A DNA stretch of 64,000 bases from Massilia rhizosphaerae (GTDB lineage: Bacteria > Pseudomonadota > Gammaproteobacteria > Burkholderiales > Burkholderiaceae_D). Under the pieces are notes generated by a model. The model saw nothing but the letters and a program-made list of their open reading frames with translations, did not search any database and was not told where the DNA came from. Where the stretch lies: assembly GCF_016093545.1 (NCBI RefSeq), contig NZ_JADKYX010000004.1, positions 372,001-436,000 on the forward strand. Reading direction: 5' to 3'. Position numbers and translations under genes: made by a program. Each line of letters starts with the position of its first letter. Positions within the stretch are counted from its first letter, which is position 1. Shown here one piece after another: positions 1-64,000 of the stretch.

Positions 1-779
1 TCGCACACGATGGTGCCGGTGTGGTCCTGCACGGCGACGATCTTCGCGCCCGCCTCGGCGAAGATCGTGGCCGCAGTGCCGCCGACGTTGCCGAAGCCCT
101 GGATCGCGATCCGGGCACCGGCCAGCGCGACGCCGCGCCGGGCCGCGGCCTCCTGGCCGACGACGAACACGCCGCGGCCCGTCGCTTCGCGGCGTCCCAG
201 CGAGCCGCCGAGCGAGACCGGCTTGCCCGTCACGACGCCGGTCGACAGGTTCCCTTCGATCATGGCGTACGAATCCATCATCCAGGCCATGACCTGCTCG
301 TTGGTGTTCACGTCCGGGGCGGGGATGTCCTTCGTCGGGCCGATCAGCATGCTGATCTCGCTCGTGTAGCGGCGCGTGAGGCGCTGCAGCTCGCCTTTCG
401 ACAGCGTGGACGGATCGACGCGGATGCCGCCCTTGGCGCCGCCGTACGGCACGTTGACGGCCGCGTTCTTGACCGACATCCAGGCCGACAGGGCCATCAC
501 TTCCGACAGCGTCACGTCCTGGTGGAAGCGCACGCCGCCCTTGCCCGGGCCGCGCGACAGGTTGTGCTGGACGCGGTAGCCCTCGTAGTGGGCGATGGTG
601 CCGTCGTCGCGTTCGATCGGCACGTCCACGGCCAGGATCCGTTTCGGACGTTTCAGGGTCTCGACCCAGCGCGACAGGCTGCCCAGGTGCGGGGCGACGC
701 GGTCGACCTGCTGCAGGTACTGGCCCCACGGACCCAGGTCGGCGGGATTCAAATAGGAAGGGATGTAGTCGTTGCTCAT
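1..779 (-). CDS. gdhA: Glu/Leu/Phe/Val dehydrogenase, glutamate dehydrogenase (3' part outside window)
   Basis: Reverse-strand reading from the ATG at 779 gives an N-terminus [12 protein letters not shown] followed by the family signatures [10 protein letters not shown] and [13 protein letters not shown] (glutamate-binding lysine region) and, near the left edge, the start of the dinucleotide fold, GFGNVGG. About 259 codons are present; full-length enzymes have about 430. The enzyme interconverts glutamate and 2-oxoglutarate plus ammonia in the cytoplasm. A GGAGA ribosome site sits 7 nt before the ATG. It lies downstream of, and on the same strand as, a LysR-type regulator, which may control it. 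The frame is open to position 1, so the gene is simply cut by the window edge. Confidence 0.93.
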
Positions 780-879
780 GGCATGTCTCCGGTGGTGTGA
801 TTCAGGCTGAGCGCATCATAGGATGAGCTGCCGGAGCATGGCCAATGCTGCTTGCGCATGCGGTCATGCGCAAAAAGCA

Positions 880-1806
880 TTACGCGGTTGGAGCCTGCGC
901 GGCGAGGTAGTCCCACAGGTCCGCGACGACGGGCTTGCCGGGCCGCGCGTCGGACGGGCGTTCGCGGTACAGGCGGATCTCCATCTCGATCTCCCACTGA
1001 CCGGGTTCGCTCGCGCGCGCCAGCTGCTGCTGCGCGACCTCGCGCGTGACCGCCGATTCGGGCAGGAAGGCGACGCCGTGGCCGTCCAGCGCCATCATCT
1101 TCAGGCCTTCCGCCATGTCGGTCTCGTAGCGCTTGTCGAAGTACAGCGCGGGCTTCGCGTCGGCGACGATCAGGTCGACCATCCGTCCCAGGTAGGCATT
1201 CGTCGTGTAGGACAGGAACGGCAGCGGCGCGTCCTTGCGGCCGGGCAGGCGGTAGGCCGGTTCGCCGTCGGCGTCGCAGCGGGCGTACGCGCACAGCGCC
1301 TCGCGCCCCAGCAGCAGCATGTCGTAGCGGCCCGGGTCGAGCTGCACCGGCTGGCGCGGATGGTGGTAGCACAGCAGCAGGTCGCAGCCGCCTTCGACCA
1401 GTTGCAGCACCGCGTCGTGCACGTTGAGGGCGATGAGGCGGCTGCTGAGCGGCCCGAAATCGCGCTCCAGCGCCGTGAGCCACTTCGGGATGAACGTGAG
1501 CGACAGCGTGTGCGGGACGGCCAGGTCGATCGTCCTGGCCACCGTCGCGCGGTTATTGCGCAGCATTTCGCGCACGCCGTTGATCTGGCCGAGCATTTCC
1601 AGCGCCTGTTCGTAGAACACCATGCCGGCCGGCGTGACGCGGGTGGGGAACGTGGTGCGGTCGACGAGGTCCGTGCCGAGCCAGTTTTCCAGCGAGCGGA
1701 TGCGGCGCGAAAACGCCGGCTGCGTCACGTGCCGCAACTGGGCCGAGCGGCTGAAGTTCTTGGTTTCGACCAGTGAGATGAAGTCTTCCAGCCATTTCGT
1801 TTCCAT
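880..1806 (-). CDS. LysR-type transcriptional regulator, HypT (YjiE)-like
   Basis: 308 aa. The N-terminal winged HTH (residues 1-60) begins METKWLEDF and contains VTQPAFSRRIRSLE, the typical LysR recognition helix. The start resembles E. coli HypT/YjiE, a hypochlorite-responsive LysR protein, but the effector domain (about 90-300) is not diagnostic and the specific ligand is unknown. It is transcribed toward the glutamate dehydrogenase gene 100 bp downstream. The 307-bp gap upstream to the DctA-type gene has the sigma-54 promoter of that gene. Family assignment is secure; the HypT-like label rests on the N-terminal resemblance only. Confidence 0.88.
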   Translation of the reverse strand: METKWLEDFISLVETKNFSRSAQLRHVTQPAFSRRIRSLENWLGTDLVDRTTFPTRVTPAGMVFYEQALEMLGQINGVREMLRNNRATVARTIDLAVPHTLSLTFIPKWLTALERDFGPLSSRLIALNVHDAVLQLVEGGCDLLLCYHHPRQPVQLDPGRYDMLLLGREALCAYARCDADGEPAYRLPGRKDAPLPFLSYTTNAYLGRMVDLIVADAKPALYFDKRYETDMAEGLKMMALDGHGVAFLPESAVTREVAQQQLARASEPGQWEIEMEIRLYRERPSDARPGKPVVADLWDYLAAQAPTA

Positions 1807-1922
1807 GCGCGTCCCGTGCCGTTGAATCGTCGCGGCATTGTACGGCTATTTCTTGCCCGCCATAAAGCGGTGCCGGCGTCCGGCCGCTTTCCAACGATTC
1901 ATACGGGGCCCGGGCGGCCCCT

Positions 1923-1958
1923 CCGGTTTTCTGGACGCCGGCGGCTGCCGCAAACCGG
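1923..1958. promoter_or_regulatory. Candidate upstream activator site of the dctA promoter
   Basis: CCGGTTT (1923-1929) is repeated in inverted orientation as AAACCGG (1952-1958), 29 bp apart, about 65-100 bp upstream of the -24/-12 promoter. This is where bacterial enhancer-binding proteins such as DctD bind. The repeat is seen directly; binding by DctD is inference. Confidence 0.35.
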
Positions 1959-2020
1959 CCTCTCAGAAAAAATCCATTTCGAATCAACGGCTTGCATTTC
2001 CGACTTGGGCGTAATGACTC

Positions 2021-2036
2021 TGGCATGCGTATTGCT
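2021..2036 (+). promoter_or_regulatory. Sigma-54 (-24/-12) promoter upstream of dctA
   Basis: TGGCATG-CGTA-TTGCT matches the RpoN consensus TGGCACG-N4-TTGCW with the GG and GC doublets in register. Predicted start of transcription is near 2047, leaving a leader of about 65 nt before the GTG start at 2114. The downstream cluster encodes DctD, an activator with the GAFTGA loop that contacts sigma-54, which supports the call. Confidence 0.75.
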
Positions 2037-2113
2037 GATGACCGTGCACCCGGTTCCCGCCGGGTCATGACAACACGCGGCGCCGCCAGATGCCGCGATT
2101 CTTGGAGATTAAT

Positions 2114-3385
2114 GTGAAGAAGACACGCCCCTTGACCCTGACCATCCTGATCGCGATGGTGCTGGGCGCCGCAGTCGGCTACGGCTGCCATGAAACCATC
2201 GCCGACAAGCAGCTCAGTGCCGACGTCGCGGCACATATTTCCATCGTCACCGACGTGTTCCTGCGGCTGATCAAGATGATCATCTCGCTGCTGGTCTTTT
2301 CGACGCTCACCGTCGGCATCGCCCACATGGGGGACGGCCGCGCCGCCGGACGGATCGGCATGAAGGCGATGGCCTGGTTCGTGATCGCCTCGCTGACGTC
2401 GCTGACCCTGGGCATGGTGCTGTCCAACCTGCTGCAACTGGGCGCGCACCTGAACCTGCCGCTGCCGCCGGTCGATGCGGCCACCGGCCTGAAAACCTCC
2501 GCCTTCACCTTGAAGGACTTCGTCGTCCACCTGGTACCCAAGTCGCCGCTGGAAGCGATGGCCAATAACGAGATCCTGCAAGTGCTCGTGTTCGCGCTGT
2601 TCTTCGGCGGCGCGCTGGGCGCGCTGGGCCAGTCCGCGGCCGGCCTCACCGCCGTGATCGAACAACTGGCGCAGGTCATGCTGCGCATCACCGGCGCGAT
2701 CATGAAGATGGCGCCGCTGGCCGTGTTCGCCGCGATCGCATCGATCGTCACCACGAGCGGCCTGGGCATCCTGCTCACCTTCGCCAAGTTCATGGGCGCG
2801 TTCTACATCGGCCTCCTGTGCCTGTGGACGCTGCTGGTGCTGGGCGGCTACCTGTTCATCGGCAAGCGCGTGCTGCGCCTCCTGGCGCTGATCCGCGAAC
2901 CGTTCCTGATCGCGTTTTCCACCGCCAGCTCGGAAGCGGCCTATCCCAAGCTGCTGCTGGCGCTGGACCAGTTCGGCGTGCAGCGCAAGATCTCCAGCTT
3001 CGTGCTGCCGATGGGGTATTCGTTCAACCTCGACGGCTCGATGATGTACTGCACCTTCGCCGTGCTGTTCATCACCCAGGCGTACGGCATCGACCTGTCG
3101 CTGGGCACGCAGATCACCATGCTGCTGCTGCTGATGCTGACGTCCAAGGGCATGGCCGGCGTGCCGCGCGCGTCGCTGGTCGTGATCGCCGCCACCCTCA
3201 ACCAGTTCCACATCCCCGAGGCCGGCCTGCTGCTGTTGATGGGCATCGACCAGTTCCTCGACATGGGGCGCTCGGCCACCAATGCCGTCGGCAACGCCAT
3301 CGCCACGGCCGTCGTCGCCAACTGGGAAGGCGCGCTGGGCGAGAAGCCGCAGCAGACCGTCCCGACGGCCGTCCAAGTCGGCTGA
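2114..3385 (+). CDS. dctA: C4-dicarboxylate:cation symporter (DctA/GltP, DAACS family)
   Basis: 423 aa inner-membrane protein with about eight hydrophobic segments and the two hairpin regions of the dicarboxylate/amino acid:cation symporters; diagnostic stretches include FSTASSEAAYPK, PMGYSFNLDGS and the C-terminal DQFLDMGRSATNAVGN substrate/cation site. It imports succinate, fumarate or malate with protons or sodium. I place the start at GTG 2114 (MKKTRPLTLTIL) because GGAG lies 7 nt upstream; an ATG at 2090 in the same frame has no ribosome site. It is preceded by a sigma-54 promoter and followed by a porin and DctB/DctD, forming one functional C4-dicarboxylate cluster. The hydrophobicity and conserved motifs are seen; the exact substrate is inferred from context. 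Confidence 0.9.
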   Translation: MKKTRPLTLTILIAMVLGAAVGYGCHETIADKQLSADVAAHISIVTDVFLRLIKMIISLLVFSTLTVGIAHMGDGRAAGRIGMKAMAWFVIASLTSLTLGMVLSNLLQLGAHLNLPLPPVDAATGLKTSAFTLKDFVVHLVPKSPLEAMANNEILQVLVFALFFGGALGALGQSAAGLTAVIEQLAQVMLRITGAIMKMAPLAVFAAIASIVTTSGLGILLTFAKFMGAFYIGLLCLWTLLVLGGYLFIGKRVLRLLALIREPFLIAFSTASSEAAYPKLLLALDQFGVQRKISSFVLPMGYSFNLDGSMMYCTFAVLFITQAYGIDLSLGTQITMLLLLMLTSKGMAGVPRASLVVIAATLNQFHIPEAGLLLLMGIDQFLDMGRSATNAVGNAIATAVVANWEGALGEKPQQTVPTAVQVG

Positions 3386-3436
3386 CCGTACACCACAAAC
3401 CACGCAAACAACACAAACCATCAACGGAGACTTGAT

Positions 3437-4432
3437 TTGAACTATCGGCTTATCGCCGGCGCATGCGCGCTCGGCCTGTCCACCGCCTGCGCCCAGGCAC
3501 AAACGTCCGTGAAGATCTATGGCGTCGCCGACGCCGGCATCGTGCTGGAACGCGGCGGCCCGAACGGCTCGGCCGACAACATCGGCAGCGGCGTGGCGTC
3601 CGGCTCGCGGCTCGGCTTCAAGGGCAAGGAAGACCTCGGCGGCGGCACGAGCGCCTTCTTCGTGCTGGAAAACGGCTACAACATCGACACCGGCAAGCCG
3701 GCGCAGGGCGGGCTGCTGTTCGGCCGCCAGGCCCTCGTGGGACTGTCCGGCGCGTTCGGTTCGGTGAGCCTGGGCCGCCAGTACGCGCCGTTCTACAAGG
3801 CCTTGCGCGACATCGTCGACCCGTTCTGCACGGGCCTCGCGGGCAATGCGCAGAACATCTTCCCGACCCTCACCCGCGTCGACAATTCGGTCGAGTACCA
3901 GACGCCGGCCTGGAACGGCCTGTCGGCCGACGTGCTGTACGGCGCCGGCGAGGCCGCCGCCGACACGGTGAAGAACCGCAGCATCGGCGCCTCCGTCACC
4001 TATGACGCCGATGGCTTGACCCTGGTGCTGGCGCATCACCGCAAGGACGCTGCGACGGGCACCGGATACGACGGCCACACGATGGTGGCCGGCCGCTACC
4101 GCTTCGGCCGCACGGTCTTCCACGCGGCGTATGCGCGCAATCGCGACGTGGCGGGCAACGCCAGCCGGGACGCGCTGGTGGGCGTGGCCGTGAAGGCCGG
4201 GCCGGGCCGGGTGCTGGCGTCGCTGGTCGTGCACCGCGACGACTTCGGCCGCGACGCGCACGCGCGCCAGGGCGCGATCGGCTACGAGTACGGCCTGTCC
4301 CGGCGCACCGACCTGTACGCCGCGTACGGCCACATCGTCAACCGCGACGGTGCCGCGTACACGGTCGGCGACGCGACCAATGCCGGTTCCGGCACCACGG
4401 GCATTAACCTTGGGGTGCGGCATGTGTTCTAA
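3437..4432 (+). CDS. Gram-negative trimeric porin (porin_4 family)
   Basis: 331 aa with TTG start (3437), GGAG six nt upstream, a signal peptide ending ACAQA and a typical betaproteobacterial porin beginning SVKIYGVADAGI. It has alternating beta-strand pattern, the SRLGFKGKEDLG loop and a terminal aromatic residue (GVRHVF) used by the Bam machinery. It is an outer-membrane diffusion channel, probably for dicarboxylates given its place between the symporter and DctB/DctD. An in-frame ATG start is not available nearby, which supports TTG. Confidence 0.9.
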   Translation: MNYRLIAGACALGLSTACAQAQTSVKIYGVADAGIVLERGGPNGSADNIGSGVASGSRLGFKGKEDLGGGTSAFFVLENGYNIDTGKPAQGGLLFGRQALVGLSGAFGSVSLGRQYAPFYKALRDIVDPFCTGLAGNAQNIFPTLTRVDNSVEYQTPAWNGLSADVLYGAGEAAADTVKNRSIGASVTYDADGLTLVLAHHRKDAATGTGYDGHTMVAGRYRFGRTVFHAAYARNRDVAGNASRDALVGVAVKAGPGRVLASLVVHRDDFGRDAHARQGAIGYEYGLSRRTDLYAAYGHIVNRDGAAYTVGDATNAGSGTTGINLGVRHVF

Positions 4433-4461
4433 TCGCATGGTGTAAACACTTCAGGACCGCC

Positions 4462-6327
4462 ATGCCAGCAGACGCACCCACCGTCAACCCGCGCCAGGCC
4501 GGCCGCTGGCCGCGCCGGCGGCTGGCGCTGTGGGCCTTGCTGCTGCTGGCATTCGTGGCGCTGGCGGGCGTGGCGTACCGCTATGCCGAGGAGGCCGCGA
4601 TCGACCGGCTGCGGCAGTCCGGGGCGCGGCGGCTGGACACGTACACGGCCAGCCTGGAAAACCTGCTGTCCAAATACGATTTCCTGCCCGGCACGTTCGA
4701 ACTGAACAACGACGTCATCGCCATGCTGCGCCACCCCGGCGACGAGGTCTTGCGGACGCAGGTCAACGTTTACCTGGAGCGCGTCAACCGCCTGGCCGGG
4801 TCGACGAGCATCTACATCGTCAACCTGCAAGGCGTGACGCAGGCCGCCAGCAACTGGCGCGCGCCCGACAGCTTCGTCGGCGACAACGTCGCGTTCCGGC
4901 CCTATGTGCGCGACGCGTTGCGCGGCGTGCCGGGCGGCTTCTACGGGGTCGGCACGACGCGGGGCGAGCCCGGTTATTATTTTGCCCAGGGCATCTACCA
5001 CGACGGCCGCATGCTGGGCGTGGCGACCGTCAAGGTCAACATCGAAAGCCAGGAAGACGGGTGGGCCGAAGCCGGCGGCAAGGTCTTGCTCACCGACGCG
5101 CATGGCGTGGTGTTTCTCAGCTCGGTGCCCGCATGGAAATACCATACCTTGGCGCCGCTGGCGCCGGCCGTGCGCCAGGAACTTGAACAGTCGCGCCAAT
5201 ACGTCTCCCACGCGCTCGTGCCGCTGGGGCTGCGCGTCGTGCGCGTGCTCGACAGCCGTGCCGGCATCGTCGCCGGGCCGCCGCCCGCCGGTGGGCTCAT
5301 GCTGAGCCAGTCGCGCGCGCTGGTGCGGCGCAACTGGCGGATGGTCTACCTGTCCGACCTCGCGCCCGCCCGCGCCAGCGCCCGCGCCGCGGCCCTGCTG
5401 ACCTTGCTGTCGGAGGCGCTGGCCGTCATGCTGGTGCTGTACGCGCGCCAGCGTCACCGCCTCGGCCGGCAGCGGCGGCGCGCGCGCGAGGATCTGCAGC
5501 GCGCCTACGACCAGCTGGAAAATCTCGTGGCCGAGCGCACAGCGAGCCTGCAGCAGATGACGCGCGAGCTGCGCGACGAGAACGCCGTGCGCCGCCAGGC
5601 CGAAGAGCAGTTGCACAAGGCGCAGAGTGAGCTGGTCCAGGCGGGCAAGATGGCCGTGCTGGGGCAGCTGTCGGCCGGCATCACGCACGAACTGAACCAG
5701 CCGCTGACGGCGCTGCGCACGATGGCGGACAATGCCCGCGTGCTGATCGAGCGCGGCCGCCTCGACGACGCCCGCGCGAACCTCGACACGATCTCGCAAC
5801 TGGTCGCGCGCATGGGCCTGCTCACCGGCCAGCTGCGCCAGTTCGCGCGCAAGTCCGGCGCCTTGCCGAGCGCGGTCCCGGTGGCGGAGGCCGTCACGGC
5901 CGCGCTGTTCCTCGTCGAGCGCCGGATCGCGCAGGAGCGCGTGGGCTTCCGCATGGCCACGCACGCGCGCGACCTGTACGCGCTGTGCGACAGCAACCGG
6001 CTGCAGCAGGTCCTCGTGAACCTGTTCAGCAATGCGCTCGACGCGATGGAGATGGCGGGCAGCGCGCCGCGCCAGCTCGTCGTCGACGCCGCGCGCCACG
6101 GCGACCGGATCCTGATTTCCGTGACCGACAGCGGTCCCGGCATCCCCGCCGAGATCCGCGCGCAGTTATTCGAACCCTTCTTTACCACCAAGCCGCAGGG
6201 CAAAGGCCTGGGACTGGGGCTGGCCATCTCCGAACAGATCGTGCGCGAGTTCGGCGGCCAGCTGCGGGCCGAGTCGCCGCCCGAAGGCGGCGCCCGGTTC
6301 ATCATCGATCTGCCCCGGGCGGAGTAG
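4462..6327 (+). CDS. dctB: C4-dicarboxylate sensor histidine kinase DctB
   Basis: 621 aa. One membrane helix near residues 20-40, a large periplasmic sensor (Cache/PDC type, about 45-290), a second membrane segment near 305-325, then a coiled coil (YDQLENLVAERTASL) and the kinase core: H box ITHELNQPL, N box LVNLFSNALDAM, G1 DSGPGIP and G2 GKGLGLGLAI. This is the DctB/HK4 layout. It senses external dicarboxylate and phosphorylates the adjacent DctD. The next gene begins 8 bp downstream, so the pair is cotranscribed. Confidence 0.9.
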   Translation: MPADAPTVNPRQAGRWPRRRLALWALLLLAFVALAGVAYRYAEEAAIDRLRQSGARRLDTYTASLENLLSKYDFLPGTFELNNDVIAMLRHPGDEVLRTQVNVYLERVNRLAGSTSIYIVNLQGVTQAASNWRAPDSFVGDNVAFRPYVRDALRGVPGGFYGVGTTRGEPGYYFAQGIYHDGRMLGVATVKVNIESQEDGWAEAGGKVLLTDAHGVVFLSSVPAWKYHTLAPLAPAVRQELEQSRQYVSHALVPLGLRVVRVLDSRAGIVAGPPPAGGLMLSQSRALVRRNWRMVYLSDLAPARASARAAALLTLLSEALAVMLVLYARQRHRLGRQRRRAREDLQRAYDQLENLVAERTASLQQMTRELRDENAVRRQAEEQLHKAQSELVQAGKMAVLGQLSAGITHELNQPLTALRTMADNARVLIERGRLDDARANLDTISQLVARMGLLTGQLRQFARKSGALPSAVPVAEAVTAALFLVERRIAQERVGFRMATHARDLYALCDSNRLQQVLVNLFSNALDAMEMAGSAPRQLVVDAARHGDRILISVTDSGPGIPAEIRAQLFEPFFTTKPQGKGLGLGLAISEQIVREFGGQLRAESPPEGGARFIIDLPRAE

Positions 6328-6335
6328 GAGACACC

Positions 6336-7685
<1,350 letters not shown>

Positions 7686-7696
7686 TGGCGGCTCAT

Positions 7697-7756
7697 GGTG
7701 GACACGGGGTGTCCACCCTACGTTTCAACCGTAGGGTGGGCGGCCCTCCGCCCACC
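7697..7756. repeat. Three abutting stem-loops (GTAGGGTGGGC-type repeat), likely bidirectional terminator
   Basis: Three perfect inverted repeats share ends: GGTGGACAC/GTGTCCACC (7697-7717), CCCTACG/CGTAGGG (7716-7736) and GGTGGGCGG/CCGCCCACC (7735-7756). They fill the 81-bp gap between the convergent dctD and TctE-like genes. The unit resembles short palindromic repeats that I recall from Massilia-type genomes; here it probably ends transcription from both sides or protects mRNA 3' ends. Confidence 0.7.
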
Positions 7757-7766
7757 TTTGCACGCG

Positions 7767-9194
7767 TCACGGCGCCGCGAACGTGACCGTCACCTTCAAC
7801 CCGCGCCCGCTCTCCGCGCGATCCAATGCGAGCGCGGCGCCATGCACCGTGGCGATGTCGCGCACGATGGCGAGCCCCAGCCCGGTCCCGCCCGGATTGG
7901 TCTCCAGCGCGGCGCCGGCCCGATAAAAGGGCATGAACACCTTGTCGTATTCCGCCGGATCGAGCCCCGGCCCGCTGTCCTGCACGTCGAGCACCACGCC
8001 GCCGTCCCGCCGCCGTACGCGCAGCAGCACGGTGCCGCCGGGCGGCGTGTAGCGGATCGCGTTGTCGACCAGGTTGCTCACCAGCTCGTGCAGCAGCAGC
8101 GCCTGGCCCGCGATCGTCGTCGCGCCGTCGTCGTCCGCTTCCAGCGCCAGGTCGATGTCTTTCTGGACGGCCGGCAGCGCCAGCTCCAGCCCGACCTGGC
8201 GCACCACCTCGGACAGCGGCACGGGCGCGAGCGCGGCGTTGGCGCCGCCGTGCTCGATGCGCGCGAGCGTCAGCAGGCGGTTCGCCAGGTGCACCGTCGA
8301 ATCCGTCGTCGCCGCGATCGAGCGCACGATGGCCTCCATCGCGGCCGGGTCGTTTGCGCGCAGGGCCAGCTCGGCCTGCGTCTTCAGCACCGTCAGCGGG
8401 GTGCGCAGCTGGTGCGACGCGTCGGCGATGAAGCGGCGCTGGCTCGCGATCAGGTTCTGCATGCGCGCCATCGTCCCGTTCATCGCCGCCACCAGCGGGC
8501 GCACTTCGCGGTGGACCAGCGCTTCGTCGACGTCGGACAGGTCGGAAATCGCGCGCGTTTCCACGACCTGCTTCAAGCGCATCAGCGGCTGCAGCACGAG
8601 GCGCACGGCGAACCACACGAGCGTGGCCACGGCCAGCACCAGCAGCGCCTGGCGCAGCAGGGTGTTGAGCAGGATGCGCCGCGACAGCGCCACGCGCGCG
8701 TCCAGCGTCTCGCCCACCTGGATCAGCGCGATGCCGCGCATCGAATCGTCGTACACGGGCTGCAGCAGGGCGGCGATGCGCACCGGCTCGCCGTTGTAGT
8801 CGGCGTGATAAAACCGCACGAGGGCCGGATACAGTTCCGAGCGCGGCGTGTTCTTCGGCACGGGCGGCAGGTCGTCGTAGCCGGACACCGTCTCGCCGTG
8901 CAGGCCGCCCACGCGGTAATAGATGCGGCCCAGCGTGTCCGTCTCGAAGCTGTCCAGCGCCACGTAGGGCACGTCCGCCACGACCTTGCCGTCGCGGACC
9001 GACACCCGCTCCGCCAGCGCGCGCGTGGACGCGAGCAGAGAGCGGTCGTAGGCGATGTCGGCGGCGTCGAGCGCGTCGCGGTACAGCGACACGGCGTTCA
9101 GCGCCACGAGGATCACGAGCGGCACGATCAGCCAGCGCAGCAGCTGCCCGCGCAGGCTGCCCAGCGGCCGCACCGGAACGAAGGACGCGGGCAT
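7767..9194 (-). CDS. Sensor histidine kinase, TctE-like
   Basis: 475 aa, ATG at 9194, 5 bp after the regulator stop. Two membrane segments flank a periplasmic 2CSK_N-type sensor (about residues 35-165; GRIYYRVGGLHGE is typical), followed by HAMP, H box DASHQLRTPLTVL, N box LVSNLVDNAIRY, G1 DSGPGLD and G2 GGTGLGLAI. The family (TctE/QseC-like) responds to tri- or dicarboxylates or metals. It forms an operon with the OmpR-type regulator and is divergent from a porin and TctC-type receptor, which it probably controls. Confidence 0.88.
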   Translation of the reverse strand: MPASFVPVRPLGSLRGQLLRWLIVPLVILVALNAVSLYRDALDAADIAYDRSLLASTRALAERVSVRDGKVVADVPYVALDSFETDTLGRIYYRVGGLHGETVSGYDDLPPVPKNTPRSELYPALVRFYHADYNGEPVRIAALLQPVYDDSMRGIALIQVGETLDARVALSRRILLNTLLRQALLVLAVATLVWFAVRLVLQPLMRLKQVVETRAISDLSDVDEALVHREVRPLVAAMNGTMARMQNLIASQRRFIADASHQLRTPLTVLKTQAELALRANDPAAMEAIVRSIAATTDSTVHLANRLLTLARIEHGGANAALAPVPLSEVVRQVGLELALPAVQKDIDLALEADDDGATTIAGQALLLHELVSNLVDNAIRYTPPGGTVLLRVRRRDGGVVLDVQDSGPGLDPAEYDKVFMPFYRAGAALETNPGGTGLGLAIVRDIATVHGAALALDRAESGRGLKVTVTFAAP

Positions 9195-9199
9195 CGCGC

Positions 9200-9898
9200 T
9201 CAGGCGCCGGCGGCCGGCCGTTCCTGCAGCAGATAGCCGATGCCGCGCAGGGTGGCGATGGCGGCGCCGCCGTCCGGACGCTTGTCCAGCTTCTTGCGCA
9301 CGCGGTGGATGTACAGCTCGATGGCGTCGAGGTTGGCGTCGTCGTCCAGCGCGAACACTTCGTCGAACAGTTTTTCCTTCGACAGCGCGCGGCCCGGACG
9401 CGAGATCAGCGCTTCCAGCACGGCGTGCTCGCGCGGCGTCAGCGCCAGCGGCTCGCCGCAGTAGGTGAACATGCGGGCGACGGTGTCGAAGCTGAGCTGC
9501 CCGCAGCTGTGCACGACGGCCTCGTTGCCGACGCTGCGGCGCAACAACGCTTTCACGCGCGCTTCCAGTTCCGCCAGTTCGAACGGCTTGGCGAGGTAAT
9601 CGTCGGCGCCCAGGTTCAGGCCCTGCACGCGCTCTTCCAGCCCGCCGCGCGCCGTGAGGATCAGCACGGGCGTGCGCCCGCGCGTGCCGCCGCGCGCACG
9701 CAGGCGGCGCAGCACGTCCAGGCCGTCCATGCGCGGCAGCGTGAGGTCCAGGATCACGAGCGCGTAGTCCTGGGTGTGCAGCAGCGCGTCGGCATCGGCG
9801 CCGTTGGCGGCGCATTCGACGGTGAGATTGGCGTCGCGCAGGGCTTTCGATACCCAGTGCGACAGCTCGACATGGTCTTCGACTAACAGGATTCGCAT
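9200..9898 (-). CDS. OmpR-family response regulator, TctD-like
   Basis: 232 aa starting MRILLVEDHVEL at 9898. Receiver domain (phospho-Asp in VILDLTLPRMDG, KPFE) and a C-terminal winged helix (LTPREHAVLEAL, RVRKKLDK, GIGYLL). It is first in an operon with the TctE-like kinase. The 175-bp gap to the divergent porin gene at 10074 should contain its target promoters. An upstream in-frame ATG (9937) is less likely because family members begin at MRILLVED. Confidence 0.9.
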   Translation of the reverse strand: MRILLVEDHVELSHWVSKALRDANLTVECAANGADADALLHTQDYALVILDLTLPRMDGLDVLRRLRARGGTRGRTPVLILTARGGLEERVQGLNLGADDYLAKPFELAELEARVKALLRRSVGNEAVVHSCGQLSFDTVARMFTYCGEPLALTPREHAVLEALISRPGRALSKEKLFDEVFALDDDANLDAIELYIHRVRKKLDKRPDGGAAIATLRGIGYLLQERPAAGA

Positions 9899-10073
9899 CG
9901 CGCCAGTGTAAGCGCAAGCGCGCGCGGCGCAAAGCACTCGTATCCTCTGCTACGTAATTTCCACACTGGTGAGATCGGGCGCTTCAGTGAAAGCTGATTG
10001 AAAGCTAAGTCCGACTATGCTTGGCTTCACGAGGCGGCAAACGACCGCATTGAATCACAACAACGGAGACACT

Positions 10074-11129
10074 ATGAAGAAATCGGCCCTCGCGCTCGCC
10101 GTCCTGGCAGCGCTTTCCCTGAACGCATCCGCACAGACCAATGTCCAGGTCTACGGCTTGATGGATGCCGGCGTCGAATACCTGAACCACGCGGGACCCA
10201 ACGACGGCAGCCTGACGCACGTGATCTCGGGGGGCAAGAACACGTCGCGCTGGGGCTTCCGCGGCAGCGAAGACCTGGGCAACGGCCTGAAAGCCGTGTT
10301 CAATCTCGAAGGCGGCGTGCTGCTCGACACCGGCGCCCAGGACGGCAACCTGTTCAAGCGCCAGGCCTATGTGGGGCTCGACGGCGGTTTCGGCCGCGTC
10401 ATCATCGGCCGTTCGTTCACTACGACCTACGACCTGGTCCTCAAGTTCGACCCGATGGGCTTCGCGCCGAACTACTCGTGGGCGACGGCCGGCACGGCCA
10501 CCGGCGCGTCGAAGTACGGCATGACGACCGCGTTCGACAACCTGGTCAAGTACACCGGCCACACCGGCGGCTTCACATACGGCGGCACCGTCGGCCTGGG
10601 CGAACAGGCCGGCGACAGCGCGGATGGCCGCAAGTACGCCGTCGGCGGTTCCTGGTTCGGCAGCGGCGTCGGCCTGATGGCGTCGTACGAGCAAATCAAC
10701 GGCAGCACGGTCGTCGCCACCGGCAACCGCGACAAGACGACCGCGTTCCACCTGGGCGCCTCCTACAAGTCGGGCCCGTGGCACTACATGGCCGCCATGC
10801 GCAGCTACAAGCTCCAGTCGGGCAAGGCCGCCACGCCGGACGTGCAGGGCGATACGTACTGGGGCGGCGTCACCTACCTGGTCTATCCGTGGACCCTGAC
10901 CGGCGCCGTCTACCACATCAACACGAAGAACGTGCCGGCGGCGAAGGACGCGGATCCGACGATGCTCGTGGCGCGCGCCATGTACTCGCTGTCCAAGCAC
11001 ATCTGGCTGTACGCGTCGGTGGCGCATGCCAAGGCCGACCACGGCCAGCTGGTGGGCCTGTCGCGCGACGACAAGGGCTTCGCGTCGACGCAGACCGGCA
11101 TCACGACCGGCATCCAGTACCGGTTCTGA
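10074..11129 (+). CDS. Gram-negative trimeric porin
   Basis: 351 aa, ATG at 10074 after GGAGA. Signal peptide MKKSALALAVLAALSLNASA, then QTNVQVYGLMDAG, the SRWGFRGSEDLG loop and a final GIQYRF strand. Outer-membrane channel, second of its type in the window. It is divergent from the TctD/TctE-like pair and directly upstream of a TctC-type receptor, the usual arrangement of carboxylate-inducible porins in betaproteobacteria. Confidence 0.9.
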   Translation: MKKSALALAVLAALSLNASAQTNVQVYGLMDAGVEYLNHAGPNDGSLTHVISGGKNTSRWGFRGSEDLGNGLKAVFNLEGGVLLDTGAQDGNLFKRQAYVGLDGGFGRVIIGRSFTTTYDLVLKFDPMGFAPNYSWATAGTATGASKYGMTTAFDNLVKYTGHTGGFTYGGTVGLGEQAGDSADGRKYAVGGSWFGSGVGLMASYEQINGSTVVATGNRDKTTAFHLGASYKSGPWHYMAAMRSYKLQSGKAATPDVQGDTYWGGVTYLVYPWTLTGAVYHINTKNVPAAKDADPTMLVARAMYSLSKHIWLYASVAHAKADHGQLVGLSRDDKGFASTQTGITTGIQYRF

Positions 11130-11153
11130 TCCACGACCCGCGGCCGCGACATC

Positions 11154-12116
11154 ATGACGGGCGCCATCGACAAACTGTTCGCCGCGCTGCTGTTCGCGGC
11201 GGCCCTGACGGCATCGGCGACATCCGCCGGCGCCGAATGCGTGGTCCCGTCCAAGCCGGGCGGGGCCATGGACCTGACGTGCAAGCTGGCCCAGAAGGCC
11301 ATGCCGGACACGAAGCTCAAGCTGGCCTACCTGCCGGGCGGGATCGGCGCCGTCGCGTGGCACACGCTCGTGTCGCAGCGGCGCGCCGAACCCGACACCC
11401 TCGTCGCGTTCTCCGGCGGTTCGCTGCTCAATCTCGCCGAGGGCAAGTTCGGCAAGGCGACGGCCGCCGACGTGCGCTGGGTCGCGGCGCTCGGCGTCGA
11501 TTACGGCATGGTCGCGGTGCGCGCCGATTCGCCCTGGCACAGCCTCGCCGAACTGATGGCGGCGATCAAGCGCGATCCGCGGCAGGTGCTGATCGGCGTG
11601 TCCGGCACCATCGGCAGCCAGGACTGGATGAAGGTCGCGCTGCTGGCACAGCGCGCCGGCATCGAGCCGCGCCGCCTGCGCTTCGTCGCGCTGGAGGGCG
11701 GCGGCGAGACGTTTACGGCGATGAGCGCCAACTACGTGCAGGTGATTTCGGGCGACGCGTCGGAAGCGGTGCTGTACGCCGGTCCCGGCAAGGTGCGCGT
11801 GCTGGCCGTGCTGTCCGAACGGCGCCTGCCCGGCGTGCTGGCGAACGTGCCCACGGCGCGCGAGCAGGGCTACGACATCGTGTGGCCCGTCATCCGCGGC
11901 GTGTGGATGGGCCCCGACGTGCCGGATGCCGACTACCGCCGCTGGGTCGACGCCTTCGCCCGCGTGCAGGCGACGCCCGGATTCACCCAGATGCGGCTGG
12001 CCGCCGGCCTGCACCCGTTCTCGCTCACGGGCGACGCCCTCACGCACTGGGTGAAGCAAGCCATCATCGACTACAAGATACAGGCCAGTGAATTCAACCT
12101 GGTCCGCGAACACTGA
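11154..12116 (+). CDS. Tripartite tricarboxylate-type periplasmic receptor (TctC/Bug family)
   Basis: 320 aa with a signal peptide (to about residue 27, SAGA) and the Bug fold markers: AECVVPSKPGG near the N-terminus, VAFSGGSLLN, GVSGTIGSQDW and the GYDIVWPVIRGVWMGP segment. It binds a carboxylate in the periplasm. No TctA/TctB membrane partners are present; an FbpABC-like ABC system follows instead. It may therefore act as a sensor accessory for the TctDE-like pair, as described for some Bug proteins (BctC), or serve a distant TctAB. That role is inference. Confidence 0.85.
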   Translation: MTGAIDKLFAALLFAAALTASATSAGAECVVPSKPGGAMDLTCKLAQKAMPDTKLKLAYLPGGIGAVAWHTLVSQRRAEPDTLVAFSGGSLLNLAEGKFGKATAADVRWVAALGVDYGMVAVRADSPWHSLAELMAAIKRDPRQVLIGVSGTIGSQDWMKVALLAQRAGIEPRRLRFVALEGGGETFTAMSANYVQVISGDASEAVLYAGPGKVRVLAVLSERRLPGVLANVPTAREQGYDIVWPVIRGVWMGPDVPDADYRRWVDAFARVQATPGFTQMRLAAGLHPFSLTGDALTHWVKQAIIDYKIQASEFNLVREH

Positions 12117-12135
12117 CAACACCAAGGAGACAACC

Positions 12136-13236
12136 ATGAATTTCACCAAAACCGCAGTTGCCACCGCAATCGCCGCCGCCGCCTTCGCCCTGGCCGCGCA
12201 AGCGCAGGCCCAGGTCCCGGCCGGCTATCCCGCCAACTACCAGCAACTGATCGACGGCGCCAAGAAGGAAGGCAAGCTGGTGATCTACGGCGCCACCGAC
12301 AGCAAGGCCGCGGCGCCGCTGATCAAGGATTTCAATGTGTTGTACCCGAACATCACCGTCGAGTACAACGACATGAACTCGACCGAAGTCTATAACCGCT
12401 TCATTTCCGAGAGCGCGGCCGGCGGCGACACCGCCGACGTGCTGTGGTCCTCCGCGATGGACCTGCAGATGAAGCTGGCCGCGGGCGGCTACGCGATGCC
12501 ATACAAATCGATCGAAGCGGCCAGGATCCCCGGCTGGGCCGTGTGGAAGGACATGGCCTACGGCACCACGTTCGAGCCGGCCGCCTTCGTCTACAACAAG
12601 CGCCTGCTGAAACCGGAGGAAGTCCCGCAGACCCACGCCGACTTCGTGCGCATCATCCAGCAGCCGAAATTCCTGGACAAGGTGACGACCTACGACATCG
12701 AGAAATCCGGCGTCGGCTTCATGTTCATGGCCCAGGACGAGCACGACTTCCCGCACTACAAGCAGCTGGAGCAGGCGTTCGGCGCCGCCAGGGTGCGCGT
12801 GCAGTCCTCGACCGGCACCATGCTGGAGCGCATCTCGTCGGGCGAAAACCTGATCGGCTACAACATGCTCGGTTCCTACGCGCTGGTGCGCGCCAAGACC
12901 GACCCGTCGCTGGGCGTCGTGCTGCCGAAGGACTACACCTTGATCATTTCGCGCGTCCAGTTCATCAACAAGTCGGCCAAGCACCCGAACGCCGCCAAGC
13001 TGTGGACGGACTACATGCTGTCGCACCGCGGCCAGACCGTCGTCGCCAACGGCGCCAAGCTGTTCGCGATCCGCACCGACGTCACGGGCGAAACGACGTC
13101 GAGCGACCTGATCAAGCTGGTGGGCGAAAAGAACGTCAAGCCGCTGCCGGTCAGCCCGGCCGTGGCGGCCTACCTGGATCCGACCATCCGCATGCCGTTC
13201 CTGCGCGAGTGGAAGGCGACGGCCGGCAAGAAGTAA
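12136..13236 (+). CDS. ABC transporter periplasmic binding protein (AfuA/FbpA-like)
   Basis: 366 aa, ATG 12136 after AAGGAG. Signal peptide ends around QAQAQ (residues 20-26). The body has the family-1 binding-protein pattern EGKLVIYGATDSKAAAPL, LWSSAMDLQMKLA and FKFINKSAKHPNAAKL-like C-terminal lobe (seen as FINKSAKHPNAAK). Relatives bind ferric iron, phosphorylated sugars or 2-aminoethylphosphonate. Permease and ATPase follow in the same operon. The ligand cannot be told from sequence; the TctC-type neighbour suggests a carboxylate or metal-carboxylate complex. Confidence 0.82.
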   Translation: MNFTKTAVATAIAAAAFALAAQAQAQVPAGYPANYQQLIDGAKKEGKLVIYGATDSKAAAPLIKDFNVLYPNITVEYNDMNSTEVYNRFISESAAGGDTADVLWSSAMDLQMKLAAGGYAMPYKSIEAARIPGWAVWKDMAYGTTFEPAAFVYNKRLLKPEEVPQTHADFVRIIQQPKFLDKVTTYDIEKSGVGFMFMAQDEHDFPHYKQLEQAFGAARVRVQSSTGTMLERISSGENLIGYNMLGSYALVRAKTDPSLGVVLPKDYTLIISRVQFINKSAKHPNAAKLWTDYMLSHRGQTVVANGAKLFAIRTDVTGETTSSDLIKLVGEKNVKPLPVSPAVAAYLDPTIRMPFLREWKATAGKK

Positions 13237-13297
13237 TCGGTAACAGGCATCTCACGGCGGGCCGCGCGCCCGCCGGCTTCATTCGATCGGACATCCC

Positions 13298-15112
13298 ATG
13301 CCAACTTCAACCATGCCACTCGACACCAAGGGCGCCGACGGCACCGGCAGCCTGCCGGCCGTGCGCGCACCGCGCTTCAACTGGACGCGCGGCCTCGTCG
13401 TGCTGCTCACCTGCGTGGCCATTTTCCTGCCGCTGTTCCTGGTGTTCTACCAGAGCTTCCTGACGGCGCCGTTCTTCATGCCCGACAAGATGCTCGGGCT
13501 GGACGCCTTCCGCTTCATCTTCGACGACCCCGACTTCTGGCTCGCCTTCAAGAACGGCATGCTGCTGGCGTCCGGCCTGGCCGTCATCGCCGTGCCGCTG
13601 GGCGGCATGCTCGCCTTCCTGATGGTGCGCACCGACCTGCCGGGCCGCGGCTGGATCGCGCCGCTGCTGCTCGTGCCGATCTTCGTGTCGCCGATGGTGA
13701 TGGGCTTCGGCTACGTCGTCTCGATGGGCCCCGTCGGCTTCTACTCGACGTGGGTGAAGGACCTGGTGGGCTTCGTCCCGTGGAACGTCTACTCGTTCGC
13801 CAGCATCGTCGTCATCGCCGGCCTTACGCACGTGCCGCACGTGTACCTGTATGCGTCGTCCGCGTTGAAGAGCCTCGGTTCCGACGTCGAGGAAGCGGCG
13901 CGCGTTTCCGGCGCGTCGCCGTGGCAGGTGATGTTCAACGTGTCGCTGCCGATGATCATGCCGGCCCTCGCGTACGCTGGCGTCCTCGTGTTCTTCCTCG
14001 GTTTCGAAGTGTTCGGCCTCGTGCTCGTGCTGGGCGACCCGGAAGGCCACCTCGTGCTCGCGACGTACCTGTACAAGCTGACCAACAAACTGGGCACGCC
14101 GTCGTACCACCTGATGGCGGCCGTCGCCGTGTGCCTCGTCGCCGTGACGATGCCGCTCGTGATGCTGCAGCGCCGGCTCCTGAAGTCGGCCAACAAATAC
14201 GTGTCGATCAAGGGCAAGGGCGCGCGCCAGAAGCCGCTCGCGCTGGGCAAGTGGAAGTGGGCCGCGCTCGCCGTGCTGGGCGCGTGGATCCTCGTCACCA
14301 TCGTGCTGCCGCTGACCGGCATCGTGCTGCGCTCCTTCGTCGAATACTGGGGCGAGGGCGTCAAGCTGGCCGACGTGCTCACCCTGCAGCACTTCCGCGA
14401 CATCTTCGACCAGCCTTCGCTCGTGCGCGGCATCGTCAACACGATCCTGATCGGCGTGATCGGCGGCGCGCTGGCCGTCGTCTGCTACACCGCGATCGCG
14501 CTGGCCATGCACCGCAAGGCCGACGGCATCACGCGCCTGCTGGACTACAGCGTGCTCGTGCCGCGCGCCGTGCCGGGCCTGCTCGCCGGCCTGTCGTTCC
14601 TGTGGGTGTTCCTGTTCGTGCCGAGCTGGCTGGACGGCATCCTGCGCGGCATGGACAACGGCCTGGCCATGTGGCTGTCGGAGCACGCCATCCCGCTGCT
14701 GCGCCAGGTGCGCTCGACGATCTTCGCGCTGTGGCTGGCGTACTCCGTCGTGTGGCTCGCGTACGGCATGCGCCTCGTCTCCACGTCGCTGCTGCAGGTG
14801 GGCCCGGAACTGGAAGAGGCGGCACGGGCCGTGGGCGCGAGCCGCGGCCGCGTCACGCGCGACGTGACGCTCCCCCTCATCAAGTTCGGCATGCTGGGCG
14901 CCTGGCTGATGGTGTTCCTGATTTTCGAGCGCGAATACTCGACCGGCGTGTACCTGCTGTCGCCCGGCACCGAAGTGATCGGCGCGATGCTCGTGTCGCT
15001 GTGGGCCGGCGGCTCGACGGACCTCGTGGCCGCGCTCTCGTTCATCAACATCACGCTCGTCGCCATCGGCCTGGGCATCGCGCTGCGCTTCGGCGTCAAG
15101 CTTCATAACTAA
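13298..15112 (+). CDS. ABC transporter permease, double-domain FbpB/AfuB type
   Basis: 604 aa integral membrane protein with two BPD_transp_1 domains in tandem (about residues 70-280 and 360-590), each with an EAA loop: EEAARVSGASPWQVMFNVSL and EEAARAVGASRGRVTRDVTL. About 12 membrane helices. It forms the inner-membrane channel for the upstream binding protein and downstream ATPase. One polypeptide supplies both permease halves, as in FbpB-type systems. Confidence 0.88.
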   Translation: MPTSTMPLDTKGADGTGSLPAVRAPRFNWTRGLVVLLTCVAIFLPLFLVFYQSFLTAPFFMPDKMLGLDAFRFIFDDPDFWLAFKNGMLLASGLAVIAVPLGGMLAFLMVRTDLPGRGWIAPLLLVPIFVSPMVMGFGYVVSMGPVGFYSTWVKDLVGFVPWNVYSFASIVVIAGLTHVPHVYLYASSALKSLGSDVEEAARVSGASPWQVMFNVSLPMIMPALAYAGVLVFFLGFEVFGLVLVLGDPEGHLVLATYLYKLTNKLGTPSYHLMAAVAVCLVAVTMPLVMLQRRLLKSANKYVSIKGKGARQKPLALGKWKWAALAVLGAWILVTIVLPLTGIVLRSFVEYWGEGVKLADVLTLQHFRDIFDQPSLVRGIVNTILIGVIGGALAVVCYTAIALAMHRKADGITRLLDYSVLVPRAVPGLLAGLSFLWVFLFVPSWLDGILRGMDNGLAMWLSEHAIPLLRQVRSTIFALWLAYSVVWLAYGMRLVSTSLLQVGPELEEAARAVGASRGRVTRDVTLPLIKFGMLGAWLMVFLIFEREYSTGVYLLSPGTEVIGAMLVSLWAGGSTDLVAALSFINITLVAIGLGIALRFGVKLHN

Positions 15113-15133
15113 CAGAATCGCGAGACAAACATC

Positions 15134-16201
15134 ATGAACGTTTTGACCGTCAACGACCTGCACCTCGACTACGGCCACGGCGCCACCGCCAACCCGATCC
15201 TGAGGGGCGTGTCGATGCACCTGCAGCGCGGCGAGGTCGTGGCGCTGCTGGGCCCTTCGGGCAGCGGCAAGACCACGCTGCTGCGCGCCGTCGCCGGCCT
15301 GGAAAGCCCGAAATCCGGCACCATCGACATCGGCGAGCGCCGCGTGTTCGACGGCGGCAGCAAGCTGGAACTGCCGGCCGAGGCGCGCAACCTGGGACTC
15401 GTGTTCCAGTCGTACGCGCTGTGGCCGCACAAGACCGTGTTCGACAACGTCGCCTACGGCCTCAAGCTGCGCAAGATGGCCGCGCGCGACATCGAGCCGA
15501 AAGTGCGCGAAGTGCTCGCGCAGCTCGGCCTCGGCCACCTGGGCGAACGTTTCCCGCACCAACTGTCGGGCGGCCAGCAGCAGCGCGTGGCGATCGCCCG
15601 GGCGCTCGTCTACAACCCGCCCGTGATCCTGCTCGACGAACCGCTGTCGAACCTCGACGCCAAGCTGCGCGAGGAAGCGCGCGCGTTCCTGCGCGAGCTG
15701 ATCGTGCGCCTGGGCCTGTCGGCGCTGATGGTCACGCACGACCAGGCCGAGGCGATGGCGATCTCGGACCGCATCCTCCTGCTCAACAACGGCAAGATCG
15801 AGCAGCAGGGCACGCCGCAAACGATGTACGAGTCGCCGGAGACGCTGTTCACCGCGGAGTTCATGGGCAGTAACAACCGCCTGCCGGCGCGCGTCGTGGC
15901 CCGCAACGGCGACGCTGCCCGCGTGCAGGTGGAAGGCATGGCTTTGACCGCGACGGCGCGCGGCAGCGGCGCGCCGGACGCGGAGGGCACGGCCCTGATC
16001 CGCGTGGAAGAAGTGCGCATCGGCCGCGACCCGGTGGAGAACGGCATCAAGCTGCCGCTGTCGACGTGCATGTACCTGGGCGACCGCTGGGAATGCCTGT
16101 TCAAGCACGGCAACGCGAGCGTGCGCGCCTACTCCAAGGTCCGCGTCGACCCGGGCAATTACTGGCTCGAGATGCCGGCCGAGAAGCTTTGGGTGTTCTG
16201 A
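15134..16201 (+). CDS. ABC transporter ATP-binding protein (FbpC/PotA type)
   Basis: 355 aa. Walker [11 protein letters not shown] loop FQSYALWPH, signature [15 protein letters not shown], Walker [16 protein letters not shown] and H loop [10 protein letters not shown], followed by a C-terminal TOBE domain (about 280-350). It powers the permease encoded 21 bp upstream. The C-terminus overlaps the start of the AbrB-family gene. Confidence 0.92.
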
Positions 16202-17271
16202 TCCGCCTCCCGGTCCGGTTGCCGTTCCCGCGTGCGCTCGTGCGCACGTTCGTGCCCGCGCTGGCGCTGGCCTTCACGGCCGCGCAGCTCTGCATCTTCC
16301 TCGACACGCCGCTGCCGTGGATGATCGGCCCGCTGTTTTCCACCGCGCTCGCCTGCATGCTGGGCGCGCGGCTGGCGGCGCCCGTGCAGGCGCGCGAAGC
16401 GGGGCAGTGGGCCATCGGCACCGCGCTGGGCCTGTACTTCAGCGCGCCCGTGCTGGCCGCGCTGGCCCGTAACCTCGGCTGGATCCTGCTGGCCGTCTCG
16501 TTCGCCGTCTGCCTCGGCATGCTCGGCGGCGCGCTGCTGCGCCGGCTGTCCGGCAGCGACGAGGCGACGGCGTTCTTCGCGATGGCCGTCGGCGGCGCAT
16601 CCGAGATGGCCGTGCAGGCCGAACGCCACGGCGCCGTCGTCGAACGCGTGGCGGCCGCGCACAGCCTGCGCATCATGATGGTGGTCGGCACCATCCCGTT
16701 CGTGGTGCGCTGGCTCGCCGCGCACGGCTGGGGCAATGGGCTCGACACGTTCGTGCCGCTGGCGGGGCGCGTGGATGCCGCCGGCCTCGCCGTGCTGATC
16801 GCGCTGACGGCAGGCGCCGCGCTGGTCCTGAAACGCGTGCGCCTGCCGAACGCCTGGGTGATCGGCCCGCTGATCGTCGCGCTGATGCTGACGGCGGCCG
16901 GCGTGCAGCTTTCGCGGCTGCCGGAATGGATGATCCGCACGGGCCAGCTGTTCATCGGCGTGTCGCTCGGCACGCGTTTCACGCCGCGCTTCGTGCACAC
17001 GGCGCCGCGCTATCTCGCCAGCGTGGCCGCGTGCACGCTCGTCACCTTGCTGCTGGCCGGGCTGTTCGCGTTCGGCGTGGCCGGCATCACCGGCATGCAT
17101 CCGGGGACGATGGTGCTGGCCACGTCGCCCGGCGGCATCGCGGAGATGGCGTTGACGGCCCGCGTGCTGCACCTGGGCGTGCCCGTCGTGACGGCGTTCC
17201 ACGTGGCGCGCATGGTCGTCGTCGTGCTCGCGATCGGCCCGTTGTACCGGGCGTGGAGCCGCGTCGCCTGA
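16189..17271 (+). CDS. AbrB-family transmembrane protein (duplicated AbrB/MtnX-type domain)
   Basis: About 360 aa, some ten hydrophobic segments in two related halves: LDTPLPWMIGPLFSTALACML in half one (shown as two pieces: LDTPLPWMIGPL, FSTALACML) and RLPNAWVIGPLIVALML in half two, plus GGASEMAVQAERHGA and SPGGIAEMALTARVL. This is the AbrB/COG3180 ammonia-monooxygenase-like family, often encoded beside TctC-type carboxylate genes; transport function is suspected but undefined. No ATG exists near the N-terminus; TTG 16189, overlapping the ATPase stop by 13 nt, is my best start, with CTG 16198 or a later GTG possible. Confidence 0.75.
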   Translation: MGVLIRLPVRLPFPRALVRTFVPALALAFTAAQLCIFLDTPLPWMIGPLFSTALACMLGARLAAPVQAREAGQWAIGTALGLYFSAPVLAALARNLGWILLAVSFAVCLGMLGGALLRRLSGSDEATAFFAMAVGGASEMAVQAERHGAVVERVAAAHSLRIMMVVGTIPFVVRWLAAHGWGNGLDTFVPLAGRVDAAGLAVLIALTAGAALVLKRVRLPNAWVIGPLIVALMLTAAGVQLSRLPEWMIRTGQLFIGVSLGTRFTPRFVHTAPRYLASVAACTLVTLLLAGLFAFGVAGITGMHPGTMVLATSPGGIAEMALTARVLHLGVPVVTAFHVARMVVVVLAIGPLYRAWSRVA

Positions 17272-17437
17272 CCCGGCGCGGGTGACGCGGTCTGCGACTC
17301 GATGCGGCGCGGTCGCGTATTCAGTCCCTTCGGGTAGCGGAATGCGCGACCATTGATTCACGCCCAGCAACCTCGTATGTTCAATGCGCCAGTTGTGATG
17401 TAGATTGTCGCTTCGTTCACAATCCGTTTCGACGAGC

Positions 17438-19333
17438 ATGAGCCACCCGAACCACCCCAGCCAGTTTGCCCTGCTGACCCAGCGCCGCTTCGGCCCGTTC
17501 TTCTGGACCCAGTTCCTGGGCGCCTTCAACGACAACCTGTTCAAGACGGCGCTGCTCGTCGTGCTGACCTACGACGCGCTGGCCTGGACGACGGTGCCCG
17601 CCGCGCTGCTGAACAACCTGATCCCCGGCCTCTTCATCCTGCCTTACGTCGTGTTCTCCGCCACCGCGGGCCAGATCGCGGACAAGGTCGAGAAGGGCCG
17701 GCTGGCGCGCTTCGTCAAGGTGCTGGAAATCGTCATCATGGGCATCGCCGCCGCCGGCTGGCTCACGCACACCCTGTGGCTGCTCGTCGCCGCCATCGCC
17801 GGCATGGGCGTCCACTCGACGCTGTTCGGCCCCGTCAAATACGCCTACCTGCCGCAGCACCTGAAACCGGAAGAACTCGTGGGCGGCAACGGCGTCATCG
17901 AAATGGGCACCTTCGTCGGCATCCTGCTGGGCGAAGTGATGGGCGCGATCCTTGCGGGCCACGGCGCGGCCGGCGTGCACCTGGTCGCGTTCGGGACGCT
18001 GGCGGTCGCGGTGCTGGGCCTCGTCACGAGCTGGCGCATCCCGACGTCGCCCGCGCCCGCGCCCACGCTCAGGATCAGCGCGAACTTCATCGCGGAATCC
18101 GTGCGCAACATCGGCTACTCGCGCAAGAACCGCACGGTGTTCCTGTCGATGCTGGGCAATTCCTGGTTCTGGTTCTACGGCGCGCTCGTGCTGTCGCAAT
18201 TCCCGCTGTACGCCAAGGACTACCTGCACGGCGACCACAGCGTGTTCGTGCTGCTGCTGACGATCTTCTCGCTGGGGATCGGCGCCGGCTCGCTGCTGTG
18301 CGAAAAGCTCTCGGGCCGCAAGGTCGAAATCGGCCTCGTGCCGTTCGGCGCCATCGGCCTGTCGCTGTTCGGCATCGACCTGTACTTCGCGAGCCTCGGC
18401 TACACCAACACGGCCCCCGTCGATTTCGTCGACGTGCTCGCGCAGCACGGGACGCTGCGCATCCTCGCCGACATCCTGCTGCTGGGCGTGTTCGGCGGCT
18501 TCTTCATCGTGCCGCTGTTCGCGCTGATCCAGACGCGCTGCGACCCCGCCCACGTCTCGCGCACCATCGCGGGCATGAACATCCTGAATGCGCTGTTCAT
18601 GGTGGCGTCGGCCGGCGTGGCCGTCTTCCTCATCAAGCGCGGCTTCAGCATCCCCGAGATGTTCCTGACGACGGCGCTGCTGAACGCCCTCGTCGCCGTC
18701 TACATCTTCTCGCTGGTGCCGGAATTCCTGATGCGCTTCCTGGCCTGGCTGCTGATCCACACGATCCACCGCGTGTCCACCGTGGACGTCGAACGCATCC
18801 CGGAAGAGGGCGCCGCGGTCCTCGTCTGCAACCACGTGAGCTACGTGGACGCCATCGTCATCCTGGCCGCGAGCCCGCGCCCGATCCGCTTCGTGATGGA
18901 CCACCGCATCTTCAGGACGCCGCTGCTGGGCTTCATCTTCCGCACCGGCAAAGCGATCCCGATCGCGCCGGCCCACGAGGATCCGTGGCTGATGGAGAAG
19001 GCCTTCGTCGACGTCGCGCAGGCGCTGCACGAGGGCGAACTCGTGTGCATCTTCCCGGAAGGGAAACTGACGCGCACGGGCGAGATGAACGCATTCCGCG
19101 GCGGCATCGCCAAGATCGTCGAACGCAGCCATGTGCCCGTAATCCCGATGGCGCTGCGCGGGCTGTGGGGCAGCGTGTTCTCGCGCGACTCGTCGAACGT
19201 GTTCGAGCGCTCGTTCGCGCGCGGGCTGCGCTCGCGCCTGGCGCTGGCCGTCGGGCAGCCGGTGCCGCCGCAGGAGGTCACGCCGGAAGGGTTGTACGAG
19301 GAAGTGCTGGCCTTGCGCGGAGACTGGAAGTAA
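17438..19333 (+). CDS. Fused MFS transporter-acyltransferase (LplT-PlsC type)
   Basis: 631 aa. Residues 1-400 form a 12-helix MFS domain beginning FGPFFWTQFLGAFNDNLFK, typical of the lysophospholipid transporter LplT. Residues 430-630 are a PlsC acyltransferase with the H-x4-D motif (CNHVSYVDA) and FPEGKLTRTG. The protein would flip lysophospholipid across the inner membrane and re-acylate it. It is a natural domain fusion seen in many proteobacteria. Start at ATG 17438 (MSHPNHP) is preferred over an in-frame TTG at 17405. No neighbour on the same strand; tRNA-Pro follows 68 bp downstream. Confidence 0.88.
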   Translation: MSHPNHPSQFALLTQRRFGPFFWTQFLGAFNDNLFKTALLVVLTYDALAWTTVPAALLNNLIPGLFILPYVVFSATAGQIADKVEKGRLARFVKVLEIVIMGIAAAGWLTHTLWLLVAAIAGMGVHSTLFGPVKYAYLPQHLKPEELVGGNGVIEMGTFVGILLGEVMGAILAGHGAAGVHLVAFGTLAVAVLGLVTSWRIPTSPAPAPTLRISANFIAESVRNIGYSRKNRTVFLSMLGNSWFWFYGALVLSQFPLYAKDYLHGDHSVFVLLLTIFSLGIGAGSLLCEKLSGRKVEIGLVPFGAIGLSLFGIDLYFASLGYTNTAPVDFVDVLAQHGTLRILADILLLGVFGGFFIVPLFALIQTRCDPAHVSRTIAGMNILNALFMVASAGVAVFLIKRGFSIPEMFLTTALLNALVAVYIFSLVPEFLMRFLAWLLIHTIHRVSTVDVERIPEEGAAVLVCNHVSYVDAIVILAASPRPIRFVMDHRIFRTPLLGFIFRTGKAIPIAPAHEDPWLMEKAFVDVAQALHEGELVCIFPEGKLTRTGEMNAFRGGIAKIVERSHVPVIPMALRGLWGSVFSRDSSNVFERSFARGLRSRLALAVGQPVPPQEVTPEGLYEEVLALRGDWK

Positions 19334-19383
19334 TTGCCATGATGCTTCATGACAAAAGGGCTAGTCATCCGGTCTGCCTCTGT

Positions 19384-19389
19384 TATAAT
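19384..19389 (+). promoter_or_regulatory. -10 element of the tRNA-Pro promoter
   Basis: A perfect TATAAT sits 12 bp before the tRNA 5' end, followed by a G/C-rich discriminator. No good -35 box is visible at 16-18 bp. Confidence 0.55.
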
Positions 19390-19401
19390 TGTGGCCCGAG
19401 T

Positions 19402-19480
<79 letters not shown>

Positions 19481-19494
19481 AGAATCATAGAGTT

Positions 19495-19520
19495 AGGCCA
19501 GCTTCTCAGCTGGCCTTTTT
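19495..19520 (+). terminator. Rho-independent terminator after tRNA-Pro (phage-borne)
   Basis: GGCCAGCT/AGCTGGCC stem (19496-19515) with TCTC loop followed by five T. A near copy with TTCG loop follows attR at 59911, so the element carries its own replacement for the tRNA terminator. Confidence 0.85.
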
Positions 19521-19534
19521 CTTTGGTGCCGGAA

Positions 19535-19587
19535 TTACCCCAACATTTACCCCTACAGTTTTTACCCCTACAAATTATCCCCCTACG
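19535..19587. promoter_or_regulatory. Integrase arm-type sites, left end
   Basis: TTACCCCTACA occurs at 19547-19557 and 19562-19572, with variants TTACCCCAACA at 19535-19545 and a looser ATCCCCCTACG near 19577-19587. The same 11-mer is found twice beside attR (59673, 59685). Repeats flanking both att cores inside the element are the expected arm sites of the P4-type integrase. Confidence 0.7.
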
Positions 19588-19807
19588 CCCGGGTGTCATT
19601 CGATTGCGTGTTACCTTGGCCCGCCGCGTTGATCTGCTTCTGCTGCCATTCCGCGATGGCGTCGGAGTCCCAGGCGACCGAGCGCGCGCCAATCCGGAGC
19701 GGGGCGGGGAACGTGCCGCCCTGGATGTCGCGATAGATCGCGGTGCGCGACTTACCGACCCGTTCGATGACGGCCGGCAGGCGCAGGAAACGTTTTGGTG
19801 CATTCAT
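19583..19807 (-). CDS. AlpA-family DNA-binding protein, probable excisionase
   Basis: 74 aa, start at 19807 with AGAGG upstream. The AlpA/HTH_17 pattern is clear: RFLRLPAVIERVGKSRTAIY, DIQGGTFPAPLRIGARSVAW and DAIAEWQQ. Such proteins bend DNA as excisionases or activate integrase genes. It is the last gene of the leftward operon and lies against attL and the arm sites, which fits a role in excision. Its 5' end overlaps the preceding HTH gene by 56 nt. Confidence 0.85.
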   Translation of the reverse strand: MNAPKRFLRLPAVIERVGKSRTAIYRDIQGGTFPAPLRIGARSVAWDSDAIAEWQQKQINAAGQGNTQSNDTRA

Positions 19808-20156
19808 CTGTTGCCTCTTTAAATTTCGTTATCAGCGTGCGCAGTGCTGCCACTTCGTGTTCTAGTGCTGCGATGCGTCTTTCGAGATCCTCTTTGCTTT
19901 CGCACCTTGACCTCTGGCCTCGCGGTTTTGCGCTTTCGCGGGACTGTGTGACCAGCGCCGCTTCCTCGTCTGGTCTTACTGCCGGAAGCAGGGTGCTCGT
20001 GCCGATCAGCCGGTCAATGCTGGAGCCCGTGATACGTGTCGCGCTGCCGATCCTCACCAGCTCAAGGTCGCCGCGCTTCGCCATGCGGTAAATCGTCGCG
20101 CGACATACGCCCAGCCGCTGCATGACTGTCGCCACCTTGTACAGTTTCTGTTCCAT
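19752..20156 (-). CDS. HTH (excisionase-family) DNA-binding protein with coiled coil
   Basis: 134 aa from ATG 20156 (MEQKLYKVATVMQRL). Residues 5-50 form a MerR/AlpA-type winged helix (GVCRATIYRMAKRGDLELVRIG), residues 85-115 a predicted coiled coil (EDLERRIAALEHEVAALRTL). A longer reading frame exists upstream, but its extra 59 residues are arginine/proline rich and overlap another gene, so I use the internal start. A second DNA-bending or regulatory protein beside the excisionase; exact role unknown. Confidence 0.7.
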   Translation of the reverse strand: MEQKLYKVATVMQRLGVCRATIYRMAKRGDLELVRIGSATRITGSSIDRLIGTSTLLPAVRPDEEAALVTQSRESAKPRGQRSRCESKEDLERRIAALEHEVAALRTLITKFKEATDECTKTFPAPAGRHRTGR

Positions 20157-20469
20157 TCTGCTCTCGCAATTCCGCCGCAGGACCAGCGCCGGTCTTCTGC
20201 GTAACCTGCGCATTTTTGCTGCTCCTGCAGGTTTGTGGCGCTCCTTCGGATTTAGGTGCGTCGTGCACCTCTTGCACAGCCGGGGGCAGCGGTGCGGCCG
20301 GATGGGCATCAACCGCTCCGGCGCCGCCCGCACGCGCCACCGCCCACTGTCGACGGATGATGTTCGCGTTTAGTACGTCGCCGACATCCTTGTAGCGCTT
20401 CACGATCGCGGCGTAGTCGGCATCGCTGATGTGCAGGGCGACGTTGTGGCTCTGCTCGGATTGACTCAT
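20062..20469 (-). CDS. Hypothetical phage protein
   Basis: 135 aa, MSQSEQSHNVALHISDADY, starting with an ATGA overlap of the upstream gene stop, which supports the start. The N-terminal half looks protein-like; the C-terminal half is low complexity and overlaps the next gene by 95 nt in another frame. No family recognised. Confidence 0.5.
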   Translation of the reverse strand: MSQSEQSHNVALHISDADYAAIVKRYKDVGDVLNANIIRRQWAVARAGGAGAVDAHPAAPLPPAVQEVHDAPKSEGAPQTCRSSKNAQVTQKTGAGPAAELREQNGTETVQGGDSHAAAGRMSRDDLPHGEARRP

Positions 20470-21113
20470 TTCGACGTGCCCCCGTTCGACCCTTGATCTT
20501 GGTCACGAGCAAGCCAGCCCATCCACGCATATGCCGTCACGAGGTTGATGTACGAGCGATCCTTGCGGGTCAGATCAAACTGACGTGGCCCGACATGCGC
20601 CTCAAACCGCAGGCGGGCGGCTTCAGTTGCGGGCCCGTTCTCGAGCCTGACCAACTCGTCGTTCTTGCGTGGCTTAACCGGCTTCTCAGGTACTACCTCC
20701 CCAGCCTCGTCCTGCGTCTGCCCCATGGCGAGCACCCTGATTGCGTTGCTGTAGGTGGCGAGACCCCAATACACACCATTTCGAAAATATCGGCGGTTGT
20801 GCTTTGCCCCTTCGGCCTGTCGCAGTTCCGGCAGGAGGGTATAGGCCTTGATCAGTGCAGCGCGCTCGATGGCGCGAGCAAAACCGGTAACGTCACCGAT
20901 GGCGTCCGGCATGTGCTTTTCTGCGAATGCGCTAATCTCGTTGGGGGTAAGTGCGCCGATTCGCTCACCATATCCCTCGCTCCCCTTGCTGTATTTCCAT
21001 TGCGCGCGCACGTCTTTCGCGGCTTCAATGTTGCCCGCTTCGCTGTGGCGCCACATCTCCCTTGCGAACGTCATGTCGCTCACGTTAGTAGCTTGGCTGC
21101 GTTCACTCATCAT
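20466..21113 (-). CDS. Hypothetical phage protein
   Basis: About 215 aa from ATG 21113 (or 21110), overlapping the end of the DUF1566-XRE gene by 11 nt and the next start by ATGA. The sequence (MTFAREMWRHSEAGNIEAAKD, a conserved-looking ERAALIKAYTLLPELRQAEG and SYINLVTAYAWMGWLA) is soluble and mostly helical. I do not recognise a family. It belongs to the leftward, presumably lysogenic-stage or early operon. Confidence 0.65.
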   Translation of the reverse strand: MMSERSQATNVSDMTFAREMWRHSEAGNIEAAKDVRAQWKYSKGSEGYGERIGALTPNEISAFAEKHMPDAIGDVTGFARAIERAALIKAYTLLPELRQAEGAKHNRRYFRNGVYWGLATYSNAIRVLAMGQTQDEAGEVVPEKPVKPRKNDELVRLENGPATEAARLRFEAHVGPRQFDLTRKDRSYINLVTAYAWMGWLARDQDQGSNGGTSK

Positions 21114-21948
21114 CGGCGCCCATGAGCCAGTTGGCATCGAGATTGAGAACTGAGCACACATTTGCCAGATCTGGGCCTTGAATGGTGCGCTCCTGCCCTG
21201 TCTCCCACTTGACGATCTCATCCAACGGTACGCCGGTCAGTTCGGATAGCCGATCACGCGTTACGCCAGCTGCTTCGCGCGCAGCTTTGATATGCGTTGG
21301 CCAGTTCACGACAACGGACGGCTCGAAGCCGGCGAAAAGTCGGCGCACAACACGTGCGCGATTTGGACTGTCGACCGAATCCCAGTCGCGGACAGGCTCG
21401 TCGCAGAAGTCGAGGTAGAGCGCCTCCTGCCGATTCAGCCATTCGCTCGACCAAAACGCATCCTCACCAGTGAATTGGTCGCGAAGGTTCTGCCAGAGGA
21501 CGTCGTGATCATCGATGTTCGGCAGTTCGCCTCCGACAGCGGCCGCGAACGTCTTCGCCTGCTGCCAGGTCACTTGGTGGGCCTCAGCTGGCAGTAGGAT
21601 GAGATGGCGATAGATCCCGCCGTCGCGCACGACTCCGGCGTAGAGTTCGCCTGGCTGTAGCTCGGCCTGGTCAAACGTGAACTCAGGCATCGGCACCGGG
21701 TCCGGCCGCACGATCTTGGGCAGCATGCCAACACATTGCATAATCATCCCATGTGTCGTCGCGTCGAGAGCGTTGTGGCTTACCGCTTGCGTTCCCGCTT
21801 TAGCGGCGACGGGTGATGTGGGAATTCGCGCATCACTACGGGATGCCATCTGGTGCATGGCGCCGGCGCGCGCTGCTGTATCGTTGGCCTCGCGCTGCGC
21901 TGAGAGGTCGGCCATGCGACTCGTGTTGGTCGTCTTTTTGGTGCCCAT
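21103..21948 (-). CDS. DUF1566-like / XRE helix-turn-helix fusion protein
   Basis: 281 aa, ATG 21948 with AAGGA. Residues about 95-205 resemble DUF1566 (Lcl C-terminal) as found in Burkholderia/Ralstonia phages: GELYAGVVRDGGIYRHLILL, GGELPNIDDHDVLWQN, FWSSEW and a terminal ARVVRR. Residues about 220-280 are an XRE HTH: IKAAREAAGVTRDRLSEL, VPLDEIVKWETG. The first 90 residues are low complexity. DUF1566 proteins are common as single-domain phage genes; joining one to a DNA-binding domain suggests a regulator with a sugar- or protein-binding input. Function unknown. Confidence 0.7.
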   Translation of the reverse strand: MGTKKTTNTSRMADLSAQREANDTAARAGAMHQMASRSDARIPTSPVAAKAGTQAVSHNALDATTHGMIMQCVGMLPKIVRPDPVPMPEFTFDQAELQPGELYAGVVRDGGIYRHLILLPAEAHQVTWQQAKTFAAAVGGELPNIDDHDVLWQNLRDQFTGEDAFWSSEWLNRQEALYLDFCDEPVRDWDSVDSPNRARVVRRLFAGFEPSVVVNWPTHIKAAREAAGVTRDRLSELTGVPLDEIVKWETGQERTIQGPDLANVCSVLNLDANWLMGADDE

Positions 21949-21991
21949 GTTCGGTCCTTCAGGTTGATTGTTATGATGGTTCGGCTCGCGA

Positions 21992-22264
21992 TCAGCGGGA
22001 TACCAGCGTCAAGCGCACTGGCTCGGCCGGCAGGGTGCAGCTGTACTGCGCGGCGAGGTCAACGATCATCTGCTGGGCGCAGTCTTTCATCGACCGGAAG
22101 TTGGCGATCAGTTGGCGTTCGTCGGCCGTAAGATGAAAATCGACGCTCTCGACGATGCGGATATCTCCGCGGCCGCGCTCGCGGGCTTCGATCGGGCTCA
22201 ATACGTTGCGGGAGCTCTCCGTTGCGCTGGACGTTGCGTCAGTGCTACTATTACGATTCGCCAT
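21992..22264 (-). CDS. Hypothetical phage protein
   Basis: 90 aa, start MANRNSSTDATSS at 22264 chosen because GGAGA lies 7 nt upstream. Serine/threonine-rich N-terminus, then a region DFHLTADERQLIANFRSM that looks helical. Nothing recognised. Part of the leftward operon between the antirepressor and the DUF1566 fusion. Confidence 0.6.
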   Translation of the reverse strand: MANRNSSTDATSSATESSRNVLSPIEARERGRGDIRIVESVDFHLTADERQLIANFRSMKDCAQQMIVDLAAQYSCTLPAEPVRLTLVSR

Positions 22265-22369
22265 AGTTTTCTCCAAAAGGTTATGGGCGTAAGGGGCCAT
22301 CCGACGCGTGCAAGACGTCGGGTGGCTTCGTTGTTTTCGGGACTGCGGACGAAACTCGTACGCAGTCGG

Positions 22370-23191
22370 TTACTGAATCAATCGACCCTGCTGCTGGGGC
22401 TGCGGCGTGCCGAGCATCTCCGCGAGCTTGGTTATCCCCTTGCTGGTGACTAGAACCTGGGCGCTTTGTTTGCGCTCGCCGGTTTCCGGATCCTGGTAGT
22501 TGCCGTACTTGTGCACCAAGTTGCCGGAGTGGATCTGCGGCTGATAGGCGACGTATCCGCCTTTGCCCGTGCGGGGGTACATCCACTTCTTCTGCAGCAG
22601 GAAATCGCGGAGCTTGTGCGGGCCTATCTGCAGGTGTTTGGCCGCATCCGTGATACAGAAAGCTTCGTCGACGTCGGCAATTCGTTCCAGCGCTGCCGCG
22701 GCCGGTGCCAGTGCGGCAACCTGATGTTCGAGCTGCTCAGCCCGGGCCGATTGCGCGCGCTCCTCTTTCTTTGCTGCAATCCATGCCTCCGCCATGGCGA
22801 TCGGATCATCGAAGTTCGGCGTGTTCGACATGGCACGCGCGGCGAGCTCTTTGCGCATCTCCGAGAAAGCTCGAACAAGAGCAATTTTGAACTGCCGGAC
22901 GATCATGTTGTTTCGCATGTAGGTGATCAGCAGCGTGGCCTGATCCTCGTTCAGCAGCGCGATCTCGCGTTTTTGCTGACCACCAGCAGTCTCAAAGGGT
23001 TCGATTTCAAATCGGACCCTTCCAAACTCCTCGAAGTCCTTCTGATGGGTGCGCACCAGCTTGATGACCGCCTCGTGCGTGTTGGCGGTGCCGGAAGCAA
23101 TAGCCGTCGTTGTCGTTACGAGCTCGTCACCGTGGACGATGACCAGACCGGTCGACGTCAGGGTAGGCACTGCTTGCTGTGGTGCGTTCAT
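22370..23191 (-). CDS. Rha family regulator / phage antirepressor with KilAC domain
   Basis: 273 aa from ATG 23191 (GAGG upstream). Residues about 15-115 match the pRha domain (LVIVHGDELVTTTTAIA, THEAVIKLVRTH, DFEEFGRVRFEIE, LLNEDQATLLITYMRN); residues about 180-270 match KilAC (DAAKHLQIGPHKLRDFLLQK, GYVAYQPQIHSGN, VLVTSKGITKLAEM). Rha interferes with lytic growth in hosts lacking IHF, and KilAC antirepressors inactivate repressors. It is the first gene of the leftward operon and has its own strong promoter at 23230-23257. Confidence 0.88.
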   Translation of the reverse strand: MNAPQQAVPTLTSTGLVIVHGDELVTTTTAIASGTANTHEAVIKLVRTHQKDFEEFGRVRFEIEPFETAGGQQKREIALLNEDQATLLITYMRNNMIVRQFKIALVRAFSEMRKELAARAMSNTPNFDDPIAMAEAWIAAKKEERAQSARAEQLEHQVAALAPAAAALERIADVDEAFCITDAAKHLQIGPHKLRDFLLQKKWMYPRTGKGGYVAYQPQIHSGNLVHKYGNYQDPETGERKQSAQVLVTSKGITKLAEMLGTPQPQQQGRLIQ

Positions 23192-23223
23192 CGTTGCCTC
23201 ATCAAGGTATTGCATCAAGTTGA

Positions 23224-23290
23224 GATAAGTCTATAAGCACAATAAGTCACTTGTCAATAAGTTTCGCGCGTTAGCTTATTTTTTCTTATC
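23224..23290 (-). promoter_or_regulatory. Leftward promoter with ATAAG operator cluster
   Basis: Minus strand: TTGACA (complement of 23252-23257), 16-bp spacer, TATAGA (complement of 23230-23235). The promoter is covered by repeated boxes: ATAAGT at 23225, ATAAG at 23233, AATAAGT at 23241 and 23256, and the inverted forms CTTATT at 23275 and CTTATC at 23285. Similar ATAAG/CTTAT boxes recur in the repressor-cro gap, suggesting sites for the phage repressor. Confidence 0.6.
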
Positions 23291-23299
23291 GTCGCGGGT

Positions 23300-23325
23300 A
23301 AAAATAAAGCGCACATCAGTGCGCT
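23300..23325 (-). terminator. Rho-independent terminator of the repressor gene
   Basis: Stem GCGCAC/GTGCGC (23309-23324) with a 4-nt loop; on the minus strand it is followed by TTTATTTTT. It separates the repressor transcript from the leftward antirepressor operon. Confidence 0.75.
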
Positions 23326-23346
23326 CGGTGCGGCTCTATGACGGCC

Positions 23347-24117
23347 CTATTTTGTTTCTTGAGAAGTTGACGCCGCTTCTAAGTCTGCAATCGCTTTAGC
23401 GGCCTCCTCTGCAGAATCGACGACAAGCAGTCGGACTCCAACCAAATTTGCCTCCGCCGTAAGCTTAGCGAGCCTTCGCTCAAACGATGGTAGAGCGTGG
23501 CTGGGAAGGGGGCCGAGGAGCGGTCGGCGAACGACAACGACGTAATTCTTTCCTGGACCCAGGAAGGAGCGAAGCACGACTTGCTGAAAGAGTGCCATGG
23601 TGACGGGCGCCTCAATCCCATAATATGAGCCGGGATGCTTCACCTCGATTATTGTACGTTGAGTAACATAGTCGACAACCCATTGGCTAAGATCAGAGCC
23701 TCCGCCTATCGTTACATGGGATTTAAGTGTGGGATCTAGCCGCTGCAGGGCCTGGGCAAGAGTCTTGTCGAAGTCCCCCGCCTTAGCCATGTGCTCTGCG
23801 ACGAGCAAGCGAGACCTAATCTCCTCTGGAGAAAACATGTCAAGTTGCACAACAGAAGATGTGGGCGGAGCTTCGGAGTTGCTGCTCCTCTCGGCCAACT
23901 CATCCTTAGGTGAGAACTCTATATCTGAGCGAAATGATTCGTCAAACAGGTTCGCCATCAAATGGATGTACTTGATGCGAGGCAGTGTTGTGCCACGTTC
24001 CCATTGTCCCACTGCAGCTTGGGAGACGCTTAGCATCCCCGCCAATTCAGCTTGACTTATGCCTTTGCGATTCCGTGCCTCACGGATGGCATCGCCGACA
24101 GGTTTCTTTATCGTCAT
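23347..24117 (-). CDS. Phage repressor: XRE HTH with PD-(D/E)XK-like C-terminal domain
   Basis: 256 aa from ATG 24117. Residues 7-60 are a classic XRE/CI HTH (IREARNRKGISQAELAGMLS, SQAAVGQWERGTTLPRI). The C-terminal part does not show the S24 peptidase motifs of LexA/CI repressors. Instead residues 143-190 read as a restriction-nuclease-like core: D149 (QWVVDYV), then IIEVK with E158 and K160, followed by a helix with FQQV and the strand NYVVVVRR. Position (divergent from a Cro-like gene, terminator behind) says it is the maintenance repressor. No ribosome site precedes the ATG, so it may be leaderless as many CI messages are. Whether the nuclease fold is catalytic or a sensor/oligomerisation module is open. 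Confidence 0.8.
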   Translation of the reverse strand: MTIKKPVGDAIREARNRKGISQAELAGMLSVSQAAVGQWERGTTLPRIKYIHLMANLFDESFRSDIEFSPKDELAERSSNSEAPPTSSVVQLDMFSPEEIRSRLLVAEHMAKAGDFDKTLAQALQRLDPTLKSHVTIGGGSDLSQWVVDYVTQRTIIEVKHPGSYYGIEAPVTMALFQQVVLRSFLGPGKNYVVVVRRPLLGPLPSHALPSFERRLAKLTAEANLVGVRLLVVDSAEEAAKAIADLEAASTSQETK

Positions 24118-24256
24118 GAGTACAATGAGTTGGTTGTGGTTTGTGGAGTATAAGCTAAACCACGACTGTCGAGAAGTGCTTCTGATCAAATCTTATAATC
24201 TTCTTGCTCAACTACTCGCAACTTGTTACTATCTGTCCAACGAGGAAGGAGGAGCA
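24118..24256. promoter_or_regulatory. Repressor-Cro divergent control region
   Basis: Rightward promoter candidate TTGCTC-17 bp-TACTAT before the Cro-like gene. Leftward -10 TATACT (complement of 24148-24153) for the repressor. An inverted repeat GTGGTTT/AAACCAC (24136-24142, 24157-24163) is centred on that -10, and a second AGAAG/CTTCT dyad lies at 24172-24183. ATAAG and CTTAT boxes recur at 24149 and 24191. These are good operator candidates. Confidence 0.55.
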
Positions 24257-24493
24257 ATGGACGAGCAGCAAGATATGTCCGGAATTGCATTGGCCGTGAA
24301 GAAGGCTGGTACGCAAGAAAAGTTGGCCAAGAACTTAGGGGTCTCGCAGCAGGCTATCAGCCAGTGGATCGAACAGGGCTGGGTTCCTTTGCGACGCGCT
24401 GCCCAGATTGAGCAGTGCTTTTCGATCCCGCGAACGAGACTAGTCGATCCGAGAATTGTTGAACTGGTCATAGCGCCGACCCAAGCGACGTAA
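24257..24493 (+). CDS. Cro/YdaS-like antirepressor protein
   Basis: 78 aa; ATG 24257 with an excellent GGAAGGAGG site. HTH pattern IALAVKKAGTQEKLAKNLG, SQQAISQWIEQGWVPLRRA followed by IEQCFSIPRTRLVDPRI is typical of YdaS/Cro-type phage regulators. Divergent from the repressor; first gene of the rightward early operon. Confidence 0.85.
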   Translation: MDEQQDMSGIALAVKKAGTQEKLAKNLGVSQQAISQWIEQGWVPLRRAAQIEQCFSIPRTRLVDPRIVELVIAPTQAT

Positions 24494-24584
24494 TTTACCA
24501 AACGTTTCCCCTGAAACGCCTCCGCTAACCCGGCAGGCGCAGGGACTCTTTACGCCTAAATTTTGACGCATCCATAGGACAACC

Positions 24585-25298
24585 ATGCAGACCACCAAAC
24601 AAACGACAGGGATGGGCGCCCGCATACTGCAGGCGGTTGCTAACGGCGCCTTCTGCGACGATGGGCGTGCAATCACTTCATTCGCGCTCGTTCGACACTT
24701 CGTTCGTGAGAACTACAAGACCACGAACGACAGGTTGGCGCAGCTCCGGCGCGCTCGCCGACAGGCAAAGATGCTGGGAGACTCCCCGTTCAATAAACAC
24801 CGCCAGTCCGCAATGCAAAAGCACATCGAGTCTCTTGAGGCGTGCTGGCAGTCGGGGCGTGACTGCCAGAAGGGTCTGGGCCGCATCATCATTGATATGG
24901 CCCCGAGGATCGATGCTCAAACCACGATGGCCCAGCGTCTTGAGCTACTCAACTGCAATCCTGCAGACCGGTCCGACTTGGACGAGCCAGATATCGGCTT
25001 GGTCAATCTGATCGCCGTGTACTGCGTGGAGGACTCGGCGGCGTACCGAGGCGATGAGTTCAATGACCGGCCGCTGTTCAACGCCGTCAACGCAGAGATC
25101 ATGCGCGTGATGTTCAAGACGCCTGAAGGGCGGGCAGCGTCGGAAAAGATCTTCGACGAGGCCTTCGCACCTGGCGGAATCTTCCACGGCGTGCCGACCT
25201 ACTACCGCCAGTCTGACGGGACGATGAAGCGCAAGGCGCCGTCGCTGGTACTGCATGACGCCTCGGGCTCCCGCGTCATCGAGCGCACACCTTCGTAA
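24585..25298 (+). CDS. Hypothetical phage early protein
   Basis: 237 aa, MQTTKQTTGMGARILQAVANG. Helical, soluble, with basic segment RLAQLRRARRQAKML. Lies between the Cro-like and replication genes. The 90 bp upstream contain a small CGTTTC/GAAACG hairpin (around 24502-24517) but no T run. No family recognised; a role in early DNA metabolism is only a guess from position. Confidence 0.65.
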   Translation: MQTTKQTTGMGARILQAVANGAFCDDGRAITSFALVRHFVRENYKTTNDRLAQLRRARRQAKMLGDSPFNKHRQSAMQKHIESLEACWQSGRDCQKGLGRIIIDMAPRIDAQTTMAQRLELLNCNPADRSDLDEPDIGLVNLIAVYCVEDSAAYRGDEFNDRPLFNAVNAEIMRVMFKTPEGRAASEKIFDEAFAPGGIFHGVPTYYRQSDGTMKRKAPSLVLHDASGSRVIERTPS

Positions 25299-25317
25299 TC
25301 AACAAGGAACATTCAGC

Positions 25318-26190
25318 ATGGCCAGGATTCGTTCTATCAAACCTGAACTCCCGCAGTCGGAGAGCATGGGCAACGTCTCGCGAGATGCGCGGCTGACGTT
25401 CATTCAACTTTGGACGCTGGCCGATGATGAAGGGAGGCTTCGCGGGAATTCGCGAATGCTCGCGAGTCTTCTTTTTCCCTATGACGACGGTGAAGACGGG
25501 CATGCGCTGACCACTGCAAAGGATGTCGAGAGGTGGCTGGTCGAGCTCGAACGCGAAGGGTGCATTGTGCGCTACCAGATCGATGGTGCAGCCTACATGC
25601 AGATCTGTAACTGGTTGATTCATCAGAAGATTGACAAGCCGAGCAAGTCGAAAATCCCGCCATTCGATGAATCCTCGCGAATCCTCGCGAAGCCTCGCGA
25701 AGTGTCGTCGGAGGAGGGGATCAAGGATCAAGGAGAGGAAGGGAAGGGAGAGGATCAATTTGTCGAGCGCCGCGGCGCGTCGCACGACGTCGATGTCGTG
25801 AAGACGATTTTTGAGTACTGGCAAAAAATCATGGTCTCGCCACGCGCCCAACTGGACGACAAGCGCAAGAAGGCGATCAAGACCGCACTCAAACTCTACG
25901 AACCGCGCCAACTGTGCGAGGCTATTCTTGGCTGTTCGAAATCGGACTTCCATATGGCTCGAGGCGAGTATCTCGGGCAGCAGAAGCACAACGGTCTCGG
26001 CCTGATTTTTCGTGATGCCGATCACATCGATAAGTTCATCGGCCTGGCGAGCAAGCAGGCCACCGGCCCCGAAAGCATCGAGCAGCGGAACGCCAGGATC
26101 CTGGCCGAACTGATGGCCGAGGACGCGACTTCCGCCATTGATCCAGACGTGATCGACGTCGACATGGAGGAGGTCGAACATGCGTCCTGA
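25318..26190 (+). CDS. Phage replication initiation protein (O-like, winged-helix)
   Basis: 290 aa; ATG 25318 (AAGGA upstream). The N-terminus MARIRSIKPELPQSESMGN and DARLTFIQLWTLADDEGR are hallmarks of phage replication proteins with a DnaD/O-type winged helix that bind the phage origin. The middle (125-150) is an acidic linker, and the C-terminal half (VDVVKTIFEYWQKIM, KTALKLYEP, GLIFRDADHIDKFIGLA) is a DnaT/DnaD-like domain. The next gene overlaps by 11 nt. Family recognised with good confidence; biochemical role by homology. Confidence 0.82.
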   Translation: MARIRSIKPELPQSESMGNVSRDARLTFIQLWTLADDEGRLRGNSRMLASLLFPYDDGEDGHALTTAKDVERWLVELEREGCIVRYQIDGAAYMQICNWLIHQKIDKPSKSKIPPFDESSRILAKPREVSSEEGIKDQGEEGKGEDQFVERRGASHDVDVVKTIFEYWQKIMVSPRAQLDDKRKKAIKTALKLYEPRQLCEAILGCSKSDFHMARGEYLGQQKHNGLGLIFRDADHIDKFIGLASKQATGPESIEQRNARILAELMAEDATSAIDPDVIDVDMEEVEHAS

Positions 26191-26959
26191 GGACAAACCA
26201 CAGTTCGCCGCTTTGCTGGCTGAAGTATTGGCTGGCTACGGCAAGCCGCTGCCCGAAAAGGCCGAAATCAACATCTGGTTCAGCCAACTGGCGCCGTTCC
26301 CGCCATCGACGATCAAGATGGCCTTTGAGGCGTACCGCGTCGAGCGTCCGGACTTCGCTCCAGTCCCCAACGGCATCGCCGCCAGGTGCAAGCTGCAGGA
26401 CGGCCGGCCCGACGAGAACGAAGCTTGGGCCGTGGCCCTAACCAGCCAGGATGAGCGTGAAACGGTCGTGTGGACGAGCGAGATGGCTGAGGCGTTCACG
26501 GTGGCCCGCCCGCTGCTGACAACTGGCGACGAGATCGGTGCGCGGATGGCGTTCAAGGATGCCTACAAGCGGCTGATGAACGAAGCACGCGCGCTCAACA
26601 GGCCGGTAAGTTGGGCGGTGTCGGCCGGATGGGATGCAGAGCGTCACCAACTCGCGGTCCAGAGGGCAATAACGGCGGGGCTTCTACCGGCACCGGAACC
26701 GCATCTGGCCCTGCCGAACGACTCCGGGATAGCCGACCAGAAGCCGGTAGGCTTGCAAAAGCTTCTTGAAGCGGCGGCGCAACTGGAGGATCCGCGAGCG
26801 AAAGCCGAGCGGTTGCACGAAGCGCGATTAGTCGAGGAGGAGAATGCGGATCGTGAGCGTCGCCGCGCGCTGGACGAGAGGGTTCAAGCCTATCTGCGCC
26901 AGCATCCTGATGCCCGCTACGGTGAACTCTTGGCTCCCACAAGGCAGGGGAAGCGATGA
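26180..26959 (+). CDS. Phage replication-associated protein (P-like), putative
   Basis: 259 aa, MRPEDKPQFAALLAEVLAGY. The central stretch NEAWAVALTSQDERETVVW, AEAFTVARPLLTTGDEIGAR, MAFKDAYKRLMNEAR is a conserved-looking module that I associate with genes following O-like initiators in Burkholderiales phages. The C-terminus is charged and coiled coil. It may load helicase or assist the initiator. Overlaps both neighbours (11 nt upstream, ATGA downstream). Confidence 0.65.
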   Translation: MRPEDKPQFAALLAEVLAGYGKPLPEKAEINIWFSQLAPFPPSTIKMAFEAYRVERPDFAPVPNGIAARCKLQDGRPDENEAWAVALTSQDERETVVWTSEMAEAFTVARPLLTTGDEIGARMAFKDAYKRLMNEARALNRPVSWAVSAGWDAERHQLAVQRAITAGLLPAPEPHLALPNDSGIADQKPVGLQKLLEAAAQLEDPRAKAERLHEARLVEEENADRERRRALDERVQAYLRQHPDARYGELLAPTRQGKR

Positions 26960-28005
26960 GCGCGAACCTCTTCAAGGTCGGCGATGTCTGGCACTACCGC
27001 TTTCAGGTGGTCGGGCAGCGAGTCCAGCGCAGCACACGGCTGAAAAATCGGCGCGCGGCCGAGCAATTGGCCCAGCGGGAATATGACGCCGCGGTCACGC
27101 GCGCCAACGGTGGCCAGCCTGTGCCGACACTCGACGAACTGGCGCATTCGTGGATCGTGGTGCATCGGCCGGTGACCAGCGCCGCGCACATCCGAACCGT
27201 TGAGGCATTCCGGCGCCTGCACATGTACGACCTGGGCGGCAAACGCATCGACAGCATCACGACGGCCGACGTCGAGGTGACGCGCAACCAGCACCTGCAG
27301 GGCCGCAAGCCGGCGACGGCCAACCACTGGCTCAGGATCCTCAAGTTGTTGACGATGTGGGCGGTCAAGCGCGGGACCATCGCGAGCTGCCCCTGGAGGG
27401 TGAGCATGCTGAAGGTCCAGAAACGCCCGCGTGCCATCCTGCCGCTCGACGTGGCCCGCGCATGGTTCGATGCGGTCGACGGTGCCACGAAGCGCACGCC
27501 GGCCATTGGCACCGCAGTACGCTTGATGTTCGGCCTGGGCCTGCGCGAGGGCGAGTCGACGTCGGCGCGCTGGGAGTGGATCGACTGGCAGCGCGGGACC
27601 TACACGCCGGGCATCACGAAGGGCAGGGAAGCGGAGCCGGTGCCGATGCCGTCGTGGCTGCGCGAGCACCTTGAGCTGCGGCGTCAGTCGCATGGGCTGA
27701 TCGTCGCGAAGGAGGATGGGCAGGCATTCGCGCCAGGGTTCGCCCGCCAGGCGATGCGCACCGCGAACGCGGCGTGTTCGGTCCGCGGCATCACGCCGCA
27801 CCGCTTGCGCGGCACGTTCGCGACGCTGCTGTCCGAGGCCGGCGTGCCAGTGCAGACCATCCAGCGCGTGATGCGCCATAAGAGCCATGTGACGACCATG
27901 GCGTATCTGGAGAAGAACCTCGACGTGGCCGCGCGAGCCCAAGAGCAGATTAGCTCGTGGGCAGGGCTTGTTCGCGCGACGAATTCAAGCGCTGATCGCA
28001 CTTGA
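26956..28005 (+). CDS. Second tyrosine recombinase (phage integrase family)
   Basis: 349 aa, starting with an ATGA overlap of the replication gene. N-terminal core-binding region (about 55-155, TLDELAHSWIVVHRP) and a catalytic domain with Arg in MFGLGLREGEST, H-x-x-R in TPHRLRGTFATLL, a second His box MRHKSHVTTMAYLEKN with the nucleophilic Tyr in MAYLE. All catalytic residues are present. It is a different subfamily from the DUF4102 integrase near attR and sits far from either att site, inside the replication operon. A role in dimer resolution or in an alternative integration event is possible. Confidence 0.88.
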   Translation: MSANLFKVGDVWHYRFQVVGQRVQRSTRLKNRRAAEQLAQREYDAAVTRANGGQPVPTLDELAHSWIVVHRPVTSAAHIRTVEAFRRLHMYDLGGKRIDSITTADVEVTRNQHLQGRKPATANHWLRILKLLTMWAVKRGTIASCPWRVSMLKVQKRPRAILPLDVARAWFDAVDGATKRTPAIGTAVRLMFGLGLREGESTSARWEWIDWQRGTYTPGITKGREAEPVPMPSWLREHLELRRQSHGLIVAKEDGQAFAPGFARQAMRTANAACSVRGITPHRLRGTFATLLSEAGVPVQTIQRVMRHKSHVTTMAYLEKNLDVAARAQEQISSWAGLVRATNSSADRT

Positions 28006-28013
28006 ATGCTATG

Positions 28014-28715
28014 TCATCCAACCTGAAGGGTGCAGGCCTCGACAAACGATCGTCCGAGAAGCGTGGGGTTCACGCGGGTGAAAATCTCTCCGCCCCCAAA
28101 CGATTTTTGGATCACCAGACATCCAAGCCTTGCTAAATTTGCGAGCGCAAGCTTCACCTCATCGGGGGGCTCAGTTAGATGATCCTGATTGCCGTCCTTT
28201 CCAACTGCGACGGATTCCGGAAGATGGCCGACTTCGACCCCTTCATGGCGAGTTTCGTCATATGGAAGTGAATAGATTTTCTCCAGAACCGCCGCTTCTA
28301 GAGGAGTGATCTGCTCCAAAATGGCGATATATGCTCGTTGCAGAGTTAGCGGACTCCTGTCATTTGAGGCATTGACGAGCAGGCGCGCCCAAAGATCCTG
28401 CAAGTGGTCGTCTTCTTCCAATGAAGCGGCTTCCAGTAGCGGAACTGCTAGGTTGAGTGGAATCGCGCGTGTCGGCGCGGATAGCCCTGCCTCACATTGC
28501 AGTTGTCGTGCGCGTTCCATAAGCCTGACCTGGCGCTCCCAGCGCATGTATTTGAGCTTGTCTTCCCAAATCCCCATGCCCTGCTCAATTGGCCCAGCAA
28601 CGTATCTTGCGATAAATCCACCGAACTTAGTTGTCGCGTCAATGGCTTTGCCGGTGGCTTCGGCCACCGCTTTTACGGCCTCCGCCGTTTGAGAAACAGG
28701 GTTGTCATCACTCAT
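28014..28715 (-). CDS. Abi-alpha (DUF4393) family abortive-infection protein
   Basis: 233 aa, ATG 28715 with GGAG. The central motif LNLAVPLLEAASLEEDDHLQ and DLWARLLVNASND is diagnostic for the Abi-alpha/DUF4393 family. The N-terminus is a long helix with a glycine-rich amphipathic segment (FGGFIARYVAGPIEQGMGIW), then basic residues. Single gene on the strand opposite to its neighbours, with its own promoter region and a palindrome upstream: the usual form of a lysogenic-conversion gene. Likely excludes competing phages while the prophage is resident; mechanism unknown. Confidence 0.85.
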   Translation of the reverse strand: MSDDNPVSQTAEAVKAVAEATGKAIDATTKFGGFIARYVAGPIEQGMGIWEDKLKYMRWERQVRLMERARQLQCEAGLSAPTRAIPLNLAVPLLEAASLEEDDHLQDLWARLLVNASNDRSPLTLQRAYIAILEQITPLEAAVLEKIYSLPYDETRHEGVEVGHLPESVAVGKDGNQDHLTEPPDEVKLALANLARLGCLVIQKSFGGGEIFTRVNPTLLGRSFVEACTLQVG

Positions 28716-28740
28716 TAAATACTCCGAAGTTCAGGGTGTG

Positions 28741-28761
28741 AGCGCTGCACGATGCAGCGCT
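28741..28761. promoter_or_regulatory. Perfect palindrome upstream of the Abi-alpha gene
   Basis: AGCGCTGCA-CGA-TGCAGCGCT, 9-bp arms, 26 bp before the start codon. On the minus strand a weak promoter (CTGGCC-17-TACACT) precedes it, so the palindrome would lie in the leader: an operator or an RNA hairpin. Confidence 0.6.
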
Positions 28762-29025
28762 AAGTTGCTCTAGTGTACTCGTGCATCAGAGGATGGCCAG
28801 GATAGCGAAAAATTTGCGGCAGAGATGGCGCAAAATTGGCGAAGTGCATTGAGCCGCGCCTGTAAATCCAAGCACTCCGAATGATAAAGAGTCATCGGAT
28901 GTTTAGCTGGCTTTCGCGGCGGGCGTGCAAGCACGCAACAGATTGCGATTTGGAAAATGTCGGAACAGCAGCCGAACTAACTGTTGAGTGGTAATCTCCC
29001 ACCTGATTTTTCCTCGGAGAAAACC
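28762..29025 (+). promoter_or_regulatory. Gap between Abi-alpha and the Q-like gene
   Basis: With the leader of the Abi-alpha gene this makes about 310 bp without a gene. It holds two similar A-rich boxes (GCGAAAAATTTGCG near 28805 and GCAAAATTGGCG near 28829) and the GGAG site of the next gene. I see no convincing promoter. Confidence 0.3.
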
Positions 29026-29571
29026 ATGGGCTTTGCTGATCGCTATATCCACTCGCTGAGTGCATCGAACCTTAAGGACGATGAGCGCCACCATCAGACC
29101 GAGCCGTTGATGGCTTCCGCGTTTGCGGTGGCCAACTTAACCGGCGACCTGGGCCCGCTGCTGCATCGTGTGAAGTTCGCCGACAGCACTGCTCGTTCGG
29201 CCTTCGAAGGCAATGCCGGCAACCTGGCCCAGTTGCTGCGCTTGTGGACGGCCGAGGTAACGAAGCGCGGCCGCGCGCGTCGTTGGGTTCCTGAGAACAC
29301 TGCTTGGGACGCTGATGCAGCCCAGAAGCTTTACCGCGCCGTGGCCGAGCATTCGCTTGCCTATTGGCTGGACGGAAAATGCGATTCTTGCGGCGGCACC
29401 GGCGTCGAGCAGGCAAGAGCATGCAGGTGCTGCGGCGGAACCGGCAAAGCTGAGCTTACGATGGCGGCCGGCTTCGTCCGTGAGCATACGCTCGATATGG
29501 TGAGTGAGCTGCACAACATCGCCGACAACCATGCGGCGCGAGCTGCATCCAAGCTGCGCCGATCAGGTTGA
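29026..29571 (+). CDS. Q-like late antitermination protein with zinc finger
   Basis: 181 aa; ATG 29026 with CGGAGA upstream. The C-terminal third contains a DnaJ-like double CxxCxGxG zinc site: C119/C122 in KCDSCGGTG and C133/C136 in CRCCGGTG. The N-terminal part is helical. Placement after the replication genes, before terminators and the late operon, is that of lambda-type Q antiterminators of the zinc-finger class. DNA or RNA polymerase contact is inferred from family and position. Confidence 0.72.
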   Translation: MGFADRYIHSLSASNLKDDERHHQTEPLMASAFAVANLTGDLGPLLHRVKFADSTARSAFEGNAGNLAQLLRLWTAEVTKRGRARRWVPENTAWDADAAQKLYRAVAEHSLAYWLDGKCDSCGGTGVEQARACRCCGGTGKAELTMAAGFVREHTLDMVSELHNIADNHAARAASKLRRSG

Positions 29572-30001
29572 GCAACATGATGCAAATTGCTGTGTAAACA
29601 TCCAGCAATTTCGTGTAAACTGTAGACCTACATTCTTCCGGCCTCGTAATGCGCGGGAAACCGTCACCGATAACCGGAACTCGCGACAGCACCCAGCCAT
29701 TGAGTGCCGTCGCTCGTTCGTACAGAACGTAATAGCCCGCCACTTTGCAGATAGCTCTGGGCGCGACCCAAGCCCCCGCCTCGCTCGAGGCTGGGCAACC
29801 TAATTTCTCTTTGGCCTCACGAATCGAGGCGCCACACAAAGCCTAAGCCTGACAAACACGCTTCACGTGCGCGGACGACGGCTGCGGGCTCTGTGTGGTA
29901 GGCGTCGCCCCAAATGCGGCCCCAGTATCTGCCCCGACTAAGCTGCTGGGGAGGGCGCCGCCTACCGCAACCTGTCTCCTCCAAGTCTCTCTTGGACTTT
30001 G
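29572..30001. other. Leader region between Q-like gene and first late terminator
   Basis: 430 bp with no convincing gene. It should hold the late promoter and the Q-utilisation site. I cannot point to a strong -35/-10 pair. Two short inverted repeats are visible (GCCTCGCTCGAGGC near 29776, AGGCGTCGCC near 29902). A 127-aa minus-strand frame crosses it but looks like noise. Confidence 0.4.
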
Positions 30002-30040
30002 TGCCGCCTGACGCAGCGATGCGACGGCGGCATTTTTTTT
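30002..30040 (+). terminator. Rho-independent terminator ahead of the late genes (first copy)
   Basis: Stem TGCCGCC/GGCGGCA enclosing a 17-nt loop followed by eight T. A likely target of Q-type antitermination. A similar structure with related loop bases (CGCAG..ATGC) recurs at 30683. Confidence 0.8.
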
Positions 30041-30055
30041 ATTCTGAGGTACGCC

Positions 30056-30250
30056 ATGCGCGAAATGAAAATATCGCAAGCCCGTCATCCTCTGTTGTGC
30101 AAATGGTGGATGTCCTCGCGGCCGGTGGTGGCGAGTGTCACTGCTGATGGCATTGGTGCCGCGTCAGAGTTGTACTGCCCGCTTTGGGCGCGCCCGCTCG
30201 ACGTCGTTCACCGCCTGTTTTTCGGTGCCAGTGATCTATTGCCAGCTTAG
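30056..30250 (+). CDS. Small hypothetical phage protein
   Basis: 64 aa (MREMKISQARHPLLCKWWMS), ATG 30056 with TGAGG 8 nt upstream, immediately after the terminator. Not recognised. The same arrangement of terminator, GAGGT ribosome site and ATGCGC start recurs at 30683-30739. Confidence 0.45.
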   Translation: MREMKISQARHPLLCKWWMSSRPVVASVTADGIGAASELYCPLWARPLDVVHRLFFGASDLLPA

Positions 30251-30298
30251 CCGGCGCTGACGTAACGACTGGCAGCGCTCGCTCGGTTGGTAGTTGGC

Positions 30299-30583
30299 CT
30301 AATTGATAGTCAGGACTTTGTTCAGGCTAGCGATGATCTGATTCCAGCCAAGAGTCTTGAAAAACGGATGCCAGGGCCGCGGTGCAATATAGCTATGACT
30401 GCTACCAGTTCGCCATACAGGAACCACCGTGCCGGCCAGTCCAGCGTTGTATGCCGCTGCTTGCAGCTCCGCGACGATTGCATTCTGGTCGCTTTGCGAT
30501 TTACGGCCAAAGTCGTCGTCGAGCGGGATAATGATCATATCTTGGCCCAGCTCACGGATATGGGCAATTTTAAATTGTGGCAT
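30299..30583 (-). CDS. Conserved hypothetical protein on the opposite strand (moron-like)
   Basis: 94 aa from ATG 30583, MPQFKIAHIRELGQDMIIIP. I recall close relatives beginning MPQ.KIAH.REQG.D.III in Burkholderiales genomes and prophages. GRKSQSDQNAIVAELQ and AGLAGTVVPVW are the most conserved-looking parts. It is antisense to the late operon and lies between two terminators, which is typical of an independently transcribed lysogenic gene. No function known to me. A longer in-frame start at 30691 is possible but would run into the terminator. Confidence 0.65.
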   Translation of the reverse strand: MPQFKIAHIRELGQDMIIIPLDDDFGRKSQSDQNAIVAELQAAAYNAGLAGTVVPVWRTGSSHSYIAPRPWHPFFKTLGWNQIIASLNKVLTIN

Positions 30584-30682
30584 TGGAAACTTTCGTAGTT
30601 GGTGGATAAGGCTCGGTGCCTGGGAGCTAACGAGCAATCCATTGTATCTATTTACTAACAGCAAGTAGCCAATATGTTGCCT

Positions 30683-30717
30683 AGCCGCCATGCGCAGAAA
30701 TGCTATGGCGGCTTTTT
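30683..30717 (+). terminator. Rho-independent terminator (second copy)
   Basis: Stem AGCCGCCAT/ATGGCGGCT with loop GCGCAGAAATGCT, followed by five T. Similar in stem and loop to 30002-30040, and also followed by a GAGGT site and ATGCGC start. Confidence 0.8.
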
Positions 30718-30733
30718 AATTTTGAGGTGGACC

Positions 30734-30832
30734 ATGCGCATGAGCGTCGAAGCAGAAGTGTTTTGGCTGCGACTGATGGCGCAGGTGCGTCGTGAAGATG
30801 CGGTAATCGACCGCATGCGAGCCGCGTCATGA
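30734..30832 (+). CDS. 32-aa leader-type ORF of the late operon
   Basis: ATG 30734, TTGAGG 7 nt upstream; MRMSVEAEVFWLRLMAQVRR. Its TGA overlaps the ATG of the next gene (ATGA), so the two are translationally coupled. First small gene after the second terminator. Confidence 0.5.
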   Translation: MRMSVEAEVFWLRLMAQVRREDAVIDRMRAAS

Positions 30833-31155
30833 ACAACGTTGCCCGCATCTACCGCGCCGAGATTCTGCGCGCCGTCCTGGGTGACAAGGTCAGCGAATCC
30901 AAGGTGGCGAACATCGATCGGCTGAATCAGATCGCAGAGCACCTGGTCGACTGTGAGGACGCTAAGAAGATCCTTCGCTCTAAAGGCTACGGCGCCGCCG
31001 GCATGACGTTCGTCGAGTTGGCGCGCAGCCTGCCCGAGAACGTGCGCGGCATGTTGCGCGATCTGTTCAGGAGGCAGCGTCGGGCGCCATCGATGCCGGC
31101 GACAGGCCAACCCATGGAACGCGGCGAAATACACGATATCTGGAGTGCGCGATGA
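30829..31155 (+). CDS. Hypothetical phage protein
   Basis: 108 aa, MNNVARIYRAEILRAVLGDK; overlaps neighbours at both ends by ATGA. Helical and basic at the C-terminus (FRRQRRAPS). Found upstream of the HNH gene; function not recognised. Confidence 0.65.
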   Translation: MNNVARIYRAEILRAVLGDKVSESKVANIDRLNQIAEHLVDCEDAKKILRSKGYGAAGMTFVELARSLPENVRGMLRDLFRRQRRAPSMPATGQPMERGEIHDIWSAR

Positions 31156-31505
31156 TCAGAGGCGAGCAAATCAGTAAAGAGTTGTGCGATGCGCTTGGCC
31201 TGCCAAAGCATACGCGCGGATTCACGCTGCGATGCTACTCGAGCGAGCTCGTCAGCGTGGAGTGCGAATACTATCCAAGCGGCGATTTTCAGACTGCGCT
31301 GGCTCGATATCATCTAGCGCCGAGTATCGATCTTCCTGCTGTTGAGCGACTCGACTTCGACGCATGGATGAGTGACCGCACTGAGCGTGAGCACGTCGAG
31401 CACATTAGGCGTACATCCCGCCTCCCTGCTGGTCGTGACAGGCGTCCTCCATCGACAGAGGAAATCGCGCGATACCACGGGATCTCGCACGGCGGGATCG
31501 ACTGA
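31152..31505 (+). CDS. Hypothetical phage protein
   Basis: 117 aa, MIRGEQISKELCDALGLPKH. TRGFTLRCYSSELVSVECEY looks like a beta-rich conserved core. ATGA-coupled to the preceding gene; 3 bp from the HNH gene. Not assigned, though small proteins in this place often assist packaging. Confidence 0.65.
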   Translation: MIRGEQISKELCDALGLPKHTRGFTLRCYSSELVSVECEYYPSGDFQTALARYHLAPSIDLPAVERLDFDAWMSDRTEREHVEHIRRTSRLPAGRDRRPPSTEEIARYHGISHGGID

Positions 31506-31508
31506 CAC

Positions 31509-31829
31509 ATGAAGCTCACCATGCTCAAGCCGCAAGTACGCACTGCATCCAGCCGCCTGGCGATGGTAGAGACACCGCGCCCTGACGTCGTGGAGCGTAA
31601 GCGCGGATGGGCGGGCGTGCAGGACCGGAACCGCATCCGGGCGCGTGACCACGGCCTGTGTCAGGAGTGCAAGCGTCAAGGTCGCGTTGGTATCGGCGCC
31701 GCCGTCGACCATATCGTGCCGCTCTGGAAGGGCGGAAGCGATGACGACAGCAATAAGGAACTGTTATGCACCCCCTGCCACGATGCCAAGACGGCGCGCG
31801 AGGCTGGGGATAGGGCGCGCGGCGGATAG
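31509..31829 (+). CDS. HNH endonuclease (packaging-associated)
   Basis: 106 aa. HNH core: CQECKRQG, DHIVPLWKGGSDD, NKELLCTPCHDAKT, with two CxxC pairs binding zinc. HNH proteins encoded just before terminase (HK97 gp74 type) bind terminase and are needed for genome maturation. The candidate cos region follows directly. Confidence 0.9.
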   Translation: MKLTMLKPQVRTASSRLAMVETPRPDVVERKRGWAGVQDRNRIRARDHGLCQECKRQGRVGIGAAVDHIVPLWKGGSDDDSNKELLCTPCHDAKTAREAGDRARGG

Positions 31830-31879
31830 CACGCGCCGCCGTCGCGATGCTGGCCCTCCTGACTTTACTGCCCACGATG

Positions 31880-31945
31880 GGTAAGGGGGGGGTGGTCAAA
31901 GTCCGGCCGGCCCTCGACCGACACCGGCCATGCAGCCACGTGCGG
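31880..31945. other. Candidate cos (packaging) site
   Basis: The 145-bp gap between HNH and small terminase has a run of eight G (31885-31892), then GTGGTCAAAG and the GC-rich inverted segment CCGGCCGG with repeated CGACCGACACCGGCC. Cohesive-end sites of HNH-linked HK97-type phages usually lie here and often contain such a G run. No cleavage position can be read off. Confidence 0.4.
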
Positions 31946-31974
31946 AAAAAATCTCCCTTTTCAAAGGAATTCAA

Positions 31975-32286
31975 ATGACTGGCAAGCCAGGCCGGAGCGG
32001 CGGCGCCCGCCCAGGCGCTGGTCGCCCGAAGAAACAACCCGTCACGTTGCCTCTGGCGGTTCATTACGATGACCCGCTCGTGTTCCTTAAGGCAGTCATG
32101 AACGATCCGGGTACCGAAGCGAAGATGCGCGTCGACGCCGCGAAGGCGTTGATGCCCTTCGTCCACGTCAAGAAAGGTGAGGGCGGCAAGAAGGAGCAGA
32201 AGCAGGCCGATGCCGAAAAGGTCGCAAGCAAGTTCTCCCAAGCGGCGGCGCCGCGGTTGGCCGCTGCCGGCGGTAAGAAGGTCTGA
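31975..32286 (+). CDS. Small terminase subunit
   Basis: 103 aa from ATG 31975 (AAGGA upstream). Starts MTGKPGRSGGARPGAGRPKK, the common basic N-terminus of phage small terminases, followed by DPLVFLKAVMNDPG and a KEQKQADAEKVAS helix. Binds cos/pac DNA and delivers it to the large subunit encoded 3 bp downstream. Confidence 0.85.
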   Translation: MTGKPGRSGGARPGAGRPKKQPVTLPLAVHYDDPLVFLKAVMNDPGTEAKMRVDAAKALMPFVHVKKGEGGKKEQKQADAEKVASKFSQAAAPRLAAAGGKKV

Positions 32287-32288
32287 AC

Positions 32289-33956
32289 ATGATATGGACA
32301 ACAGCCTGCCCAGATTGGGAGGGCCGCCTTATCAGGGGCGAGTCCATCATCCCGCCGCCGATCTTTCCCGAACAGGCCGAACAGGCCCTCGCGGTGTTCA
32401 AGGAACTGCGAGTCGTTGACCTGCCTGGCAGACCGACGTTCGGCGAATGCAGCGAACAGTGGGTGTTCGATTTCGTTGCCGCGATCTTTGGCGGCTGCGA
32501 CGGCGAGACAGGGAAGCAGCTGATCCGCGAATACTATCTGTTGATATCCAAAAAAAATACGAAGTCGACGATTGCCGCGGGCATCATGCTCACTGCCGTA
32601 ATCCTTTGCTGGCGCGAAGAAGAGGAGCACCTCATTCTGGCGCCAACCAAAGAGGTGGCTGACAACAGTTTCAAGCCCGCCGCCGCGATGGTTCGCGCCG
32701 ATGATGAACTGTCGACTCTGTTCCACGTTCAGGACCACGTCAGAACCATAACTCACCGGGTTTCACGCGCATCGCTCAAGGTGGTAGCCGCTGATACTGA
32801 TACGGTCTCCGGAAAGAAATCGGGTCGGGTGCTGGTCGACGAGCACTGGTTGTTCGGCAAGCGGGCAAACGCCGAGGCGATGTTTATGGAGGCGCTCGGC
32901 GGCCAAGTGTCGCGCGACGAAGGCTGGGTCATCTACCTGACGACGCAGTCCGATGAGCCACCTGCCGGAGTATTCAAGGAAAAGCTGGAGTACTACCGAG
33001 CCGTCCGCGACGGGAAGATCCACGACCAGAAATCGCTGGGTGTGCTCTACGAATATCCCGAGAAGATGGTCAAGTCAAAGGCCTATCTCGACTCCTCGAC
33101 CTACTACATCACGAACCCGAACATCGGCCGTTCGGTCAGTCGTGAATGGCTCGAAGATCAGCTTCGGAAGCTATCGCACAAGACGGACGGGACGTTCCAA
33201 CAATTTCTGGCTAAGCACCTGAACCTGCAGATCGGGATGAACCTCCGGGCTGATCGCTGGACAGGGGCCGATTTTTGGGAGCGGCAAGCCAAGGCGCCTG
33301 GATTGACGCTGCAGGAGCTACTTGATCGGTCTGAGGTCGTCACGGTCGGCATCGACGGTGGCGGCCTCGACGATTTGCTGGGCCTTGCCGTCATTGGACG
33401 CGAACGCGACACGCACAAATGGCTTGCGTGGACCCGGGCGTGGGCGCACCCCATCGCGATTGAGCGCCGCAAGAGCGAAGAGAGCCGATATGCCGACTTC
33501 GAACAGCAGGGCGACTTGGTCATCATCGACGAGTTGCCCGGCGACGTCGCCGAGGTGGCGGCGGTCGTGAAAGAGGTCAATGAATCGAGCCTGCTGGCTT
33601 CGGTCGGCCTGGATCCAGAGAAGACGCACAAGGTCATGATGCAGGCGCTAGTCGATGCCGGTGTTGACGAGACTAAATGCTTCGGCGTCTCGCAAGGGTG
33701 GAAGCTGACAGGCGCAATCAGTTTGGCTGAGCGAAAACTGGCCGAGGGCGTCATGGAGCATGGTGGCCAACCGCTGATGAATTGGTGCGTCGGCAACGCC
33801 AAGGTCGAGGCGCGCGGCAATGCGGTCCTCATCACCAAGCAAACGTCAGGGACCGGCAAGATCGATCCTCTGATGGCCCTGTTCAACGCAGTCTCGCTGA
33901 TGGCCCTGAATCCGGAGCCGGCCGCGACGCCCCAAATTTTCGTATTGGACCTTTGA
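32289..33956 (+). CDS. Large terminase subunit (HK97/Terminase_1 type)
   Basis: 555 aa. ATPase domain with Walker A-like SKKNTKST (87-94), Walker B GRVLVDEHW (about 180) and coupling motif LTTQSDEP; nuclease domain with GIDGGGLDD (first catalytic Asp), EQQGDLVIIDELPGD and the late Asp near KIDPLMALFNAV. Cuts concatemers and pumps DNA into the prohead. Full length for the family. Confidence 0.93.
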   Translation: MIWTTACPDWEGRLIRGESIIPPPIFPEQAEQALAVFKELRVVDLPGRPTFGECSEQWVFDFVAAIFGGCDGETGKQLIREYYLLISKKNTKSTIAAGIMLTAVILCWREEEEHLILAPTKEVADNSFKPAAAMVRADDELSTLFHVQDHVRTITHRVSRASLKVVAADTDTVSGKKSGRVLVDEHWLFGKRANAEAMFMEALGGQVSRDEGWVIYLTTQSDEPPAGVFKEKLEYYRAVRDGKIHDQKSLGVLYEYPEKMVKSKAYLDSSTYYITNPNIGRSVSREWLEDQLRKLSHKTDGTFQQFLAKHLNLQIGMNLRADRWTGADFWERQAKAPGLTLQELLDRSEVVTVGIDGGGLDDLLGLAVIGRERDTHKWLAWTRAWAHPIAIERRKSEESRYADFEQQGDLVIIDELPGDVAEVAAVVKEVNESSLLASVGLDPEKTHKVMMQALVDAGVDETKCFGVSQGWKLTGAISLAERKLAEGVMEHGGQPLMNWCVGNAKVEARGNAVLITKQTSGTGKIDPLMALFNAVSLMALNPEPAATPQIFVLDL

Positions 33957-35264
33957 ATGACCGGGAAATTACTGAACCTGGAAGCGGTGCGTCACGAGTC
34001 GCGCGTGCTGAACACGTTCCTGGCCGGTCGCGAGGGCGGCGCAACGCGTGCCGGCGTGAACGCGGCAATGGAGAACGCGACCGCGACGAACCTGACCGCG
34101 AACGAACTGGCCAGCATATTGGGCCTCGTCTCGATGTCATCTGCGGGAATATCGGTGACGCCCGAGACCGCCATGCGTGTCTCCACGGTGTATGCCTGCG
34201 TGCAGCGGCTGGCCGGCTCAATCGCCAGTTTGCCATTCGAGGTCTACGAACGCGAGGATGATGCAAAAAAGATGGCGCCCAGCCACCCATACTGGTGGAT
34301 GCTGAACGAGCAGGCCAATCCGGACATGACCGCCTCGACGGCGTGGAAGCTCCTGATTGGCGGGCAACTGTTCTACGGTGATGGCTATGCCGAATTGCTG
34401 CGCCCGAACTACAGCAGTTCAAGGGTGATCGGCTGGCGGCCGCTGCATCCGCTGCGTGTCACGCCATTGCGCGACGACGCCGGACGACGCTACTGGCGCG
34501 TGCAACCAGTCATCGGAGAGGCTTACGTGCTGGATCAGGCGGATATCATCCACCTGCCGAGCCTCGGCTACGACGATGATCTGATGCGTAGCCCGAGCCC
34601 GATCACGTACGCCGCGCGTGAGCAGATCGGCACGGCGCTGGCGGGCGACGGATACGCTGGCAAGTTTTTTACCGATGGCGCGAACTTCGACTATGCCTTG
34701 AAGACCGCTTCGAACCTCAACAAGCAGCAACTGGAGGATTTGCGCGTCTCGCTGCAGGCGCGTCGGGCCGGTGCGCGCAACCCACTGATCCTTACGGGCG
34801 GCCTCGAGCCAGCGCAGTTGAGCGTCAACGCCCGAGACGCAGAGATCCTGGCTACTCGCCTGTTCGGCGTGGAGGAGATCTGCCGCATCTTTGGCGTGCC
34901 GCCGCACCTGGTCGGACACACCGAGAAGAACAGCTCATGGGGTTCCGGCATGGCCGAACAGGGCGGCAATTATGTGCGCTACACCCTGATGGACCGCCTC
35001 ACGGACATCCGCCAGGAGTTCAATCGCAAACTATGGCCGGTACGTGAGCGCTACTTCGTCGCGCACAACACGGCTGAGCTGGAGCGCGGTGATACTGCGG
35101 CGCGCTTCGCGGCTTATCGGATCGCTCTCGGTCGCGCCGGTGAGATGCCATTCATGAGCGCCGACGAGGTGCGCCGGCAGGAAAACATGCCGCCGAATCC
35201 GAACCTGAAAATTAATCCGAATGGGGGCAAGAATGCCGAACCTGATCAAGCTTCTGGCCAGTAA
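33957..35264 (+). CDS. Portal protein (HK97 family)
   Basis: 435 aa, ATG overlapping the terminase stop (TGATG). Typical phage_portal features: TAMRVSTVYACVQRLAGSIA, LPFEVYER, HPYWWMLNEQANP, GDGYAELLR, GVPPHLVGH and WGSGMAEQGGNYVRYTLMDR. Forms the dodecameric DNA gate at one vertex. The protease gene overlaps its 3' end by 32 nt. Confidence 0.93.
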   Translation: MTGKLLNLEAVRHESRVLNTFLAGREGGATRAGVNAAMENATATNLTANELASILGLVSMSSAGISVTPETAMRVSTVYACVQRLAGSIASLPFEVYEREDDAKKMAPSHPYWWMLNEQANPDMTASTAWKLLIGGQLFYGDGYAELLRPNYSSSRVIGWRPLHPLRVTPLRDDAGRRYWRVQPVIGEAYVLDQADIIHLPSLGYDDDLMRSPSPITYAAREQIGTALAGDGYAGKFFTDGANFDYALKTASNLNKQQLEDLRVSLQARRAGARNPLILTGGLEPAQLSVNARDAEILATRLFGVEEICRIFGVPPHLVGHTEKNSSWGSGMAEQGGNYVRYTLMDRLTDIRQEFNRKLWPVRERYFVAHNTAELERGDTAARFAAYRIALGRAGEMPFMSADEVRRQENMPPNPNLKINPNGGKNAEPDQASGQ

Positions 35265-35979
35265 CAAGAATCGACCTGAACGACTGCCCCAGTCCAGAAT
35301 TGTGGCGCAGGGCGATGAGACCGAGATTTACATCTACGACGCGATCGTGGCGGATGACGAAACCGCTTACTGGTGGGGCGGCGTGTCAGCCGAAACCCTT
35401 GTGCCGGCGATTCGTGACATCAAGAGCGGCACCGTGCGCCTACGTATCAATAGTCCAGGCGGCGACGTATTTGCCGCGCAGGCGATCTGCCAAGCTATCC
35501 GAGACACGGGCGCCAAGGTCATCGCTCACGTCGATGGGTATGCCGCCAGCGCTGCCACTGTAATCGCCACCGCGGCTGACGAGGTCGAGATCTCCGAAGG
35601 CGGCTTCTACATGATCCATAACGCCTGGACCTGGGCGATGGGTAATGCCAGCGATCTCACCGCTACCGCGGCCCTGTTGTCGAAGATCGATGGCAGCCTG
35701 GCCGCGCAGTACGCGAAGAAAAGCGGCATGGCCGTCGATGACGTACGCGCCGCGATGGACGCGGAAACGTGGTACACGGCCGAGGAGGCCGTTGCTGCAG
35801 GGCTGATCGACCGCGTCGCCGCCGGCAAGAAGGCCGAGGCGTCCTGGAACATGAGCGCCTATGCCAAGGCGCCGAAAGTCACGCCGCCGGAGCCCGAACC
35901 ACCCGATCCGACCGCTACCGCAGAACATCGTGCGCGCCAGCAGCAGCGTATCTCCATGCTGGCTCGCCTCAACCGATAG
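35233..35979 (+). CDS. Head maturation protease, ClpP-related
   Basis: 248 aa from ATG 35233 (GGGGG 6 nt upstream; an ATG at 35221 lacks a site). ClpP/SppA-like serine protease with INSPGGDVFAAQAI, catalytic Ser106 in DGYAASA and His129 in MIHNAW. Processes the capsid N-terminal scaffold. The C-terminal 30 residues are a proline/glutamate-rich tail. Confidence 0.92.
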   Translation: MPNLIKLLASNKNRPERLPQSRIVAQGDETEIYIYDAIVADDETAYWWGGVSAETLVPAIRDIKSGTVRLRINSPGGDVFAAQAICQAIRDTGAKVIAHVDGYAASAATVIATAADEVEISEGGFYMIHNAWTWAMGNASDLTATAALLSKIDGSLAAQYAKKSGMAVDDVRAAMDAETWYTAEEAVAAGLIDRVAAGKKAEASWNMSAYAKAPKVTPPEPEPPDPTATAEHRARQQQRISMLARLNR

Positions 35980-36003
35980 CTGACGCTCTCGCGCCACTAG
36001 ACA

Positions 36004-36030
36004 GGCCGCCTTCGCGCGGCCACTTTTTTT
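36004..36030 (+). terminator. Terminator-like hairpin between protease and capsid genes
   Basis: GGCCGC-CTTCGC-GCGGCC followed by AC and seven T. Inside the late operon, so it is read through by antitermination or tunes the capsid message. Confidence 0.75.
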
Positions 36031-36079
36031 GCCCCAACCGGCCGCGAGAGCGGACCAATCACCGAAAGGCACTCACCAA

Positions 36080-37342
36080 ATGAGCAAGCTCGCACAACTG
36101 CGCGCCCAGCGCGATGCAGCAGCTAAACAGGCCAACGACCTGAACAACAAATATCCCGCCGACCAACGCATGCCGGCGGCCGAGGCCGAGAAGCTGGACC
36201 AGTATTTGGCCCAGGTCGAGGCGATCGACGACGAGATCGTGCGCGAACAGAAAATGGCTCGCCTGGCGCTGGAGAGCAATCCGGACGCCGTACACGAAGC
36301 TGCGCTGAACGCGGCGACGCGCGAACCTGGCAAGCAGGGCGAAGAGGCCAAGGCCCTGCGCGCTTTCCTGACCGGTGGCATCAACGCCATGGCAGACGAA
36401 GACCGCAAGCGCATGCTGGCTCGCCAGACGCCGGATATCCGCGCGGCGATGTCGACCACGACGAACTCGGAGGGCGGCTACACCGTGTCGCCTGAGTACT
36501 ACCGCCAGCTCGAGATCGCCATGAAGGCCTTCGGCGGCATGCGCGGTCTGGCGAAGGTGATCCGCACGGGCTCTGGCGCGACGATGAACTTCCCGGCCGC
36601 GGACCCGACGACGGAAGTCGGCGAGATCGTCGGCCAAAACGCCACTGCGACGGCGCTGAGTACCGCTTTCACGAACATCACCCTGGACGTTTACAAGTAC
36701 TCGTCGAAATCGATCGCGTTGCCGTTCGAGTTGGTGCAGGACACGTTCATCGACATCGAGGCCTACGTTCAGTACCTGCTGGCGATGCGCCTGGGCCGCA
36801 TCCAGAACCAGCACTTCACGACCGGCACTGGCTCCGGCCAGCCGCGCGGCCTGCTGACCGGGGTGAGCGTTGGCAAGACCGGCACCACCGGCCAGACCGG
36901 CACGATCGTCTATGACGACTTTGTCGACCTGGAGCACTCGATCGACCCCGCTTACCGCAACCAGCCGGGTGTCGGCTACCAGATGCACGACACCTCGCTG
37001 AAGGTCGTCCGCAAGATCAAGGACGGCCAGAACCGGCCGATCTTCGTCCCGGGCTACGAAGCCAACGCGATGGTCAATGGCGGCGCGCCGGATACCCTCA
37101 TGGGACGTCCGATCCACATCAATCAGGACATGCCGACGATGGCCGCCAACGCCAAGTCGATCACGTTCGGCCAGCACGACAAATACGTGATCCGTGACGT
37201 GATGGACCTGACGGTGTTCCGCATGACCGACTCGGCGTTCACCCTGAACGGCCAGATCGGCTTCGTCGCTTTCATGCGCACGGGCGGCAACTTCATCGAT
37301 GTCGGCGGCGCCGTCAAGGCCTATCAGAATTCGGCCACTTGA
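36080..37342 (+). CDS. Major capsid protein (HK97 fold)
   Basis: 420 aa, ATG 36080 with AAAGG. N-terminal coiled-coil delta domain (1-110, LRAQRDAAAKQANDLNNKY) removed by the protease; then the HK97 fold with MSTTTNSEGGYTVSPEYYRQ, LPFELVQDTFIDIEAYVQ, GQPRGLLTGV and VFRMTDSAFTLNGQIGFVAF. Builds the icosahedral shell. Match to phage_capsid family is clear. Confidence 0.94.
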   Translation: MSKLAQLRAQRDAAAKQANDLNNKYPADQRMPAAEAEKLDQYLAQVEAIDDEIVREQKMARLALESNPDAVHEAALNAATREPGKQGEEAKALRAFLTGGINAMADEDRKRMLARQTPDIRAAMSTTTNSEGGYTVSPEYYRQLEIAMKAFGGMRGLAKVIRTGSGATMNFPAADPTTEVGEIVGQNATATALSTAFTNITLDVYKYSSKSIALPFELVQDTFIDIEAYVQYLLAMRLGRIQNQHFTTGTGSGQPRGLLTGVSVGKTGTTGQTGTIVYDDFVDLEHSIDPAYRNQPGVGYQMHDTSLKVVRKIKDGQNRPIFVPGYEANAMVNGGAPDTLMGRPIHINQDMPTMAANAKSITFGQHDKYVIRDVMDLTVFRMTDSAFTLNGQIGFVAFMRTGGNFIDVGGAVKAYQNSAT

Positions 37343-37390
37343 TCGTAACCGGCTGCCGGTTTCGGTCGGCAGCCACGCATGGAGAAAAAC

Positions 37391-37549
37391 ATGGCAGAAG
37401 CCCAAAAAGTAAAAGCTCGCGTCCTCGTGGACTGCGAGCTCGGCAAGGTCAACCAAGTCGTCGAGATCGACGCCAAGCAGGCCAAAACGCTGGTCGGCAC
37501 TGTCGACACCGATCCCGACGCCGTCGCGTATGCTGAATCGCTGAAGTAA
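37391..37549 (+). CDS. Small hypothetical protein after capsid
   Basis: 52 aa, MAEAQKVKARVLVDCELGKV, with GGAGAA 5 nt upstream. Ends ...DAVAYAESLK. The compact beta pattern (VKARVLVD, VNQVVEID) and position resemble small head proteins encoded after HK97-type capsids. A short gene easily missed; frame and ribosome site are convincing. Confidence 0.7.
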   Translation: MAEAQKVKARVLVDCELGKVNQVVEIDAKQAKTLVGTVDTDPDAVAYAESLK

Positions 37550-37553
37550 TCCC

Positions 37554-37730
37554 ATGGGACCCGACCCCGCTGCCTGGCTCGCCAACGTGCGCACCGAGGC
37601 GGCGGCGCCGGGAACTCTCCTGATCGTCGTGCGCGATCGTTCGCGCGCGGTGGCGATCTTCCCCGATCAAGTAGTCGGCAAGTCCGACGAAGAGCTGTTG
37701 GCGTTTATCGCCGCGCGGCTCGAAGAGTAA
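37554..37730 (+). CDS. Small hypothetical protein
   Basis: 58 aa, MGPDPAAWLANVRTEAAAPG, then TLLIVVRDRSRAVAIFPDQV and a helical end. Starts 4 bp after the previous stop. Not recognised; its size and place suggest a head accessory. Confidence 0.6.
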   Translation: MGPDPAAWLANVRTEAAAPGTLLIVVRDRSRAVAIFPDQVVGKSDEELLAFIAARLEE

Positions 37731-37751
37731 CTTTTCTCAAACAGGAAAACC

Positions 37752-38393
37752 ATGTCCGGACTTACCGATTACGCGCAGAACAAAGTGAAGGATGCGCTGT
37801 GGCGCGGCCAGGCGCTCGGCGCCCCGGCAACCGCCTACTTCGCACTTATCACGGCCAGCCGCGGCGAGCGGGCCAATTCGACCGCGTACGCACTCAACGA
37901 TACCGCTGTTGTCAAGATTGGCAGCGCGTATTCGTATTACAAGTGCACGACCGCTGGGACGTCGGCTGCTTCGATCCCCGGAACATATGTCGGCGCAATC
38001 GGCGAAGCAATCACCGATGGCACCGCGGTGTTCACCGAGCAGACGGCAGCGCTCGATGCGGGCTCGTACACGGAAGTATCGGGCGGCTCGTATGCTCGAG
38101 TTGGCGTCACAGCATCGCTCGCCAATTTCTCCGGTACGCAAGGCGCAGGCACGACCACAGCATCGAGCGGCACGAACGGCACCACGTCCAACAACGTCGC
38201 GATCACGTATCCTGCGCCGACGGGTCAATGGCATCCGTCCGGCGGCGCAGTCGTCGGCCAGGTCGTGTTCGACGCGTCGACCGGCGGCAATCCGTGGCAC
38301 TGGTCGTTGCTGTCGGCGCCGAAGAACGTCAACAACGGTGACGCCGCGCCGAGCGTTTCGGCTGGCGCCTGGGTCGACACGCTCGGTAACTGA
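37752..38393 (+). CDS. Phage fibre-like structural protein
   Basis: 213 aa, MSGLTDYAQNKVKDALWRGQ; LGAPATAYFALITA and GSYTEVSGGSYARVGV are a recurring pattern in phage tail- or head-fibre-like proteins. The middle (155-180) is Thr/Ser/Gly rich. It stands right after the head genes, not in the tail region, so a capsid fibre or decoration protein is plausible. Confidence 0.7.
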   Translation: MSGLTDYAQNKVKDALWRGQALGAPATAYFALITASRGERANSTAYALNDTAVVKIGSAYSYYKCTTAGTSAASIPGTYVGAIGEAITDGTAVFTEQTAALDAGSYTEVSGGSYARVGVTASLANFSGTQGAGTTTASSGTNGTTSNNVAITYPAPTGQWHPSGGAVVGQVVFDASTGGNPWHWSLLSAPKNVNNGDAAPSVSAGAWVDTLGN

Positions 38394-38398
38394 TCGTG

Positions 38399-38854
38399 AT
38401 GACCGCTGAACAGCAAACTGCGCTGCGCGATGAACTCAAGAATGATCCGGCGGCACGAGGCTATGCGGTCCATCTGCCGGACGATCCAGTACGAGCCGTC
38501 GAGCTAATCACGGAACAGATCACGACGATGACCGGCCCGTTGCGTTCGACTACTGCAAAGGCGTGGGCGGCTGCGGGCCCGATGGCGAAGATTGAGGACG
38601 CCTGTCTTGATGCGAGCCACCCTTGCCGGGCTTCCTGCCTCGTAATTCGCCAGTCATTCGCGTGCGGCGATTTGATCCACCTTGAGGATTCGCGCCTACA
38701 GACAATGCTTGCCGGCTGGGTCACCGCCGGGGTGGCGACGCAGGCCGCAGTGGATGAACTTTATCAGCTGGCCCAAGTGGCGGCCAGCCGTGCCGATGTG
38801 ATCGGTATTCCTTCGCCGTCTGCACGGGACGTGCTTGACGCATGGGGTAGCTAA
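38399..38854 (+). CDS. Hypothetical phage protein
   Basis: 151 aa, MTAEQQTALRDELKNDPAARGYA; ATG 38399 (a GTG one codon earlier is also possible). The N-terminal phrase recurs in phage proteins near fibre genes. Helical throughout, with HLPDDPVRAVELI. No function recognised. Confidence 0.7.
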   Translation: MTAEQQTALRDELKNDPAARGYAVHLPDDPVRAVELITEQITTMTGPLRSTTAKAWAAAGPMAKIEDACLDASHPCRASCLVIRQSFACGDLIHLEDSRLQTMLAGWVTAGVATQAAVDELYQLAQVAASRADVIGIPSPSARDVLDAWGS

Positions 38855-38856
38855 TA

Positions 38857-39342
38857 ATGTCCGGAAATATTCTACTCAAATCCGGCTCGATAACGACGAT
38901 CACCAGTACGGGGCCATCGCTTACGTCCGGTTCCGCGGGGCCTTCGGCAACTCCGATTACGCTCGATTGCAGCAATACGGGCAGCGCCGCTACGGCTGAC
39001 ATGTTCGCGGCTCTGTTCACGCTGACGGCGCAATGGGCAACGGTCACCGGAATTGCGGCCGGCACGACCGTCGCCGATCTGTACCTGGTTCCGGCAATTG
39101 ATGGATCGACCTTCCCGGACATCGACACAACGAGCGGTTCCAGTTACGTCCCGTTCACAATGCGTGTCGGGAGCTTTGTTGCGCCCAAGGCCCCGTCTGC
39201 TGGAACGAACATGACCTTTCAGTCGAATTCAGTCGACTTGTTTCCTGTTCTGTACAACGTCTACATCATCAACAGGTCCGGCCAGACGATGTCGGCTAAC
39301 TGGACGTTGAAAGCGCTCGCAGCGGCGGCGCAGTACACCTAA
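38857..39342 (+). CDS. Hypothetical phage structural protein
   Basis: 161 aa, beta-rich (MSGNILLKSGSITTITSTGP, ITLDCSNTGSAATADMF, LYNVYIINRSGQTMSANWTL). Shape suggests a jelly-roll or beta-sandwich virion component. One-base overlap with the LamG gene downstream. Function inferred from context only. Confidence 0.65.
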   Translation: MSGNILLKSGSITTITSTGPSLTSGSAGPSATPITLDCSNTGSAATADMFAALFTLTAQWATVTGIAAGTTVADLYLVPAIDGSTFPDIDTTSGSSYVPFTMRVGSFVAPKAPSAGTNMTFQSNSVDLFPVLYNVYIINRSGQTMSANWTLKALAAAAQYT

Positions 39343-40913
39343 TGGTCGCGCTCGTTACCCACCGCGTTCGTACGATCCAGCCCCAATCGAACATCCAAAT
39401 TGATTGGAGCAACCCGCTCACACAGGGGCTCGTATTCGCATACACATGCGGCAATGAGGTGCAGGGATGGGGTGAGGATGGGCGTAACGGCATCCAATAC
39501 GTCCAAGTCAGTACGGGAAACCCTGTTGGCAGGGCGATCAACACACTGAGTGGAACGGGCGGGCAGCTTCTTTCGTCTACCAGTGGCTACCTGTTTGGCA
39601 GCCCTTCGCAAACCTCTGTCAAATCCGGCGTTTATAGCCTGTTCTCTTTTGGCACAGGGCCGTCTAGCGGAATCCAAAGCGCCCTTGATGACGACGACGG
39701 CACAAACCGACGCTTCCAGTTCAGGATCAATGCCGGCAAGGTTGAGTTCAACCCATTCTACAGCGGCGGTAATGGAAACGTGATTTCGCCTGTTGCCCTA
39801 TCCGCAACAGATCTCGCCACTGGTTTTGCGATGGGTGCGACAGTTAATGGGACCGCATACGCCGCGTATCAGAAAGGGATTAAAACGTCGGGAACTCCGA
39901 TGCCGAGTACTGCGCTAACGCCGAACACAAGCATTATGGTCGGCGCGCGCAAGGTTGGGACGACACAATGCTGGCTGGTCGGCGGCTTGATGTTGGTGGC
40001 AATGTGGAACCGCCCGTTGACCGATGCGGAGCACGCAAGCCTTGCAGATAATCCTTGGCAACTGTTCCAGGCTTCGCCGCGGCGGATATGGATGCCGCAG
40101 CCGGCGAGCAATCTCGGTGGCGCGCTGTTTGATTCCGCTGGGCTGACAGCTTCAAGTGGTACAGGGACGTTGGCAACTGGGATCGCTCTGAATTCCGCCA
40201 GTACGTCGCTGGTAGAAGCATCGGTTTCTGTGACGTCATCAATCAGCTTGGCTAGTGCAGGTACTGCTATATCGCTGGCTGTCGCAGAGCTGATTGCGCA
40301 AATCCAGTTGAACGCCGTAGCTGCGAATGATGTATCGGCAGGTAGCGACCTGGTGACACAGGTACAACTGGCGAGCGTGGCAAGCACGGCATCCGCAGCC
40401 GGCGTGACCTTGCTGACGCAGATTCCAATCGGATCCGCTGGCTACTCGCAGACGGATTCGGCGAGTGCATTGGCGATTGCAGCGGCCTGGGGCTCGGTTG
40501 CGAATAGTGCGTCCAGCGCATATGCAGCGCTGACGACGGGCGTTCAGATCGGTGCCGCAGCGTACGAGGCGTGTGCCGGCAGTTCGTCGCTTTCTACCGG
40601 GTTGGTTCTCGATGGAGCGGCTATCACGTGGGCAAGGGCGGCCGGCGCACTAACGTCTTCGATCAAGCTCGCGGCGAGTGGGGTTGATGCGCAAACCACG
40701 TCGACGGGCCGCGTCACTCTCGCGACGTCCGTTGGGCTGTTTTCGCAAGGGGCTACGGGGTCGTATGCGAATACCTCGTTGGCAGGCGTGCTGATTACGT
40801 ATGCAAGTGCACCTGCAGGGCCCGGCTATGCGCCGAAGAAGCGTTACAACGAAAGCCGGCCGGCCGGAGCAAATTCGTCCAGGCCTGAAGCGATACAAAG
40901 GAATCTCCGATGA
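39342..40913 (+). CDS. LamG-like/concanavalin-fold protein with degenerate Ala/Ser repeats
   Basis: 523 aa. Residues about 20-250 form a LamG-like beta-sandwich ending in the common tail NRPLTDAEHASLADNPWQLF. Residues 265-500 are eight or nine degenerate repeats of about 25-28 residues, each with LTTGIQL-like core (LATGIALNSAS, LVTQVQLASVAS, LTTGVQIGAAAY, LSTGLVLDGAAI, LTSSIKLAASG, LATSVGLFSQG). The basic C-terminus (KKRYNESRP) could anchor it to the virion. Probably a carbohydrate-binding head or tail fibre. Overlaps the connector gene by ATGA. Confidence 0.75.
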   Translation: MVALVTHRVRTIQPQSNIQIDWSNPLTQGLVFAYTCGNEVQGWGEDGRNGIQYVQVSTGNPVGRAINTLSGTGGQLLSSTSGYLFGSPSQTSVKSGVYSLFSFGTGPSSGIQSALDDDDGTNRRFQFRINAGKVEFNPFYSGGNGNVISPVALSATDLATGFAMGATVNGTAYAAYQKGIKTSGTPMPSTALTPNTSIMVGARKVGTTQCWLVGGLMLVAMWNRPLTDAEHASLADNPWQLFQASPRRIWMPQPASNLGGALFDSAGLTASSGTGTLATGIALNSASTSLVEASVSVTSSISLASAGTAISLAVAELIAQIQLNAVAANDVSAGSDLVTQVQLASVASTASAAGVTLLTQIPIGSAGYSQTDSASALAIAAAWGSVANSASSAYAALTTGVQIGAAAYEACAGSSSLSTGLVLDGAAITWARAAGALTSSIKLAASGVDAQTTSTGRVTLATSVGLFSQGATGSYANTSLAGVLITYASAPAGPGYAPKKRYNESRPAGANSSRPEAIQRNLR

Positions 40914-41473
40914 CTACACGACAGGTCTCGCCGCCAGATGTGATGGCGGTGACGCTGGCTGATGCGAAGGCACAACTGCGCATCGACTCGGACGACACCG
41001 CGTTCGATTCGCAGTTGTCCATCTGGATCGCTGGCATCACCGAAGAGGCAGAGCATGCAACTGGTCGAGCGTTCGTCAACCGACCAATGAGGGTGACGTT
41101 GGACGCCTTCCCAGACGCGATTCGCTTGAGCGCGCCGACGTTCAGTGTGGAGCGTCTCAAGTTTGTCGACGTCGATGGACAAGAGCAGGTCCTCGACCCG
41201 GTCGACTACTTCGCCGACACGGTTACGGAACCGGGTTACATCGTGCCGGCGAGCGGTAAGGCTTGGCCGGCGACTGCAGACCGCGTGAATGTCGTGAGCG
41301 TTGACTACACGGCGGGCTACGGGTCCGATGCTACGACGGTTCCGTCGAGTGCAAAACTCTACATCCTTGCGCGCCTGACGGAGCAGTGGGACCCGATCGT
41401 CAAGGAGTTCAAGGAGACGGTTAAGTCCAACTTTGTCGGGCGGCTGTTGGATAACCTGAAGGTGTATGGATGA
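40910..41473 (+). CDS. Head-tail connector protein (gp6-like)
   Basis: 187 aa. VTLADAKAQLRIDSDDTAFD and the following helical pair IWIAGITEEAEHATGR are the signature of HK97 gp6/SPP1 gp15-type adaptors. VNVVSVDYTAGYG and SSAKLYILARL also match. Sits under the portal in the neck. Confidence 0.88.
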   Translation: MTTRQVSPPDVMAVTLADAKAQLRIDSDDTAFDSQLSIWIAGITEEAEHATGRAFVNRPMRVTLDAFPDAIRLSAPTFSVERLKFVDVDGQEQVLDPVDYFADTVTEPGYIVPASGKAWPATADRVNVVSVDYTAGYGSDATTVPSSAKLYILARLTEQWDPIVKEFKETVKSNFVGRLLDNLKVYG

Positions 41474-41811
41474 TCGCTTACGACACCTTCGTGCTCGATA
41501 AGCGCGTAATCCTTCAGGAGCGGTCTAGTGCGCGCGACGCTCTCAACAAGCCTGTTGACGCATGGGTGAACGTCTTGCCCGGCGACGGCACGACGTGGGC
41601 GTCTATCACCGACCAGACCGGGCATCAGTATATGGCTGCCGGCGGCACGCAGAACGCGGTACAGACCCAAATCAAGATCCGGCGTCGCGCGGGCGTCATA
41701 CCGAGCATGCGGGTCCTGCATGGTCAGGTGCCCTACGACATCCAGGCAGTGCTCGAGCGAGATCGCACGTGGATGATCTTGATGTGCACGAAAGGGGTGT
41801 CGAATGGCTGA
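41470..41811 (+). CDS. Phage head closure (head-tail adaptor) protein
   Basis: 113 aa, beta-barrel of the SPP1 gp16/HK97 stopper family: LDKRVILQERSSARDALNKP, WASITDQTGHQYMAAGG, IKIRRRAGVIPSMRVLHG. Coupled by ATGA to the gp6-like gene; overlaps the next gene by 8 nt. Confidence 0.85.
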   Translation: MIAYDTFVLDKRVILQERSSARDALNKPVDAWVNVLPGDGTTWASITDQTGHQYMAAGGTQNAVQTQIKIRRRAGVIPSMRVLHGQVPYDIQAVLERDRTWMILMCTKGVSNG

Positions 41812-42313
41812 CCTAAAGGTAGACGGCCTGGACGAACTGCACAGACGCATGGCCGGTGTCAGCGAAAGGTTGGTTAAAAACGTGCTGCGCTCAAGTGTGC
41901 GCAAGGGCGGGAATGTGATCCGCAACCAAGCACGCGCGAATTTCAATAGCGCCGTCGGACCCAACGATCTGACGGGCGCGCTAAAGGCGTCGATCCGGGT
42001 CACGCCGCGGCGCGGCACGCCGACGCGGGTCGTCGTCAGCATCGTTGCCGGTGACTTGACGCAGGCGCAAGTCCGGAAGTTCGGAATCAAGGCCGCGTAC
42101 TACGCGTTATGGGTCGAAAAGGGCCACATCAACCGGAAGGCCGGTGAAGCGCTGCGTGGCAGCAAGGCCACTCTGAAAGCCATCCGTGCGGCCTCGACCA
42201 ACAATACGCCTGCGCATCCGTACATGCTGCCTGCACTTCAGACGAAGGCGCAGGAAGCGGTCGATGTCGTAATCCATGACGTCGCCGCCAGATTGCCGGA
42301 GGTCGTCCAATGA
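41804..42313 (+). CDS. HK97 gp10-family neck/tail completion protein
   Basis: 169 aa. GLDELHRRMAGVSERLVKNV, VIRNQARANF and the late AHPYMLPALQTKAQEAVDVV are typical of gp10-like proteins that bridge neck and tail. ATGA overlap with the following gene. Confidence 0.87.
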   Translation: MADLKVDGLDELHRRMAGVSERLVKNVLRSSVRKGGNVIRNQARANFNSAVGPNDLTGALKASIRVTPRRGTPTRVVVSIVAGDLTQAQVRKFGIKAAYYALWVEKGHINRKAGEALRGSKATLKAIRAASTNNTPAHPYMLPALQTKAQEAVDVVIHDVAARLPEVVQ

Positions 42314-42708
42314 CGATACATGAAGCCGTGCTGGCACTGCTGCAGGCCTCTGGTGACCTGATCGGGTTCGTGGGAGATCGTATCTATCCGGACGTGATGG
42401 ACGAGCCGCCGGTCTATCCGTCCGTGACGTTCCAGAAGGTCGACGGCGCCGACGCGCGCGGCGCGGTATCCAACCCTGGCCTACGGCGCGCTGTGTTCCA
42501 GGTTTCGACCTGGGCGAGGTCTCGCCTCGAGGTCGCGCAGATCGCGGCGTTGGTGAAAACGGCCATGGACCGCAAGCGCAAAGTCTCGGTGGTCGGCGTA
42601 CCGATCAACGACTGCTTCTATGACAGCGATGTCGACCTGTACGACCCGGACGTGAAGATCTACTTTAACCATATGAGCTTCACCATCCACTACCGCGAGC
42701 CGACATGA
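42310..42708 (+). CDS. DUF3168 tail completion protein
   Basis: 132 aa; IHEAVLALLQASGDLIGFVG, RIYPDVMDEPPVYPSVTFQK and FQVSTWARSRLEVAQIAALV match the DUF3168/gp11-like tail terminator family. Closes the tail tube at its head-proximal end. Confidence 0.88.
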   Translation: MTIHEAVLALLQASGDLIGFVGDRIYPDVMDEPPVYPSVTFQKVDGADARGAVSNPGLRRAVFQVSTWARSRLEVAQIAALVKTAMDRKRKVSVVGVPINDCFYDSDVDLYDPDVKIYFNHMSFTIHYREPT

Positions 42709-43112
42709 CCAAAGCAGAAGAGATCATCGCTGCGATCCAAGCCGCACTTACGGCGGCCGGGCTTACGGTCCGCGATGACGTTGCCGAAGTATTCAGCTTC
42801 GAGGATGGGCCGCGCATCGTGTTGGACTGTGGTGACGAATATCCGGATCCGGTTGTCGGCATGGGCTTCGTCTACTGGAACCTGAGCGTGATGCTTCTGA
42901 TCGGCGCCGACGGACCGGTGCCGAAGTTGGCGCCCGAAGCTACTCGCGCCGCGGCGCACGCCGCCCTGTATGCGGATCGAACACTTGGCGGCGTCGTCAT
43001 CGATCTGGCCGTCGGCCCGATCTCGCGCGGCATCGACGAGGAAAATCCGGCCTGCGGCATCACCCAGGTCACCTACAACCTGAAATACCGAACCATGGAA
43101 GGCATCGCATGA
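42705..43112 (+). CDS. Tail terminator-like protein
   Basis: 135 aa; MTKAEEIIAAIQAALTAAGL, an acidic beta region, then GVVIDLAVGPISRGIDEENP and a final YNLKYRTMEGIA strand. Similar in size and fold pattern to minor tail U-type proteins. Overlaps both neighbours by ATGA. Confidence 0.75.
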   Translation: MTKAEEIIAAIQAALTAAGLTVRDDVAEVFSFEDGPRIVLDCGDEYPDPVVGMGFVYWNLSVMLLIGADGPVPKLAPEATRAAAHAALYADRTLGGVVIDLAVGPISRGIDEENPACGITQVTYNLKYRTMEGIA

Positions 43113-43288
43113 ACGACGATAACGCAGGCTTGGGCGGCAGTTACATGCTTGACCCCACGACCGGCAAGCGCACCCTCGTGGCGCGCACCGAACCCCCGGC
43201 TGAAGCCGCGGCGCAAATCGATGAACCCGCTGAGGCGGGTTTTTTTACGCCGGTCGAACCGGCTGACACGACCACCACCACGGAGTAA
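43109..43288 (+). CDS. 59-aa protein containing an intrinsic-terminator sequence
   Basis: ATG 43109 coupled by ATGA to the previous gene; MNDDNAGLGGSYMLDPTTGK, then a Pro/Ala/Glu-rich tail. Codons for DEPAEAGFFTPVE form a perfect terminator hairpin (see 43223-43246). Short and unstructured; the DNA or RNA role may matter more than the peptide. Confidence 0.65.
   Translation: MNDDNAGLGGSYMLDPTTGKRTLVARTEPPAEAAAQIDEPAEAGFFTPVEPADTTTTTE
43223..43246 (+). terminator. Terminator hairpin inside a coding sequence
   Basis: AACCCGC-TGAG-GCGGGTT with six or seven T. It separates the connector genes from the tail tube gene and may lower or separate transcription of the latter. Confidence 0.7.
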
Positions 43289-43290
43289 GC

Positions 43291-44229
43291 ATGTCCCTGT
43301 TGAACCGAAAACGCACGATCCTGTCCAAGATCGAAACGGCCTACGGCACCGACTCGGTTCCTACCGGCGCCGCCAATGCGATCCTGGTCAAAAACATCAA
43401 CGTGACGCCGATGGAAACGCAACTGGTGTCCCGCGACCTGATCCGTCCGTACATGGGCAACTCGCAGAACCTGGCCGCCTCCGTCTACGGCAAACTGGAA
43501 CTCGAGGTCGAGTTGGCCGGCTCCGGCACCGCAGGCACGGCGCCCGCGTTCGGCCCGCTGTTGCGCGCATGCGGCCTGTCGGAGACCATCTCCGCCGGCA
43601 CCAGTGTCATCTACGCGCCGGTGTCCGCTTCGTTCGAGTCCGTAACGAACTATTTCAATCTGGACGGCGTTCTGCACAAGATGACCGGCTCGCGCGGTAG
43701 CGTGTCGGTCGCATTCAGCGCTCAGGGCATTCCAACGCTGAAGTTTTCCTTCCAGGGCCTGTATTCGCCCGTCGTCGACTCGCCTGCACCCACGGGCGTA
43801 GTGTTCAGCGCGTTCCAATTGCCGCTTATCGTCAACAACGTCAACACCACCGGTTTGAGTCTGCAGAGCTTTAGTGGCATGGTGCTGTCGGACCTGTCGA
43901 TAGACCTGGCCAATTCGCTGACGTTCCGCTCGCTGGTGGGCGGGACCGAGCAGGTTCTCATCACTGACCGTAAGCCGGCCGGCTCGATCACGTTCGAAGC
44001 AACGACTGTCGCGGCGAAAGACTGGTGGACCGCCGCGCGCAACGCTGCTACCGGCTCGCTGACCGTCACCCACGGTACCGTCGCCGGCAACAAAGTCACG
44101 ATCGCTGCACCTCTGGCGCAGATCACGCAGCCAACCTATTCCGATAAGGACGGCATCGCGATGATCCAGGCGAGCCTCGTACTGGTGCCGAATGCCGGCA
44201 ACGACGAGCTGACGTTCACCTTCCTGTAA
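43291..44229 (+). CDS. Major tail tube protein
   Basis: 312 aa. MSLLNRKRTILSKIETAYGT, PTGAANAILVKNINVTPME and GKLELEVELAGSGTAGTAP belong to the phage tail tube family; the C-terminus (MIQASLVLVPNAGNDELTFT) is a beta-rich Ig-like part. Forms the hexameric rings of the tail. Confidence 0.85.
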   Translation: MSLLNRKRTILSKIETAYGTDSVPTGAANAILVKNINVTPMETQLVSRDLIRPYMGNSQNLAASVYGKLELEVELAGSGTAGTAPAFGPLLRACGLSETISAGTSVIYAPVSASFESVTNYFNLDGVLHKMTGSRGSVSVAFSAQGIPTLKFSFQGLYSPVVDSPAPTGVVFSAFQLPLIVNNVNTTGLSLQSFSGMVLSDLSIDLANSLTFRSLVGGTEQVLITDRKPAGSITFEATTVAAKDWWTAARNAATGSLTVTHGTVAGNKVTIAAPLAQITQPTYSDKDGIAMIQASLVLVPNAGNDELTFTFL

Positions 44230-44263
44230 TACCCGGCGCAAGCCGACAACCGAGCACCGGCCG

Positions 44264-44295
44264 GCCGCCGTCGCCCTTCGCGTGGGCGCGGCGGC
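44264..44295 (+). other. GC-rich hairpin between tail tube and tail chaperone genes
   Basis: CGCCC(44272-44276)/GGGCG(44284-44288) extended by GCCGCC/GGCGGC across a small internal loop. No T run follows, so it is more likely an mRNA stability or processing element than a terminator. Confidence 0.5.
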
Positions 44296-44333
44296 GGGCG
44301 CGGGCATATCAATCTCACGCGAAAGGAATCGAC

Positions 44334-44717
44334 ATGTTCATCATCTCCACCTCGAAAGACAAAACCATCAACTGGCCGGTCAAGGTCGAAGTTGCTGCCG
44401 ACGGCGGCAAGATCAGCAAGTTCGAGTTTACCGGCACGTTCAAACTGCTCGACGACGACGATCGCGAGGCGCTGTTTCCCGAAGCAGACTCGGCCGACGA
44501 GGAAGCATCGACCGCCTTCGTGAAGGAGCAGACCGTCGACAACATCCTGAAGATCATGGTCGATTGGAAGCAGGTCGTTGACGAATCCAAGACGCCGATC
44601 GAGTTCAATCGTGACAACTTGCTCGCTGCTGCACGAAGCGTGAACGGCCTGGCCATCCTGCGCGCCATCAACAACGCCATCGGTGAAATCCGCGTCGGTG
44701 CCCGCGCAAAAAACTAA
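44334..44717 (+). CDS. Tail assembly chaperone, G-like (unshifted product)
   Basis: 127 aa, ATG 44334 with AAAGGA. FIISTSKDKTINWPVKVEV, DDDDREALFPE and NDNLLAAARSVNGL-like C-terminus (seen as RDNLLAAARSVNGLAILRA) are those of lambda-type G proteins. Ends in AAAAAAC TAA, a -1 slippery heptamer right before the stop. Confidence 0.85.
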   Translation: MFIISTSKDKTINWPVKVEVAADGGKISKFEFTGTFKLLDDDDREALFPEADSADEEASTAFVKEQTVDNILKIMVDWKQVVDESKTPIEFNRDNLLAAARSVNGLAILRAINNAIGEIRVGARAKN

Positions 44718-45082
44718 AGGAAGCCGCCGCGTTTTGGGCGCGCGGCGGCAAGCCTGCCGGCCCCGGCGTTGACGACGACCTCGCCCTGATGGGGCTTTCG
44801 TCGGATGAGGCTGCGAAGTGGGCCGGCGAAGAAGAGTTCGCAGACTTCGAAGTCTGGCCCGAGAACTGGCTGATCGTCGAGGTCTTCATGGCGATGAGCG
44901 ACCAGTGGATTTGGACGGGCGGCATGGAATCGCGACGGGCCGGGCTCAATCTCTGCGCGCTGCCCGTCGTCTACGAGGGCTTGGCGATCAGCCGCAAGCA
45001 GCGGCCCGAGGTGTTCCAGGGGCTGCAGGTAATGGCCTCCGCCGCTCTGGGTGTCATGCACAGCCGAATTTTAAGGGAATGA
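44334..45082 (+). CDS. Tail assembly chaperone fusion, GT-like, by -1 frameshift
   Basis: Proposed join 44334..44714 and 44714..45082, 249 aa. After slipping on A AAA AAC the ribosome reads LKEAAAFWARGGKPAG, then the DUF1799-like T part (LALMGLSSDEAAKWAGEEEF, FEVWPENWLIVEVFMAM, WTGGMESRRAGLN). The T frame has no ribosome site at its first ATG (44789), as expected when it is made only by frameshift. The G/GT ratio sets chaperoning of the tape measure. Confidence 0.8.
44708..44714 (+). promoter_or_regulatory. Slippery heptamer for programmed -1 frameshift
   Basis: A AAA AAC in the exact zero-frame phase (codons GCA AAA AAC TAA). GC-rich pairing GGCA/TGCC around 44746-44757 downstream could stimulate slippage. 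Confidence 0.8.
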
Positions 45083-45083
45083 T

Positions 45084-48000
45084 ATGCCAGCAGCAGTAAC
45101 CGTCGGTGGCCTGATCATCAACATGGCCGCGGAAACCAGCCAGCTCAAGACCGATATGGCGGAAGGCTCGCGCGTGGTCGACGCGGGCGCCAAGGCGATG
45201 ATCAATTCGCTGACCGGCGTTGTCGAGTCGTCCGATCGGGTCACGGATGCCGGTGCGCGGATGGTGAAACAGCTGCGGGACGAGATCGCCACGTTCGGTA
45301 TGACGAGCCAGCAGTTGGCGCAGCAAAAGGCGAACCTCGCCGGCGTCGGCGCCGAATACGAGGCGTTGACCCAGCGCCTCAACGCGATGCGCAGCGCCCA
45401 GGCCACGTTCGGACAGGACGTCAACGCCACGAGCACTGCGTTGCGCTCGCACGGCGCCGCTGCCCGCGAGGCGGGGGGGCATGTCGAGGAGTTCGGTTTT
45501 CGGACTGCGGCGTCGAAGCGCGAACTGCTGGTGCTGGCCCATGAGCTGAGTCAAGGGAACTACAAGCGTTTCGGTGGCTCGATGATGGTGTTGGCTGAAC
45601 AAACAGGCGCCGCTGGCGCGCTGTTTAGCGCGACAGGCCTCGCCGCGCTCGGCTTTGCCGCTGCAGTCGTCGGTGTTGGCGCTGCTGTGATCAAGGGAGC
45701 GGAAGATCAGCGAGCCATGAGCAACGCGCTGATCGAGACCGGAAATTATGCGGGATTGACGAGTGATTCTCTCAATGCATTGGCCCACGCTGCGATCGAA
45801 GCCGGTGGCAGCATCGGCGAAGCCAAGAAGGCTGTCACCGCGCTTGCCGCCAGCGGAAAATTCACAGGCGCTCAGATCGGCTACATCTCTGACGCTGCCA
45901 TCGCGATGGAGCACGCAGCCGGCAAATCGGTCGACAAGACGATCGAGGAATTCGAGACCCTGTCGGTGCAAACCAGCGGCAGCGCGATGCGGTCCAGCGA
46001 AACGATTTCGAAGGCGGCGCTCAAACTGGATGAGCAGTATCACTACCTGACCGAGTCGGTGTACGAGGAGATCCGTGCGCTCGAAAAGGATGGCGATCAA
46101 AAGGCGGCGTCGGCCCTGGCAACCGAGACCCTTGCAAAGGTGACGAAGGATCGCGCCGAGGAGATGGTGGGGAATATCGGCGCCATCCAGCGCGGATGGA
46201 ACAGTGTCAAGGAGGTAATCGGGGAAGTGGTCGATGGCCTCGGCAAGATTGGCGCGCGAAACACTGTCGCTTCCGATGCTGCAAAGGCCAGTGCGAAGCT
46301 CGCGTCATTCGACAATGGCTTGAAATCGGTCGGCATTACCGATCCCGAACATCAGTTGACGGGGAGTTGGGCTGAGACTCGTAAAAAGCTCGTGCTGGAC
46401 CTGGTTGCCGCCTACGGCAAGCTGAATCAGGCCGATGCTGCAGCGATCGCGGTTGGTAAGGAGCGCATGACGCAAACCGAAGCGAATCTTGCTGCTTCGC
46501 GCATCGAGCAGGACAACATGAGGCTCGGCAAAAAGGGGCTGACTGAGCTCGATGAGGCAATCCAGCGGTATGGCCAAGACCTGGCGAAAATCGCTGCCGC
46601 AAACCCGACCAGCAAGCTGCTTGACCAAGATGAGGTCAATCGGCACATGCAGATGCTGATGAAGGCGCATACGCAAACCCGAGGTAATGACGACAGGGCT
46701 GCTCTTCTGCAGGACCGGCTGACCATCGAGCAGACCGCGCTCGATCGCGAGAAATCGATCTACGATGCGCGCGGCAAGATGCTCGACCTGTATCACTCGA
46801 AGTTCGGCATGGCGGACGCGGAATTTTATGCCGGCCGCGAGGCAGCACGCGCCGAATACGTCGCGTCCGAGGCCCTCGCGTTCGCCAAAGAGGCAGCACT
46901 GCTCAAGGCGTCGGAAGCCCAGGCGCGAAATCCGCAAGAGGTCGCGGCCGCAAAAGAAAAGTATGACCAACTGGTAAAGGCGCATTCGAAGTTCGTGGAC
47001 GATATGCGTAACGCGGGCGGCGAGGACGCCGTCGGGGCCGAGGCGAGCGTGAAGAAGCAATACGACGACCTCGTCAAGGCCACGGTAAATGCCGGCGCGG
47101 CCAGCATCAAGAGTCTGGACGACCAGATCGTAAAGCAGCGCGAGCACAACGCCGAAATCGGCAAGACGAAGGAGCAGATCGAGCTTGCCAAGCAGGCACA
47201 GGTTGACGCGGCCACTGCCCAGATGCAAAGCGATGCAGATTATCTGCGCGATGGGATGGCCAAGTGGGCTTTGGATGACCAGTCGCGTGCTCTGTACGAA
47301 ATCCGCCTCCGGAACCTAGACGACGAGATTGCCCGTCGGCGCACGCTGGCCGGTCTTTACGCCGATGGCGCAGATGCCGAGGCGATAGCGAAAGCATCGA
47401 CTGAACTCGACAAGTTCCTGGATCCGACCAAGGCGCATAACTTCGGCAATGCGCTGAAGGGATCGCTCAATGGCGCGACGAAATCGATGGTCGACCTGAC
47501 CAGCGCGATGATGAAGTATGGCGCGCACCAGGCGGCGAACGATAAGGCGCGTGCACAAGCCGCCATTCTGAGCAAAGGCAACGACGTAGATCAAGCGAAG
47601 GCAGCCGTTGCCCTCGACGCGATCAATCGCCGCAGCACGCAAGAGCAGCTCGCGGGCTACGGCAACATGGCCAGCGCAGCGGCTGGCTTCTTCGGCGAGC
47701 ATAGCCGCGGCTACCAAGCCCTGATGACCGTGTCGCAGGCGTTCCACGCTGCCGAGCTGGCGATGACGATGGCCGAGCTGGTGCCCAAGGCGGTCAGCGC
47801 TGTGCTGACACAGGGACAGGGCGACCCGTACACCGCGTTCGGCCGCATGGCTGCGATGGGTGCTCTGGTGGCTGGCCTGGGCGTGGCGATCGGCGGTATT
47901 GGCGGACATTCCGATACCGCGGCAAAGGACCGCCAAGCTGCGCAAGGCACCGGTACGGTGTTGGGTGACAGCAGCGCGAAATCCGAGTCGATCAAGAAGG

Positions 48001-50447
48001 TGCTCGACATGGTCGAGAAGAACACTTATCAGGGTCTCGCGATCAACAACAGTATGTTGACCACGCTGCGCAGCATCGACAGCAACATCGGCAGCTTTGC
48101 AGGCCAACTGGTAAAGAGTACGAACGTCACCGCCCCGGATGTTGGCAACTTGGCCCACGGCTATGGTACGACGAATCTTGGCGCAGCAGACATGACGGCA
48201 ACCGGAGCTGAGATCGGTTCATACTGGGGGCCAATCGGCACCGCTGTAGGTGCAGTCGCTGGCTACATTGCCAGCAAGATTCCTGTGTTTCAAAACCTAT
48301 TCACGTCGATCGTGGGCGGCAAGCAGAGCGTCGAGGACTCGGGATTCGGCATCAATCCCGCAAATCTCGCGTCGCTCGTGGACGGCGGAGCGCATGCCTT
48401 TCAGTACGCGGACATCAACACGTCTGGAGGCTGGTTCGGCAGAGACAAGCACAGCGAACAAACCACGGAGCTGAACGCCGCCGCTAACCAGCAGTTCACT
48501 GCAATCATCAAATCGCTGGCAGGCAGCGTCAAAAGTGCAGGCGACATGCTCGGGCTCGCAGGTGATGACTTTACCGCCAAGCTGAACGGCTTTGTGGTCG
48601 ATGTCGGCCATGTCAGCCTTAAGGGCCTCAAGGGTGACGAGCTGCAAAAGGCAGTCGAATCAGTGTTCGCGAAGCTTGGCGACGACATGGCTCGGTATGC
48701 CGTCAGCGGCCTGCAGGAGCTCCAGCAGGTGGGGGAGGGCTATCTCGAAACACTGGTGCGTGTTGCTGCCGAATATCAAACCGTCGACGTGGTGTTCCAA
48801 TCGTTCGGGAAAACGTTCGGTGCGGTGGGGATGGCGTCGATCGGGGCGCGCGACAGGCTCGTGCAGTTGGCCGGTGGGCTGGACAAGTTCACCAGTCAAG
48901 GCGAGTACTTCCTGGCGAACTTCTTCAGCGACCAAGAGCAGGCCGCGGCTCTGCGGAAACGGATCGACCCGACACTGGCGCAGTATGGCCTTTCGTCCGA
49001 GGGAGAGAATGCGTCCAAGGCGTTCCGCGACTTCGTCATCAGTCTCGATACGACGACCGATGCCGGTGCGAAGGCCTACACGACGTTGATGACGATCGCG
49101 CCGGCGCTGAAGACGATCATCGATGCCGGGAAGAGTGCACTCGACGAGCGGAAGTCCCTGCAGGACAAATACGACGAACTGACGATGACGTCAACGCAGT
49201 TGCGCGAGAAGGAGCGCTCGGCGGTCGATGCGAGCAATCTGGCGCTGTATGACCGGGTTGCAGCGCTGCAGGCTGAAAAGGATGCGGCGAGCACCTTGCT
49301 TGGTGACGTCGATGGTGCGTTCTCGATTCTACAAAAGGTGGTTGAGCGCGAAAAGACGGCGGTACAGACGGTTATCGATGCGCACACGGCTGCGGTGAGC
49401 AAGCTGCAGTCGCTTTCTCAATCCCTGCACAGTACCTTGAACAGCATGATGTCGCCGGACCAGCAGGTAATGGCGCGCACGGCTGGCCAGGCGCAGATCC
49501 GGGCCGCGCTGGCGATTGCGAAAGCAGGCGGTCCGCTTCCTGATGCGGAATCTCTTAAGGATGCACTGAGTGCGGTATCGAAGTCGTCTATGGACCAATT
49601 CGGATCGTATCGGGACTACCTCAAGGACCTGTATCAAACGCAGAACGATATCGCCTCTCTTGGCAACGTCACGGACAACCAGCTTTCGGTAGAGCAGAAA
49701 TCACTCGCCGCGGCGCAGGACCAACTGAAAGCACTTGATTCGATCCTGGTGAAGTATCAGGACCAGATCGACGTGCTGAAAGGACAGTCGACCACGCTGC
49801 TGTCGATCGATCAGGCGATGCAAGGCCTGTCGACGGCGATCATGGCTGCGAAGGGCAATCCTGTTGTTGCGGCCACCTCGAGCATCAACGATGCCTACCA
49901 GAGCATGCTCGGGCGCGCGCCAGATGCAACCGGACTCGCGTATTGGCAGCAACAGGCCGCGGGCGGGGTATCGGCATCGGACATCACGTCGGCGATTGGG
50001 GCTTCGGCAGAGGGGCAGGTTCAGAAGGCTTACAAGGACCTGCTTGGGCGCTACGCAGAGGCGACCGGATTGAACTACTGGCTGAAGTCCGGCTCTTCGA
50101 TCGATTCGATCAGGGCGGCCATCATGCAATCGGGAGAGTACAAGTCACTGCACCCGTTTGCGGTCGGCACGAACTTCATCCCCGAGGACATGCCGGCTAT
50201 GGTTCATAAGGGCGAGCGGATCATTCCGGCTGCCGATAACCGCGCGTTGATGGCGCGGCTTACCAGCCCATCGAGCAACAACGACGCGCTGGTGGCCGAA
50301 GTGAAGGCGCTGCGTCAGGAAATCGCGCAGCTCCGGACCAACAACAGTGCTGAGAACGTCGCCCAGGTGAAGCAGTTGCAGCAGACGGTTGATCTGTTGA
50401 CCCGCGTGATTTACGGCGGCGACTCCATCCAAACTAGAGCGGGCTAA
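45084..50447 (+). CDS. Tail length tape measure protein with C-terminal DUF4214 repeats
   Basis: 1787 aa. N-terminus VTVGGLIINMAAETSQLKTD and VLAHELSQGNYKRFGGSMMV match the prophage tail length tape measure family; hydrophobic segments near 190-215 and 920-970 fit its membrane-channel role; long coiled coils fill the middle. Near residues 1600-1700 are two DUF4214-type repeats (AYQSMLGRAPDATGLAYW and AYKDLLGRYAEATGLNYW). The last part has FIPEDMPAMVHKGERIIPA, a common tape-measure ending. The length implies a tail of roughly 270 nm by the usual 0.15 nm per residue rule. Confidence 0.92.
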   Translation: MPAAVTVGGLIINMAAETSQLKTDMAEGSRVVDAGAKAMINSLTGVVESSDRVTDAGARMVKQLRDEIATFGMTSQQLAQQKANLAGVGAEYEALTQRLNAMRSAQATFGQDVNATSTALRSHGAAAREAGGHVEEFGFRTAASKRELLVLAHELSQGNYKRFGGSMMVLAEQTGAAGALFSATGLAALGFAAAVVGVGAAVIKGAEDQRAMSNALIETGNYAGLTSDSLNALAHAAIEAGGSIGEAKKAVTALAASGKFTGAQIGYISDAAIAMEHAAGKSVDKTIEEFETLSVQTSGSAMRSSETISKAALKLDEQYHYLTESVYEEIRALEKDGDQKAASALATETLAKVTKDRAEEMVGNIGAIQRGWNSVKEVIGEVVDGLGKIGARNTVASDAAKASAKLASFDNGLKSVGITDPEHQLTGSWAETRKKLVLDLVAAYGKLNQADAAAIAVGKERMTQTEANLAASRIEQDNMRLGKKGLTELDEAIQRYGQDLAKIAAANPTSKLLDQDEVNRHMQMLMKAHTQTRGNDDRAALLQDRLTIEQTALDREKSIYDARGKMLDLYHSKFGMADAEFYAGREAARAEYVASEALAFAKEAALLKASEAQARNPQEVAAAKEKYDQLVKAHSKFVDDMRNAGGEDAVGAEASVKKQYDDLVKATVNAGAASIKSLDDQIVKQREHNAEIGKTKEQIELAKQAQVDAATAQMQSDADYLRDGMAKWALDDQSRALYEIRLRNLDDEIARRRTLAGLYADGADAEAIAKASTELDKFLDPTKAHNFGNALKGSLNGATKSMVDLTSAMMKYGAHQAANDKARAQAAILSKGNDVDQAKAAVALDAINRRSTQEQLAGYGNMASAAAGFFGEHSRGYQALMTVSQAFHAAELAMTMAELVPKAVSAVLTQGQGDPYTAFGRMAAMGALVAGLGVAIGGIGGHSDTAAKDRQAAQGTGTVLGDSSAKSESIKKVLDMVEKNTYQGLAINNSMLTTLRSIDSNIGSFAGQLVKSTNVTAPDVGNLAHGYGTTNLGAADMTATGAEIGSYWGPIGTAVGAVAGYIASKIPVFQNLFTSIVGGKQSVEDSGFGINPANLASLVDGGAHAFQYADINTSGGWFGRDKHSEQTTELNAAANQQFTAIIKSLAGSVKSAGDMLGLAGDDFTAKLNGFVVDVGHVSLKGLKGDELQKAVESVFAKLGDDMARYAVSGLQELQQVGEGYLETLVRVAAEYQTVDVVFQSFGKTFGAVGMASIGARDRLVQLAGGLDKFTSQGEYFLANFFSDQEQAAALRKRIDPTLAQYGLSSEGENASKAFRDFVISLDTTTDAGAKAYTTLMTIAPALKTIIDAGKSALDERKSLQDKYDELTMTSTQLREKERSAVDASNLALYDRVAALQAEKDAASTLLGDVDGAFSILQKVVEREKTAVQTVIDAHTAAVSKLQSLSQSLHSTLNSMMSPDQQVMARTAGQAQIRAALAIAKAGGPLPDAESLKDALSAVSKSSMDQFGSYRDYLKDLYQTQNDIASLGNVTDNQLSVEQKSLAAAQDQLKALDSILVKYQDQIDVLKGQSTTLLSIDQAMQGLSTAIMAAKGNPVVAATSSINDAYQSMLGRAPDATGLAYWQQQAAGGVSASDITSAIGASAEGQVQKAYKDLLGRYAEATGLNYWLKSGSSIDSIRAAIMQSGEYKSLHPFAVGTNFIPEDMPAMVHKGERIIPAADNRALMARLTSPSSNNDALVAEVKALRQEIAQLRTNNSAENVAQVKQLQQTVDLLTRVIYGGDSIQTRAG

Positions 50448-50453
50448 TCCACG

Positions 50454-51995
50454 ATGATGATTATCGACCCCGTCGCCCTGGGCGACGTGGCGTGCACGCG
50501 CGCGTCTGTAAAGTACGTGTACGACCGAACCGGCACGCTGGTACAGGTGCCGGTTAATACCTTGGCGGTGACGTATGACCCAAGCGATTTGACGAAGGCG
50601 CCCTATGCGCTGGTAGAGGACTCGGCGACGAATCTGTGCTCGTGGTCTACTGCAATCGATTCTAACTGGGCGAACAACGGGGCTACCTGGACCGCTAATT
50701 TCGGCACTGCGCCTGATGGCACGCTATCGACTACGTTGGTCAGCAGCGGTACGAAATATCGCAGCATTGGCGGGTTGACGATTGGCGCTGACTACACGTT
50801 TTCCGAATTCGTAAGGGCGGGTTCTTCGCATACGATTTGGATATACGCAGATGGCATGCCGTTGAGTACTCATGTTGTCTTAGACTTATCTACGCAGACG
50901 TTTTCCGGAGTTACTGGAAGCGTCACTAGTATGGGGTGTGAATACGTCGGCAACGGAATGTATCGTGTTTGGATGTCGTTCCAGCCGAGCGGATCAACTT
51001 GCGCCATTCATGCGTACCCATCCGGCGGAAGCGTTGAATTTTGGGGTGTTCAGTTAGAGGTTGGGCTGACACCGAGCAGCTACATCCCAACTAGTGGCTC
51101 TGTCGTCACTCGTGCTGCCGACACTGTCGCTTCTGGTGCGGGCTTGGTGTATTCGAATGTGTCGATCACCGAAACGGCATACAGCAGCGCGTCGACGTAT
51201 GCGAAGGATGCCATCGTCTATGACCCAGCGACATACCTGATGTATCAGTCGCTCATCGATGGCAATGTGGGACATGCCCTGTCTGACACGGCCTCGTGGA
51301 CGCCATTGCTAACCATGGTGAACCGCTGGTCGATGTTCGACCAGTACAACAATACTCAGACCAGCAACGCCGAGGAAATCATCGTCGTGCTGCAGCCGAA
51401 AGCGCTCGCACAGGGTGTTTACATCGGCAACGTGGATGCGAGCGACATCCGCATCTCCACATACGACCCGACAGATGGCCTGGTGTACCAGGAAGTCCAG
51501 GACTTGATCATCTCGGATTCAGGAAGCTCGTTCTACAACTGGAGTTTCAAGCGGATCCGCAAGAGGTCGTATGCGGTGTCGGTCCAGTTGCCGCCCTACT
51601 ACACCGGGCTCGTGACAATCGCATTTAGGAAGCCCAGCGGGACAGCGAAATGCGGCATGTGCGTGTTGGGCCCGCTCGTTGACGTCGGTCTTGCGCAATA
51701 TGGCCTGTCCCGTGAGATCAAGGACTACTCCACGGTGAACTTCAACTTCGACGGCACGAGCAACGTCGTGAAGCGCAATTTCGCAAAGATCATGGACGTC
51801 GACGTGATCCTCGACAACGTCTACATCGACAGCGTTATTGAATCGCTCGAGAACTACAGACAGAAGCCCGTCGCCTGGATCGGGGCCGCGGCTTATGGCT
51901 CCGCCTGCCTGTACGGCACGTACACCAGCTTCAAGAATGTCATCCAGTATCCGACTGTGTCGGCAATGAACCTGCAAATCCAAGGAACTGTTTAA
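50454..51995 (+). CDS. Tail/spike protein with carbohydrate-binding-like domain
   Basis: 513 aa. Residues 55-225 (ATNLCSWSTAIDSNWANNGA, FSEFVRAGSSHTIWIYADG, VEFWGVQLEVGLTPSSYIPT, TRAADTV) are a beta-sandwich of the phage head spike fibre/CBM type. The C-terminal half is beta-rich and ends with QKPVAWIGAAAYGSACLYGT, as in distal tail or hub proteins. Lies directly after the tape measure where distal tail genes belong. Start at 50454 or 50457. Confidence 0.72.
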   Translation: MMIIDPVALGDVACTRASVKYVYDRTGTLVQVPVNTLAVTYDPSDLTKAPYALVEDSATNLCSWSTAIDSNWANNGATWTANFGTAPDGTLSTTLVSSGTKYRSIGGLTIGADYTFSEFVRAGSSHTIWIYADGMPLSTHVVLDLSTQTFSGVTGSVTSMGCEYVGNGMYRVWMSFQPSGSTCAIHAYPSGGSVEFWGVQLEVGLTPSSYIPTSGSVVTRAADTVASGAGLVYSNVSITETAYSSASTYAKDAIVYDPATYLMYQSLIDGNVGHALSDTASWTPLLTMVNRWSMFDQYNNTQTSNAEEIIVVLQPKALAQGVYIGNVDASDIRISTYDPTDGLVYQEVQDLIISDSGSSFYNWSFKRIRKRSYAVSVQLPPYYTGLVTIAFRKPSGTAKCGMCVLGPLVDVGLAQYGLSREIKDYSTVNFNFDGTSNVVKRNFAKIMDVDVILDNVYIDSVIESLENYRQKPVAWIGAAAYGSACLYGTYTSFKNVIQYPTVSAMNLQIQGTV

Positions 51996-53035
51996 TGACG
52001 ATCACAACACTGCTTGACCCTACGCTGCTGCCGGCGCGAACGATGGACCAATCTGCGTTCGATGCGGCGATGGCGTACCTGATGACGAACCTTCCGACCT
52101 GGGGCACGCAGACGAACGCGCTTCAGGCCAACCTGAACGCCATTGCGTATGGCGGGGTATATGCGCTGTCCTACAAGTGGGGCACGTCGGTCAATGCCTC
52201 TGTGGGCTTCACAGCCGGCGGCTTCATTGGACTTTCAGACGGTGTTAGTAACAGCATTATGGCGACGCCCGCGAATGCCGTCAGCATCTACCTGGATACG
52301 AAAGACCTGTCGACGGTGTCCGTCGCCGCTTTGCTAAACAGCACCGTATCTGGCAACAGCAGCGCCATAAAGGGACACATTAGACTTGTGAAGCAGGGGG
52401 ATGCGTCGAAATGGGCGCGCTTTTCAGTGACAGGCTATTCGCAAAACGGCGGCGGCCTGTACGGCCAGTTCACCGTTCAGTTCATCGACTCCAGTTCAAC
52501 CACGCCTTTCGCTACGAACGACACCGTCATGCTGTTATTCCAGCGCACGGGCGACAAAGGCGACATCGGTCCGTCTGGATACACGCCGACGTACATGTAC
52601 GTGCGCGACGAGAAAGCGAACGGTTCCGGTGCCGGGACGGCACTTAACGGCGCAACGGTACGCGTGCTGAATACGGTCAAGGTGAACACGATCAGCGGTG
52701 CGTCGCTCGCGTCGAACACCGTCACGCTGCCAGCCGGTACGTACGAATATGCCGGCAGCGTACCCGGCTATCAATGCAATGCGTTCCAAGCGCAATTATG
52801 GAACTCAACGGACAGCCTCTCAGTCGACATGGGCACGAGTGAAATAAGCACCGCCACGAACGCTGTGCAGGTCCGGTCCCTTGTGAGGGGGACATTTACG
52901 ATCAGTGCCAGTAAATCGTTTCAGTTGCGCCATCTTCAAGTGAATGGCGGTTCAGGCACCTTCGGCTATCCAGCCGGCAACGCCGGCAGCGTGGTCGAGG
53001 TCTATTCTGAAATTCTCTTTAAGAAGATTGCATAA
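51995..53035 (+). CDS. Tail fibre with collagen-like stalk and jelly-roll head
   Basis: 346 aa. Residues 1-180 form a virion-proximal part (MTITTLLDPTLLPARTMDQS, FDAAMAYLMTNLPTWG), a short collagen-like link GDKGDIGPSGYTP near 188-200, and a C-terminal TNF/C1q-like beta domain (TVTLPAGTYEYAGSVPGYQC, NAVQVRSLVRGTFTI, GSVVEVYSEILFKKI). Trimeric receptor-binding fibre by analogy. Confidence 0.8.
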   Translation: MTITTLLDPTLLPARTMDQSAFDAAMAYLMTNLPTWGTQTNALQANLNAIAYGGVYALSYKWGTSVNASVGFTAGGFIGLSDGVSNSIMATPANAVSIYLDTKDLSTVSVAALLNSTVSGNSSAIKGHIRLVKQGDASKWARFSVTGYSQNGGGLYGQFTVQFIDSSSTTPFATNDTVMLLFQRTGDKGDIGPSGYTPTYMYVRDEKANGSGAGTALNGATVRVLNTVKVNTISGASLASNTVTLPAGTYEYAGSVPGYQCNAFQAQLWNSTDSLSVDMGTSEISTATNAVQVRSLVRGTFTISASKSFQLRHLQVNGGSGTFGYPAGNAGSVVEVYSEILFKKIA

Positions 53036-53622
53036 TGGGCGAAATTATCGATTCGCCGGTCGAGCCGGCAACCCTCGAGCCGCAAGCTGTACGCTACGTC
53101 ACATTCGCATTCGACGGAACCCTCGACGGCTGTTATTTGCAAGTGCCCCCAGAGACGCACGCCGACTGCATGATCGTCGTCGATGATGCTATCGCCGAGG
53201 CGTGGCCGCATTACTGCGCCAATGCCACGCGTGACGGAGTCGAGCTCGCGCCGCCACTGGCGATCGACCTGGCTGCGCTTAAGGCAGCGAAGAACGACGA
53301 GATTAATGCCTGGCGTGCTGCCACGAACTTGTCTACGTTCCCGCACGCAGGGAAAGAAATCGCCTGCGATGCGCTGTCCAGATCGGATATCGACGGAGTC
53401 GCCAACAACATCGCGCTGTTTGGCACGTTCCCTGATGGATTCCCGGGCGGATGGAAGGCGACGGACAACACGATGGTGCCGTTGGCTGACGTCGACGCCT
53501 TCCGTGCCATGTATGCGTCGATGACCGCTAAGGGTACCGAGAACTTCAACCATGCCCAGACCCTCAAGGCGCAGCTCGCATCAGCGACCACGCCGGATGA
53601 GGTTGCTGCGATCGTGTGGTGA
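53035..53622 (+). CDS. DUF4376-type tail fibre assembly protein
   Basis: 195 aa. Near the middle LAALKAAKNDEINAWRAATN, IACDALSRSDIDGVANNIAL and a later VPLADVDAFRAMYASM match DUF4376, found in tail fibre chaperones or fibre tips. One-base overlap with the fibre gene supports the link. Confidence 0.8.
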   Translation: MGEIIDSPVEPATLEPQAVRYVTFAFDGTLDGCYLQVPPETHADCMIVVDDAIAEAWPHYCANATRDGVELAPPLAIDLAALKAAKNDEINAWRAATNLSTFPHAGKEIACDALSRSDIDGVANNIALFGTFPDGFPGGWKATDNTMVPLADVDAFRAMYASMTAKGTENFNHAQTLKAQLASATTPDEVAAIVW

Positions 53623-53626
53623 TGCC

Positions 53627-54091
53627 ATGGCCCTCCGCGCAGCGTTTTATAAAGGTACGCACGCCGGCGTCCCGGGCGTCTACAACCGCTTGGTGCGCTG
53701 GTGGACGCGCAGCCCATACTCGCACGTCGAGTTGATATTTCACGACGGTGAGGAAGCCGCTTCATCGTCGTTTATGGATGGCGGCGTACGCTTTAAGAAG
53801 ATCGATTTCGACCTGGCCCTGTGGGATTTCGTCGACCTGCCGGGCGCGCTAGAGGCATCGGCACATCAGTGGTTCGCTAATCACGTTGGCCAAGCGTACG
53901 ACCTCCTGGGAAATCTGCATTTCGTCGTGTCCGCCATCGGCGATGACAAGCGCAAATGGTTCTGCTCCGAAGCGGTGGCCGCGGCACTCGGCATGCCGGA
54001 TCCAGCGCGATTTGATCCCGGGACGCTGCACGCGGCCCTCAGTTTCCTCAACCAACCCGCTTCGGCGGGTTCTTTATTGGGCAAAACGTGA
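53627..54091 (+). CDS. Permuted NlpC/P60 (YiiX-like) cysteine amidase/peptidase
   Basis: 154 aa, ATG 53627. Circularly permuted papain-like pattern: His33 in YSHVELIF comes before Cys113 in WFCSEAVAA, with HVGQAYDLLGNL between. Such proteins cleave peptidoglycan peptides or lipid amides; here it may help DNA entry or lysis. The last codons overlap a terminator-like hairpin and the next gene. Confidence 0.8.
   Translation: MALRAAFYKGTHAGVPGVYNRLVRWWTRSPYSHVELIFHDGEEAASSSFMDGGVRFKKIDFDLALWDFVDLPGALEASAHQWFANHVGQAYDLLGNLHFVVSAIGDDKRKWFCSEAVAAALGMPDPARFDPGTLHAALSFLNQPASAGSLLGKT
54054..54077 (+). terminator. Terminator-like hairpin at the end of the NlpC-like gene
   Basis: AACCCGC-TTCG-GCGGGTT then CTTTATT, within codons for NQPASAGSL. 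Same stem as the one at 43223, in front of the lysis genes. Confidence 0.65.
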
Positions 54092-54348
54092 ACGACCAAT
54101 CCCAAGTGGAAGCGCTGGCGACGGCGCGCATTGACATCGCCCGCCTAGAAGTGGAGGTGGGGCACCTCACCAGAGGCATGGTTGACCTCCAAGAGAGCAA
54201 CCAGCAACTGACCGCGAAGCTCGATCAGGTGCTGCTTACCCTTTCGGAGGCCCGCGGAGGCTGGAAGACGCTGATGGTTGTCGGTGGCGCTGCATCGTCC
54301 GCCGGCGCCGCAGTGGCGTGGATCATTCAGCACCTGGGGAAAGCATGA
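54088..54348 (+). CDS. Small coiled-coil membrane protein, XhlA-like lysis accessory
   Basis: 86 aa: a coiled coil (IARLEVEVGHLTRGMVDLQE) followed by one C-terminal membrane segment (LMVVGGAASSAGAAVAWII). This topology is that of haemolysin XhlA-type proteins that work with holins. ATGA overlap both with the upstream gene and the endolysin. Confidence 0.65.
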   Translation: MNDQSQVEALATARIDIARLEVEVGHLTRGMVDLQESNQQLTAKLDQVLLTLSEARGGWKTLMVVGGAASSAGAAVAWIIQHLGKA

Positions 54349-54869
54349 ACCTCGTAACCGCAAACGACCTAAAGCGCATCCTGCCGCTCGCCGGCACGCG
54401 TGCTGACACGTTCTGCGCGCCGCTCAATATCGCCATGGGGGAGTTCGAGATCAACACCCCGGCCCGCCAGGCTGCCTTCATCGCACAAATCGCCCATGAG
54501 TCGGGGCAGTTCCGCTACGTGCGCGAACTTGCGAGCGGCGCCGCTTACGAAGGTCGGATCGACCTCGGAAACACGATGAAGGGAGATGGCGTTCGCTTCC
54601 GGGGCCGCGGTCTGATTCAGATCACCGGCCGCACCAACTACAAAGCCTGTGGCGCCGCGCTCGGCCTCGATCTCATTCTCTACCCGGAGTTGCTAGAGCA
54701 ACCGATGTATGCATGTCGCTCCGCCGGCTGGTTCTGGAAAACGCACGGCCTGAACGAGCTTGCGGACGCGGGCGACCAAGTCAAGATCACGCGCCGCATC
54801 AACGGCGGTACCAACGGGCTGGCCGAGCGGCTGGCGTACTTCGAAATAGCTAAAAAGGTCCTCTCATGA
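54345..54869 (+). CDS. Endolysin, glycoside hydrolase family 19 (chitinase-like lysozyme)
   Basis: 174 aa from ATG 54345. GH19 signature with catalytic Glu52 in IAQIAHESGQFRYVREL, GVRFRGRGLIQITGRTNY and VKITRRINGGTNGL. No signal peptide, so export depends on the holin encoded next to it. Degrades the glycan strands of peptidoglycan. Confidence 0.92.
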   Translation: MNLVTANDLKRILPLAGTRADTFCAPLNIAMGEFEINTPARQAAFIAQIAHESGQFRYVRELASGAAYEGRIDLGNTMKGDGVRFRGRGLIQITGRTNYKACGAALGLDLILYPELLEQPMYACRSAGWFWKTHGLNELADAGDQVKITRRINGGTNGLAERLAYFEIAKKVLS

Positions 54870-55063
54870 AACAGCGCACCCAAGTCGTACTCGAGTTCAT
54901 CGCCGCCCGCCTGAGTGAGCCATCCACCTGGCAGGGAATTTTCTTCCTGATCACCCTGACTGGCTCCAAGTTTGGCGCCGGCCTGGACTGGGGGCAGGCT
55001 GCTGGCCTGGGGGGTATTGCCTCTGCAGCCTTGAAGATCATCTTCCCGGACCCGACCAAATGA
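54866..55063 (+). CDS. Putative holin
   Basis: 65 aa; MKQRTQVVLEFIAARLSEPS then a hydrophobic stretch TWQGIFFLITLTGSKFG and a second weak one (GLGGIASAALKIIF). Follows the endolysin with ATGA overlap. Size and position of a class II/III holin; no sequence signature is decisive. Confidence 0.65.
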   Translation: MKQRTQVVLEFIAARLSEPSTWQGIFFLITLTGSKFGAGLDWGQAAGLGGIASAALKIIFPDPTK

Positions 55064-55167
55064 GTGAGCCGGATTGCTTTTTCCTCGGGATGGCGATCGG
55101 CGCATTCATGGCGGCCGTCGTCGTGATCTATGCAGTTGCAGTGTGCCGGCGAGATGGGGTGCTGTGA
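55060..55167 (+). CDS. 35-aa single-span membrane peptide in the lysis cassette
   Basis: MSEPDCFFLGMAIGAFMAAV and onward, one membrane helix (FFLGMAIGAFMAAVVVIYAV region) ending CRRDGVL. Starts in the holin stop (ATGA) and ends in the Rz start (TGATG), so it is translationally coupled both ways. Possible antiholin or holin partner. Confidence 0.6.
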   Translation: MSEPDCFFLGMAIGAFMAAVVVIYAVAVCRRDGVL

Positions 55168-55721
55168 TGATTGCCGCACTCCTTCTTCGCTTCGGTATCC
55201 CGCGCTGGGCTGCCATCGCTGTGTTGTGCGCCATCTCGGCCGGCGCCGCGCTTGCATACCGCGCGCATCTGATCGACACGGGCATCGCCATTGAATCGGC
55301 GCGGCGCGACAAGATCGACACCGAGCGAGATCGCCAAGCAAAGGCCGAGCTCGCCGAGGCGAACGCTCGCGTCCGAAATGCCCAGGCCGAACTCGACGGC
55401 GCAATTGCTACTGTCGCCAAACTTCAAACGGAGCTCACCCATGAACAAGCCAATTCAGCTGCTTTGCAGTCTGACCTTGCTGCTGGCCGCCGCCGGCTGT
55501 CAGTCGCCATCACCGGCTCCTGCCGTCCTGCTCAAGCCGAACAGGCTGCAGGTGCCGCCGCTGCCGGCGTGGATCCGGGAACCGCGGCTACAGCCGACCT
55601 TGACCCAGCGGCTGCCGCAAGCCTTGCTGGGCTCACAGCGGAAGGAGACTCCGCCATCGTCCGCCTCAATGCCTGCATCGCAGCCTATGACGCCGTGAAG
55701 ACGGCATCCGACGCGCAGTAA
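55167..55721 (+). CDS. i-spanin (Rz-like)
   Basis: 184 aa from ATG 55167. N-terminal membrane anchor (WAAIAVLCAISAGAALAY) followed by a long periplasmic coiled coil (ERDRQAKAELAEANARVRNA, KLQTELTHEQANSAALQSDL). Spans the periplasm with Rz1 to fuse inner and outer membranes. Rz1 lies inside it in another frame. Confidence 0.85.
   Translation: MIAALLLRFGIPRWAAIAVLCAISAGAALAYRAHLIDTGIAIESARRDKIDTERDRQAKAELAEANARVRNAQAELDGAIATVAKLQTELTHEQANSAALQSDLAAGRRRLSVAITGSCRPAQAEQAAGAAAAGVDPGTAATADLDPAAAASLAGLTAEGDSAIVRLNACIAAYDAVKTASDAQ
55441..55698 (+). CDS. o-spanin lipoprotein (Rz1-like), nested in Rz
   Basis: 85 aa, ATG 55441 with GGAG upstream, in the +1 frame relative to Rz. Signal peptide with lipobox LAAAGC (Cys20), then a proline-rich chain (SPSPAPAVLLKPNRLQVPPL) typical of Rz1. 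Entirely embedded in the Rz coding sequence, as in lambda. Confidence 0.85.
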   Translation: MNKPIQLLCSLTLLLAAAGCQSPSPAPAVLLKPNRLQVPPLPAWIREPRLQPTLTQRLPQALLGSQRKETPPSSASMPASQPMTP

Positions 55722-55735
55722 CCAGAAAGGTCAGC

Positions 55736-55828
55736 ATGACCCAGCAGAACATCATCGACCCAAAACTGCTCGAGTTCGACGCATCTCCGTTGCGACAAGT
55801 AAAATCGTTGGATGAGTTAGCCAATTAG
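55736..55828 (+). CDS. 30-aa ORF after spanins
   Basis: MTQQNIIDPKLLEFDASPLR and VKSLDELAN, with AAAGG 6 nt upstream. Reads like a short functional peptide, but no relatives are known to me. Confidence 0.4.
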   Translation: MTQQNIIDPKLLEFDASPLRQVKSLDELAN

Positions 55829-55836
55829 ATGAATCT

Positions 55837-56136
55837 ATGATGTTCCTGACTGAAGACGAAGTTAAAGAATTGACCGGCATGAGTCGGCGGGCGTCTCAGG
55901 CAAAGGTGCTCAATTCCCTCGGTATCATTCACAAGACCCGCCCGAATGGATCTCTTGTCATCCTTCGCAGTCACGTTGAGCAAGTGCTCTCGGGCGGGAA
56001 GTCGGAAGAAAAACATCGATGGGCGACGGAGCCTAACTTGAAAGCATTCGAAGACCAGCCGACTAAGCATGCGCGGAGAAAAAAGGAGCGGGCGGAGGCG
56101 AAGGAGGGCACTAACCAAGAAAGAGCGCGCAACTAA
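55837..56136 (+). CDS. DUF4224 domain protein
   Basis: 99 aa (ATG 55837 or 55840). FLTEDEVKELTGMSRRASQA and IIHKTRPNGSLVILRSHVEQ match DUF4224, a small HTH-like domain found next to integrases in Gram-negative prophages. Basic C-terminal tail (HARRKKERAEAKE). Perhaps a regulator or excision factor. Confidence 0.82.
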   Translation: MMFLTEDEVKELTGMSRRASQAKVLNSLGIIHKTRPNGSLVILRSHVEQVLSGGKSEEKHRWATEPNLKAFEDQPTKHARRKKERAEAKEGTNQERARN

Positions 56137-56165
56137 AGAAGCCCGCGACGGAAATCACCGATACG

Positions 56166-56396
56166 ATGATTAACGATGTTATGGCCCGGGTCGCAGTAGT
56201 AAAAGAGTCGACGGCGAAGAGTGCGTATCGTAGGCTCGACGGCCTGGGCGGGACGATACCAAGTAAGCTGCCACCCAGCGGCGGTTTCCTGGTGAAGGCG
56301 GTTGTTTCGCTTACTCAGAAGTCATCACCTATCCCGGACTTTGTGTTACGCCAGGCTCGGCGCTACCGCGGACGTAAGCCGGCGCCATGGGCGTAA
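56166..56396 (+). CDS. Possible small protein
   Basis: 76 aa, MINDVMARVAVVKESTAKSA; no good ribosome site and no recognised domain. Its stop touches a terminator-like hairpin. Kept only because the 420-bp gap has no better candidate. Confidence 0.25.
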   Translation: MINDVMARVAVVKESTAKSAYRRLDGLGGTIPSKLPPSGGFLVKAVVSLTQKSSPIPDFVLRQARRYRGRKPAPWA

Positions 56397-56420
56397 AAAA
56401 AAGCCCGCTCGCGGCGGGCT
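56395..56420 (-). terminator. Terminator-like hairpin (minus orientation)
   Basis: GCCCGC/GCGGGC around TCGCG with an A run (56395-56402) on its left, so the T run is on minus-strand RNA. No minus-strand gene ends here; it may block antisense transcription from the right end of the prophage. Confidence 0.5.
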
Positions 56421-56471
56421 GATGGGACTGTCGCTACAGCACCGGTGCCGCAACCTAATGATTGTGCAATT

Positions 56472-56557
56472 TGCTAGCATTAATTATGCAGCAATGCTTG
56501 CAAAATCTTTGGCACGCCTATACCATGCTAGCATCAACAACAGAAAGGATGCTTGCA
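56472..56557. promoter_or_regulatory. Four TGCTWGCA boxes in front of the P63C gene
   Basis: TGCTAGCA at 56472 and 56526 and TGCTTGCA at 56495 and 56550, spaced 23, 31 and 24 bp and alternating in type. The last one ends on the A of the start codon. The array looks like a multi-site operator for autoregulation or prophage control. Confidence 0.65.
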
Positions 56558-57537
56558 TGAGCGCTTCGAGGAAGAACCCGCAGAAGGCCAAGGGTGCTAT
56601 TGCCCTAGCAAACTCGATGACCCCAGACGAGCGAAAGGCGCGCGCAAAACGTGCGGCGCAAGCTCGTTGGGGCGAAAAGCCATTGCTAGCGATCCGCAAG
56701 GGCAACTTTGAGGAGAGCTTTGGCATCAATGTCGATTGCTACGTGATTGATGACGCTCAGCGAACAGCTGTTATAAGTCAGACGGGTATGGCCATGGCGT
56801 TGGGCTTGTCACCACGAGGGAACTCGTTCCCAAGCTTCATCAACAGCCAGGCAATGGCCGAATCCATCGGCGGCGAACTTCGAGAAAAGCTGGACAAAAC
56901 CCTTTTAATTCAATGGGGTACAGGCGGCGGCGACCAACCGCCAATCATCATCCACGGCCACGACGCGTCTCTGCTAATCGATGTTTGCAACGCCATCGCT
57001 GACGCTCGCCGCAGAGGGCGCTTGAATAAGCGCTACGACAAAGTGGTGCAGCAAGCGGCAATCATCAATGGGGCATCAGCCAAATCTGGTATCAAATTTC
57101 TGGTCTATGCGCTCACGGGATACCGCCCTGAAGTCGAGGAGGTCATCCAGGCGTTCAAAATCTATGTCCAGGAAGGTGCGCGAGAATATGAGAAGGAATT
57201 CCCAGATCAGTTATACGAACACTGGTATCGCCTGTATCAACTCACAAAGCCTGTTCGAGGGCGCCCATGGAAAGCTAAATTCCTAACGGTGGACCACGTT
57301 TATCACCCGCTTGCTCGCAGTAACGGAAAGATTCTTGAACTGACACGGGCGCTCAAGGCCAAGGGCGAAAGTAAGAACGCCAAGCTACATACCTTCTTGT
57401 CGGATCTTGGTGTCAAAGCTCTGCGTACACACCTGGGGCAGCTCCTCGGTATTGCGGGGATTTCTAAGTCTGCGCAAGAATACGAGCAGCACGTCAGGAC
57501 CCTGTTCGGCGATCAGCCTGACTTGCCCGGCGTGTGA
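56557..57537 (+). CDS. P63C domain-containing phage protein
   Basis: 326 aa from ATG 56557 (AAAGGA 8 nt upstream). N-terminus SMTPDERKARAKRAAQARWG is a basic putative DNA-binding helix; the middle LCNAIADARRRGRLNKRY-like region (seen as IDVCNAIADARRRGRLNKRY) and the C-terminal DHVYHPLARSNGKILELTRA, KLHTFLSDLGVKALRTHLGQ are the P63C domain, known from phages and mobile elements but without a defined role. Single gene between terminators with an operator-like array in front, transcribed toward the conversion genes. Confidence 0.85.
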   Translation: MSASRKNPQKAKGAIALANSMTPDERKARAKRAAQARWGEKPLLAIRKGNFEESFGINVDCYVIDDAQRTAVISQTGMAMALGLSPRGNSFPSFINSQAMAESIGGELREKLDKTLLIQWGTGGGDQPPIIIHGHDASLLIDVCNAIADARRRGRLNKRYDKVVQQAAIINGASAKSGIKFLVYALTGYRPEVEEVIQAFKIYVQEGAREYEKEFPDQLYEHWYRLYQLTKPVRGRPWKAKFLTVDHVYHPLARSNGKILELTRALKAKGESKNAKLHTFLSDLGVKALRTHLGQLLGIAGISKSAQEYEQHVRTLFGDQPDLPGV

Positions 57538-57566
57538 GGGTCGATAGAAAAGTAGACAATTTCACT

Positions 57567-57592
57567 CCCCGCCGCGAGCGGGGATTATTTTT
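57567..57592 (+). terminator. Terminator of the P63C gene
   Basis: CCCCGC-CGCGA-GCGGGG then ATTATTTTT; lies between convergent genes and could also slow the opposite transcript. Confidence 0.8.
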
Positions 57593-57593
57593 G

Positions 57594-57923
57594 CTACAGC
57601 CAACTCTCTACGCCACCATGATGCGAACACGTTCCTCGATGGTGCTGGCTGAAGCTATACGTCCCATCTCGGCACTTCGCGCTCGCGCCGGCCGGCACCT
57701 GGTCGTGCGTCGATCGTGCAGGGGAGTGAATCTCATGCCCGTCTTTGGCTTTGTAGTGGCGGTGCGACAGTAGCTCAGCTTCGTGGGGCTCGGTCGTCGA
57801 CATCGATGCGTCAACCGGAGCTGCAAGCTGATGCTGCGGTAACGGCGCCAGATCTGGCGCGCGCTGGGCCTGTGCGAAAGTTGCGGCGAGGACGAGCGCT
57901 AGCCCGAGAACTCCGGCCCTCAT
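57594..57923 (-). CDS. Secreted DUF3761 protein (lysogenic conversion)
   Basis: 109 aa from ATG 57923. Signal peptide MRAGVLGLALVLAATFAQAQ, a proline/histidine-rich linker, and a C-terminal DUF3761 motif: HSPARSTHDQVPAGASAKCR, DGTYSFSQHHRGTCSHHGG. Overlaps the upstream membrane-protein stop by ATGA. DUF3761 proteins are small secreted proteins of unknown function, often in mobile elements. Longer frames upstream are read-through in the same frame. Confidence 0.75.
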   Translation of the reverse strand: MRAGVLGLALVLAATFAQAQRAPDLAPLPQHQLAAPVDASMSTTEPHEAELLSHRHYKAKDGHEIHSPARSTHDQVPAGASAKCRDGTYSFSQHHRGTCSHHGGVESWL

Positions 57924-58111
57924 GTGCGCTCGCGCGGCCAGGTGCTGAATGCGAAAACCCACAGCATGATGAAGTTCAGGACAGGCACAAAGCTGAGAAG
58001 GCTCCATGCGCCGGAAAAGCCTGCTTTCGATACGATGCGCCAGACCGGTACGATGTAGGTGCTGAAGAGAAAGAAGATGATCAGCCAATGCCAAATGGTG
58101 AGAGAGCCCAT
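57920..58111 (-). CDS. Small inner-membrane protein, two membrane helices
   Basis: 63 aa from ATG 58111 (GGGGAA upstream). MGSLTIWHWLIIFFLFSTYI, then a cytoplasmic-type turn VPVWRIVSKAGFSGAW and LLSFVPVLNFIMLWVFAFS. I recall relatives with conserved IWHW and FVPVLN in Gram-negative genomes, sometimes near phage genes. ATGA-coupled to the DUF3761 gene; the two make a conversion cassette beside the integrase. Confidence 0.75.
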   Translation of the reverse strand: MGSLTIWHWLIIFFLFSTYIVPVWRIVSKAGFSGAWSLLSFVPVLNFIMLWVFAFSTWPRERT

Positions 58112-58205
58112 GATTTCCCCAAAGTCAGATGTCGCGTAAGCGATTACTTTTAGGAATGATACGCTGTCAATCTGGCAAAATACTCGCAAATTGTCACAGC
58201 CGTTC

Positions 58206-59642
58206 TTACGCCGCAGCGCGTCCAATCAGGACGACGTTCGATGCCCCATCGTTTGGCTGCAGAAGTTCGAATAGTCGTGCGCCCAGAACGCGCCACGCTT
58301 CACGTTTCTCGCTGGCGTAATCATGGTGTAGGTAGTGGCGGCGCACCTTACTGCCCTTTAGCACGTGGTTTTGGCAGCGGTCGATAGTGTCGAGTGGTAC
58401 ACCAAGAGCCTGCATCATCGTGGCACCAGTGCGACGCAAGTCATGGGGCGTCCATGCCCCGTTCCTCCCGTCGGCTACGACGAGTGTGTTGTCGCTGCGG
58501 CGCTTTTGCAATGGCGCAGGCGCCTTTCCATCCTTTTCCTTCTTGAACATCGCCTGACGGTCGCCGATCTGCTTCGTCATCGACTTGGTGTCGATGTGAT
58601 GCTTGTCACCATACGATGGGAAACACCAGTCAGAATGGCCGGTCAGCGCGTACAGCCGTTGAAATTCGGTCAGCGCAAAAGGAGACAGGTAGACTCGCAT
58701 GTCTGCCAGGCTGCCTTTGACGTTCTCTTTTGGGATGAACCACTCGCCGGCAACCAGGTCAACGTGCTCCCATCGGGCCATGCTCAGCTCGCCCACCCGA
58801 CAAAGTGTCGACAGCATGATCCAGATCCCGCGTTGGGTTGTTCTTTCTAGTGGCCGTCGAGCGACGCGCTTGTTTAGCGCGTTCGCATACTCGTCCTCAG
58901 CCAGTCGCAGCAGATCGCGCAGCTCGACAATCTCGTCCTGCGACAGAATCCGATCGCTCTGGTTGGTGAGGTCGTAATCAGGCGACACAATCTTGTCGAT
59001 CTCGATCAGGTCCATCGGGTTGCCGTCGACCATAAGCTTGCGCCATGGCTGACGCTTCTGGGCCCAGGCGAACATCTGGGTCAGGCTGTTGCGTGCGACG
59101 ACAGCCGTTCGGTTGACGCCGCGGTCAACCAGCGCCCGTAGGACCGCGCGTATATCGTGCTCGGTCACTGCCTTGATGGCTACGCGGCCCAGTCCGGGCA
59201 GGATGTCGGCGACAAACAGGCGCTTGAGCTGCGCGTTCCCGTCCTTCCTCCGAACGCCATCCGTCATCCAGGCATCGAACATGTCTAACACGGTCAAGCC
59301 CTCAACGCGCTTGGACTCGATCTCGGCGAGCTTGGCCGCGACGGCTTCCTGTTTCTCGTGACGCGCAACCTTCTTATCCGCGCCTGGGTCTATTCCGTCG
59401 GCCACCTTCGATCGAGCGATGTCGCGCTGCATGCGGATCGCCGAGAGACCGTCCGAAGGCCAAGTGCCGCAGGAATAGTCCTTCGACTTCCCGTCGAACC
59501 TGTAGCGATAGTAGAATGAGATTGCAACTGAGCCATCCGTTTTGATGCGCACGCGACCGAGCAAGCCACCGTCGTCGCGCACCGTTGTCCCCGCCTGATC
59601 AGGCCGGATTGCCTCAAGAGTTCTTTGTGTGAGTTTTGCCAT
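58206..59642 (-). CDS. int: Prophage integrase, P4-type tyrosine recombinase (DUF4102)
   Basis: 478 aa. N-terminal DUF4102 arm-binding domain (1-90: LTQRTLEAIRPDQAGTTVRD, FYYRYRFDGKSKDYSCGTWP), core-binding domain (about 110-220) and catalytic domain with Arg in STLCRVGELSMARW, HxxR in TPHDLRRTGATMM and the terminal Tyr in RRHYLHHDY. It inserts the phage into tRNA-Pro. The start codon faces attR across 180 bp with two arm-type sites just upstream, so integrase can repress its own promoter. Confidence 0.94.
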   Translation of the reverse strand: MAKLTQRTLEAIRPDQAGTTVRDDGGLLGRVRIKTDGSVAISFYYRYRFDGKSKDYSCGTWPSDGLSAIRMQRDIARSKVADGIDPGADKKVARHEKQEAVAAKLAEIESKRVEGLTVLDMFDAWMTDGVRRKDGNAQLKRLFVADILPGLGRVAIKAVTEHDIRAVLRALVDRGVNRTAVVARNSLTQMFAWAQKRQPWRKLMVDGNPMDLIEIDKIVSPDYDLTNQSDRILSQDEIVELRDLLRLAEDEYANALNKRVARRPLERTTQRGIWIMLSTLCRVGELSMARWEHVDLVAGEWFIPKENVKGSLADMRVYLSPFALTEFQRLYALTGHSDWCFPSYGDKHHIDTKSMTKQIGDRQAMFKKEKDGKAPAPLQKRRSDNTLVVADGRNGAWTPHDLRRTGATMMQALGVPLDTIDRCQNHVLKGSKVRRHYLHHDYASEKREAWRVLGARLFELLQPNDGASNVVLIGRAAA

Positions 59643-59672
59643 TTGGGTGCAAGGGGGCGGGGTTAAAATTTT

Positions 59673-59695
59673 TTACCCCTACAATTACCCCTACA
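59673..59695. promoter_or_regulatory. Integrase arm-type sites, right end
   Basis: Two perfect TTACCCCTACA copies at 59673-59683 and 59685-59695, 12 bp apart, matching those at 19547 and 19562. They overlap the likely int promoter. Confidence 0.75.
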
Positions 59696-59821
59696 GTTTA
59701 CTTGGCTCGTATGGTACAGCTTGGGACGTCACGGAACAATGGCATTATCTAAGTGCGTGAATTTAAAGGATATATTTTTCTTAGTGGCCGCTCATGAAAT
59801 TTCCTGGGACGATGAAGGAAT

Positions 59822-59871
<50 letters not shown>

Positions 59872-59910
59872 GAATTCATTCAGACCAGCCGCGGGCTGAT
59901 CTGACGAATT

Positions 59911-59936
59911 AGGCCAGCTTTCGAGCTGGCCTTTTT
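59911..59936 (+). terminator. Original host terminator of tRNA-Pro
   Basis: GGCCAGCT-TTCG-AGCTGGCC plus TTTTT, close copy of the phage-borne one at 19495. Confidence 0.8.
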
Positions 59937-59941
59937 CGTTT

Positions 59942-60553
59942 TGGGCCGTCCTGGTAAGAAATTTCACTTGTCTCGGAGGCGCGTCAACGCGTCGTGCTTG
60001 CGTCACCTGCGCACGTCGTGCGGCACACGGCGTAGATGGCTGCTCGCGAAAACGTCGGAAGCGCTGGACTCAAATCGCGTCGCGATCCGCCTGATGGTCG
60101 AATCCCACCGTGCGCGTAACACGCGTATTCGGCTCAATCTTGCATGACGAAGGCGCCGGCAGCAGCGATCCGCACATTCACGTCGACCGACGCCGGACAG
60201 GACGCTGTTCGACATCGGAGCCAACCGGCATGAGCCTGCTGGGCGTTGCGCTCGACCACGGCGGGAAGCGACCCATTGCGAACGTCTGCCAAGACGTTCT
60301 CTTTGTAATGATTGACACGGCTGGCTTGCAGACGCTTTTGTAAAGAAGGCAGGACGCGCCGGTAGCTGCAGGACTGGTCATCGCTACATCAACTTCTTCT
60401 TGAGAAACCTCGTCCAAACGACGGACTGCCGTGTGGGCTCCAGCGTTGGAGCAGAAAAAGATCCGGGAGGCTTCGTTGACGATGTCAATGTCGAGCTCGT
60501 TTCAAATCTTCGCCCGCATGTGTTTTAACCGAAGCTATCCTGAGATCATAGAA
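59942..60553. other. Gene-poor stretch right of attR
   Basis: About 610 bp. Short frames exist on both strands (up to 79 aa) but none has a ribosome site plus recognisable protein sequence. It may hold remnants of decayed genes; I cannot name any. Confidence 0.4.
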
Positions 60554-60979
60554 CTATTGAAACTGTTGCTGACCAAGTTGGATGAATCTTTGGAATTGTT
60601 GGTCATTAAGCGCCTTTACTTCTTCGAGAACTTTAGGGAAGCGTTGTGCCACCGCGCATGCGTCATTTTGATACGGTTTAGTATCTACAAAAAATGCCTT
60701 CAGAACTGCAATTTTCTTTCGCTGGATTGCAACTACTTGTTCATCGACCATCATTTCGCTTATTGCAAGAAAAGCGTCTGCTTTTCCGCACTTTCCCTGC
60801 TCCATGCAATGCTTGGCGCGCTCAAAAAGCTTCTTGTAGGTGACTTGGCCAGCTTGGGCGCTTGTGAGAGCGCCCATCTCTTTCATCTGGGCGTCCAACC
60901 GTGTGACGCAATCAGCTTGATCCTGCGCGAATGCAATTGAAGTCAGACTAAAAAGCCAGATAGTTATCAATTTTTTCAA
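60554..60979 (-). CDS. Secreted hypothetical protein (TTG start)
   Basis: 141 aa. TTG 60979 with GGAG 9 nt upstream gives a clean signal peptide, MKKLITIWLFSLTSIAFA, cleaved before QDQ. No ATG offers this. The mature part is helical with four cysteines (ADCVTRL, KHCMEQGKCGKADAF, DACAVAQRF). Family unknown to me; periplasmic by signal. Confidence 0.65.
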   Translation of the reverse strand: MKKLITIWLFSLTSIAFAQDQADCVTRLDAQMKEMGALTSAQAGQVTYKKLFERAKHCMEQGKCGKADAFLAISEMMVDEQVVAIQRKKIAVLKAFFVDTKPYQNDACAVAQRFPKVLEEVKALNDQQFQRFIQLGQQQFQ

Positions 60980-61083
60980 TTTTTTCTTCTCCAATAGTGC
61001 GGTTAGAACATGCGGAATGACGGTTACTGGCCTAGGATTCAATTGGCGAACGCAACGAACCCGAAGGGGCAATCGTGCGTGCC

Positions 61084-61326
61084 TTAAAATGCTCGGCCGA
61101 ATTTCTTGACCGTGGCCCCCAACTCCTTTTCCAATTCCGGGTGAGCAGCAAAAACGCTTTGTAAAATTTGTCGACCGATTTCGGCAGATGCCGTTGCGAT
61201 CCCCACGCTGAGTTGGCGATATTCCCCTTCATCACAATGTTCTTTCAGCAACGGAAGAAGATTGTTGAGTTCCCCTGAACTGCGGAAAGCGGTAAGTGCT
61301 ACTAATTTCGCTAGTTCTTTTTCCAT
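61084..61326 (-). CDS. Small conserved-looking hypothetical protein
   Basis: 80 aa, MEKELAKLVALTAFRSSGEL, all helical, with HCDEGEYRQLSVGIATASAE. Resembles small bacterial proteins of unknown role. Between the S41 fusion gene and the secreted protein, all on the minus strand. Confidence 0.6.
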   Translation of the reverse strand: MEKELAKLVALTAFRSSGELNNLLPLLKEHCDEGEYRQLSVGIATASAEIGRQILQSVFAAHPELEKELGATVKKFGRAF

Positions 61327-61358
61327 ATCAACTCACTTTGCAAAAACGTGCAGCGCCG

Positions 61359-63605
61359 TCATTGACCGGCCGTGGCACCCGTGCGCAGCAGTTCGATCTG
61401 GTCGCCGACGACCTGCAGCGCTTCGCCCAGTTGCACCCGAGCGATATCGGCGTCCGCCGTCCCGTCGTTGCCGGATGGCCGCGTTCGGGCGCGCAACATC
61501 GCCTGATACGACGTGTCCGCCGCCGTCCTGGTCTCATGGCGCCGCGACAGCACCGGCATCACAGCCTTCAGCTCGCCGCGCGGGCTGAATTCGACTGGTT
61601 TGATGGGCACGGCCGGAAAAGCGAGCTGGTGCGCAATACCGCTGGAATCAGGCACACCGGGGATGCCGATGTCCGGGATGATGCCGGCCTGTTCGAAGGT
61701 TTTTCCGCTCACGCGGTACGCCTGTGCCACGGTCATCTTGAGCGTGCCGTAGTGCTCGGACCGGTTCGGCGCGAAGCGGTCCAGGGAAATCATGGTCTGC
61801 ACGCTGGTGCGGCCGACGCTGGGATCGCCCATCACAAGGCCTCTGCCATGATCCTGCATCGCGGCGGCGAAGATTTCCGTTGCAGCGGCGGAGCGTTCGT
61901 CGATCAGGACTGCCAGCGGGCCATCCCACGCAGGGGTGCCTGCGGGTGCGAACTTCACGTTCACATTGGTGTCGAGTTCGCGTTGCTGCGCAACCGGCGC
62001 ACCCGGCAAAAACAGTCCGGCAAAGTCGACGGCGTCGGCGAACGATCCGCCCCCGTTCCTGCGCATGTCCAGCAGGACGGCGTCGGCGTGCTGCGCCTTC
62101 ATGGATGCCAACAGTCCCGCGACGTCGCGCGTCATGCTGGCGTAGTCGCTGACGCCGGCGCGTTTTGCGGCGAAGTCTTCGTAAAAGGCGGGAATCGTCA
62201 CGACGGCGATACGATAGTCGACCCCGCTCCGGTCGAGTACCTCGAGCTTCGCCGCGGCATGCCGAGCATTGGCATGGCCGGACACCGGATTGCGTACCAG
62301 CGCGACGCTGCGCGGCGCGCTTCCGGCTGGGGCATTGGCCGGGCTGACGGACAGCACGACTGTCGATCCCGGCAAGCCACGCATCAATGCCACGACGTCG
62401 CTCAGGTCCCAGCCGACGACGTCGGTCACCGGCTGGCCGGCCCCTTGTGCCACCCCGACGATACGGTCGCCGACATGCAGTTGCCCCGAGCGCCAGGCAG
62501 GGCCGTCGCCGACCATCTCGTAGGCCGTGACCCATTCGCCCTGCTTTTTCAGCGTCAGCCCGACGCCGACACGGCCAGGCGCCTCGACGCGAGACGGCGC
62601 TGGTCCCGGCGGGGCGAAATAGGCGCCATGCGGATCGAACGCGCTCACGTAGGCGTTCATGAAGAGTTCGAAAGCGTCGCGTCTGCTCAGTGCCCGGAGC
62701 CGGGCCAGTTGGTTGTCGTTGCGACGGGTCAGGGTCGCAACGATGTCCTTGTCGCTGGAGCCGGCGTTGCGCAAGCTCCGCACCGCATCCGCCGCGCGCT
62801 GGCGCCACAGCGCTTGCCGCTCGGCGTCCGACGCCGGCCACGGCGCGTCGGCCGGCCGCGGTCCTGGTGCATTGCCGTCCAGGGCGCTCAGCGGTCCGCG
62901 GAGGGCGTCTCCGGTCCAGGCCATCATCGCCATCCTGCGCGCGAACATCTGGTCGAACATGGCGAACGCCGCGGCGAGCTGCTTGCTGTCGCCGTTGCCG
63001 GCAAGCTGTTCGCGCTGCGGCTCGAGATTCGCGATGTCGGACCGGGTGAACAGCATACGATCGGGATCGAGCGCCTTCAGGTAACGGTCAAGAACAGGTG
63101 CGCTCGCATTGGACGTCTGCACCTCGGGTCTGTACCGGTAACGCGCGAGGACGCGGGCGGCCCACAGGAATGCCTGTTCCTGCGTACCCGGCGACATGGG
63201 AGCTGCTCCCGCGCCGCCTACCCCATCGATGCTCCACACGTATTGAATGGGCAACCAGGTTGCCGCATCGGTCATGGCGCCCGCCGGCGCGAAGCGGCAT
63301 GCCGCAAGCGCGGTGCGGGCCGCCTGGTCCAGGCCTTCGTAGCCGCTCGACCTGGCGATCTTCGAATCCTTGACGGTCCCGTCCGGAGCGACGAGGAAGA
63401 GAACAGTCACCATGCCCACGTGCTCCGCACGGAGGTCGGCTTTCGGGTATTCGGGCTTGGCGCACGTGCGAAAGTCGATCAGGCGCGGCGACCTGGGCTT
63501 GGCAGCTTCCTCCGCGGCCCGCAGCGGCCCGGCGGTCGCCGCCAGAACGCTTGCGATAGCGGTCATCGCGATACTTGCGGTGGCTTTCCGGCCGATCCGA
63601 ATCAT
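61359..63605 (-). CDS. TonB C-terminal domain fused to a tail-specific (S41) protease-like protein, catalytic residues replaced
   Basis: 748 aa, signal peptide about 1-30. Residues 47-125 are a TonB_C/energy-transducer-like domain (PEYPKADLRAEHVGMVTVLF, LDQAARTALAACRFAPA). Residues 145-330 resemble the Tsp/Prc N-terminal region (RYLKALDPDRMLFTRSD), 340-430 a PDZ domain, 460-640 the S41 core (LLDMRRNGGGSFADAVD, LIDERSAAATEIFAAAMQDH). Aligned without gaps to E. coli Prc (DRFSASASEIFAAAMQD..EPTFGKG), the nucleophilic Ser falls on Ala574 and the catalytic Lys 25 residues on falls on Arg599 (PSVGRTSVQ). It is therefore probably an inactive periplasmic scaffold or binder. Start at 63605 has AGGA upstream. 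Confidence 0.85.
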   Translation of the reverse strand: MIRIGRKATASIAMTAIASVLAATAGPLRAAEEAAKPRSPRLIDFRTCAKPEYPKADLRAEHVGMVTVLFLVAPDGTVKDSKIARSSGYEGLDQAARTALAACRFAPAGAMTDAATWLPIQYVWSIDGVGGAGAAPMSPGTQEQAFLWAARVLARYRYRPEVQTSNASAPVLDRYLKALDPDRMLFTRSDIANLEPQREQLAGNGDSKQLAAAFAMFDQMFARRMAMMAWTGDALRGPLSALDGNAPGPRPADAPWPASDAERQALWRQRAADAVRSLRNAGSSDKDIVATLTRRNDNQLARLRALSRRDAFELFMNAYVSAFDPHGAYFAPPGPAPSRVEAPGRVGVGLTLKKQGEWVTAYEMVGDGPAWRSGQLHVGDRIVGVAQGAGQPVTDVVGWDLSDVVALMRGLPGSTVVLSVSPANAPAGSAPRSVALVRNPVSGHANARHAAAKLEVLDRSGVDYRIAVVTIPAFYEDFAAKRAGVSDYASMTRDVAGLLASMKAQHADAVLLDMRRNGGGSFADAVDFAGLFLPGAPVAQQRELDTNVNVKFAPAGTPAWDGPLAVLIDERSAAATEIFAAAMQDHGRGLVMGDPSVGRTSVQTMISLDRFAPNRSEHYGTLKMTVAQAYRVSGKTFEQAGIIPDIGIPGVPDSSGIAHQLAFPAVPIKPVEFSPRGELKAVMPVLSRRHETRTAADTSYQAMLRARTRPSGNDGTADADIARVQLGEALQVVGDQIELLRTGATAGQ

Positions 63606-63651
63606 GAGGTGTCCTTTTAAAAACGTTGGGCATCATTGATCCTCGCTTTGC

Positions 63652-63705
63652 GAGATCGACGAGATCGACGAGATCGACGAGATCGACGAGATCGACGAGA
63701 TCGGC
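63652..63705. repeat. 9-bp tandem repeat, six units
   Basis: Five perfect and one imperfect copies of GAGATCGAC, 47 bp upstream of the S41 fusion start and so in its promoter or leader. Each unit contains GATC. Copy number is likely to vary by slippage. Confidence 0.9.
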
Positions 63706-63880
63706 ACTGCAAAGCCAGCTCAATAACTATATGTAAAGACATAATTGCACGAATATGTCCATATAGCAACATTCTACGGCGGAGGGCGGCCGTTTTGGGC
63801 ATTTGTCGCACGGAAATTTGTCGCAGCCGCCCAGCAATTTCAGTATATTGATCGCCAATAAATACATCAGCGATCCGTCA

Positions 63881-64000
63881 ATGATCCGTCGACCCGCGCG
63901 AGCAATGACGATAGTCCAGTCCCTGGTTGGATTATTGTTGATTTTGACGCCCACATTATTGGTCTGGCAGCACCTCGGCATGACCCGTGTCTTCGAGATC
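63881..64000 (+). CDS. Start of a membrane protein (cut by window edge)
   Basis: Frame open from ATG 63881 (MIRRPARAMTIVQSLVGLLL) or the internal ATG 63905 to the end of the window. Hydrophobic segment IVQSLVGLLLILTPTLLVW is a signal anchor. Too short for a family call. No strong ribosome site is seen for either start. Confidence 0.5.
   Translation, partial: MIRRPARAMTIVQSLVGLLLILTPTLLVWQHLGMTRVFEI

What the first reader, a model, noticed from the sequence alone, without database searches (positions are those of the whole stretch)
23347..24117. CI-position repressor with a PD-(D/E)XK nuclease-like domain instead of S24 peptidase
HTH repressors normally respond to RecA through an S24 domain. 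Here the C-terminal part has D149, then E158-x-K160 after a turn and hydrophobic strands and a helix as in the restriction-enzyme fold. A repressor that senses, binds or cuts DNA ends would be a new form of lysogeny switch: damage could be read directly, or the domain could defend against invading DNA.
Basis: partly seen in the sequence, partly recalled or inferred. Interest (0 to 1): 0.75.

Follow-up and report, generated by a model that had tools for sequence, protein, structure and literature searches.

The report
Prophage repressor with nuclease-like C-terminal domain
A prophage's presumed main repressor carries, where textbook repressors have the part that responds to DNA damage, a domain predicted to be shaped like a restriction-type nuclease; most relatives found have lost a residue needed for cutting, so the domain probably serves as a non-cutting control part and the prophage is probably switched on in another way than the textbook one.

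Summary
The gene (window 24117-23347, minus strand, 256 aa) encodes an Xre/HTH_3 protein with D149, E158 and K160 as stated, in the CI position of a ~40 kb prophage, divergent from a Cro/YdaS-like gene; no S24 domain was found in the window. No profile library matches its C-terminal domain meaningfully. AlphaFold predicts alpha-beta3-alpha-beta (pLDDT 84); the 20 best PDB fold matches are PD-(D/E)XK-fold proteins, though none reaches E 1e-3. A 21%-identical homologue gives a similar model.

The nuclease reading is weaker. Among 11 confident family members the aspartate is kept in 10, an acidic second residue in 9, but the lysine and the full triad in only 3, this protein among them; the nearest homologue lacks E and K. 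So the domain most likely acts as a non-catalytic assembly and control module. Release by a neighbouring antirepressor rather than RecA is my inference: such a gene was found near 6 of 11 members. Catalysis in this member is not excluded. Closest precedent: archaeal COG1395. New variant of a known kind.

The parts
23347..24117 (-). Presumed repressor gene: N-terminal Xre/HTH_3 domain (residues 11-62), linker, C-terminal domain of predicted PD-(D/E)XK fold (about residues 106-256)
   Evidence: translation, Pfam, structure prediction and fold search
23350..23802 (-). C-terminal domain as modelled: alpha-beta-beta-beta-alpha-beta core plus alpha-beta-alpha; D149 and E158/K160 on neighbouring strands
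24257..24493 (+). Divergent Cro/YdaS-like gene, 78 aa; 51-53% identical to the counterparts in three relatives
   Evidence: Pfam YdaS_toxin and P22_Cro on the enclosing ORF; alignment
24118..24256 (.). Repressor-cro intergenic region with an inverted repeat (24133-24142 / 24157-24166) and two ATAAG words; presumed operator region
   Evidence: function inferred
23307..23326 (-). Terminator-like hairpin behind the repressor gene
   Evidence: 2 overlapping sites found in 23200-24600, 1.2 expected
23225..23289 (.). Six ATAAG/CTTAT words over the promoter-like site before the antirepressor-like gene; the densest cluster in the window (32 copies in 64 kb)
22370..23215 (-). Antirepressor-like gene with Phage_pRha and KilAC (ANT) domains
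   Evidence: Pfam PF09669 and PF03374; PHROG anti-repressor Ant
19583..19807 (-). AlpA-like small protein (name recalled, not scanned against profiles) at the end of the same leftward gene block; 52-64% identical in three relatives
19431..19480 (.). Left attachment repeat in the 3' half of tRNA-Pro (19402-19478); copy at 59822-59871, 49 of 50 identical

Best explanation
The gene encodes the lysogeny (CI-type) repressor of the prophage. Its N-terminal Xre helix-turn-helix binds operators between itself and the Cro-like gene, and probably over the promoter of the antirepressor gene. Its C-terminal domain descends from a PD-(D/E)XK nuclease and has been reused as a mostly non-catalytic module for assembly and control. 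Because there is no S24 domain to be cleaved with RecA's help, lytic growth is most likely released by the neighbouring Rha/KilAC-type antirepressor acting on the repressor. Shown here: the gene, the HTH, gene order, the lack of catalytic residues in most relatives, no S24 found. Predicted: the fold. Inferred: repression, operator binding, assembly through the domain, release by the antirepressor.
For: HTH_3. Fold: model pLDDT 84.3 and PD-(D/E)XK-fold proteins (my knowledge of the entries) in 20 of the first 20 PDB matches; a second model, of a 21%-identical homologue, has the same order of elements, and both models' BFVD searches place A0A6J5P0W0, a phage protein annotated as HTH_XRE, in the first three. 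All 3 relatives that were found through the protein or its domain (P0003, P0004, P0005) stand divergent from a Cro/YdaS-like gene; the 7 others were found through that gene, so for them it is so by construction. Lysine in 3 of 11, changing at least 3 times on the tree. Antirepressor-like gene near 6 of 11 members. S24 found only outside the window. No LexA-box-like site with at most 1 mismatch between 14973 and 29589.
Against: Fold matches are moderate (best PDB E 1.8e-3; TM by query 0.32-0.52 in the first 20). Three members, two of them (P0001 and P0005) only 21% identical, keep the complete D-x8-E-x-K, which a purely structural role would not require. In the other 5 of 11 members no antirepressor was found by tblastn with four known ones in about 2.1-2.3 kb behind the repressor (L086, L092, L097, and L089 and L099, which carry the same proteins as L088 and L098). 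ATAAG, enriched in the first loci, was not enriched in seven further members, so no family-wide operator is shown. The fold of these seven was not modelled. No binding or induction data exist.
Confidence: 0.5

Rival explanations
1. The window's protein is an active, HTH-guided nuclease as well as a repressor: on damage or superinfection it binds or cuts DNA, either reading damage directly or attacking incoming DNA that carries its operators.
For: Complete D-x8-E-x-K in P0001, P0004 and P0005, in P0001 placed on neighbouring strands of the model; P0001 and P0005 are only 21% identical, so the triad has been kept or regained over long divergence. HTH plus nuclease is a known plan in NaeI (described in PMC1189080, section 15).
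Against: 8 of 11 confident members lack the lysine and the nearest homologue also lacks the glutamate, yet stand beside the same Cro-like gene. No PADLOC match of the C-terminal domain of P0001 or P0005, one weak one for P0004 (NsnC, E 0.011).
Confidence: 0.15
2. The nuclease-derived pocket is a sensor: a nucleotide, metal ion or DNA end bound at the D149/E158 pair changes repressor assembly and triggers induction without RecA.
For: Aspartate kept in 10 of 11 and an acidic second residue in 9 of 11 while the lysine is in 3: a pattern expected if the pocket still binds something. Card1 and Cdn1, in which this fold is joined to a nucleotide-sensing part (recalled), are among the matches.
Against: The aspartate may be structural; P0003, L098 and L097 each lack one of the two acidic residues. 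No ligand is known.
Confidence: 0.15
3. The fold match is superficial: the domain is another small alpha/beta sandwich used only for assembly, and the D/E/K motif is coincidence.
For: No PDB match at E 1e-3 or below; other alpha/beta folds (glycosyltransferases, universal stress proteins) mix in from rank 21 on. No Pfam, PHROG or NCBIfam match to the domain at a meaningful E-value.
Against: The first 20 PDB matches are of one superfamily by my knowledge; two models of distant homologues agree; D-x8-E-x-K falls on the expected strands and recurs in a member only 21% identical.
Confidence: 0.14

Closest known systems
COG1395 / PAB2104 archaeal putative regulators (PMC1189080, section 15 read)
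   Same: An HTH_3 (Xre) domain joined to predicted PD-(D/E)XK-fold domains in a protein annotated as a transcription regulator, one of the domains having lost its active site.
   Different: Archaeal; described as PD-(D/E)XK, HTH, inactivated PD-(D/E)XK. Here the order is HTH then one such domain, in the CI position of prophages.
Lambda/P22-type CI repressors with S24 (LexA-like) domain
   Same: N-terminal HTH (P22 C2 is among the PDB sequence matches), place divergent from a Cro-like gene, presumed repression of the lytic promoter.
   Different: No S24 domain found, hence no self-cleavage route of that kind.
TP901-1 CI (start of abstract seen in a search listing only, PMC4941734)
   Same: Repressor with an N-terminal HTH and a C-terminal oligomerisation domain; it has an antirepressor, Mor (start of abstract of PMC11149083).
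   Different: Its C-terminal domain is not, as far as I recall, of nuclease fold.
Catalytically dead XPF-family partners ERCC1, EME1, FAAP24 (recalled; such structures appear)
   Same: Nuclease fold kept after loss of the active site, used for pairing and DNA binding.
   Different: Eukaryotic repair proteins, without an Xre HTH.
A0A6J5P0W0, HTH_XRE domain protein of an uncultured Caudovirales phage (BFVD)
   Same: 256 aa, HTH by its annotation, and the domain matched over 146 columns (TM 0.68 by query) at 13% identity.
   Different: Only its entry in the match list was seen; its sequence and neighbourhood were not available here.

Membership tests
PD-(D/E)XK nuclease superfamily (fold) | alpha-beta-beta-beta-alpha-beta core | tested here: met
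   Predicted, not solved, in two of 11 members (in the second model the strand with the aspartate is broken); fold neighbours
PD-(D/E)XK nuclease superfamily (active enzyme) | D and (D/E)xK on neighbouring strands | tested here: inconclusive
   Met in P0001 and 2 further of 11 confident members; lysine lacking in 8 of 11
PD-(D/E)XK nuclease superfamily (active enzyme) | metal-dependent cleavage | not testable with these tools
   needs an assay
Xre/CI-type prophage repressor | N-terminal HTH_3 | tested here: met
   PF01381 E 2.2e-12
Xre/CI-type prophage repressor | divergent from a Cro-like gene in the immunity region | tested here: met
Xre/CI-type prophage repressor | binds operators and keeps lysogeny | not testable with these tools
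   ATAAG clusters are suggestive only, and were not enriched in seven further members
S24/LexA-type CI | Peptidase_S24 domain | tested here: not met
   No match in the protein or in its C-terminal domain alone; the two S24 places found in the genome lie outside the window
COG1395 (PAB2104) regulators | PD-(D/E)XK, HTH, PD-(D/E)XK order | tested here: not met
   HTH is N-terminal and one such domain follows; NCBIfam PRK04140 (which I recall as COG1395) matches residues 8-87 only, 25.9 bits against a cut-off of 263

The most novel reading that the evidence does not exclude
A lysogeny switch whose repressor keeps a working or DNA-end-binding PD-(D/E)XK site, so that DNA damage or incoming DNA is read by the repressor itself without RecA.
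Probability: 0.13. Interest if true: 0.85.

Novelty: new variant of a known kind. Interest (0 to 1): 0.55.

Why it matters
How prophages without S24 repressors are induced is less well understood than the RecA route (established knowledge, not searched here beyond). Here a family of phage repressors, rare in the collections searched, has a nuclease-like domain in that place, with members from full triad to almost none of it. It gives matched pairs (for instance P0005 with the lysine and L093 without) for asking whether catalysis, ligand binding or mere assembly is the job, and it suggests a nuclease fold taken over for gene regulation in phages. The only counterpart that I came across in print is archaeal (PMC1189080); the searches behind that were made, in open-licence PMC full texts, of which I saw the capped listings and starts of abstracts.

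Tried and rejected
Sequence profiles for the domain: Pfam, PHROGs, NCBIfam, PADLOC and a PDB sequence search gave no meaningful match (best: PHROG E 0.022, unknown function; PADLOC NsnC E 0.011 for P0004).

Homologue hunts that failed: genome-contig scans with A2 and A4 (535 and 221 stretches matched a pattern, none encoded a relative); tblastn in phages and plasmids with the domain or a whole protein: no convincing match to the domain. One search has 7 matches at E 2 to 8, four of them annotated as PD-(D/E)XK nuclease at E 4, not used; one search's best is E 0.03. (P0003) matched 1015 records, none over 80% of the query; I did not examine them one by one. Viral scans with P0003, P0004 and P0005 gave itself, nothing, and three loci matched within residues 13-52. 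The scan with the full-length alignment A1 returned 49 loci, 48 of them aligned only within query residues 1-93. What worked was anchoring on the Cro-like gene.

LexA-controlled antirepressor: no site with at most 1 mismatch in 14973-29589; in the whole window 11 matches against 16 expected. Half-site ATAAG: chosen after looking. In five regions 14 against 2.4 in shuffles, 0 of 500 reach it; but the commonest word of any kind reached 8.3 on average and 16 at most in the same shuffles; in the four repressor-cro gaps alone 8 against 1.9, 0 of 500. In seven further members 2 against 2.25, so rejected as a family-wide operator.

Control on the anchor: of 53 Cro-anchored viral loci, 11 have a neighbour that matches the domain profile at E 0.001; 42 have none (other repressors, loci cut short, or relatives too remote; not sorted out).

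Rows dropped before counts: L089, L099 and L100 (identical to L088, L098, L098) and L084 (the contig of P0003) are counted once; L091, L102, L090 and L096 (E 0.026 to 8.9; L091 also cut) are left out of the 11; with them D is 12 of 15, acidic 12 of 15, K 3 of 15. L097 is kept at E 3.5e-4 for the whole protein (0.0014 for its best stretch). These E-values are for 85 ORFs only.

Full report
Check. The window holds, on the minus strand at 24117-23347, an ORF of 256 aa. Residues 11-62 match HTH_3 (PF01381, E 2.2e-12); no S24 domain is found in the protein or in its C-terminal domain alone. In the whole genome PF00717 has two places at E 0.001, C34:329683-330030 and C34:442131-442496, while the window is C34:372001-436000; so no S24 repressor was found in this prophage.

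Setting. The prophage is about 40.4 kb: a 50-base repeat, 49 of 50 identical, lies in the 3' half of tRNA-Pro (19431-19480) and at 59822-59871. It has a large terminase (70.6% identical to that of Burkholderia phage Bcep176), further genes that I read by eye as structural (translations, not scanned by profile), and integrase-family genes at 26956-28005 and 58206-59642. The repressor is transcribed away from a 78-aa Cro/YdaS-like gene (24257-24493). Behind it come a terminator-like hairpin (23326-23307), a promoter-like site, and a gene for a Phage_pRha plus KilAC antirepressor (22370-23215). Promoter-like sites in 23200-24600 were 4 against 1.0 expected, terminator-like ones 2 against 1.2.

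Fold. The C-terminal domain has no meaningful profile match. From a four-row alignment AlphaFold gave mean pLDDT 84.3 and pTM 0.81, elements H2-22 E27-32 E41-46 E50-55 H64-81 E86-92 H104-120 E124-128 H131-149; D149 is model residue 44 and E158/K160 are 53/55. Foldseek on the PDB: 829 matches up to E 10, none at 0.001 or below, 50 listed; the first 20 are XPF, Hef, Mus81-Eme1, FANCM-FAAP24, SfsA, Cdn1, Card1 and EndoMS, all PD-(D/E)XK-fold proteins by my knowledge; unrelated folds appear from rank 21. BFVD: 5 matches at 0.001 or below, the third being A0A6J5P0W0, annotated HTH_XRE, 256 aa; the other four are unnamed or uncharacterised. A second model, of the homologue P0005 (21% identical to P0001), gave pLDDT 74.7 and the same order of elements, though its second strand is broken next to the aspartate and residues 96-113 are under 50; its two best BFVD matches are A0A516KZK0 and A0A6J5P0W0 again.

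Relatives. By these searches the family is rare. Genome searches with the domain found, besides the window's own genome, G780 and G532 only; the largest single searches covered 399, 392 and 398 genomes, and these sets overlap. A search with the whole protein matched 20 of 101 genomes, all but the own one within residues 3-97, in effect the HTH. Two scans of genome contigs found none. IMG/VR gave P0003. Anchoring on the Cro-like gene gave 53 viral loci; among 85 ORFs on the opposite strand next to it, those of 11 loci match the domain profile at E 0.001 or below: 8 different proteins, of which P0003 was known. That makes 11 confident members; the seven new ones rest on the profile, not on models of their own.

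Active site. Among the 11: D149 in 10 (serine in L097); acidic at 158 in 9 (R in P0003, A in L098); K160 in 3 (P0001, P0004, P0005), elsewhere V, A, M, S, C, V, G, G. On a tree built without these three columns the lysine changes at least 3 times; only 3 of 8 inner branches are well supported, L092 is a long branch, and the count cannot tell loss from gain. The simplest reading is an ancestral nuclease site decaying several times while the repressor role stays. Hence cutting is unlikely to be the family's common function, although P0001 itself keeps the full set.

Regulation. The three relatives found by the protein or its domain share the order repressor, Cro-like (51-53% identical), AlpA-like (52-64%), and an antirepressor-like gene 0.9-1.9 kb behind the repressor (ORF6N in L082 and L083, which hold P0004 and P0005; a pRha match below its cut-off, 18.3 against 29.9 bits, in L021). 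L085 and L093 also have one (tblastn to the known ones). With the window this makes 6 of 11. For the other five (L086, L092, L097, and L088 and L098 with their identical copies in L089 and L099) tblastn with four antirepressors found none in the roughly 2.1-2.3 kb held behind the repressor; one further away is not excluded. In the window the word ATAAG occurs 32 times in 64 kb on both strands, six of these within 65 bases over the antirepressor promoter and two in the repressor-cro gap. In five regions there are 14 against 2.4 expected, 0 of 500 shuffles reaching it, while the commonest word of any kind reached up to 16 in those shuffles. Seven further members show no enrichment (2 against 2.25), so I read it as specific to this prophage and its nearest kin at best; the word was chosen after inspection. 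No LexA-box-like site with at most 1 mismatch lies between 14973 and 29589.

Mechanism. I commit to a repressor whose nuclease-derived domain is an assembly and control module, released by the antirepressor. Shown: gene, HTH, gene order, lack of catalytic residues in most members, no S24 found. Predicted: the fold. Inferred: repression, assembly through the domain, and antirepressor action. Rivals are an active nuclease, a ligand sensor, and a superficial fold match.

Known work. PMC1189080 (passages, and section 15) predicts for archaeal COG1395 an HTH_3 domain between an AHJR-like PD-(D/E)XK domain and a second, inactivated one, and mentions NaeI and TnsA as other HTH-nuclease fusions. Searches for a phage repressor with such a domain (open-licence PMC papers only; 20 of 40, 20 of 22, 7 of 7, 12 of 44 and 5 of 5 papers listed; titles and starts of abstracts seen) showed none; the full texts of the listed papers other than PMC1189080 were not read. 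I therefore rate it a new variant of a known kind.

Noticed in passing
28014-28715 (-): Abi_alpha (PF14337, E 3.6e-25) protein with weaker matches to PADLOC candidate PDC-S47: a likely prophage-borne abortive-infection gene.
   Followed up: partly
26956-28005 (+) and 58206-59642 (-): Two integrase-family genes in one prophage; the second lies at the right attachment repeat, the first behind the replication-like genes.
   Followed up: no
21103-21948 (-): A protein with an HTH_3 domain at its C-terminus (residues 220-275) and an N-terminal part without a Pfam match: an odd domain order for a regulator.
   Followed up: no
L090, L096, L102, L091: Further Cro-divergent repressor-like proteins whose C-terminal parts line up only weakly (L096 has D-x8-E-x-R); they may be remote members of the same family.
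   Followed up: partly
21992-22300 (-); L021 5922-6296; L085 618-1013; L093 182-739: A small gene near the antirepressor whose N-terminus reads alike in these phages (ending in TMAN; 58% identical over 26 residues between window and L022); function unknown.
   Followed up: no
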